Shown here: one piece after another, positions 1-36,620 of the stretch
How positions within the stretch are numbered: the first letter of the stretch is position 1
Layout of the letters: the number at the start of each line of letters is the position of its first letter
NCBI RefSeq assembly: GCF_900659865.1
Contig: NZ_LR213779.1
Span: 20,592-57,211, forward strand
Length of the DNA: 36,620 nt
Direction: 5' to 3'
Source: Hyella patelloides LEGE 07179
GTDB taxonomy: Bacteria > Cyanobacteriota > Cyanobacteriia > Cyanobacteriales > Xenococcaceae
The notes under the pieces: generated by a model
The model's database searches: none
The model's input: the letters and a program-made list of their open reading frames with translations, nothing else
What the model was told of the DNA's origin: nothing
Translations under genes and position numbers: made by a program

Positions 1-369
1 GATGTTGAAAAATAAACCATATCTACTAGGGTTGCTAATCTGACAAGGTTTGTAGCTATTAGCTTTTTGAGAGTATACATAGGGTGATAAATTACTTTTC
101 ATCTCCTGATTCAGCAACCCCCAAAAAAACTTGAAAAATCTTTCCTAGTTCCTCTCGATTTATCGCTAATTTGAAATTAAGCCCACAAATTAATCTTCTG
201 CTTGACTGTTACGATCGGGAGATCGTGGTTATTAATCAACTGCTTAACAATAAGATGAATTGGAATCGATGGCATAAAATCACCATCGGGCAGAATTTTT
301 TGTATTTTTTCACTGACATTACATTTAGATTTAGGCTTTTACAGCAATTCTTGATGGAAAATTTTTCTT
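1..369. other. Leader region upstream of the EthD/CMD cluster
   Basis: I find no gene here. Short open frames exist on both strands, but none resembles a protein; one overlaps the CMD gene in another frame. The stretch is AT-rich and presumably carries the promoter and 5' leader of the cluster. I see no convincing -10/-35 pair, terminator or riboswitch. Confidence 0.4.
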
Positions 370-744
370 ATGACTCAAATATCAACAATGCCCACTTCAA
401 CTATGCCCTACAAAAATGCTGTTCTAGACGATCAACAACTGCAACAGGCTCTAAAAAAAATCAACCCAAAATTTGGCGATTTCGTAACTCGCGTTGCGGG
501 TGAAGCTTGGGGACTGCCATTAATAGATCAAAAAACTAAGGCTTTGATTGTAATTACCGTTGATGTTGTCAATCAAAATTTATTAGGTTCGGGTACTCCT
601 TTTGCTGCTCATGTGGATATGGCAATCAAACAAGGGGTGACTCGCGCCGAAATTGAGGAGTTGCTGCTATTTTTATGCGTTTACGCTGGATTTAACAAGG
701 CTGCTGCCAGCTTTGGAGCTTTGGATGAAATCTTAACTGACTGA
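370..744 (+). CDS. Carboxymuconolactone decarboxylase (CMD)-like protein
   Basis: A 124-aa all-helical protein of the CMD/AhpD-like superfamily. The diagnostic block is near the C-terminus: EIEELLLFLCVYAGFNKA at about residues 96-113, followed by ASFGAL. This matches the 'VYAGFPxA' segment of gamma-carboxymuconolactone decarboxylases, with Cys where they usually have His. The CxxC pair of AhpD peroxidases is absent, so a redox role is unlikely; a decarboxylase, lactone-handling or structural role is possible. In-frame ATGs lie at 370, 388 and 403; none has a strong Shine-Dalgarno, and the conserved part begins after the third. The stop is 15 nt before the next start, so the two genes are surely co-transcribed. 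A close paralogue of this domain is the N-terminus of the 1189-aa fusion downstream. The substrate is unknown. Confidence 0.75.
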   Translation: MTQISTMPTSTMPYKNAVLDDQQLQQALKKINPKFGDFVTRVAGEAWGLPLIDQKTKALIVITVDVVNQNLLGSGTPFAAHVDMAIKQGVTRAEIEELLLFLCVYAGFNKAAASFGALDEILTD

Positions 745-759
745 GGAGCAAGAGGAAAA

Positions 760-2307
760 ATGACCATTTTAACCACAACTAGGAAGACCGATTATGCAGT
801 ACGCGATCGCCAAAGCAGATTAGCCTTTTATGTCTTGTTATGGAAACGCAAAGGTATTACTCGCGAACTATTTGATGACTATTGGCGAGACGTTCATGGT
901 CCTGTCTGCGCTCGTTTGCCTGGTCAAAATCAGTATTGGCAGTTTCATCTCGATCGCAATGAAGGCGGTTTGTGGCCGACTATTCCAGGTATTAAATATA
1001 GTTGCCCTGATGAATATCAGTTTAATGGTATCGCCGAATTGACTTTTACCAGTGAAGCCGAAAGAAATGTCTGGTTTAAATCTGCTGCCATCTTGATGGA
1101 TGACGAACACAATATTTTTAGTAAAGCGATTGGCTACAATACTAATCCTGGTAATTCAATAACCTATGTGGATGCTATTCCTAGTGGAGAACCTAACGGC
1201 GATCTTGGTCTGTTAAAGTTCCACATCATGATTAGAAAATCAGCCAAGGCTAGCGTTTCCGCTTTTCGTCAATATCTAACTGAAAGTTACGCTCCTGCGG
1301 TCGTCCAAAGTGAATCCGTACTTAAATTACGATTGCACCTATTTGAAGAAGTAGATAACTCTCGTCCTGATGCAGCGGGGGTGACACATATTGAACCGCT
1401 AGAACAACAATATCAGGCAGCAATAGAAATTGCTTTTGCCAATCCCTTGGAAATGGAAAAATTCTTTACTTCTAGAGAATATGCGATCTCAACCAAGGAT
1501 TTAGCAAAATATGTAGATCGATTTTTACCTTTTCCCGAACGTACTGCTTATACCTTTGTCTATGACGGCAAAATGACCCTAGCAGGTCAGCGTAGTTCTA
1601 CTGTTGCTGAATTAATTGCTAATATTGGCGCGACTAATCAACTCAAGGAGGATGTAACCACTCTTATGCTGCAACAACAATTGATCCAATCCAACGGTAA
1701 AGGAGCGACAAATGGCAGATCGCAGACTGCTCCTACCGCCATTAAAAAACGCACCAATTTCTATCAAGATTTAGCTGCCGATTATTCTCGTTCTGGATTA
1801 GTAACTGCTTATGTAGCCAAAAAACTGATTGAAGATGCCGAAAGATTTGCTGCGATGAAAGAACCGACATTACCAGAAATTAGTCCCAGTTATACTCTCC
1901 AACAAATAGAACAAGAAAACAAAGATTGGTGGCCCACCCACTGTGAAGCATTGAGACAGGGACGAGGTGATATCTTAACCGATGAATATCGCGACGATTT
2001 AGTGTATCTATGTCAAGACGGCCCCTATTATGGTCTAGACCAGCAAAAAGAACGAGAAAAACACTGGTGGGCGTTAATTGCTCAACCTGGAGTAACTATG
2101 TGCTGGCCCATCGTTATGTTTTACGGTGAAGTAACTTACTTTGAATGGAAATGTGTCGATGATGAAACCAACGAAAGCATTGCCAAAGGTAATGTTACCT
2201 GGGTGCGTCGCGGTCATCGAGGGGCGTGTTATCTCAAAACCGAACAGCTAACTTTTTATCGCGATGTTTTTGCCCCAGGAGACTTGCTGAGTTTAATTAC
2301 TACCTAA
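760..2307 (+). CDS. EthD-domain protein with C-terminal SnoaL/NTF2-like domain
   Basis: A 515-aa protein. Residues about 20-130 are an EthD-type dimeric alpha/beta barrel domain (FYVLLWKRKGITRELFDDYW, then DVHGP). Residues about 150-270 look like a second ferredoxin-like half that ends in FVYDGKMTLAG. After a linker (about 305-385) comes a SnoaL/NTF2-like domain (about 388-505; LTDEYRDDLVYLCQDGPYYG and Trp-rich strands). EthD proteins include cofactor-free enzymes and accessory factors for ring oxidation or breakdown. SnoaL-like folds are cyclases, isomerases or hydroxylases. The start is well supported: GAGG-type Shine-Dalgarno at 752-755 directly before ATG 760. The EthD part is about two-thirds identical by eye to residues 105-400 of the downstream fusion, but the C-terminal domains differ. 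The reaction is unknown. Confidence 0.75.
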   Translation: MTILTTTRKTDYAVRDRQSRLAFYVLLWKRKGITRELFDDYWRDVHGPVCARLPGQNQYWQFHLDRNEGGLWPTIPGIKYSCPDEYQFNGIAELTFTSEAERNVWFKSAAILMDDEHNIFSKAIGYNTNPGNSITYVDAIPSGEPNGDLGLLKFHIMIRKSAKASVSAFRQYLTESYAPAVVQSESVLKLRLHLFEEVDNSRPDAAGVTHIEPLEQQYQAAIEIAFANPLEMEKFFTSREYAISTKDLAKYVDRFLPFPERTAYTFVYDGKMTLAGQRSSTVAELIANIGATNQLKEDVTTLMLQQQLIQSNGKGATNGRSQTAPTAIKKRTNFYQDLAADYSRSGLVTAYVAKKLIEDAERFAAMKEPTLPEISPSYTLQQIEQENKDWWPTHCEALRQGRGDILTDEYRDDLVYLCQDGPYYGLDQQKEREKHWWALIAQPGVTMCWPIVMFYGEVTYFEWKCVDDETNESIAKGNVTWVRRGHRGACYLKTEQLTFYRDVFAPGDLLSLITT

Positions 2308-2357
2308 AAATAAACCAAGAATTAAGAACTCATTCTCATCCAACCGAGAAGTAGCTC

Positions 2358-5300
2358 ATGATAAATAATAGGTTTGATGATTTTTTAACTCGCGTAGTTG
2401 GTGAATACGATTTACGATTAATTGACCCGAAAGCTTTAGCCTTGATTGAGATCGCTGTAGAGATTGCCAATGGAACTTACAAGGATTCGAGTAATTCTTT
2501 TTTAGCTAGTATAGACCGAGCTTTTCAGCAGGGAATTACCCACCGAGAAATTGAAGAACTGTTGTTATTGCTATGTGTCTATGGTGGTTTTAATAAGGTA
2601 GCTGGTTGCTTTGGGACACTCAACGAGATTTTTGAGCAAACTGGTAACGGACATATGATATCTGCAATCAAACAACAAGATTATGCAATTCGAGATCGCC
2701 CAGGGCAAGTAGCTTTTTACGTGCTGTTGTGGAAACGTCGAGGTATTGACCGCGATTTATTCTACAATTACTGGAAAAACGTACACGGACCTCTCTGCGC
2801 TCGCTTACCTAGTCAATATCAATATTGGCAGTTTCATCTAGACCACAATCGAGGTGGTATTTGGCCTGCTATTCCAGGGATTGAATATATTTGCCCCGAT
2901 TCAGCACAATTTGATGGGATCGCCGAACTAACTTTTGAAACAGAAACTGCCCGTCAGAGTTTCTTTGCATCCTCTGGGATTTTGATGGCAGACGAGCATA
3001 ATTTGTTTAGTAAAGCGATCGGCTACAACACTGCTTTTGGTAATTCCAGAACCTATGTCGATCGCCTGCCCCTGGGCAATCCTAACGGTCAAATAGATGG
3101 GGTTAAATTCCACATCCCGATTCAGAAAGCTAACACTGTAAGTTTAGCTGAGTTTCGCCAATATCTTAGCGACAATTTTGCTTATGCGATCGCTCAGAGT
3201 AATTTGGTGTTGAAACTGAGACTGCATCTACTAGAAGCAGTAGATAACTCTCGTCCCGAAGCATTTGGAGTGAGTCATTCAGAACCGCCAGAACAACAGT
3301 ATCAGGCAGCAATAGAAATTGCTTTTGCCAATCCCTTGGAGATGGAACAATTTTTTGCTTCTAGCGAATACGCGACCGCAACTAAAGATTTAGCCAAATA
3401 TGTCAAGGCTTTTTATCCATTTCCAGAGCGCAGTGTCTACACCTTTGTCTATGACGGTAAAATGACCCTAGCAGGTAAACATAGTTCCCAAGTTGCCGAT
3501 CTGATTTTACAGGCAGGAGCCACTAACCAGCTTAAAGAAGAGATAGTTTCTTTAATGAATGGCACAGAATCGCAATTGCCATCTGATAACTCCAGTAATT
3601 CTGGTTTGGGTCGTTACCTTCAAGGAATCCAGCACTTTGGCGTAACCGTAAATGACATGGCGCAAGCGACGGAATTTTATACCGAAGTTTTGGGAGGACA
3701 ACTGGTAGTTAGTGAAAACGAATTAGTCGGCGATACGGTACAGAATACCCTATTTCAGAAAGAAGAACTAGATGCGATCGCCTCTGGTATCGATCCAGAC
3801 ATTACAGATTTGCCCCATCTTAGAAATGGCAAAGACAATGCGTTGGATGTCAAGTTTATTTCTTTTGGCAACACAGTAGTGGAATTGCTTCAGGTTCGAG
3901 AAGCGGGTAAACCCAATCCACATCAAAGTTCTGTTGACAGTCTTCCTTCCCATATCGGTCGCGTCAATGCTATGCACCTTTCTTTTAACGTTAAAGAAGG
4001 TATCGATTTAAACCTTTTTGCCCAAATGTTAGAAGAGGAATGCCAACATCGGGGCATGACCAATGTAGTTTTTAATCGGGTCATTCGAGTTAAATCGAAA
4101 GCAGAGAGAAAAGCGGTTGCTCTTAAATACAATTCCTTAAAGTTTTGGAATGAACCAGAAGACGAAGCACCAATTGACTGGAGCGACGATCCGATGGAGG
4201 GCTGGTCTTTATTCTACTGTAAAGGACCTAATGGGGAACAGCTCGAATTCAACCAAGTTACCCGCAAAGTCAAAGAACGATTTAGGCAAGGAGTACAAGA
4301 ATACAACCAGGCAAATGCTACTTCTTTTACTTTTCCAGAGGAGAAGGTTACTGATAAGATGAACAACGGACATTCTCAGCTAATAGATATTACCTTTCCC
4401 CATCAAGCCAAACCGCAACCAAAAACAGACGACCGACTGTTTTTCTCCTTTAGCTCTGCGGTAAAAGCTCCTTTAGAAACTGTTTGGGAAGTAGTGGTAG
4501 ACAAAATTGAAAATACGTCTCGCTACAACCCAGAGGCTCAAAATCCACAGATTTTAGCTAGATACTATAACGGCGTACTCAGGCAAATGAAAGCTTTGGG
4601 CATGACGGTCAAAGAAAAAATCGTTATTGATAAAGAAGCAGGAACGATCGTTCATACCCTATTAGATAATCCCTTTTTCACTGGCAAGATAGTAAATCAG
4701 CTTGTCCGACCAACAGCTAGCCATTCTCAAGACCCCTTGAAAATTAGCTATACCTTGGACTGGCAGCCAATTAACAAAGAAGGGGAAAAAATTGCTGCTA
4801 AAATTCGTGACAAACTTCAGCAAGCAGTCCGTCAAGCCGTCCTCAGTGCCAAAGAATTTTCCGAAAAACAAAACGAGTCGCCAAAAAAATTGTCAACCCA
4901 GATAAACCAAGTAAATAGGAAAAAATCAATGTCAACACAACTTCAAGGCAAAAATATCGACCTAGTAAAAAGGTTATTTTCTAGAGGTGAAGCATTTGAT
5001 TCTGCTGGATTTATTACCTTTTTTACGGATAAGCCATTGTACCAGTTTGGTAACTTTGAAATCTGCTTCGATAAGCCAGCAATCAGACAATCAGCAGATA
5101 ACTTTTTCAGTCAAATTAATGCAGTTTACCACGACATTAAAATGATGCGGGAAGTAGATGACGTGGTATTTGTAGAAATGGATGTTACCTATTGGCGTAA
5201 AGATAATTCTGTCATCACCCTACCTTGTTGTGATATCTTCCGTGTAGAAGGTGATAAATTCTCAGAATTGCGAATTTTCATGGATGTAGCTCCAGTTTTC

Positions 5301-5927
5301 GATCCCTCTATCAAAGTGCCAAGTACAACTTCTGTCATGACTATCAGTGAAAGCCAAAGAATGACTCCTCCAGATACCATGAAAAAGCACTTTGCTGAAC
5401 ATAAAGAAGGTAGACAAAGAGTAGAAACGGGAAATGTTCCTAAGTGGTCTATTAATGGACCTCAATGGATAATTGGTAGTAGTAACCAACCTCAATCGGA
5501 TGATAATTTGATTCCCAAAGTAGAAAAAATGGTTGAAGCATTGACCATTGAAGATTGGGAATCATTTTATCCCTACTTCACATATGATGTGTACTACAAA
5601 GTTGGTGCTAATGAACCTGTATATGGTCCCCATGCTGCTGCACAATATTTATCTTCTTTTTATCAAATAGTTAAACCTACACAACACCAAGTCAGAGGTG
5701 CTTGGCAAGTAGGTAATGACACCGTGATCATCGAAATGGATGCTCACTACAGGAGAATTAATGATGGTCAAGAGATCACAGTTCCCTGTACTGATGTGTA
5801 CAGATTTAAGGGTAATTTAATTAAGGAATGGCGGGTTTATCCTGATACTTCCAAGATTGGGGAAAATACTGATACTTCCAAAATTGAGGAAAATATAAGA
5901 GATTTTGCTAATTCACACCAAGGGTAA
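2358..5927 (+). CDS. Six-module fusion: CMD-EthD-VOC-SRPBCC-SnoaL-SnoaL
   Basis: A 1189-aa uninterrupted frame made of modules normally found as separate small proteins. The modules are: CMD-like, about 1-95 (EIEELLLLLCVYGGFNK); EthD double module, about 105-400 (paralogue of the upstream gene); VOC/glyoxalase-type paired beta-alpha-beta modules, about 418-645; SRPBCC (START/Bet v 1-like, possibly AtaL-like), about 690-830; SnoaL/NTF2-like 1, about 860-985; SnoaL/NTF2-like 2, about 1048-1165. The VOC part keeps a plausible metal-ligand set, H426, E509, H540 and E630, so it may be an active dioxygenase, lyase or isomerase. Linkers are polar and carry Met100, Met668 and Met858 at the seams, each a possible relic start codon. 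It follows the EthD-SnoaL gene by 50 nt. A sequencing artefact that joined genes is unlikely, because the frame is clean across five seams. The substrate is unknown; an aromatic or polyketide-like compound is an inference from the families. Confidence 0.8.
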   Translation: MINNRFDDFLTRVVGEYDLRLIDPKALALIEIAVEIANGTYKDSSNSFLASIDRAFQQGITHREIEELLLLLCVYGGFNKVAGCFGTLNEIFEQTGNGHMISAIKQQDYAIRDRPGQVAFYVLLWKRRGIDRDLFYNYWKNVHGPLCARLPSQYQYWQFHLDHNRGGIWPAIPGIEYICPDSAQFDGIAELTFETETARQSFFASSGILMADEHNLFSKAIGYNTAFGNSRTYVDRLPLGNPNGQIDGVKFHIPIQKANTVSLAEFRQYLSDNFAYAIAQSNLVLKLRLHLLEAVDNSRPEAFGVSHSEPPEQQYQAAIEIAFANPLEMEQFFASSEYATATKDLAKYVKAFYPFPERSVYTFVYDGKMTLAGKHSSQVADLILQAGATNQLKEEIVSLMNGTESQLPSDNSSNSGLGRYLQGIQHFGVTVNDMAQATEFYTEVLGGQLVVSENELVGDTVQNTLFQKEELDAIASGIDPDITDLPHLRNGKDNALDVKFISFGNTVVELLQVREAGKPNPHQSSVDSLPSHIGRVNAMHLSFNVKEGIDLNLFAQMLEEECQHRGMTNVVFNRVIRVKSKAERKAVALKYNSLKFWNEPEDEAPIDWSDDPMEGWSLFYCKGPNGEQLEFNQVTRKVKERFRQGVQEYNQANATSFTFPEEKVTDKMNNGHSQLIDITFPHQAKPQPKTDDRLFFSFSSAVKAPLETVWEVVVDKIENTSRYNPEAQNPQILARYYNGVLRQMKALGMTVKEKIVIDKEAGTIVHTLLDNPFFTGKIVNQLVRPTASHSQDPLKISYTLDWQPINKEGEKIAAKIRDKLQQAVRQAVLSAKEFSEKQNESPKKLSTQINQVNRKKSMSTQLQGKNIDLVKRLFSRGEAFDSAGFITFFTDKPLYQFGNFEICFDKPAIRQSADNFFSQINAVYHDIKMMREVDDVVFVEMDVTYWRKDNSVITLPCCDIFRVEGDKFSELRIFMDVAPVFDPSIKVPSTTSVMTISESQRMTPPDTMKKHFAEHKEGRQRVETGNVPKWSINGPQWIIGSSNQPQSDDNLIPKVEKMVEALTIEDWESFYPYFTYDVYYKVGANEPVYGPHAAAQYLSSFYQIVKPTQHQVRGAWQVGNDTVIIEMDAHYRRINDGQEITVPCTDVYRFKGNLIKEWRVYPDTSKIGENTDTSKIEENIRDFANSHQG

Positions 5928-5937
5928 ATGATCGATC

Positions 5938-6057
5938 ATGATGACTATTTCTCAAGAAAGACAAATAGTCAGCGCAATAGTTATTTTCTTGGTCAAGCCA
6001 GAACAACATTTAGGTAATCCAGAAGAGGTGGCTTTAGCAAAAATCAATCATTTTTAA
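5938..6057 (+). CDS. Possible 39-aa ORF or gene remnant after the fusion gene
   Basis: ATG 5938 opens a 39-codon frame (MMTISQERQIVSAIVIFLVK, then PEQHLGNPEE) that starts 10 nt after the fusion stop. The segment SAIVIFLVKPEQ resembles the first strand of small ferredoxin-like monooxygenase or EthD-type domains. It may therefore be a decayed extra module of the same cluster. There is no clear Shine-Dalgarno. It could be chance. Confidence 0.25.
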   Translation: MMTISQERQIVSAIVIFLVKPEQHLGNPEEVALAKINHF

Positions 6058-6118
6058 TTGTCAACCGATAAATAACTAACGAACGATAAGTACTTCAAAC
6101 GCAAGGAATTAAAACATC

Positions 6119-6739
6119 ATGGCAACGAAATCTAAAGGCAAAATCGGCGTACTTATAGAAGAACATTTTGATGGTACAGAGTTTCGTCGGTTTAACGAAT
6201 ACTTTCCCACACAAGGTTATGAAGTCGAATACATTTCTCACCTCTGGGGTAACGAATCATTGCAATTTGGTTCTAATCCTGAAAATGACACCATCGAAGA
6301 ACACGTTACAGTTACTACCGAAGTAGAAAATATTAACCCTGATGACTATAAAGGAATCATTTGTATCGGTGCATACGCGATGGATCGCCTAAGATATCAG
6401 GTTAATGTTACCAAAGGTCAAAAAAATAACGCCCCAGCAGTGGTATTTTTGCGACAAGCTGTAGCGACAGAAAATCTGAAATTAGGAACGATCTGTCATA
6501 GTCTGTGGCTGTTTTGTGCAGATTCCGACTTGCTCAAAGATCGTCAAGTAACTTGCGCTCACAATATCATTTGCGATGTCGAAAACGCAGGGGCAGAAAT
6601 TATCTATGATGGCGATGTCACCGCCGATTTAGTTATCGATGGCAACCTCATTACAGGAAAGCATCCAGGGGTAGTCGATTTGTTTATGGACGCTTTTGTC
6701 AAAGAAATAGAAAAAGTTAACGCCCTTAGCTTTGCTTAA
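6119..6739 (+). CDS. DJ-1/PfpI family protein
   Basis: A 206-aa cytosolic protein of the DJ-1/PfpI class-I glutamine-amidotransferase-like fold. The nucleophile elbow is GTICHSLW with Cys126 followed by His127. An early acidic stretch (EE at residues 14-15) is placed like the conserved Glu of DJ-1 proteins. Family members include glyoxalase III/deglycase-like, chaperone, isonitrile hydratase and peptidase-like proteins; the sequence does not decide which. Upstream AAGGA (about 6101-6105) is a usable, slightly distant Shine-Dalgarno. It lies 191 nt after the fusion gene and 59 nt before the NmrA-like gene, in the same direction. With catalase nearby it suggests handling of reactive carbonyls or a reactive pathway intermediate (inference). 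Confidence 0.8.
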   Translation: MATKSKGKIGVLIEEHFDGTEFRRFNEYFPTQGYEVEYISHLWGNESLQFGSNPENDTIEEHVTVTTEVENINPDDYKGIICIGAYAMDRLRYQVNVTKGQKNNAPAVVFLRQAVATENLKLGTICHSLWLFCADSDLLKDRQVTCAHNIICDVENAGAEIIYDGDVTADLVIDGNLITGKHPGVVDLFMDAFVKEIEKVNALSFA

Positions 6740-6740
6740 C

Positions 6741-6775
6741 TTTTTGAGCGACAAAAGTTCATAACTTCTCAAAAA
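6741..6775 (+). terminator. Hairpin between the DJ-1 and NmrA-like genes
   Basis: TTTTTGAG (6741-6748) is the exact inverse of CTCAAAAA (6768-6775). Inside it, AAGTT-cat-AACTT (6755-6767) forms a second stem. There is no T-run after it in the + direction, so it may attenuate or protect the mRNA rather than terminate it. Confidence 0.3.
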
Positions 6776-6798
6776 TCAACTAATTAGGAAGCAAACAA

Positions 6799-7437
6799 AT
6801 GCGAGTTCTTATTTGTGGAGCAACGGGAAATATCGGTCGTTTGACGGTCAATCAGGCTTTGAGTGCTGGACATGAAGTAACTGCTTTGGCTCGTTCTCCC
6901 CAAAAGCTCGATAATCAAAGCAATCTGAATAAAGCTCAAGGTGATGTCAGGGATGCTGCTAGTATCGAAGCAGCTATGGTAGGACAAGAAGCTGTTATAA
7001 CCGTTTTTGGCGCACCCCTTAATTGGTCTACTGTGACTAGCGTTCCCGATCTCTGCACTACAGGAACTCGTAACATTATCAGTGCAATGAAACAACAGGA
7101 GGTAAAACGCCTGATATGTATGACTGGAATCGGTGCAGGAGATAGTCGGGAACATGGCAGATTTGTGTTCGATAACTTAATCTTACCTTTGCTATTAGGA
7201 CGCATCTATGCAGATAAAAACCGCCAAGAAAGAGAAGTTATGCAGAGTAATTTAGATTGGACTATCGTTCGACCTGCTGAATTAACCGACGAATCTGAAA
7301 CGGATGACTATCGTGTCTTAACCGATCTCAAAGGACAAAAAGCTAAAACTATTGCCCGTACTAATGTAGCCGATTTTTTAGTCAAACAGGTAAAAAGCGA
7401 TCGCTTTTTACACCAAACACCACTGATTACAAAATAA
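6799..7437 (+). CDS. NAD(P)-binding NmrA-like atypical SDR
   Basis: A 212-aa Rossmann-fold protein. The N-terminus MRVLICGATGNIGR carries the GxxGxxG-type dinucleotide motif (G7, G10, G13) of NmrA/atypical short-chain dehydrogenases. There is no YxxxK catalytic pair of classical SDRs. At about residues 150-158 DWTIVRPAELTDE is the family's usual 'xIRPxxL' segment. Members act as flavin/NAD(P)H-dependent reductases or as redox-sensing, non-catalytic binders. TAGGAAG about 10 nt before ATG 6799 is a fair ribosome-binding site. It is the last gene of the tight co-directional run and may supply a reduction step to the cluster (inference). Confidence 0.78.
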   Translation: MRVLICGATGNIGRLTVNQALSAGHEVTALARSPQKLDNQSNLNKAQGDVRDAASIEAAMVGQEAVITVFGAPLNWSTVTSVPDLCTTGTRNIISAMKQQEVKRLICMTGIGAGDSREHGRFVFDNLILPLLLGRIYADKNRQEREVMQSNLDWTIVRPAELTDESETDDYRVLTDLKGQKAKTIARTNVADFLVKQVKSDRFLHQTPLITK

Positions 7438-7490
7438 TCAAACTAATGTTTAGCTAAAACCCTTTTGGCGTTGCTGATTTAGCGAACGAG

Positions 7491-7631
7491 TGCGCGACGG
7501 CGAAGCCGAGTCCTTTAGGGGTCTTGGGCGGGGCAGAAGAGTTCTGCCTTCAGAAGACAGAATCAGCCCCTTGGGTTTCCCTCAATGAGCAATATGCGCG
7601 ATGCGCGACGGCGAAGCCGAGTCCTTTAGGG
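7491..7631. repeat. Two copies of a 30-bp 'CCTTTAGGG' repeat with hairpins
   Basis: An identical 30-bp unit (beginning TGCGCGACGGCGAAGCC, ending TCCTTTAGGG) lies at 7491-7520 and 7602-7631. It holds the mini-hairpin GGC-gaa-GCC. Between the copies, GGCAGAA-gag-TTCTGCC (7532-7548) is a perfect 7-bp stem. Further degenerate units with CCTTTAGG continue to about 7665. The same family recurs as a short insertion at 30422-30445. These are non-coding dispersed repeats of cyanobacterial type. They fill much of the 559-nt spacer before catalase. Confidence 0.75.
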
Positions 7632-7685
7632 AAGCGAGGCCTTTAGGGGAGCGGTATCCTTTAGGACTCGTTCAAGACAGTAATG

Positions 7686-7892
7686 TCACCCAAAATAATA
7701 CGGTTCGTAGACGGGCGGTATCCCCATCTCTTGACAATGTAAACTTCCCTCATTAACCTCAACAGCGTTATTGGATATGAGTCGCGAAACCCCAGCATCT
7801 CTCACGCTCAAAAGACACACCCTCCTATAAGCTTTCTTGCTTTGAAATAATTTTGAATAACAGTATAGATTAGTAAAAACTTGTCTCAGCAT
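7686..7892 (-). pseudogene. Possible 3' remnant of a TnpB-like transposase
   Basis: A 68-codon minus-strand frame. Its C-terminal part (VRDAGVSRLI, then AVEVNEGSLHCQEMG) reminds me of the tails of cyanobacterial IS200/IS605 TnpB proteins, which often read 'VREAG'. No catalytic region is present, and the start and 5' part are missing. The resemblance is from memory and weak. It could be chance coding in spacer DNA. Confidence 0.2.
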
Positions 7893-7996
7893 TATGCATT
7901 CACCAACGCCAAACTTTTAAGTATTCAATTTGGCAAAATCAATCGGATTCCGATCGCGCTTCAAATTTAACCCTTTAACTACACTACAAAACCAAC

Positions 7997-9487
7997 ATGG
8001 AAGAACGCAAAACTCTCACAACTAAAGACGGTTATCCGATTGCCGATAATCAAAATTCCTTGACTGCTGGTGCTAGAGGTCCAGTAGTTATGCACGATTT
8101 TCATCTTTCGGAAAAACTAGCTCACTTTAATCGCGAACGTATTCCCGAACGAGTGGTTCATGCTAAGGGTGCTGGTGCTTTGGGTACGTTTACTGTTACC
8201 AAAGACATCACTCAGTACACCAAAGCTAAACTGTTTTCTGAAGTCGGAAAACAAACCCCAGTCTTGGCTCGTTTTTCTACCGTAGGGGGTGAGAAAGGTT
8301 CTGCTGATGCCGAACGAGATCCTCGTGGTTTTGCAGTAAAATTTTATACCGAAGAAGGTAACTGGGACATGGTGGGAAATAATACCCCTGTCTTTTTTAT
8401 TCGCGATCCGCTTAAGTTTCCCGACTTTATTCATACTCAAAAACGCTGTCCTGCTAACAATCTTAAAGATCCATATATGCGTTGGGACTATTGGTCGCAA
8501 TCTCCTGAAGCACTACATCAGGTAACAATTCTTTACAGCGATCGCGGTATTCCGAAAACCCATCGTCACATGAATGGTTATGGCAGTCATACCTATAGTT
8601 TAATTAATGAAGATAACCAGCGAGTTTGGGTTAAATTCCATTTCAAAACTGTGCAGGGAATTCAAAACTTAACTGAAACCGAAGCTGCTAAAATCAAAGC
8701 CCAGAATTCAGATCATGCGACTGAAGATCTTTGGGATGCGATCAAAGAGAGTGACTATCCTCGGTGGCGTTTCTGTATTCAGGTAATGACTGAAGAACAA
8801 GCAAAAACTCACCCTGATAATCCTTTCGATCTGACCAAAGTTTGGAAACACGCTGATTATCCTTTAATCGAAGTGGGTATCCTCGAACTCAATCGCAATC
8901 CCGATAACTATTTTGCCCAAATCGAACAGGCAGCATTTTCTCCCAGTGCGATTGTGCCAGGAATTGATTTTTCTCCCGATAAAACTTTATTAGCGCGGGT
9001 TGCGTCTTACAATGATGCCCATCGCTATCGTTTAGGCACAAATTACCAACAACTGCCAGTCAACTTACCTCAATGTCCTTTTGCTACTTACCAGCGAGAT
9101 GGCGCAATGGCTTATGGCGATAATGGTGGCAGTACTCTCAATTATGAACCTAATAGTGACCCCAACGCACCCAAACCCAGCACCGATTATCAAGAACCAC
9201 CTTTGCCTTTAGGAAATGTAGCTGTAGATAGATACGATCATCATGAGGGCAATGATGAATACTCTCAAACAGGTGATTTATATCGTTTACTAGATGAGGA
9301 TGCCAAACAAAGACTGGTTGATAACATTGTCGGTAGTTTAGGACAAGTTCCTGAAGAGATTCAATTAAGGCAACTCTGTCACTTTTTCCGTGCTGATACT
9401 GATTATGGAATGCGGATTGCTAGAGGTTTGGGAATTAAAATCGATCCTTCGATGTTACCAAAAGAACTCCAAGAACTGAAAGCTTGA
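7997..9487 (+). CDS. Monofunctional haem catalase (small-subunit type)
   Basis: A 496-aa catalase that breaks down H2O2 to water and oxygen in the cytosol. The full set of key residues is present: distal His55 ([10 protein letters not shown]), Asn128 ([13 protein letters not shown]) and proximal haem ligand Tyr338 ([14 protein letters not shown]). Length fits clade-3 small-subunit catalases (about 480-500 aa), and there is no C-terminal flavodoxin-like domain of the large-subunit type. The start at ATG 7997 fits the family N-terminus ([18 protein letters not shown]). No strong Shine-Dalgarno is visible (upstream AACC AAC). Many cyanobacteria rely on bifunctional KatG or peroxiredoxins, so this gene type is accessory. 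Its place after the EthD/DJ-1 run, across a repeat-filled 559-nt gap, suggests its own promoter. Confidence 0.93.
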
Positions 9488-9818
9488 AACTAATACCATA
9501 AAAGACTTATAAGCTATTGTCAATATTGCGAGTCGGAGTAATTTTTACCACGCCCAACGAGGCTAAAGTAACTCGTCATTAAGTAATAAGTAATAAGTAA
9601 AGCCCGAAGTATGGTTTAAAGCCGAGGGCGCGTCATTTGAATTTAGTTCAAATGCTCGACTCGCCCGTTCCTGCCATTTATGGCGCGAAAATATAGAAAT
9701 ATAATTCAATAATTGAATCCTCGCTCCTTCTCCGCAGAGGTAATGACGAGTTACTCGTTACTTATTACTCGTGAAATTTTAAGTCGCTACACCTAAGTAT
9801 TAAAAAAGGTATGAGCAA
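9488..9818. repeat. Palindromic, MITE-like spacer
   Basis: No gene is seen in these 331 nt. AACTCGTCATTA (9570-9581) is exactly inverted at 9741-9752, and the adjoining TAATAAGTAA tract (9583-9600) is inverted at 9758-9767. The roughly 200-bp block therefore has imperfect terminal inverted repeats. Its core has a strong hairpin, CATTTGAA-tttag-TTCAAATG (9634-9654), flanked by GGGCG (9626-9630) and CGCCC (9662-9666). This looks like a non-autonomous palindromic element. The promoter of the efflux genes is probably to its right. Confidence 0.5.
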
Positions 9819-11186
9819 ATGATTTCTCAATCTAAGTCCAAAAACATCCCCCTATCAGTTTTAATTGTTGGGTTACTCTCTTTTGGTGTTGGTAGTTGTG
9901 GTAATAGAAACAACCAGCAAACAAATCAACCTCAAGCAGTTGCTGTACAGCTACAAACTATCGAACCAGTTACTATCAATGACAGTAGCGAATATGTCGG
10001 CACTTTACAAGCTAGAGATCGAGTGAGTCTGGCACCCCGCACCGAAGGCAGAATCTTAGAAATCTTTGTCAGTCAGGGCGATCGCGTTAGTCGAGGCGAT
10101 CCTATTGCCTCCTTTGAACCAACTCAAGAAGAGGAAGACGTTAATGCAGCGACCCAAAGCGTCAATGTCGAACGAGCCATATTAGGGCAAACCCAAGCCG
10201 AATTGAGTACAGCCGAAGCCAACCGCGCTGCTGCTGCTGCCGAAGTGGAAAGTGCTAGAGCCGATTTGCAAGAATTAGAAGCCGAGGTAGAACTGGCACA
10301 AATCAATATTGAGCGAACTAAGATGCTAGTTGAAGGAGGAGCAGTAGCACAACAGGATTTAGATGACGATAATCGCGATTTAAAAAGCAGTCTTGCCCAG
10401 CGTAATTCGAGAAAAGAAACTCTGAATGCAGCAATTGAGTCGCTACGAGCAGCAGAAAGAGAGGTAGAGCAATCCAGAGCAAATATAGACAGTCAAAATG
10501 CCACGATAAGAAGAACAGAAGCCGAATTAGGCTCTATTAGCCAAAATTTAGCTTTTAATACTATCAATGCACCCATCGACGGTATTGTCGGCAGTTTTGA
10601 TGATAACAAAGTCGGTGATTACGTTGACGTTGGCGAAGAGTTGACCACCATTACCAACAATCAAAGCTTCGACCTTAATATTAATATACCTGTAGAATAC
10701 CGCGATCGCCTCAAAACAGGACTGTCAGTAGAAATTATTAACCAAGATGGTAGCCCAGGAGTGTCAGGAAAAATTACCTATATAGCTCCCTTAGTTCAAC
10801 AAAACACTCAGTCAATTCTGACTAAAGTTACTTTTGCCAATGAAAATAGCCTCAAAGATCGAGAATATGTCAGAGCCAAAGTAATTTGGGACAAAAAACC
10901 AGGAGTGTTAGTCCCAACTACTGCCGTGTCTACCTTGGGAGGACAAAGTTTTGTATACATTGCCCAACAACAAGAATCCGAGTCAGGAAAAACATCTTTA
11001 GTTGCCCAACAACAACCCATAAAGCTAGGAAAAATTCAGAATCAAGATTATCAGATAATTTCTGGCATTAAAGAAGGAGACAGAATTGCGGTTTCCAATA
11101 TCCTCAGCCTTAGAGATGGTACAGCCATTAGTGAAGCAGAACAAGAGCAAGCCGTGTCTGATGCGGTAGAAGGACTAAAAAACTGA
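9819..11186 (+). CDS. RND efflux periplasmic adaptor lipoprotein (HlyD/AcrA type)
   Basis: A 455-aa membrane-fusion protein linking an RND pump to an outer-membrane channel. The N-terminus is a lipoprotein signal: hydrophobic residues 10-25 end in VGSC, so Cys27 would be lipidated. A barrel-sandwich/lipoyl half lies at about 60-100 (GRILEIFVSQGDRVSRGDPI). A long Glu/Ala/Arg-rich coiled-coil hairpin spans about 104-244. The second lipoyl half starts at about 248 (TINAPIDGIVGSF), then come beta-barrel and membrane-proximal domains. ATG 9819 lacks a strong Shine-Dalgarno (AAAAAAGGT is 12 nt upstream). It pairs with the RND gene 123 nt downstream; no TolC-like gene is in the window, so the channel must be encoded elsewhere. 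The substrate is unknown. Confidence 0.9.
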   Translation: MISQSKSKNIPLSVLIVGLLSFGVGSCGNRNNQQTNQPQAVAVQLQTIEPVTINDSSEYVGTLQARDRVSLAPRTEGRILEIFVSQGDRVSRGDPIASFEPTQEEEDVNAATQSVNVERAILGQTQAELSTAEANRAAAAAEVESARADLQELEAEVELAQINIERTKMLVEGGAVAQQDLDDDNRDLKSSLAQRNSRKETLNAAIESLRAAEREVEQSRANIDSQNATIRRTEAELGSISQNLAFNTINAPIDGIVGSFDDNKVGDYVDVGEELTTITNNQSFDLNINIPVEYRDRLKTGLSVEIINQDGSPGVSGKITYIAPLVQQNTQSILTKVTFANENSLKDREYVRAKVIWDKKPGVLVPTTAVSTLGGQSFVYIAQQQESESGKTSLVAQQQPIKLGKIQNQDYQIISGIKEGDRIAVSNILSLRDGTAISEAEQEQAVSDAVEGLKN

Positions 11187-11309
11187 AGGGTAGACAAGTA
11201 GCAAGCAGAAAGTATGGCAATAACATTATTTATCATAATTTTCTACTAACTACTGTAAAGACGCGAAATAAGAAGTCTCTACCCATTAACTACTAACTAC
11301 TTTGAAGAA

Positions 11310-14300
11310 ATGTCCATCTCAACCCCATTTATTAAACGCCCCGTTCTCACTACCGTCTGTACAATTGTAATTGTGTTGTTGGGCGTTATCTGCATCGCAT
11401 TGTTGCCTTTAGATAAACTGCCTCAAATTGCTCCCAAGCAAATCACAGTGAGTGCTAACTATGTAGGCGCAGATGCTAGAACTACCGTAGATAATGTCAC
11501 TACTGTATTAGAAAGAGAAATCAATGGTACAGAAGATGTCAGATGGATTAACTCCAACACCGATAATAACGGTAATGCCACGATCAATGTGTCTTTTCCT
11601 GTAGAGAAAGATACCAATATTGCTCAGGTACTGGTGCAAAACAGAGTTGCTCAGGCACAATCAAATTTACCTCAAAGTGTTCTCGCCACGGGAGTAACTA
11701 CAGAGAAACAATCTCCTAGTATTACTCTGGCTTATGCTTTTTCTTCAGAAAAAGATGAAAATGGCGAATACTATTATGACCCTGTGTTTATCTATAACTA
11801 TGTCAATCGCTATTTATGGAACGAACTCAGAAAAATTGAAGGAGTAGGAAGTCTCAGTGCATTTGGTTCAGCTAGTTATTCGATGCGAATTTGGCTCGAT
11901 CCCAATAAATTGGCTGCTAGGGGATTAACAGCAAGCGATGTAGTTGGTGCGATTCAAAACCAAAACTTTGAAGTCGGTGCGGGGGGTGTGGGCAGACAAC
12001 CAGTACCAATCGCACAGCAGTACGAATTACCCTTAAGAGTCAACGGTAGATTTACCACTGTCGAAGAAGCAGAAAGCCTAGTAGTACAAGCCCAAAGCGA
12101 CGGTACGCTGATTAAGATTAAAGATGTCGGACGAGCCGAATTAGGAGTAGAAGATTATTTTACCAAATCCATATTTGATGGGGAAGCCCCTGCGGTCGGA
12201 TTACTTATCTATCAGCTTCCTGGTACAAATGCACTGAATACTGCCGAGTTAGTTAAAGCAAAAATGGCAGAATTAGAGGCAGATTTTCCCAGGGGTTTAA
12301 AAGCAGAAATTGCTCATGATAATACTCTGTTTATCAATTCTTCTTTGCAAGACTTGGTAGTTACCTTGGTACAGGCAATTGGACTGGTTGTCTTAATTAT
12401 CTTTATTTTTCTTCAAGACTGGCGTACTACCCTGATTCCAGCGATCGCTATTCCTGTAGCCTTAATTGGAGCGATGATTGCACTACAAGCATTAGGATTC
12501 ACCCTCAATCAGCTAACCCTATTTGCTTGTGTACTGGCAACGGGTTTGGTAGTAGATGACGGGATTGTGATCGTCGAAGCAGTATCAGCCAAGCTTTCTC
12601 AGGGGATGCGTCCTGTGCAGGCAGCTTTAGATGCAATGGAAGAGTTGGTCGGGGCGGTAATTTCTACTTCTGTGGTCTTGATGGCGGTGTTTATCCCCGT
12701 CACTTTCTTCCCTGGTACAACAGGGATTGTTTACAAGCAGTTTGCCCTCACTATCGCTTTTGCTGTAGTCTTTTCCACCTTTAATGCCTTGACTTTTTCT
12801 CCCAGTATGTCAGGAGTATTTCTGCGTCGGACGCAACCCGTAAAAGGACCTTTGGGCTGGTTATTTCCTAGATTTAACAGAAGTTTTGACTGGTTGAAAG
12901 AACGCTATCGAAGTCTGATTGAATTTCTCACCAACATAAAGCTTTTTGTCATCGCAATCTTTATTGGTGGTTTAGTGCTGACGGGTTGGACATATACCAG
13001 TTTGCCTCAAGGATTCGTACCTGAAGAAGACCAAGGCTATTTCTTTGTGCTAGTCGAGGCTCCTCCTGGTGTTTCCTTGAACTACACTCATAACATTACT
13101 CAGCAAGCAGCCGAGATGATTATGGAATATGAGGAAGTGGAGCATTCTTTGGCATTTTCAGGATTTTCTTTTGACGGTCAAAATAGTAATAAAGGAGTTA
13201 TGTTTGTCAAGCTTCATCCTTGGAATCAAAGACTAGGGGATTCTAGCTCGGTGTTTGGGCTGCTACAGCGAATCAATCAGCAGTTTCAACAACATATTGA
13301 TGGCGCGAGTGTCATTGCCGTTAATGCTCCTCCCGTAGACGGCTTGAGTAACTTTGGTGGTTCGGAAATTTATATCCAAGACCGTCAGGGTAGGGGAATG
13401 GAAACCCTAATGAGCAATACTCAACAGGTAATTGCTGCTGCTAACGAAAGACCCGAAATTGCCTTTGCATTCACTACCTTTACCTTTGATAGTCCGATGC
13501 TAGAGGCCGATATCAACCGCAATCAGGCCAACGCCCAAAATGTCGATATCAGCGAAATTCTCAATACCCTGCAAACCTATCTTGGTTCAAACTTTGTCAA
13601 TCAATTTGTCTTAGATGGCAGACTTTATCGAGTGTATGCTCAAGCAGAAGCTGAGAGACGCTCCAATCCAGATGATATTAACCGTCTTTCTGTGCGCTCT
13701 CGTGATGGGGAATTAATTCGGCTCAGCAGTCTCATCAATGTTCAACAAATTTCTTATCCGCCTATTGTTAGCAACTACAACGTTTATCCAGCAATTAGAG
13801 TTATTGTTGCTCCCACACCTGGTTATAGTTCGGGACAGGTAATTACGGCGATGGAGGAAGTAGCAGAAGCGACTTTACAACCAGGTTTTGGTTACGAATG
13901 GACCAATACCGCAGCCGAAGAAAAAACTGCTGGCGGAGCTGCACCTCTAGTATTTGGTCTCGCTTTTGTGATGGTTTTTCTGGTGCTAGCAGCACAATAC
14001 GAAAGCTATATCGATCCTCTAATTATTATGCTCACCGTTCCCCTAGCTATCCTGGGTGCATTGGGTGGAATTTGGCTGAGAGCAACTTTTTTACAGGCTG
14101 GTGGAGTGTGGCCCGTTCTCAACAACAACATTTATGCTCAGGTAGGTTTGGTGATGCTAATTGGTATGGCAAGTAAAAATGCGATTCTCATTGTGGAATT
14201 TGCCAATCAAAACCGCGATTTGGGTATGAGTATTGAAAAAGCCTCTATTTTTGCATCCGAACAGCGATTTAGAGCAATTTTAATGACTGCGATTTCTACT

Positions 14301-14588
14301 TTAGTCGGTTTTATGCCTCTCTTAATTGCTAGTGGTGCTGGTGCAGTCAGTCGTTGGTCTTTAGGAACGGCGGTGTTCGGCGGAATGTTAGTGGCAACTG
14401 CTTTGAGTCTGATCTTTGTCCCTATTCTTTATATTGTAATCAAAAACTTTGAACAATCTTTCTTAAAAAGAGACAGGAAGAAAGACGGTGGAACTCAAGG
14501 ACGAGAGAATGCGAATCATCATAATAATGGAACGCTAACAAAAGTTCCTTCAGAGACTGAAAAAAAACAATCAACAATTAAAAATTAA
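11310..14588 (+). CDS. RND multidrug efflux transporter (HAE1/AcrB family)
   Basis: A 1092-aa inner-membrane pump, slightly longer than AcrB (about 1050). The N-terminal TM1 is near residues 12-32, followed by the first large periplasmic porter loop. The TM4 proton-relay motif GLVVDDGIVIVE carries D416 and D417, and TM10 has IGMASKNAILIVEFA with K956; this triad indicates a working proton-driven pump. The porter, docking and second periplasmic loop (about 570-870) appear complete. The C-terminal tail (about 1045-1092) is hydrophilic, Lys/Asn-rich and probably cytoplasmic. It is co-oriented with the adaptor gene 123 nt upstream. It could export the product of the EthD cluster, but general solvent, dye or metabolite efflux is equally likely. 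Confidence 0.92.
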   Translation: MSISTPFIKRPVLTTVCTIVIVLLGVICIALLPLDKLPQIAPKQITVSANYVGADARTTVDNVTTVLEREINGTEDVRWINSNTDNNGNATINVSFPVEKDTNIAQVLVQNRVAQAQSNLPQSVLATGVTTEKQSPSITLAYAFSSEKDENGEYYYDPVFIYNYVNRYLWNELRKIEGVGSLSAFGSASYSMRIWLDPNKLAARGLTASDVVGAIQNQNFEVGAGGVGRQPVPIAQQYELPLRVNGRFTTVEEAESLVVQAQSDGTLIKIKDVGRAELGVEDYFTKSIFDGEAPAVGLLIYQLPGTNALNTAELVKAKMAELEADFPRGLKAEIAHDNTLFINSSLQDLVVTLVQAIGLVVLIIFIFLQDWRTTLIPAIAIPVALIGAMIALQALGFTLNQLTLFACVLATGLVVDDGIVIVEAVSAKLSQGMRPVQAALDAMEELVGAVISTSVVLMAVFIPVTFFPGTTGIVYKQFALTIAFAVVFSTFNALTFSPSMSGVFLRRTQPVKGPLGWLFPRFNRSFDWLKERYRSLIEFLTNIKLFVIAIFIGGLVLTGWTYTSLPQGFVPEEDQGYFFVLVEAPPGVSLNYTHNITQQAAEMIMEYEEVEHSLAFSGFSFDGQNSNKGVMFVKLHPWNQRLGDSSSVFGLLQRINQQFQQHIDGASVIAVNAPPVDGLSNFGGSEIYIQDRQGRGMETLMSNTQQVIAAANERPEIAFAFTTFTFDSPMLEADINRNQANAQNVDISEILNTLQTYLGSNFVNQFVLDGRLYRVYAQAEAERRSNPDDINRLSVRSRDGELIRLSSLINVQQISYPPIVSNYNVYPAIRVIVAPTPGYSSGQVITAMEEVAEATLQPGFGYEWTNTAAEEKTAGGAAPLVFGLAFVMVFLVLAAQYESYIDPLIIMLTVPLAILGALGGIWLRATFLQAGGVWPVLNNNIYAQVGLVMLIGMASKNAILIVEFANQNRDLGMSIEKASIFASEQRFRAILMTAISTLVGFMPLLIASGAGAVSRWSLGTAVFGGMLVATALSLIFVPILYIVIKNFEQSFLKRDRKKDGGTQGRENANHHNNGTLTKVPSETEKKQSTIKN

Positions 14589-14599
14589 TAATTAACAAA

Positions 14600-14692
14600 A
14601 TGTTTAAAGAATGGAATTTCAACGATTGGATGAATAATGGTTTATTCTTTCTAACAGCTTTGATACTAATTTATTCGTTTGTTTTTTTATAA
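14600..14692 (+). CDS. Possible 30-aa single-span membrane peptide
   Basis: ATG 14600 opens 30 codons: an amphipathic start (MFKEWNFNDWMNNG), then a hydrophobic span (LFFLTALILIYSFVFL), then TAA. It lies 11 nt after the RND stop, so it could be translated from the same mRNA, perhaps as a small pump-associated peptide. No Shine-Dalgarno is visible and no family is recognised. Confidence 0.3.
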   Translation: MFKEWNFNDWMNNGLFFLTALILIYSFVFL

Positions 14693-14706
14693 TTTCTACT
14701 TTAGTT

Positions 14707-14904
14707 ATGAATATAAGAATGTTAGTTTTTTCAGGAATTATGACAGCTTTAGCTGGTGCTTTATTAGGATTGATAGTTGCCCATATTGCGGAAAAAGAAT
14801 CTCGACAACCAATTGCGATTATAGCTGGCTCTGGTTTAGGTTTTGCCGTTGGTGTTGGCTACGAAGCAATGCAGCAGAATCGAGAACGAGAAGAAACCGA
14901 TTAA
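14707..14904 (+). CDS. Small two-span glycine-zipper membrane protein
   Basis: A 65-aa hypothetical protein with two hydrophobic spans (about residues 5-27 and 36-53). They are rich in small residues (ALAGALLGLIV; GSGLGFAVGVG), a pattern of glycine-zipper-like packing. The tail is short and charged (QQNREREETD). Small proteins of this look are common and unnamed in cyanobacteria. It follows the RND gene and the 30-aa ORF in the same direction. No clear ribosome-binding site is seen. The function is unknown. Confidence 0.55.
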   Translation: MNIRMLVFSGIMTALAGALLGLIVAHIAEKESRQPIAIIAGSGLGFAVGVGYEAMQQNREREETD

Positions 14905-14981
14905 ACAGTCTTTGTGGTGCGGAGTGTAAGTATGAGTGTAAAAGAGATAAACAGATTGAAAGCAAAAAATCAATAATTGCC

Positions 14982-15176
14982 ATGTTAAAACTCAATTTTT
15001 GTTCCCAAAAAGAGAGAAAGTGGCTAGATAAGACCGCTATTTTTCCTCGTAAATATCTAATTTTTCTAGTAATAGTAATGACTGCTGCCAGCATCAATTA
15101 CTTTTATTCTCTAGCCATGATGCTTTTAACTACATTTATTTTTGCTTATCTAACCAAAGGTTCACGCTGTAAATAA
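14982..15176 (+). CDS. Small membrane protein, 64 aa
   Basis: ATG 14982 begins a 64-aa frame with a basic N-terminus (KLNFCSQKERKWLDK) and two adjoining hydrophobic spans (about 28-40 and 42-58; YLIFLVIVMTAASI, SLAMMLLTTFIFAYL), ending in a short basic tail. The charge pattern suggests an inside N-terminus and a membrane hairpin. No family is recognised. It lies 77 nt after the previous small membrane ORF. A longer frame runs upstream of this ATG, but that part looks like non-coding sequence. Confidence 0.4.
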   Translation: MLKLNFCSQKERKWLDKTAIFPRKYLIFLVIVMTAASINYFYSLAMMLLTTFIFAYLTKGSRCK

Positions 15177-15585
15177 TCGATCGCTAATATATGCTTTTAT
15201 AAATTTTTCGTCCAACGGTCGATCGATGCTCAGATTCGACTGCGAGCTAAAAGCAAAGCTATGCAATCGCCAAGGCAAAAGAATCAGGGCAAACGCACCC
15301 AAATTGAGTCCAAAATGTCTGAAGAAGAAAGAAAGGATGAAACTCGAAAAAGAAAGTAATTAGTATAAAACACTTTATTTTAGCGACATAATGAGAAACA
15401 ACACTAGGATAAATCTAGTTAAAGTAACAATTAATTAGCGACAAAAGTTAGCTCTAAGAATGGATGAAATGATGGCTTTAATTATTCTGCAGATTTCATT
15501 GGTTTAGAGAGATTGTCGCTCTTAAATGAATTTTTTGTAGATAACATTTATTATTAAAAATTAAGCTTTTTACCTCCTTATTTTT
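15177..15585. other. Intergenic region with a short basic ORF and a long imperfect hairpin
   Basis: There is no well-supported gene. ATG 15261 opens a 32-codon, Lys/Arg/Glu-only-like frame (MQSPRQKNQGKRTQIESKMS, then EEERKDETRKRK) ending at 15359. It could be a tiny charged protein, but low-complexity DNA explains it as well. The right part holds the 15437-15520 hairpin listed separately and presumably the promoter of the next gene. Confidence 0.35.
15437..15520. other. 84-nt imperfect hairpin (RNA structure or operator candidate)
   Basis: Three nested arms match in order. AGCGACAA (15437-15444) pairs with TTGTCGCT (15513-15520), CTCTAA (15452-15457) with TTAGAG (15504-15509), and ATGAAAT (15464-15470) with ATTTCAT (15493-15499), around a 22-nt loop. 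It ends 65 nt before the start of the 387-aa gene. It may be a 5'-UTR element, a small RNA or a palindromic repeat. The 13-mer AGCGACAAAAGTT at its left edge also occurs at 6747. Confidence 0.45.
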
Positions 15586-16749
15586 ATGAGTGTACCAAAA
15601 AAACTCCAAATAGAAAATTTAAGTTCTAATCAACAAAAATCTGAATCAAATAATCTCAGGGTAGTAGAAATTTCTAAAAATAAGCAGAAACCAAAAAGTA
15701 CAGTCAACTTTTTGAGTCATCTACTAGCTATTCGAGCAATTGACTATTGGCTTGAACGAGTAAAATATCCCATTGATATTCAAAAAGCTCTCAAATTTTT
15801 AGGCTTAAGAATAAAGAATGATGCTGATTCATCTAAGCAAAATGAGTTGGATATACTCAATTTTTTGCAAAAATCTAACTCAAAAAAAATAGGAGATTTA
15901 TTTCAAGAAATCGAGTTAAGAATGGAGGAATTGTATAAAGTATACAGTTTTAATTATAATAATAGTGATTCTATAATTAGTCTATTTGAAAAGGCAGAAA
16001 ATTACCTAGATAAATTGTATACAGGCACTAAATCATGTGGATGTCATCTTACTTTAAAGACTAACTATCAAAATTTACACAGAGAATTAAACGATAGATT
16101 TAATAATTTAGTTTCTTTTTGGAAGATAGCATCAGTTCAAAACAGTTTATATTTCTTTCAAGAAATTAACAGCTTTTTGCTCAGTTTGGAAAATGAATAT
16201 CAAAAAGAAAAAGAAAAATATTTAGACAAAGAAAATGCTTGTTTACGAACCTACAAAAGATTTTTGTCCGCTATTCGGTACCAAGATAATCAAAATGATT
16301 TATGTAAATTACACAATAATTTATCCATAGCTAAGCAGTCGTTATTAAATTCATATAAATTTAAAATTAAAGCAGAGACATATTTTTTGGCTAATCAAGT
16401 TTTGAATAGTCTAATCAAAAATAATCAAATGTATATTGAGATTTTACAAGAATGTTATCAGTTTTTAGCACAAGTTAAAGCTAATTTTTTGACTCAAGCT
16501 AATATAGAAGAAAATAATTTATTTTTACCCTTGATTGCTGATAAAATAACTAATCAAGTTAATCTGGGTCATTTGCAAACAAAAGTCGAAATAAAATTAG
16601 GACACTCTTTGCCTACTTGGAAGCGTTACACTGGCATCACTATAAACAATGTCCAAGATGCACTTCTCGAAGAAGTTAAACCCATAGCCAAAAAAATTTG
16701 CTTAGACACATATCATCAACTCGCTTGCGAAGTTGATGGTTTTGAGTAG
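15586..16749 (+). CDS. Orphan AT-rich helical protein, 387 aa
   Basis: I do not recognise this protein. It is soluble, Lys/Asn/Leu-rich and probably mostly helical, with coiled-coil-like heptads around residues 195-260 (ENEYQKEKEKYLDKENA) and no signal peptide or membrane span. Residues 1-45 are polar and probably disordered. A small Cys cluster (KSCGCHL) is near residue 152, and the C-terminus (WKRYTGITINNVQDALLEEV) looks globular. Codons are markedly A/T-ending, more so than in neighbouring genes, which suggests acquisition or relaxed selection. The start ATG 15586 follows CCTCCTTATTTTT, with no purine-rich Shine-Dalgarno. It is flanked by hairpins, repeats and a pseudogene. Confidence 0.6.
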   Translation: MSVPKKLQIENLSSNQQKSESNNLRVVEISKNKQKPKSTVNFLSHLLAIRAIDYWLERVKYPIDIQKALKFLGLRIKNDADSSKQNELDILNFLQKSNSKKIGDLFQEIELRMEELYKVYSFNYNNSDSIISLFEKAENYLDKLYTGTKSCGCHLTLKTNYQNLHRELNDRFNNLVSFWKIASVQNSLYFFQEINSFLLSLENEYQKEKEKYLDKENACLRTYKRFLSAIRYQDNQNDLCKLHNNLSIAKQSLLNSYKFKIKAETYFLANQVLNSLIKNNQMYIEILQECYQFLAQVKANFLTQANIEENNLFLPLIADKITNQVNLGHLQTKVEIKLGHSLPTWKRYTGITINNVQDALLEEVKPIAKKICLDTYHQLACEVDGFE

Positions 16750-16864
16750 CGGTTAAATTCTTTGGCTAAAAATACTAATTTTTTTTGCACCATGCACTAT
16801 ACACACTCTATCAGGAGAAAATGTATTATACCAATTGGAAGCAAGAATGTAACAGATGAGTTTT

Positions 16865-16909
16865 AGGGTGGGCGACGCAAAGCTAGTACTTTAGTGCAAT
16901 ACCCACCTA
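16865..16909. repeat. Imperfect palindrome of the GTGGGC/CCCAC type
   Basis: AGGGTGGGC at the left faces ATACCCACCT at the right, with GCAA/TTGC-like and AGTACT-centred pairing between. The related motif at 34287-34309 suggests a dispersed cyanobacterial repeat. The rest of the 240-nt gap between the orphan gene and the peptidase remnant shows nothing else. Confidence 0.4.
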
Positions 16910-16989
16910 CCTTTGGATTGAATTTATGTGTAGCTTTCCATTTATCAAATTGATATTACCCGGATTTATTTTAGATTTTACTGAAATTT

Positions 16990-17388
16990 TTGCTGCTTAA
17001 TTTCTCAAGAATAATCTCATCAAAATTATTACAAGTAGAAGATTTATTTAATCTCGAACAAATCGGACGCTATTTTGGCGGGGCGTATACTCTTTCACCA
17101 GATGGTAAAATGTTAGCACACGTAGTTCAAAGAGCCAAAGCAACTACCAAAAACCATAAGCAAGTTTTTCTTTAGGGAAACGATCGCGCTGATATTGGAT
17201 TGGTGGATTTAGTAACATCTGAGCCTATTAATCTTACTAATGGAAGAAAAAAAGATTTTCGTTATTGGTATTCTGCTTGGTCGCCCGATGGCAAACGGTT
17301 AGCGATGTTATCTACCAAGAGAGGAAACGTAACTCTTTGGGTTTGAGATCGAGCTACTGGTAATTTACAGCAACTTACTCACAGTTGA
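16990..17388 (+). pseudogene. Remnant of an S9-type peptidase (beta-propeller N-terminus)
   Basis: One reading frame shows the N-terminal part of a dipeptidyl-peptidase/acylaminoacyl-peptidase-like protein: VEDLFNLEQIGRYFGGAYTL then SPDGKMLAHV; later GLVDLVTSEPINLTN, YSAWSPDGKRLAMLSTK and LQQLTHS. These are WD40-like/PD40 propeller repeats. The frame is broken by TAG (17173-17175), TGA (17344-17346) and TGA (17386-17388), and the rest of the propeller and the alpha/beta-hydrolase catalytic domain are missing. No usable ATG start is present. In an intact gene the stops would be Trp or Gln-like positions (LWV-stop-DRATG), so point mutation plus deletion is likely. Confidence 0.8.
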
Positions 17389-17754
17389 TGGAGAGACATC
17401 TCTGTAATACTTTGTAAAATTCAATACATTATTGTGTTAATTCTTAACCTGATTATATAAATCATTAAATAATTTAATTACGAAAAATATACCCTTAAAA
17501 GTCTTCAATCTCTCTTTTCTACTTAAGGGTGTTTTATTATAGGGTAAGGGAGATGGGGAGAACGAGAAATTTTCCCAAAGTTATCATATTCCAATTTTTG
17601 TTATTCAACGAATTGTTAATAATTGCAGTTGATTTAAGCAAAATAATTTTTAAGGATTTAATCACTAAATTAGCTGCAAAACAAGCAAATTTAGCGAATT
17701 AGTATGGCTTTTGAGAAACATCATTGTATTATCTTTTGTTAAATAAATTTTAGG
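17389..17754. other. Intergenic, with a terminator-like inverted repeat
   Basis: There is no gene in these 366 nt. ACCCTTAA (17491-17498) is inverted as TTAAGGGT (17523-17530) around a 24-nt pyrimidine-rich loop and is followed by GTTTTATTAT, so it can be a weak terminator for the region to its left. The rest is AT-rich and should contain the promoter of the MFS gene. Confidence 0.4.
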
Positions 17755-19113
17755 ATGCAAAATCAAAAAGAATTAACCGAAATTATTGCAGCAGAAAAAC
17801 CTCAAAATCTAGTTCGCGAGAAACTCAATTTTTGGCAATTGTGGAATATGAATTTGGGTTTTTTGGGAATTCAGTTTGGCTGGGGTTTACAGATGGCGAA
17901 TATGAGTGCCATTTTTGAATACTTGGGCGCAAATGCTCACCAATTGCCTTTGTTGTGGCTGGCTGCGCCTGTAACTGGTTTGATCGTGCAACCGATTATT
18001 GGCAATTTAAGCGATTATACCTGGACTGTTATCGGTAGAAGAAGACCTTATTTTTTATTAGGTGCAATTTTAGCTTTCATAGCATTAGTTTTAATGCCAA
18101 GATGTTCTACTTTGTTGGGTGCTGCTGGTTTGTTGTGGCTGCTAGATACTAGCAATAACATGAGCATGGTACCTTTTCGGGCTTTTGTCGGAGATTTATT
18201 ACCCATAGAGCAACGGACTGTGGGATTTGCGCTACAAAGTGTTATGGTAGGGATAGGAGCGATCGCAGCTTCGACTCTTCCCTGGATTTTAAATCACTTT
18301 TTTGCGGTTAATAATCTTAGTTATCCATCGCATCTCATTCCTCTGACTATAGAAATTTCTTTTTATGCGGGCGCAGTTGTGTTTTTGGGGACAATTTTAT
18401 GGACTGTGGTAACAACTCCTGAGTATCCACCCCAAAATGAAGCAAAATTCGAGCAGTTACAGGAAACGCGAGGAGGTATTTTAAACAGTCTTCAGGAAAC
18501 ATGGGAAACGCTACAGGAGATTCCTCCTAAGATGAAACAATTGGCAAGAGTACAATTTTGCAGTTGGTTGGGTGCTTTTTGTTTTTTCCTCTATTTTCCT
18601 CCCGCAGTGGCTCATGATGTTTTTGGTGCAGTGAGTCGCCATTCTGCTTTATACAGTAATGGTATTGAATGGGCGGGTTTATGTTTTGCTCTATATAACG
18701 GGGTTTGTATTGGGTTTTCTTTTTTGTTACCTCGTTTAGCTAAACGCTTTGAGAGATCGCTAATTCATGGAATATGCTTGCTCTGTGGTGGTATTAGTTT
18801 AATTACTATTTGGGTGATTCCTAACCAGTATTTCTTGCTAGTTGTAATGTTGGGTTGGGGTATTGCTTGGTCTAGTATGTTAACTATGCCCTATGCGATG
18901 TTAAGTAGCAGCATTCCTCCACAACGACGGGGAATCTATCAGGGTATTTTTAATTTCTATATTGTTTTACCAGAAATTGCGATCGCTCTTGGCTTTGGTT
19001 GGGTTATGAGTCATTTTCTGGATGATAATTGTTTACTTGCGGTATTAGTAGGTGGTGTATTTTTAATCGTGGCTGCCATATTAACTCAGTTTATTGAATC
19101 TAATGATGATTAA
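17755..19113 (+). CDS. MFS transporter, SLC45/GPH-like (probable sugar or glycoside carrier)
   Basis: A 452-aa inner-membrane protein with about 12 spans. The loop after TM2-3 reads GNLSDYTWTVIGRRRPYFLL. The D...GRRRP signature is typical of SLC45/sucrose-H+ symporters and the related GPH group. PFRAFVGDLLPIEQRTVGFA (about 142-161) matches the second conserved cytoplasmic segment of the same group. Family members move sucrose, maltose or other glycosides with protons. The ATG at 17755 is preceded by AATTTTAGG, so the Shine-Dalgarno is weak. There is no sugar-metabolism gene next to it, so the substrate is open. It appears monocistronic. Confidence 0.82.
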   Translation: MQNQKELTEIIAAEKPQNLVREKLNFWQLWNMNLGFLGIQFGWGLQMANMSAIFEYLGANAHQLPLLWLAAPVTGLIVQPIIGNLSDYTWTVIGRRRPYFLLGAILAFIALVLMPRCSTLLGAAGLLWLLDTSNNMSMVPFRAFVGDLLPIEQRTVGFALQSVMVGIGAIAASTLPWILNHFFAVNNLSYPSHLIPLTIEISFYAGAVVFLGTILWTVVTTPEYPPQNEAKFEQLQETRGGILNSLQETWETLQEIPPKMKQLARVQFCSWLGAFCFFLYFPPAVAHDVFGAVSRHSALYSNGIEWAGLCFALYNGVCIGFSFLLPRLAKRFERSLIHGICLLCGGISLITIWVIPNQYFLLVVMLGWGIAWSSMLTMPYAMLSSSIPPQRRGIYQGIFNFYIVLPEIAIALGFGWVMSHFLDDNCLLAVLVGGVFLIVAAILTQFIESNDD

Positions 19114-19210
19114 TGTTCGATCTAGTCATTCCAATTAATTTCTTTACGTTGTTCAATAATGGTTTCTATTGGGAATTACGATACTTGTTAGCGAAAATAG
19201 CAGCTTGAGT

Positions 19211-19243
19211 GCGATCAGGCGAAGCCTGGCACTTCGTGATCGC
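19211..19243. repeat. GCGATC...GATCGC palindromic repeat at the 3' end of a dead gene
   Basis: GCGATCA (19211-19217) is the exact inverse of TGATCGC (19237-19243); the inside holds AGGC-gaa-GCCT. On the minus strand it replaces the end of the LuxR-type domain, so that after LNVRD the frame reads HEVPGFA and stops. The same type of module occurs at 28964-29020 and 30640-30674. Confidence 0.6.
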
Positions 19244-19726
19244 GTACATTAAGGCGACGTAAAATACTATTGATGTGATTTTTAACAGTACGCTCAGTGA
19301 TATACAATTCTGCTGCAATTTCTCGGTTGTTATAACCTTGAGCAATGAGTTGCAAGACTTCTGTTTCTCTAGAGGTTAATTCAGCTAATTCTGATGGTAT
19401 GGTTGCAGGAATCTGAGAGTTAGAGGAAAGAGTCTTTTCAAATAATCCTGGACCCATTTCAATACCGTTCGGTTAAGCCCCCCAGCCCCCAACTTTGAGG
19501 GAGTTATATTTGTGAAAGTCCCCCAGGATTGGGGGATTTAGGGGACGGACAAAATAACTTGAGATACTAACCGAACAGTATTGGGACCCATTTGAGTATA
19601 ACCTTTGTTCACTGCCCTAATTGCCTGAGCTAGTTCGACTGAAGGAGTATCTTTGAGTAAATAACCTTTTGCACCACAAGCCATTGCTTGAATAACGTAT
19701 TCATCATCATCAAAAGTGGTTAAGAC
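19215..19726 (-). pseudogene. NarL/LuxR-type response regulator, broken by a MITE
   Basis: Reading right to left, 19726-19584 encodes the back half of a receiver (LTTFDDDEYVIQAMACGAKG, YLLKDTPSVELAQAIRAV, KGYTQMGP). Then comes the 124-bp MITE. The frame resumes at 19459 with MGPGLFEKTL and a LuxR/GerE helix-turn-helix (LTSRETEVLQLIAQGYNNRE, ITERTVKNHINSILRRLNV). Removing the MITE and one 10-bp target copy rejoins TQMGPGLFEK in frame. The first half of the receiver, including the phospho-acceptor Asp, is gone: the same frame meets TGA and TAA just upstream of 19726. The C-terminus is also altered by a palindromic repeat. The gene is dead three times over, though 19215-19457 could still give an 80-aa DNA-binding fragment. 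Confidence 0.88.
19460..19583. mobile_element. 124-bp MITE with 16-bp terminal inverted repeats
   Basis: The ends CAATACCGTTCGGTTA (19460-19475) and TAACCGAACAGTATTG (19568-19583) are inverted repeats with one mismatch. The element is flanked by perfect 10-bp direct repeats GGACCCATTT (19450-19459 and 19584-19593), the target duplication. The interior is C/G-tract rich (CCCCCCAGCCCCC; CCCCCAGGATTGGGGG) and encodes nothing. It must be moved by a transposase encoded elsewhere. It sits inside the response-regulator gene. Confidence 0.9.
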
Positions 19727-19850
19727 TCAATTTTAGCGATCGCCTGTCTGATTGCAAATAATTTTTCGCTCTACTGACATTATTCGCGCAAGCCAATCGC
19801 GAACAGCTCTAATTTTTCTAACTTCGGAAAAAATGAGCGAACCGTAAGTA

Positions 19851-22800
19851 CTAGAACTTGTTGTCTAAAAACTGAGAATTTTCGAGAATTTGCTCTGCCG
19901 CTTCTGGAGGAACAGGATGGGAAAACCAATATCCTTGTCCGTATGGACAATCAAAATTTTGTAGACATTTTAATTGTTCTACGGTTTCAATCCCTTCAGC
20001 GATGACCTCAATGCCAATTTGACGAGCAAGGTCACTAATGCCTTTCGTAATGCTCATTAAAGATGAATCTGTGTCCAATGATTGGATGAACGACTGATCG
20101 ATTTTGATCAGGTCAATGGGAAGGCGATGCAGGTAGGACAGCGAAGAATAACCTGTACCAAAATCATCCAATGAAATGCTCACGCCCAATTTTTTTAACT
20201 CCACCATGAGGCTATCTACTAAACTGCTATAGCCAATAAATGAGTTTTCTGTTAACTCTAAACAGAGGTATTGGGTCTGAATGGCAGATTCGCTTAAAAT
20301 GACGCGGAGGTTATTGATAAAGCTGGAATGTTTTAAGAAGTCAGGAGAAATATTGACATGGAGTCGAAAGCTTGGACTAAGATCGAACTCTTGTTGCCAA
20401 TAGCTGAGTTGTTGGCAGGCTTGTTTGATAATAAAGTTTTCGAGTTTGGGCATCAAATGCGATGCCTGAGCTATGGGTAAAAAATCGAGAGGGGCTAGTA
20501 AACCTCGTTGTGGATGTTGCCAACGAACTAGTACTTCAAATCCCATAAGCGATCGCGACGATAAATCAACCAGGGGTTGGTAATGCAACACAAATTGTTC
20601 CTGCTCAATGGCTTGCTGGATAGCACCTTTTAAGTCCAACTGATTAAACCGCTCAGACCGCATCTCGTTACGAAACAGTTCAATATTTCCTGGTCCTCGA
20701 CGTTTTGCCTGATACATAGCAATGTCCGCATTTTCTAGAACCGAAGTTGCGCTTTTATAGGGAATTTCTGGAGGATGAAAGGCAATACCAATACTTATAG
20801 TTACGGATAATTGAGTAGAAGAGAGAGAAATAGGTTTAGAGATGATCGATTGAATGCGAAAGGCTACGTCCATAGCTATTTCGGAGTTATCAGACCTTTC
20901 TAAGAGAATGGCAAACTCATCCCCCCCTAAACGAGACACAATATCGCCAGGACGAGTCGAATCCTCCAACCGCTCGGCAACGATTGTAAGCAATTCATCA
21001 CCCGTAGCATGTCCCAGAGTATCGTTAATATCTTTAAAGTCATCAACATCCAGGTACAACACCGCGAATTTTCGGGATGGATCGCGACTCGCTCGCCCCA
21101 CTGCCATTTTTAGATGCTCCAAAAAAAAGGCTCGATTAGTTAACTCGGTTAAAGGATCGAAAAAGACCTGACGTTGCAGATCTTCTTGGAGCTGTTTTTG
21201 CTCAGTAATATCCATAATGGTGCCAAATAACGGAACCCTTCGCCCATACTCTTGGTTAGAAAAACAAGCGATGATATGAATATGGCGAAGGGTGTCTTCT
21301 CCTCTCGGATAAATGCGAATATCCATGTTGAACGAGGTCTGCTCAATACTCTGATTCCCTGAACTTATGGACTCCAGAGAATCCATTGACTCCCCTCGAT
21401 TTTGTATTAAGGACAGTTGACTCAGAAGATCGGTTACCTTAAGCCTATCGTCCTCGTGAATAATACTAAAAATTTCTCTGAGGGAAGGTTCTCCTCTAGT
21501 CGGGTCAAACCCTGTAATCCGAAACGTTTCAACAGACCACATCACTCGATCGATTTCTGGGTCATATTCCCAATCACCAATGTGGGCTATCTGCTGCGCA
21601 TATTCCAGGCGTTTTGTGGTGTTTTGAAGTTTTTCTTTGCTTTGCTTGATGTGGGTAATGTCGATTCCCACACCTGTTAGACCCACAATCTCCTGATTTG
21701 AGTTGTACCGAGGAGCATAGGTCATATCAAAATGTTGGACGGTATCATCTATGTCCAGTGTGATTTCGTGGTGGATCGTTTCCCCAGTATCTAAAACCTC
21801 CCGTTTCAGAGCGATCGGGTGCTCGGCTTTTTCGAGCGGGAGAAGATCCCGATCTCGGTGACCCAGCATATCATCTATGGAAAATCCTGGAATGGGGTTG
21901 TGTACCCATGTGTACCGCAAATCTAAGTCCTGGTTAAACAAAACGATAGACGTGCTGTTCAGGGTGTTACGAAGCAGGTTGTTGTTGTGCTGAAGCACCT
22001 TTTGGGCTTCAACCAACTCCGTAATATCTGTGATTACGCCTAAGCATTGTGAAGGAATCTCCTCACCATTGTTGGTAAAGAGCCGTGTCTGCTGATACAC
22101 ACAACGCGCCGTTCCATCTTTTTGCAGCATCTGGAACCTCGCGGTCAGAATTTCGCCGTTTTGATTTTCAGCGACCTGGTTTAAATGGTCTTGAAACGAT
22201 TCAAGGTCATCTGGGTGTATTAAACATTCAAGGACGTTATGACCCATTTCATAAATCTCTTCAGGGGTATAACCAATGAGACATTCAACTCCTAAGTTGG
22301 TATAAACTATGCTGCTAGTGGACAGGTCAAAAATGGTCAACGTGGCTGGGCTAGTATCCGCAATCTGCTGTAGGAACGCTTTGCTTTCTTGGAGTTCAGA
22401 CCGTACTAATTGTTGCTCGGTTATATCCGTGACAATTATTCCCACTCCCACCTGCTTGCTGTCTAATTTCACAGGAAAGAAGTTGAAAATCCAGGAAATT
22501 TCGCCAGATGGGAGATAAGAAACTTGTCGATTGATTTCTATATTAGTAACGGTTTGCCCCGTATTCATCACCTGTTGACAGTGGGTACTAATAATGTCAC
22601 TAATTTCAGGTAGAATCTCGGATAAGGGTTGGTTTAGATGTTCCTCAATACTGCGGTGGTCGATATCGGCGAGAACTTGGTTGACCCGAACAAATCGCAA
22701 GTCCTGATCCAGAACGCAGAGACCCACAGGACTAGTACTATAGATCTCTTCCAAAAGCTGGTTGCTTTGAAGTAGCTGAGCTTGTACCTGTTTGAGATCG

Positions 22801-25307
22801 TTGATGACAATCAAGGTCAGAACAATACCATCTGTTGATTCATCCTCTAGGCTATAGGGCAAAATCCGCAGCAAAAGCTGATCGCCCGTCTTTAAATTCT
22901 TAGCCTCAGTTTCTTGGGGAGTTTGGGTCTGGGCAACCTGCTGAATCATAGGTATCAATTTGTCAATATCCAGGTGATTGACCAATTCATCTAGAGGACG
23001 ACCAGCGTCACCAAAACGAAAATTAAAGACTTGGGCAGCAGCAGGGGTGAATTTTCGGATATTCAATTCCCGATCCAGAAACACCACCCCAATATCCGTA
23101 CTTTGTAAAAGATTATCAATGTCAGTACCGAGTTCTATGAGTTGCTCAATACGTTGCTGATTTTCAGCATTGACCGTATAAAGTTCTTCATTAACCGATT
23201 GCAGTTCTTCATTAGTACTTTGGAGTTCTTCATTAGAGGTCAGCAATTCCTCATTCGTAGCCTGTTGTTCTTCGTTGGCCATTTCCAGTTCTTCAATGCT
23301 GCTTTGAAGATTCTCGCGGGTTTGCTGGAGATCAAACTCAAGTTCTCGAAATTCCCGAGATAAATCTGAATCGGGGTCATACTCAAAATTGGGTAAGCTT
23401 GTTTCCGATTCAAGCAGATCCACCAATTCCAAGATCACAATAAATATTCCATCTATATGTTTTGAATCATATTTAGTTCTCCCAACCCAGAGATTAATCC
23501 GTTGGTTTTTTTCTAAATCCGATATCTGAATGTCGCTATACAGCACATTTTTTTGCTCTCGATTAGTCCGATGTAAGGCAGTACTTAACGGAAGCCTGAG
23601 TTCCCTTGGCACAATATCCAAAATGTAGGTGCTGATGACTCCCAACGGAAACTCTAGCAATTGAGCCGTATTCATAAAAAGATGGAGAATCTGATAGTTT
23701 TCATCCACCAACACACAGGTGGTTGGACGCTCACCAAAGCGTAGTGCCAATAAATTGGTAAGTAAATGTTCATAGGAAGAAACAGGGGGCTTAACGGATT
23801 TAGCTAACCGAGGTAATTGCAGAAACGGCTTTTTTATGACACGACTGACCGAGAGCTTCACATCCTGGCGTTTGTGATAGAGATTCCATTGAGAGTCAAT
23901 GCATTCAAAGGCATGGGAGAGAGTACCCAAATGCTCTGATGGACCCAAAATTAAAACGCCCTTGGCAGTCAGAGAAAAGTGAAGGAGTTTCAGCACCTGT
24001 TCCTGCAAATTGGTCTTCATGTAAATCAGCAAGTTGCGGCAACTCACCAGATGAATTTGAGAAAATCCAGGATTTTTGGTGAGATCTTGGGAGGCAAACA
24101 CCACCTTAGAGCGAATAATTTTTTTGATTCGGTAGCCAGTGGGTTCCTCGTTAAAATAGCGAGCCAGTCGTTCTGACCCAACATCACAGGCGATCGCTTC
24201 TGGATAAAGCCCCCCAGAGGCAATCAGCAAAGCTTCCTGGTCAACATCTGTAGCAAATAACTTGATGATATGCTTTTTCCCCATCTGTCGCATAACCTCA
24301 TCCGCTGCAATGACCAGAGAATAAGCTTCTTCCCCTGTAGAACAGGCTGCTGACCATATTCGCAGGGGTTGACCTGGTTTTAGGGCTTCAATTAAAGGTG
24401 GTAATACGTTTGTTTGCAGCAAAGACCACATATCGGGATCTCGAAAGAAGCGCGTTGCACCGATCAGTAAATCCTGACAAAGGTGTTTGACTTCATCGGG
24501 GGTGTTACTCAGGTGCTTAATATATTGCTCAACTGTTTTGGCCTTGGATAACAGTAATCGATGGACAATCCGCCGATGTAATGTGCCTAGTTTGTATTGG
24601 GAAAAGTCGATATTTTCCTGCTGCTGTAGCAGGTTCAAAATTTTGTCTAGTTGCTCTGTCGGGAGCAGCGATTTCTCTTCAGAACTTAAGGAAGCTTGGG
24701 TAATGCTATAGCGAATAATATCGTAGACCGATCGAGCGAGTTCTTCGGGAGAGAGAATTTCATCCACCAGACCAGAACTGACTGGACTATTGGGCATAGC
24801 CCCAAACTGAGCCGTTTCCTGGGACTGGACGAGGGCAATCCCTCCAGCTCGACTAATGGCTTTCAACCCTTCTGTACCATCCCGTCCAGTCCCAGAAAGC
24901 AAAATGCCGATAGTGCGTTCTCCCCACTCCCGAACCAAACTTAAAAAGAAGAAGTCAATCTGATAATCAATCGTCCCTGCGTGACGCTCTTCCAACAATA
25001 ATTGTTGCCCTTGTAGGCTCACCATGTATCCAGGCGGAATAACATACACCGTGTTCAACGCCAGAGTCATCTCATTTTCAATCAAACAGACCGATAATTT
25101 GGTACGACGTTGCAACAGCTCAACCATCAAACTTGGAAAGTCTGGAGACAGGTGTTGCACCACGACAAAAGAAGCTCCAGGCTCCTGGGGTAAGCTGCTG
25201 AAGAAAGCCTCTAGTGCTTGTAAACCTCCAGCTGAAGCTCCAATCGCGACAACAAAGTTTCTGTCTAAAATTTTGACCAATGGTTTTGCTGTGTCACTAC
25301 TTGGCAT
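19851..25307 (-). CDS. CheB-CheR-PAS-GGDEF-EAL multi-domain signalling protein
   Basis: A 1818-aa protein. The CheB methylesterase domain (about 15-200) has the Ser25/His52/Asp143 triad ([20 protein letters not shown]). The CheR methyltransferase domain (about 215-480) has ATRFFRDP and the SAM loop [17 protein letters not shown]-like region (about 510-635) precedes a heptad-rich coil (about 650-730; [19 protein letters not shown]). PAS domains follow at about 730-840, 850-965, 975-1097, 1108-1220 and 1230-1370. The GGDEF domain (about 1380-1545) has SRLGGDEF and an inhibitory RxxD site (R1452-D1455), so it is probably an active, product-inhibited diguanylate cyclase. The EAL domain (about 1565-1805) has EVL instead of EAL at 1591, but [22 protein letters not shown] and AEGIET are intact, so it may be an active phosphodiesterase. 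No receiver or membrane span is present, so it is cytosolic. It is divergent from the phytochrome gene. The start has no clear Shine-Dalgarno. Confidence 0.92.
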
Positions 25308-25675
25308 AATTGAAAGGTTGATGATTATTGGAGGAGTGTATTCACGAGCAAACGTTTTATTTACTCGTGAATAGACGTTGGTTACTAGAGTAGATAAAGT
25401 TAGTCAAAGTAATGTATCAATACTTCTCAATTAATCACATTTTCCTTGAGTGTAAGTCCAAAAGTGATTACTATGGATCATTTTAAGCGGTAATTCGCAA
25501 AGAGAATCTAAAAATATTTGGTAGAAGATAAGCAGAAATGTCTTCTGATACTATTAAAGAATATATTTCTAATCAAAAGCTTTGATGGGACTAAAGCCTG
25601 CCTCAAAGCCTACATTGATCGGGTAAACCGCTCTGGTTTTGGCTTTGAATTCTATAAATAAATGTGTGAATTGAC
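25308..25675. promoter_or_regulatory. Shared divergent promoter region with an inverted repeat
   Basis: These 368 nt separate the CheB/CheR-type gene and the phytochrome gene. TATTCACGAG (25339-25348) is exactly inverted as CTCGTGAATA (25364-25373), 15 nt apart, 32 nt upstream of the CheB/CheR start. It is an operator or 5'-UTR hairpin candidate. At about 25516-25661 a plus frame reads SFDGTKACLKAYIDRVNRSG then FGFEFYK and a stop. That is protein-like but has no start, so it may be a gene remnant or chance. Confidence 0.5.
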
Positions 25676-28327
25676 ATGTCATCGAATGTAACATCAGAAT
25701 CCCTCTGGAATCGAGCCATTGCTCAGTGTTGCCAAGAACCTGTTCATATTCTGGGACATATCCAGCTGTTTGGAGCATTGTTGGCAACGGATGAAAATCT
25801 GGAGCAAATTACCCATGTGTCAGCGAATTTAGCACTCATGTTGGGTCTGACGGAGGACCAAGGAGATGTAACCAGTTACTTGGGGCAGGATTTGCAGAGG
25901 TTGTTGCCTGAGGATTTAATTCATAGACTGCGGAGTGCTTGTGGATTGCCTTGGATTCAGACTCGACGGGAACGAGTTGATATTTATAACATTCAGGGAA
26001 AAGACTTTGAAGTCAGCGTTCATTTTAATGGTCATCGCACACTGATTGAAATAGAGCCTTTGTCTGTGGTTTTGGAACGCCCCACTACCCTGATGCCCCG
26101 AATGATGTCACTGCTTCAAAGCTTGGACAGTTCAGAGATGCTTCTGGCTGCTATCACTGAGGAGTTGCGAAATACAACGGGCTTCGATAGGGTTATGGCT
26201 TATCAGTTTCTCCAGGATGGATCTGGGGAAGTTGTGGCAGAATCCCTCTCCAATGACATGGAGTCTTTTCTAGGGTTGCGATTTCCTGCGACCGATATTC
26301 CAGACTTGTCTAGATCGCTTTTCCTTAAAACCTCGCTGCGGGTGATTCCAGATATTGATGCGACACCCGTTCCCCTGTTAGCTTGGGACTCTGACGAAGA
26401 ACCCTTAGACCTCTCTCTGGCTGAAATTCGCGGTGCCTCCACCTTCCATACCCAGCATTACTTACGTGGAATGGGTGTCCAGAGCAGTATGACCCTGGCA
26501 ATTACCAATGGGGAAAAACTGTGGGGGCTGTTTGCACTGCATCATACTCAACCAAGATTACTCTCCTCAGAATTTCGGACAGCACTCGATCTCTGCGGAA
26601 TGCTGTTTTCCTTACAATTGCAGCAAACTATTACTACCGAGCACTTCTATATCCGTAAACAAGCAGCCAGGGTGCTCGCCCAAACCTTTACCCAGGTAAA
26701 ACAAACCTCTAACACTTCTAACAAACGAGAAAAAGTCCTGAATCAATCCTGGCAAACCCTTGTGTCCAAAGTTCTGCCGCAACTATGCAAGCTGCTTGAA
26801 GCTGATGGTCTATCCTTTGTGGTTGACCAAAAGATCTTCACATCCTATGGCCACGTTCCCCCTGAGCCATCCATTCTGGCTTTGATTAACCATCAGCCAT
26901 TCCAGGAAAAAGTCCACTCCGAGACTGGAATCGTAACCGTTGAGAGCTTCGCACTGCTAGAACTATCTAGGACAGAATCACTCCCCGACAGTGTGTCAGT
27001 CCCTGTGGACTGGGGCGAAAGTGCAGGTGGTGGATTCTTTTTGCTGCAATATCATGCGAACCATTATTTTGTCTTCTTCAGGAATGAGCTGAGTAGTGAG
27101 GTGAAGTGGGCGGGGAATCCTGACCAGCAAGAACTCATTGCAACGGATACTAGGGATTCTGAGTTCCAGTTTTCTCCCCAGCGATCATTTGAGATGTATC
27201 AAGAGATTGTTCGAGGACACTGCCGCCCCTGGAGTCGTCATGATTTGGCTGTCATTTTAGAACTCAAGGCATCACTGAATCACGAGATCGTTATGTTTCT
27301 TCAGCAACAACAAAACTTGCTGATTGCAGAGCTAAAGCACCGAGTCAAAAATACTTTGGCTCTGATCCGCTCCGTCGTGAACCAGACCAGCCGCTCCCAA
27401 ACGTCTCTTGCGGACTATATCAACGTATTAGAGCAACGCATTGCAGCACTGGGGCTAGCCCATGAATTACTAAGCCATTCGGGGACAGAATGGCCCAATC
27501 TTGAGGATATTTTGACTATCGAACTCCGCCCTTACTTATCTGATGAGTTTGAGTGTGGTAAGCAGGCTCAACTCAACGGACCAAAGGTCAAACTAAGTAG
27601 TAACTTTATCCCCACCTTTATCTTGGTCATCCATGAATTAGTCTCCAATGCGGTGAAATATGGAGCCTTGTCCGTTCCAGAGGGCAAGGTTATAGTGAAC
27701 TGGCAGCAAGTGAATGGCGGAGCTAGCATTTACTGGAGAGAAGTTAACGGTCCCAGGGTATACCTACCTCAAAAACGAGGCTTTGGCTGTGAGTTGCTTG
27801 AACGCGCGATTCCTTACGAATTCGGTGGAGAAGCAACTTTGCGCTTCCTATCTACAGGCGTTGAAGCGGATTTCTGGTTACCCCAGGATTTACTAGAGTG
27901 GGTTTCTCTTAACCCAAAACTCCAGCAGCACGATTCAGTTCAACAGGTTAAGAAAACTGTTAATCCCTATCTAAGAAAAGGGGCATCGCTGCTCGTAGAG
28001 GATAGCATGCTGATTGCGATGGAGCTAGAACATACCCTAAAGAAACTCGGCTTTGAGCAGGTTGACTCCGCACCTAACGTTGCTCGTGCGCTGGAACTGC
28101 TGGAGCAAAATCAATACCGTATCTGTTGGTTAGACATCGATCTTAAACACGAAACCAGCTTTGCTCTGGCATATGAACTCCAGAATCGGCAAATTCCCTT
28201 TGCATTTACAACGGGATATGACTCCAAGTTCACTTTGCCAAATGATTTAAAATCTGTAACGTTACTTAAGAAACCCTTAAATTCAGCAAAAATAATCGAC
28301 ACCCTTAATAGAATACTAAAGACTTAG
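25676..28327 (+). CDS. Bacteriophytochrome histidine kinase (HWE type) with fused receiver
   Basis: An 883-aa red/far-red photoreceptor kinase. The PAS domain (about 15-125) has Cys18 in CCQEPVHILG at the place of the biliverdin-binding Cys of bacteriophytochromes. The GAF domain (about 145-320) has FPATDIPDLSRSL with Asp207 of the PxSDIP motif; the chromophore His region is unusual (ASTFHTQHYLRGMGV, no GAF Cys). PHY domain: about 335-530; the tongue reads SPQRSFEMYQE, with Gln where PRxSF has Arg. The HWE/HisKA_2 kinase (about 540-735) has His555 in AELKHRVKNTLAL and N658 in HELVSNAVKYG. The C-terminal receiver (about 770-883) has phospho-acceptor Asp820 (CWLDIDL) and a KKP lysine. The short form of the family lacks a separate output domain, so signalling probably runs through phosphotransfer. 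The next gene, a lone receiver, is a natural partner. ATG 25676 is a reasonable start. Confidence 0.92.
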   Translation: MSSNVTSESLWNRAIAQCCQEPVHILGHIQLFGALLATDENLEQITHVSANLALMLGLTEDQGDVTSYLGQDLQRLLPEDLIHRLRSACGLPWIQTRRERVDIYNIQGKDFEVSVHFNGHRTLIEIEPLSVVLERPTTLMPRMMSLLQSLDSSEMLLAAITEELRNTTGFDRVMAYQFLQDGSGEVVAESLSNDMESFLGLRFPATDIPDLSRSLFLKTSLRVIPDIDATPVPLLAWDSDEEPLDLSLAEIRGASTFHTQHYLRGMGVQSSMTLAITNGEKLWGLFALHHTQPRLLSSEFRTALDLCGMLFSLQLQQTITTEHFYIRKQAARVLAQTFTQVKQTSNTSNKREKVLNQSWQTLVSKVLPQLCKLLEADGLSFVVDQKIFTSYGHVPPEPSILALINHQPFQEKVHSETGIVTVESFALLELSRTESLPDSVSVPVDWGESAGGGFFLLQYHANHYFVFFRNELSSEVKWAGNPDQQELIATDTRDSEFQFSPQRSFEMYQEIVRGHCRPWSRHDLAVILELKASLNHEIVMFLQQQQNLLIAELKHRVKNTLALIRSVVNQTSRSQTSLADYINVLEQRIAALGLAHELLSHSGTEWPNLEDILTIELRPYLSDEFECGKQAQLNGPKVKLSSNFIPTFILVIHELVSNAVKYGALSVPEGKVIVNWQQVNGGASIYWREVNGPRVYLPQKRGFGCELLERAIPYEFGGEATLRFLSTGVEADFWLPQDLLEWVSLNPKLQQHDSVQQVKKTVNPYLRKGASLLVEDSMLIAMELEHTLKKLGFEQVDSAPNVARALELLEQNQYRICWLDIDLKHETSFALAYELQNRQIPFAFTTGYDSKFTLPNDLKSVTLLKKPLNSAKIIDTLNRILKT

Positions 28328-28426
28328 TTTTAATTCAATTTTTTGATCTTAATCTTATTAGTACCGTAGAATCCTGTTTCCTATAGATAAGTCGCGGTGC
28401 GTCCAGCTAATACAACGGAGAATACT

Positions 28427-28828
28427 ATGGGAACTATACTTATTTGCGAAGATGATATTCCTTTAGCTGCTTATTGGCGACAGTTGCTAGAAGCTAAAAA
28501 CCATATCGTTTACTGTAGTGCAACGGTTTCCCAAGCCTTGCAGTTGGCTGACAAGATATTTCCTGACTTGATTATTACCGATATGATGATTCGGAAAAAT
28601 GAAAAATTTCTGCCCGAAGGGGGGCTTACTCTAGTTAACCAATTGCGCTCTAGAGTCCAACACTCTATTCCTGTTATCTGTGTTAGTGGCTATCGACCAA
28701 GCAGCTACAATCTTCTTCCTGCACTAGAGATTGCTAAGACAATGAAAGTTGACCTGACACTCTATAAGCCAATCACTCCAAAAAAACTTTTAGACGAAGT
28801 TCACAAGTTACTAGCGCGTCTAGACTAA
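28427..28828 (+). CDS. Stand-alone response-regulator receiver domain
   Basis: A 133-aa single-domain CheY-like protein with no output domain. Acidic pocket D9/D10 (ICEDD), phospho-acceptor D52 (LIITDMMI), switch Ser87 (ICVSGY) and Lys114 (LYKP) are all present, so it should be phosphorylatable. I start it at ATG 28427, because GGAG at 28417-28420 is well spaced; an in-frame GTG at 28397 has no such site. It lies 99 nt after the phytochrome gene in the same direction, so it probably takes phosphate from that kinase, which already has its own fused receiver. An insert around RKNEKFLPEGG after D52 lengthens the beta3-alpha3 loop. Confidence 0.88.
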   Translation: MGTILICEDDIPLAAYWRQLLEAKNHIVYCSATVSQALQLADKIFPDLIITDMMIRKNEKFLPEGGLTLVNQLRSRVQHSIPVICVSGYRPSSYNLLPALEIAKTMKVDLTLYKPITPKKLLDEVHKLLARLD

Positions 28829-28963
28829 TTTGGGTAGTGTTGCAAAAAATTTGAGAGGATGTACGAAAAGTCTAAAATGTAACTTCTAACTGGACTTTCG
28901 GAATTCGAGCAACAAAATAGGATAGAATGATTGAAATATCTTGCTTTTACTTGAATTAGAACT

Positions 28964-29020
28964 GCGATCGGCCTTCGACTGGCACTGCGCGCACCGCGAA
29001 GCGGATCTCTTCGAGATCGC
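28964..29020. repeat. GCGATC...GATCGC palindromic repeat (57 bp)
   Basis: It begins GCGATC and ends GATCGC. The interior has CTGGCACTGCGCGCACCGCG and TCTCTTCGAGA, which can pair partly. It shares CTGGCACT with the copy at 19211-19243. It ends 5 nt before the start codon of the IS701-like fragment, so it inserted into that element's leader or came with it. The 135 nt to its left, after the receiver gene, show nothing. Confidence 0.5.
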
Positions 29021-29025
29021 TTTCC

Positions 29026-29313
29026 ATGAAAGAAATAACCCTTGAAGCCTTACCCCCATGTTTTGAGAAATGGTGTATAAAGTTTGATGATTTATGGCAA
29101 ACGAAAGGTCAGAAAAAAGGATTTTGTTGTTATTTAGCGGGATTATTAGGGGAAAGTAAACGGAAAAATATTTCCCAAATTACTGAAAATATAATTGGTT
29201 CTTCATAGAGTAATATTCACCATTTTCTTAGTGAATCAAAATGGTCAGTAGAAAAAATAAATGAGCGTCGTTTAGAAATCATAAATAAACGTAATCAGAC
29301 AAGAATCAGAAAA
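29026..29313 (+). pseudogene. N-terminal fragment of an IS701-like transposase
   Basis: The frame from ATG 29026 reads KEITLEALPPCFEKWCIKF, DDLWQTKGQKKGF, then YLAGLLGESKRKNISQITEN, typical of the N-terminus of IS701/DDE-superfamily transposases in cyanobacteria. TAG at 29206-29208 interrupts it where a Tyr is expected, and the frame goes on (SNIHHFLSESKWSVEKINER) to 29313. There the terminal repeat of another element begins, and the catalytic DDE part is absent. It is a relic interrupted or truncated by the next element. Confidence 0.75.
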
Positions 29314-29383
29314 GGGAGCAGGTCACTTTCGTTAGAACAAAAGAACTAACGCTATAATCAAGCATAGTTATAAAAGAAAATGA

Positions 29384-30475
29384 ATGACACCTGAAGAAGA
29401 AAAAGAGCTAACAGAACACATCAATGCGATCGCTCAAATTCTGTACAGGCAAGCTAAACCAGAGCAAATAGAAACTTTAGCTAAAATTGAGGAAACAGTT
29501 AGAGAACAAATACTCGAACATATAAGTCCTAAAATTGGCATTTTTTTAGCCAAAAAAGAACAGGAACAAATGTAGGGCGGAAAAAAACTGTCAGAAGTAT
29601 CCTCGGAAAACTAAGATTGAGTGAAAAACAAGGTGTAATTCTGAATCTCAAACCTTATCAAAGAATTAGTCCATATTTAACCGAATGCTGCCTCAGAGCT
29701 AGTGCCAATGTATCCTACGAAAATGCAGCACAAGACATAGCACGTTACACGGGAATGAAAGTTTCAGGCAAAACTCAGCAAAGATTAGTTCATCGATATC
29801 AGTTTAATGATTCTGAGTGTGAATCAAAAATAGCTGAAATTAGTGTAGACGGTGGCAAGGTACGTTTGAGAACAGAAACCAAAGGAGAGGCTTGTATTTG
29901 GCGAGACAGAAGAAGCTGTCTGCATCGATACTCAATGCCGAATCGCATGGTTTCAAGAGAACGAACAACTGGTTGGATGGGTTAATCATCAGTCTTTTGA
30001 CGTAATCCTCAATTGTTTGGGAGATGGTCATCAAGGAATTTGGAATCTCATCAACCAGTTCAATCCTCAAGGAAAAACAAGGCAGATTCTCGACTGGTTT
30101 CATTTAGTTGAAAATCTTTACAAAGTAGGAGGTTCACTCAAGCGCATCGCTCAAGGTAAACAATTACTATGGCAAGGAAAAGTAGATGAAACTCTAGCTT
30201 TATTCTCATCTTTGAAGAAGAAAGCAGCGCAGAATTTTTGTACTTATCTACAAAATCATCGTCACCGTATTGTGAATTATGAATATTATCAAGCTGAAAA
30301 TATCTGTTCTGTTGCTTCAGGGGCAGTCGAATCAACAGTTAAACAAATTGATAGAAGACTAAAGATTTCAGGAGCGCAATGGAAAATCGAGAATGTGCCA
30401 CAGGTTTTAAAACATCGATGTGTGACGCGAAGCTAATCCTTTAGGGCTTATCTCAATAATTCTCTTTCCGCCTAA
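29384..30475 (+). pseudogene. ISKra4-family transposase, frameshifted and interrupted
   Basis: Piece 1 (29384-29575, 63 aa) is the small helical N-terminal region. The frame then moves by -1 near the A-run at 29552-29557, giving NVGRKKTVRSILGKLRLSEK. Piece 2 (to about 29900) has YQRISPYLTECCLRASANVS and TQQRLVHRYQF. A second frameshift between about 29890 and 29925 leads to piece 3 (EEAVCIDTQCRIAWFQENEQ, LDWFHLVENLYKV, GAVESTVKQIDRRLKISGAQ). The first shift could be programmed, but the A-run is not in the usual slippery phase. The second is a mutation. The last codons (AYLNNSLSA, stop at 30473-30475) are cut off by a 24-bp repeat insertion with an in-frame TAA. Not functional. Confidence 0.82.
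30422..30445. repeat. 24-bp CCTTTAGGG-family micro-insertion in the transposase
   Basis: The transposase tail ...KHRC is followed by 24 extra bases (starting GTGACGCGAAGC, ending CCTTTAGG). Then the expected family ending resumes in the same frame as AYLNNSLSA. The insert carries an in-frame TAA at 30434-30436. Boundaries are ambiguous by one or two bases because G repeats at the edge. It shares GCGAAGC and TCCTTTAGGG with the 30-bp repeats at 7491 and 7602. Confidence 0.75.
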
Positions 30476-30511
30476 TAGTATTCTTGTTCTGACAAATTTG
30501 ACCTGCTCCCA

Positions 30512-30859
30512 ATGGGAACATTACTACAACAACTCGATCTTACTTCCGAACAGTCTCAACAAATTGAAGCTATCCGAGAACAGTCTCGCACAGAAAACGA
30601 TACTTTATATCAAGAAATGCAAGCAAATCGGTCACAAATGCGATCGCATCGCGCCTCGCCTTGGGCGAGATCGCTTTTTACTGATGATGCTTCCTCTGAG
30701 CAATTACGACAACAACATCAAAAAATTCCAGATTTATCTCAACAATTAGGAGATCGTCGCTTTGAAATGATGCTGCAAGTTAGAGAAGTTTTAACTCCCG
30801 AACAACGTACCCAAATGGCAACATTAATGTCACAATATCAAGGAAGAAGAGGCAACTGA
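30512..30859 (+). pseudogene. 5'-truncated Spy/CpxP-like protein gene with an in-frame repeat
   Basis: The frame encodes 115 aa with the LTxxQ-type repeats of Spy/CpxP periplasmic chaperone and metal-sensor proteins: QQLDLTSEQSQQIEAIREQ at the start and VREVLTPEQRTQMATLMSQY at the end. The expected signal peptide is missing, because the IS right end lies 1 nt before the ATG. Any product would therefore stay in the cytosol. The middle contains RSHRASPWARS, encoded by the palindromic repeat 30640-30674 and out of character with the Gln/Glu-rich helices on both sides. It could still be translated from an IS-borne promoter, but there is no Shine-Dalgarno. Confidence 0.68.
30640..30674. repeat. 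GCGATC...GATCGC palindromic repeat inside a coding frame
   Basis: GCGATCGC at the left and GATCGC at the right enclose CTCGCC-ttg-GGCGAG (30655-30669), a 6-bp stem. It is the third copy of this module type in the window. It keeps the reading frame of the Spy-like gene open and adds about 11-12 codons. Confidence 0.65.
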
Positions 30860-30888
30860 TAAGTTGAATAATTAAAACCATCTTCTAT

Positions 30889-30940
30889 AAGCGATCGCAT
30901 TAAGGAGGATTTACCATTATGAGAATAGCGATCGCTTTTT
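30889..30940 (+). terminator. HIP1-based hairpin followed by a T-run
   Basis: AAGCGATCGC (30889-30898) is the perfect inverse of GCGATCGCTT (30928-30937), 29 nt apart, and is followed by TTT. It lies 30 nt after the Spy-like frame and can act as its terminator. The loop contains AAGGAGG (30903-30909) and ATG (30919) opening a 9-codon frame (MRIAIAFC-stop), a curiosity that is probably not a gene. Confidence 0.5.
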
Positions 30941-31109
30941 GTTGATATTTTATCTATCTTCACAGCTATTTTTTAATTTTTTTATACACTTAAAAAGCAA
31001 TAAATAATGCGACATTCGATTTTGTAGGCTTGTTTAAGCATAAGCTTAAGAAATAGAACAGTACTATATTAATAACAAATTTTTTTATCTATATTTTTTT
31101 AATAACTTG

Positions 31110-34100
31110 ATGTTTACTTTTTTAAGCCGACGCTGGGGTTTATCTTCTAGGGAAGGGAGTTTATTAATTCAACTGCTATTGTTAGCGACGACGATTTTGG
31201 CTTATAGCGTCATGTCTATGGCGATCGCAAATTCTTTGTTTGTTAACTATGTAGGCGCAAATTCGCTACCTTTAGCTTTTATTCTAATTGGTTTGTGTTC
31301 TATGCCCGCTTATGGGCTATTTTCTACGGCGATCGATCTTTATAGTCGTCCTAAGCTGTTTCGCTCCGTTTTACTATTTTCTATTGCGATCGTTATTGGT
31401 TTACGTTGCTTACTCAATCTGGATTCGATTGCGGTTTATTATGGGTTGTTAATCGCAGTTTTTTTCCAGTGGGATTTTTATAATAATATTCTTTATCCGA
31501 GTTTGGTCATAGATTATTTTACAAGTCTTGAGTATAAGCGTTATACCCCTTTTATTGGTATTGCTCAAGCTGTGGGAACTTTGATCGGGGGTGGTATGAC
31601 TATTGCGTTGTCGCAATATTTACGAACTAGGGATTTATTGTGGGGTTTACCACTGGTTTTAGCGATCTCTTTTTGTCAAATTCTCTATCTGGAAAAGTCT
31701 CAACCACGGTTAGATCTAGTTAAACCAAAAGAAAAAACCAGCTTGATTGCTTCAGTGAAAAATTTCCCTAAGTTAACCCAAGAATACCCTTTGGTGTTGT
31801 TGCTGGCTGGCAGTAGTTTTTTATTAGTAATTATTTATCTTAGTTCCGAGTTTCTCTGGTTTAACATTTACGGTAATTCTTTTAGCGAGCAAGAGTTAAC
31901 CAGCTTTTTAGGCTTGATGCGGATTGTGATTAGTTTGGTACAGGTAGCAGTGCTTTATGGTGTAACTCGCCCTCTATTACAATTTTGTGGGGTAGCGAAT
32001 CTCAATGGAGTTTATCCTGTAACAACTTTACTCAGTTTTGCTGGTTTGCTGCTCAACTTTAAGTTACCTTCTGCTATTGGCTTACACATCAATGGAGATG
32101 CTCTTTATAAAGGAATCAATTTACCAATCCACCAACTAAATTACAATGCAATTCCTTCAGAGTTTCGGGGGAGAGTGCGAGCCTTAAGCGATGGCTTGAT
32201 TTATGCTGTGGGGTTAACCCTAGCAGGAATCGTATTATGGGTTGCTCATAATTATCTCTCTTTAGTGCAAATTACTTGGATAGCTGCTAGTTTGACGGTG
32301 CTATTACTGTTAGTGCGCTTCCCAATGGGAAAATACTACGCCCAAAGCTTAGAACAGATGATTCGAGGGAATACAATCGATCTAGATGAATTAGCCAGAG
32401 AAGGAATTCAATTACCCTCCCAGTCTCAAGATGCCATCAGGGAAATGTTAACTAGTAGCGATCGCTATGTCCAGCTTAAAGGATTGGAATTAGCGGGTAA
32501 TTTAGGGCAATTAAGCGATTTTTTCGCAGAAATTAGCCCAATTTTAGCAACTGCTGACGATGAAATTCGAGATGCCATCGTTAAGCTCTTAGCAACAGCT
32601 AGCGAAGTAGAAATTCTCTTTAAACAGCTATTAGCAGAAGAATCAGCTATTACCTATATAACTGCTTGGGAATTAGCAATTAACAAGGCTTACTCGTTAC
32701 CAAAACCCAAAATTGAGTTTTCCTCCCCCAAGACAACTACTACTACTGCTACTGTGACGAATAACTATTACGCCATAGTAAGAGATTGCGATCTTGCCAC
32801 TTTAGCTGCTGAAATTGAACCAGCAAACTTAACTGTCAGCGAACAAAAATCCTTAATCAGAGCCGTATCTTGGAGTAATCAATCCCAAGCTATTTTTTTA
32901 CTTTCAAAAATACTCGAACAAGGTTCAGAAGAACTTAAATACCAGACTCTTAAAGCTTTAACTAACTTTGCAACTCAGGGTAACGAACAATTAGCCCAAA
33001 TTGCTACTGAATACATCGAACATTCTGAACCCTCAATCAGAATTACTGCCTGGAAAATTATTGAACTGAGCCACTGCGAATCAATTTTATCTGACTTGAC
33101 ATGGGGTTTAGCCGACACCAATCCTAGAGTCAGACAACAAATAGCTAGCTCTTTAGCAGCCTATGGCAAAGCAGGATTATTATTAGCACGAGAAAGTTTA
33201 GCATCTGGCGATCGCAATGTGGTCGATACAGCGATCGCAGCTATTGGCAAAATAGGTACGAGACAAGCTACCGATATCCTTTATAAATACCTAACTCCCG
33301 ACTTTACCCAACTGAGCCGAACCCAAAAATGGCGACAACAAATACCCACTGATGATGCTACCTGGAAACCCTTAAAAATTGCGGTTGCAGATTATCAACA
33401 AAGACTAATTCAAAAAGTACTTTATATCCTCTCCTGTTTAGGGCGTTCTCGCACGGTTAACTCAATCAACCAAATTCTTGCTAGCCGAAATGAAACAGAT
33501 ATTGCCAATGCAGTGGAAGTTCTCGCTTCAATGCAACAACGTCGTTTTGTGGTTCCTTTGATACCTATCCTAGAGCAACAGTTAAAATCTGCCACCATAA
33601 CCCCCATTAAGGCTGATGCTCAATGGCTCAAAAACAAAGGTTATAAAATTCTTTTAGAAGCTCTCGCAACTAGCGATCGCTGGCTCAAATCTAGTGCCTT
33701 AATCGCCCTTGCAAGCATACCCAGTAACGCCTTAAGCGATAACGATCCCGTAGTGCAAGCGATCGCTAAAGACCTATTTACTCCCAATCAAGCCCCCAAT
33801 AACACTCTAATGAATCGTTTACTCCTGCTGAAAGAAGTCTCTCTCTTTAAAAACCTTTCCCTAGATGAATTACTCGCCATAGAAAAAGCCCTGATTCCCG
33901 AACAAGTATTAACCAATCAAACCATTTATACCGAAGGTAGTTGGGGTTCTCACTTTTATATTGTTGCCGAAGGTAGAGTAAAACTAACTAAACAAGTGGA
34001 ATCACAACCCCAGGAAATCAAACAAGTGGCTCAAGGTCAATATTTTGGGGAAATCGCCATTTTTGATGATGCACCGCGTTGGGATACGGCAACGGCTCTA

Positions 34101-34247
34101 GAAAACTCTACTTTACTCAAGCTAGAAAAGAAACGCTTCCTCAATCTCATTTCTCAACGTCCCCATATTATTTTAGAAATATGTCGTTTTTTGAGTCAAA
34201 GACTCCGAGAAACTGATAAATATTTATCAGTAAAAAAATCCATATAG
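31110..34247 (+). CDS. ATP/ADP-translocase-like (NTT) carrier fused to HEAT repeats and a cNMP domain
   Basis: A 1045-aa protein. I start at ATG 31110; a TTG one codon earlier is less likely. Residues about 1-430 form a 12-span membrane domain like the NTT/TLC nucleotide-transport family (SLLIQLLLLATTILAYSV; NAIPSEFRGRVRALSDGLIY). Residues about 435-890 are helical HEAT/ARM-like repeats (RVRQQIASSLAAYGKAGLLL; AADYQQ-type helices). Residues about 915-1035 are a cyclic-nucleotide-binding domain with GQYFGEIAIFDDAPRWDTAT. The FGE motif is intact, but the Arg-centred phosphate cassette is PRWDTATA rather than PRSATA, so ligand binding is uncertain. Such NTT-HEAT(-cNMP) fusions are known in free-living bacteria, where they probably do not do the ATP/ADP exchange of intracellular parasites. 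Substrate and role are unknown. Monocistronic. Confidence 0.8.
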   Translation: MFTFLSRRWGLSSREGSLLIQLLLLATTILAYSVMSMAIANSLFVNYVGANSLPLAFILIGLCSMPAYGLFSTAIDLYSRPKLFRSVLLFSIAIVIGLRCLLNLDSIAVYYGLLIAVFFQWDFYNNILYPSLVIDYFTSLEYKRYTPFIGIAQAVGTLIGGGMTIALSQYLRTRDLLWGLPLVLAISFCQILYLEKSQPRLDLVKPKEKTSLIASVKNFPKLTQEYPLVLLLAGSSFLLVIIYLSSEFLWFNIYGNSFSEQELTSFLGLMRIVISLVQVAVLYGVTRPLLQFCGVANLNGVYPVTTLLSFAGLLLNFKLPSAIGLHINGDALYKGINLPIHQLNYNAIPSEFRGRVRALSDGLIYAVGLTLAGIVLWVAHNYLSLVQITWIAASLTVLLLLVRFPMGKYYAQSLEQMIRGNTIDLDELAREGIQLPSQSQDAIREMLTSSDRYVQLKGLELAGNLGQLSDFFAEISPILATADDEIRDAIVKLLATASEVEILFKQLLAEESAITYITAWELAINKAYSLPKPKIEFSSPKTTTTTATVTNNYYAIVRDCDLATLAAEIEPANLTVSEQKSLIRAVSWSNQSQAIFLLSKILEQGSEELKYQTLKALTNFATQGNEQLAQIATEYIEHSEPSIRITAWKIIELSHCESILSDLTWGLADTNPRVRQQIASSLAAYGKAGLLLARESLASGDRNVVDTAIAAIGKIGTRQATDILYKYLTPDFTQLSRTQKWRQQIPTDDATWKPLKIAVADYQQRLIQKVLYILSCLGRSRTVNSINQILASRNETDIANAVEVLASMQQRRFVVPLIPILEQQLKSATITPIKADAQWLKNKGYKILLEALATSDRWLKSSALIALASIPSNALSDNDPVVQAIAKDLFTPNQAPNNTLMNRLLLLKEVSLFKNLSLDELLAIEKALIPEQVLTNQTIYTEGSWGSHFYIVAEGRVKLTKQVESQPQEIKQVAQGQYFGEIAIFDDAPRWDTATALENSTLLKLEKKRFLNLISQRPHIILEICRFLSQRLRETDKYLSVKKSI

Positions 34248-34286
34248 AATTTACGCATTATGAGAATTTTTACCCAATATGTGCTG

Positions 34287-34309
34287 TAGGGCGGGGCATC
34301 GCCCCCCTA
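34287..34309. repeat. TAGGGCGGGGCATCGCCC palindrome
   Basis: TAGGGCGGGGC and the following CGCCCCCCTA form an imperfect stem around AT. There is no T-run, so it is more likely a dispersed GTGGGC-type repeat (compare 16865-16909) than a terminator, though it lies just downstream of the NTT fusion gene. Confidence 0.4.
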
Positions 34310-34423
34310 ATAAGCATAATCACTCATCAAAAACAGAAAAAATTAATAAAGTTTGCGAATCAAATGATTAGGCAAAAATATCGCTAAAATCAAAGAATTA
34401 AGAAGCCAAGGAGAGTGAAAATA

Positions 34424-34612
34424 ATGCTTAATCAACCCAATTACAGTGATGAGCTTTTTTGGACAACTGAAGCCCAATTAAAACTCAAAAAAATTCCTTA
34501 TTTTGTTCGTACCCAAGCTCGTCAAAAGATTGAAAAATTAGCCCGTGCTGCTCAACTAGAAGAAGTAACACCAGCAATTGTCGAACAAGCTCGAATAGAA
34601 TTTGGACAATAG
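34424..34612 (+). CDS. PCP_red-domain small protein (protochlorophyllide-reductase-like)
   Basis: A 62-aa protein made almost only of the PCP_red domain, the C-terminal helical segment of ChlB/BchB of dark-operative protochlorophyllide reductase: [20 protein letters not shown], then RQKIEKLA and [10 protein letters not shown]-like [14 protein letters not shown]. In ChlB this segment helps to close over the substrate. Stand-alone copies occur in cyanobacteria with no settled role; chlorophyll-precursor binding is a guess. The start ATG 34424 is chosen because AAGGAGA (34408-34414) lies 9 nt upstream. The in-frame GTG at 34415 directly abuts that site. It has no operon partner. Confidence 0.8.
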
Positions 34613-34823
34613 CTTGAGAAACTCACCGATCTAAGAGACTGTTCGTAAATTATTTCTTTATCTATAGTACCCAGGATTTTACTTTTATTTTCGTTTGGTA
34701 TTGTTGGGCAATTAATAACTAACAATTTTTAGTTAGTTGAGAATTTACTCAAATCACAGCCAATAGACAAATACAACTTAATACTAGAGAAAGGCTGATA
34801 AATAGTTTTTCTTGAGTTTTTTT

Positions 34824-35687
34824 ATGTTAATTCTGGGTCTGTTCAGTGTAACTGCATTTGCTGTTGGTGGTTTATGGGGTAAAAAGTTAGCTACTGATGG
34901 TGTAACTTCTGACAATGCTTTGCTAAAACATCAAAAATTTTTTGTGAGCTTAATAATTGCGATCGCTTTTATTTTTATAATCTTAATTATTATCGATAAA
35001 TTTAATTTAACTCCATTATTACCTCAAATATTACCTTCTTTACTCTTAATTTATTTAGCTGGTTGGTATCATCGTGTTATTTTTGTAGCTGGCTTTTTCA
35101 TTTTAGGATTATTGTTATTTCTGGAATTAAATGGTAGATATAACCAAGCAAAAATTTATCAATTAGCCACAGCAGTTACCTTAATTACTTTTGTTTTAAG
35201 TATTCTTGGTTATTTTATGCAGCCCGTCGAGCGACTATTAGATGAATCGAAAATCACTAATGGTGTAGTTATGCAAACCACCTTTTACACTTGCGCTCCT
35301 TCGGCGATCGCTAATTTAGCTCGTTACACAGAAAAACACCCTCAACTAACTGAAAAAGAAGCTATTAAATACACAAAAACTAATCGCTTTGGGACAACAA
35401 CTCTACGAGAAATCAAGGCAATGGCAAAGTTAGGATTGAATCCAGAATATCATCATAACTTAAATATAAAACAGCTTTTTGAGTTAGAACAACCAGCATT
35501 ACTTCATGTTAAAGAAAGAAACAAAGATGATGAAGGAGTTAGATTTTCTCATGCCGTAGCTTTACTATTTATTAATCAAAAAAACCAATTATTGATTGTA
35601 GGAAATCCCTATTATGGCTTACAAATTAAAACGATAAAAGACATGGATGATTACTGGTTTGGTGAAGCAATTACTATTAAATCTTAA
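34824..35687 (+). CDS. Membrane-anchored C39-like cysteine peptidase
   Basis: A 287-aa protein. Residues about 1-135 hold four to five hydrophobic spans (1-18, 38-58, 65-82, 84-101, 113-132). Residues about 140-287 look like a papain-fold C39-type peptidase: MQTTFYTCAPSAIANLAR gives Gln151 (oxyanion hole) and Cys157 (nucleophile), FSHAVALL gives His243, and VGNPYYG gives Asn261 as third residue. C39 peptidases cut leader peptides after double-Gly, usually as part of an ABC exporter; here there is no ABC part. The chain may be a membrane protease or a C39-like pseudo-enzyme. The side of the membrane is not clear. ATG 34824 is chosen over an upstream TTG (34812). It overlaps the end of the convergent LysE gene by 11 nt. 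Confidence 0.7.
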   Translation: MLILGLFSVTAFAVGGLWGKKLATDGVTSDNALLKHQKFFVSLIIAIAFIFIILIIIDKFNLTPLLPQILPSLLLIYLAGWYHRVIFVAGFFILGLLLFLELNGRYNQAKIYQLATAVTLITFVLSILGYFMQPVERLLDESKITNGVVMQTTFYTCAPSAIANLARYTEKHPQLTEKEAIKYTKTNRFGTTTLREIKAMAKLGLNPEYHHNLNIKQLFELEQPALLHVKERNKDDEGVRFSHAVALLFINQKNQLLIVGNPYYGLQIKTIKDMDDYWFGEAITIKS

Positions 35688-36294
35688 TGCTAACTAAAGC
35701 TATTAAGCCAAATACTATAATGACCACTCCAGAAATCCGATTAATCCATTTTAAATTTGTTAGTGCTAACTTTGCTTTAACTAAAATCATGCTCATACTC
35801 AATAAAAGCCACCAAAATCCAGAACCAAAAAAAATCCCCGTGACAAGTATTACTGAAGAGACATAATTGCCTTGAGTAGCGATCGAACCCATTCCTGAGA
35901 AAATAGCAGCAAAAGTGAGGATTGTAGCAGGATTAGTTAGGGTGAGTAATAAGGTGGAGGTATATAAACCAACCATATTCGCGTTTTTAACTTGAGCATC
36001 ATCTGTTTTAATCCGAGTCAGAAAAGTCTTTACTCCTAAATAACAAAGAAAAATACCGCCAATTAATCGCAACCAGATTTTTTGTTCGAGCAGAAAATCA
36101 GTAATAAAAGTTAATCCAAACCCAGCAATACAGCCATATATCGCATCTGCCGTAGCTGCCCCTAATCCACAGATAAAACCTCTAAACCAACCATAAGCCA
36201 AAGTTTGACGAATACAAAGTACGCCTATAGGTCCTACTGGTGCAGCTATCGCCAAACCGAAAATCCAACCACGTAGCAATAAATTAATTTCCAT
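35677..36294 (-). CDS. LysE/RhtB-family amino-acid exporter
   Basis: A 205-aa inner-membrane protein with about six spans, the usual size of the family. The N-terminus reads GLAIAAPVGPIGVLCIRQTL, the conserved PxGP signature of LysE/RhtB exporters. NPATILTFAAIF (about 121-132) is the second conserved segment. Such proteins export basic or neutral amino acids and related metabolites. The gene is divergent from an Lrp/AsnC regulator, 116 nt away, a very common pairing in which the regulator senses the amino acid and controls the exporter. Its 3' end overlaps the C39-like gene by 11 nt, tail to tail. Confidence 0.88.
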   Translation of the reverse strand: MEINLLLRGWIFGLAIAAPVGPIGVLCIRQTLAYGWFRGFICGLGAATADAIYGCIAGFGLTFITDFLLEQKIWLRLIGGIFLCYLGVKTFLTRIKTDDAQVKNANMVGLYTSTLLLTLTNPATILTFAAIFSGMGSIATQGNYVSSVILVTGIFFGSGFWWLLLSMSMILVKAKLALTNLKWINRISGVVIIVFGLIALVSIKI

Positions 36295-36314
36295 CTCATC
36301 GGTTTAACGTTCTA

Positions 36315-36330
36315 TATTGTATTTACAATA
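36315..36330. promoter_or_regulatory. Palindrome between LysE and Lrp/AsnC genes
   Basis: TATTGT-ATTT-ACAATA is a perfect 6+6 palindrome, 20 nt upstream of the LysE start. Its size (16 bp) and AT-rich centre are compatible with an Lrp/AsnC operator. The rest of the 116-nt divergent region is AT-rich. Confidence 0.4.
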
Positions 36331-36410
36331 AAAAACTTTTTAACAATTTTAAAGACTTAAAGCAAATCATAAAGCTAAAATTACTTTACTATCAAAATAA
36401 AAAAAGCTTT

Positions 36411-36620
36411 ATGACTTTTGATTATGAAAATAAATTAGATGAAACTAGCTGGCAATTATTACAAGCGTTACAAGAAGATGCCAGACTCTCTTATGCTGAG
36501 TTGGGTCGTCGAGTAAGTCTTTCACCTCCAGCAGTAGCAGAAAGAGTCAGAAAAATGGAGGAAATAGGCATTATTACAGGTTATCGAGTAGAAATTAATG
36601 CCGAAAAAATAGGCTTACCC
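36411..36620 (+). CDS. Lrp/AsnC-family transcription regulator (partial, 5' end)
   Basis: The first 70 codons of a regulator that runs out of the window. It carries the AsnC-type helix-turn-helix (LDETSWQLLQALQEDARLSY, then AELGRRVSLSPPAVAERVRK) and the start of the hinge to the ligand-binding RAM domain (GIITGYRVEINAEKIGL). It binds DNA as a dimer or octamer and usually responds to an amino acid. ATG 36411 is supported by the family's length before the helix-turn-helix; AAAAAAGC precedes it, with no strong Shine-Dalgarno. It is probably the regulator of the divergent LysE gene. Confidence 0.88.
   Translation, partial: MTFDYENKLDETSWQLLQALQEDARLSYAELGRRVSLSPPAVAERVRKMEEIGIITGYRVEINAEKIGLP

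Follow-up and report, generated by a model that had tools for sequence, protein, structure and literature searches.

A seven-module fusion protein of Hyella patelloides, probably derived from neighboring genes of an icfG-type cluster

The window analyzed here, a stretch of 36,620 nucleotides from Hyella patelloides LEGE 07179, contains on its forward strand one open frame of 1189 codons (positions 2358–5927), uninterrupted by any internal stop and ending in TAA, whose 1189-residue product is assigned the module order CMD~EthD-A~EthD-B~VOC~SRPBCC~SnoaL-A~SnoaL-B on the basis of the frame, Pfam, homologues, and a structural model. On the same strand, the fusion gene is preceded by a free CMD gene (370–744; Pfam, sequence), in which the family His is kept, and by a gene for an EthD-EthD-NTF2-like protein (760–2307; EthD-NtfX, the NTF2-like part being called NtfX), which is related to the N-terminal part of the fusion (62% over the CMD-EthD stretch); it is followed, again on the forward strand, by a DJ-1/PfpI gene (6119–6739), a conserved neighbor at 16 of the 22 fusion loci surveyed. 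An earlier note on this DNA had listed six modules; the families that it named are retained, but not the count, since the EthD region holds a tandem pair of EthD domains, making the number of modules seven. The module assignments were borne out by the domain search, directly for EthD (two stretches), Glyoxalase/VOC, and SnoaL_2 (two stretches), which exceed the Pfam cut-offs in the window protein, and through homologues and the model, rather than the window protein alone, for AtaL/SRPBCC (E 0.0029) and CMD (E 0.19), which fall below them. In an AlphaFold2 model computed from 22 aligned sequences (mean pLDDT 64.3, pTM 0.37), folded units are seen for CMD (residues 6–94, helical), EthD-A (118–235), EthD-B (249–365), VOC (421–633, weak), SRPBCC (694–840), SnoaL-A (865–981), and SnoaL-B (1052–1165). 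Structure prediction, which had been proposed as a check, thus has each module folding, but the mutual arrangement of the modules comes without confidence, and at this pTM the model contains no confident inter-module geometry.

The CMD-like module (residues 1–95; 2358–2642, forward strand) is all-helical in the model, and the profile of the 22 homologues matches the solved CMD proteins 4g9q (E 3.7e-8) and 2af7 (E 1.2e-7). Despite this profile relation, it does not qualify as a carboxymuconolactone decarboxylase, being under the Pfam cut-off and having the conserved family His replaced; this His is present in 15 of the 17 alignment rows with a fused CMD and is gone in the window and at locus L041. 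The tandem EthD-A (residues 113–236) and EthD-B (245–366), lying together at 2694–3455 on the forward strand, belong to EthD (PF07110), with 52.2 bits for the whole protein over two stretches and a curated cut-off of 22, and the pair matches 3mcs over 205 residues (VIA; Z 15.3, rmsd 3.9). Membership in the VOC superfamily is given for the next module (residues 417–636; 3606–4265, forward strand) by Pfam Glyoxalase (31.5 bits, cut-off 20.6) together with a metal-type H/E/H/E tetrad in the alignment; the residues H426, E509, H540, and E630, already singled out in the earlier note, have counterparts in 21 of 21 aligned fusions having a VOC module, the 22-row alignment consisting of these 21 and of L052, which is devoid of VOC. 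The first VOC stretch aligns to the FosB N-terminus in a profile search. The SRPBCC/AtaL-like module (residues 692–842; 4431–4883, forward strand) is not assigned to AtaL by Pfam (17.8 bits, cut-off 27), and its SRPBCC identity is backed by the fold: the region of about residues 690–840 has pLDDT blocks of 65–88 and matches ZhuI (Z 16.8) and TcmN entries (Z 15.7–16.1) over 145–148 residues with an rmsd of 2.5–2.6 (VIA), at 13–18% identity. To our knowledge, neither ZhuI nor TcmN is fused to such other modules.

The two C-terminal modules, SnoaL-A (residues 860–982; 4935–5303; Pfam, model) and SnoaL-B (residues 1048–1168; 5499–5861; Pfam, model, tree, VIA), both on the forward strand, are 29% identical over 102 residues and belong to SnoaL_2 (PF12680), with 70.1 bits for the whole protein over two stretches and a curated cut-off of 27. 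SnoaL-B matches the limonene epoxide hydrolase 5jpp (VIA) over 117 residues (Z 17.0, rmsd 1.9). A role of this kind was rejected for SnoaL-B, because an alignment, read by eye, places other residues at the catalytic triad of limonene-1,2-epoxide hydrolase, which we take to be Arg99/Asp101/Asp132. One Asp of SnoaL-B sits one place off the triad in the same alignment. The top Foldseek matches of the model were Lsd19 and MonBI-MonBII, SnoaL-type polyether epoxide hydrolases/cyclases (3rga, E 1.1e-9, 337 columns), Lsd19 being a tandem of two SnoaL-type units. The identity is 8–10% and the rmsd over the whole alignment 16–17, indicating that the relative placement of the units is unmatched and that the likeness concerns fold, not function.

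Searches with the window protein gave a match in 27 of 386 genomes sampled across the phylum (E 1e-10) and in 45 of 388 genomes of the order (E 1e-30); 18 of those 388 have a single frame of at least 785 residues that covers both EthD and VOC (table count). An EthD-VOC fusion is present at 22 of 66 scanned loci, the window included; this survey set adds L048 and drops L052 relative to the 22-row alignment, and strains may be common to several of its rows. Ten of the 22, again including the window, have the seven-module order, and the others lack SRPBCC (four), CMD and SnoaL-B (three), SRPBCC and SnoaL-B (two), SnoaL-B (one), or CMD (one), or lack CMD and contain two VOC modules (one). The earlier remark that no described protein has this exact order holds in so far as a search of open-licence papers showed, by title and abstract beginning, no account of this fusion among the matches listed, but the order itself is recurrent. 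The same modules also occur as separate genes, which are, in order, an EthD pair, CMD, VOC, a SnoaL pair, and SnoaL at L061, and VOC, SnoaL, a SnoaL pair, and SnoaL followed by an EthD pair and NtfX at L062 and L063. These adjoining genes, together with the gene-start signals at the seams described below, agree with the proposal that a whole operon has become one polypeptide, and a pattern that would speak against it, homologues split consistently at the seams, was looked for among the relatives and not found. On Caballeronia and Rhizobium plasmids, identified by weak matches (E 7e-8 and 2e-7), an SRPBCC gene lies directly 5′ of an NTF2-like gene, the order seen in the fusion; a gentisate dioxygenase gene is near the Caballeronia pair. 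In the VOC tree, which comprises 8 split and 23 fused genes with four state changes, the split genes sit partly among the fused ones, so that some split loci are possibly secondary fissions and this tree alone does not indicate which of them are ancestral. A single origin of the fusion is accordingly not demonstrated, four fused/split changes being required by the VOC tree and 13 changes of the 'fused with VOC' label by the EthD tree, the latter number being inflated by conversion between copies.

The modules have a mosaic history, the ancestry of the window SnoaL-B being unlike that of its VOC module. Whereas window and L041 pair in the VOC tree (80% identity; support 95/93), a grouping of the window with L041/L045/L036-type rows in the SnoaL-B tree was rejected (AU p 5e-6); the groups were named after the tree had been seen, and the window branch is long. 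Placement of the window SnoaL-B in a clade with L042/L043-type rows was likewise rejected (p 0.004). At the eight loci with both a fusion tail and a free SnoaL-A~SnoaL-B gene, the two are 80–91% identical in protein sequence, and at L045 five 30-codon blocks of their DNA are 100% identical. Within L043, L044, L047, L049, L050, and L057, the fused and upstream copies are sisters in the EthD tree, and those of the window are not. The simplest reading of this likeness of fused and free copies in several genomes would be gene conversion, with repeated duplication as the alternative. The dN/dS ratios obtained by simple counting range from 0.02 to 0.44 across the compared modules of six close pairs, and from 0.11 to 0.32 between the window and L041 in the six computable modules, where dS is near saturation; the comparison supports the view that the modules of close relatives are under purifying selection.

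Signals resembling gene starts are found at the seams of the fusions. At the CMD|EthD seam, Met100 of the window (2655–2657, forward strand) stands where free EthD proteins start, and the joint reads AGGA, 8 nt, ATG in 15 of the 22 aligned fusions; this signal has been lost in the window and is absent also at L041, L042, L045, L049, and L052, and L047, in which CMD is a separate gene, shows a spacing of 7. Among 49 VOC-less EthD genes, six of which could not be evaluated, 30 have an SD-like signal 4–11 nt 5′ of a start codon upstream of EthD. The Arg of the seam column is encoded by AGG in 15 of 15 rows, compared with at most 5 of 14 in the other Arg columns (28 with at least 11 Arg) and with 71 of 881 Arg codons across the 22 fusions. 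At the SRPBCC|SnoaL-A seam, the window itself has AGGA, 8 nt, and an in-frame ATG at 4929 (4917–4931, forward strand), which would represent a former, or possibly a working, ribosome start, and eight of the 22 aligned fusions, the window among them, share an SD-like signal plus ATG at this place (residues 856–858). Overall, in-frame ATGs with an SD-like signal account for 30 of 98 in the linkers versus 17 of 344 in the modules (Fisher p 6e-11, with related rows and with the seam tests made after the pattern had been noticed). At L046, a CMD remnant of 12–15 residues lies in frame ahead of the seam signal, as it does at L008, and the seam ATG is the likely start, being the sole ATG, GTG, or TTG before the EthD module; an in-frame GTG precedes the seam ATG at L008, and at L040 an earlier in-frame GTG is accompanied by a CMD remnant that lies outside the frame, about 110 nt away. 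There is thus likely one clear case, L046, of a CMD-less fusion starting at the seam. Taken together, the seam signals favor fusion by loss of the stops between neighboring genes.

The same signals bear on a bolder idea, which we put forward tentatively and consider rather unlikely, namely, that the gene is still partly an operon. Ribosome-binding sites kept by selection at the seams would then yield free modules, for example SnoaL-A~SnoaL-B from 4929, in addition to the full chain, and gene conversion would keep the fused and free copies alike; one pathway would be held by the cell in both a channelled and a free form. The free copies concerned are the EthD pair upstream and the SnoaL pair downstream. 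The exceptional use of AGG for the seam Arg, the short CMD remnants carrying the same signal at L046 and L008 with the likely start at the seam ATG of L046, and the signal persisting at the SRPBCC|SnoaL-A seam of the window speak for such an arrangement. However, the CMD|EthD site was picked after looking and the rows are related, the window is without a signal at that very seam, and the earlier in-frame GTG codons at L008 and L040, as well as the out-of-frame remnant of L040, weaken the cases of internal initiation. Conversion with the upstream EthD gene could also have copied the start region into the fusion, yet the fused and upstream copies of L036, L038, and L039, where the signal is retained, lie apart in the tree.

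The gene neighborhood relates the fusion to a cluster known from Synechocystis PCC 6803. In the parts of the sources available to us, slr1852–slr1862 is described as an operon, with slr1853 as CMD, slr1855 as an epimerase, slr1856 and slr1859 as STAS-type antagonists, slr1857 as GlgX, slr1860 as IcfG, and slr1861 as a kinase; one of them (PMC12329169) links the operon to carbon regulation and gives anti-sigma antagonists as the targets of the slr1861 kinase. From gene order alone, we infer that slr1852 corresponds to NtfX and slr1854 to DJ-1. Loci L104 and L105, both lacking EthD, have the order NtfX-CMD-DJ1-AGE-STAS-GlgX-STAS-PP2C-RsbW, which matches that of the Synechocystis icfG cluster so far as its genes are named in those sources, and no EthD, VOC, SRPBCC, or SnoaL fusion is named there for the latter. 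In the genome of the window, contig 14 carries CMD, EthD-NtfX, the fusion, and DJ-1 together, as well as GlgX and an AGE-STAS fusion (STAS by Pfam), whose ends lie some 8 kb upstream of where the free CMD gene begins, and the icfG-type core (CMD, NtfX, DJ-1, AGE, STAS, GlgX) is thereby represented on it. One NtfX copy was found in this genome; a free copy of NtfX gives no Pfam match, the EthD-NtfX profile gives no convincing solved relative, and the model of the upstream EthD-NtfX protein is poor (pLDDT 46.7). Across the 22 fusion loci, the neighbors are EthD-NtfX (19), DJ-1 (16), AGE (14), GlgX (14), STAS (13), PP2C (10), SLH porin (10), RsbW (9), CHRD (9), ABM (9), and multicopper oxidase (8), counts that are lowered by contig ends, and six of the 22 loci, some on short contigs, have none of DJ-1, AGE, and GlgX. 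The neighboring GlgX, AGE epimerase, and DJ-1 genes suggest a link to, or an origin in, stored-sugar or stored-carbon metabolism.

Since STAS, PP2C, and RsbW-type genes accompany the fusion in many genomes and the CMD His is lost in the window, the chain might, instead of acting as a catalyst, bind ligands as a sensor or scaffold and so inform the icfG partner switch of the carbon status. We consider this improbable, because the VOC tetrad is kept in all 21 fusions concerned, enzyme-type folds are under apparent purifying selection, and the fusion is retained in the genome of the window, where no such kinase was found. Specifically, a single RsbW-type kinase query, which as a control matched in 5 of 5 other genomes, gave no match in this genome (98% complete), and a single query with IcfG yielded as its best PP2C match a protein of 26% identity on another contig; the regulatory pair of IcfG phosphatase and RsbW-type kinase was therefore not recovered here. 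Finally, although the genome is a 675-contig draft, the idea that separate genes were joined artificially during assembly or annotation is rejected as exceedingly improbable, since the frame has no internal stop and nine other named records show the identical order, the remaining fusion loci being varied.

What we favor, as the probable explanation, is a multi-enzyme protein formed by in-frame fusion of same-strand neighbor genes within an elaborated icfG-type cluster. The collapse of an operon into one polypeptide is well supported by the comparison of the sequences; our confidence is high in the fusion of neighboring genes and low in any specific reaction. Stops between adjoining genes would have been lost to give a single chain, and modules have been gained, lost, doubled, and exchanged among the fusions. 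The tandem partners, namely EthD-A/B, the two halves of VOC, and SnoaL-A/B, may pair in cis in place of homodimers and thereby form several active sites. A single small intermediate, carbonyl-rich or of aromatic type, may be processed stepwise by the chain, whose VOC site would be metal-dependent and whose CMD module would, in the window, be mainly structural. The earlier suggestion of a free-standing assembly for aromatic or polyketide tailoring does not fit the icfG-type neighborhood, but chemistry of the aromatic type is still possible, because distant proteobacterial single-module relatives lie near aromatic-catabolism genes and an AtaL-like one belongs to a PKS cluster. Decarboxylation is one candidate step, as some fungal EthD proteins are reported, in the available part of the source, to be decarboxylases in pigment-type pathways (PMC10890192); multicopper oxidases are present in fungal pigment clusters, according to the part of a further source available (PMC4591646), and likewise at 8 of the 22 fusion loci. 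Those fungal EthD proteins, however, serve PKS pathways, and the comparison with the fusion is at the level of the EthD domain.

As a natural series, the loci described here lead with unusual clarity from separate neighbor genes to a seven-module protein, with traces suggestive of former gene starts at the joints, and could serve for testing how and why bacterial enzymes fuse. They also enlarge the icfG-type cluster, of which the regulators have been studied in Synechocystis and for whose small enzymes, CMD, NTF2-like, and DJ-1, the available parts of the Synechocystis sources assign no reaction. The substrate of the fusion, once found, would probably help to explain these core genes as well.

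Downstream of the fusion in the window lie a catalase gene (7997–9487) and, after it, genes for an RND efflux adaptor and an AcrB-type pump (9819–14588), the whole stretch of catalase and efflux genes spanning 7997–14588. Short GC-rich repeats, with one 30-nt unit in two copies and one 16-nt unit in four, are found at 7491–7723, in the gap that separates the NmrA-like gene from the catalase gene. At 19851–28828, a CheB-CheR-PAS-GGDEF-EAL fusion of 1818 aa on the minus strand has as neighbours a phytochrome HWE kinase (25676–28327) and a response regulator (28397–28828). Within 31107–35687, a protein of 1046 aa combines HEAT repeats with a cyclic-nucleotide-binding domain, and after it comes a match to C39 peptidase, which is weak.

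An upstream stretch of the same contig (locus L006, locus coordinates 5769–8800) carries a free SnoaL pair and SnoaL-B. It also holds two genes resembling ABM monooxygenases, as well as a SnoaL-A gene with GlgX directly after it. In the compared locus L050 (15190–16695), a Nif11~SnoaL-A~SnoaL-B~ABM protein, its ABM module scoring slightly below the ABM cut-off, represents a second, neighbouring fusion type, and a relative in locus L048 (9890–13999; 1370 aa) contains two VOC modules within a single chain.
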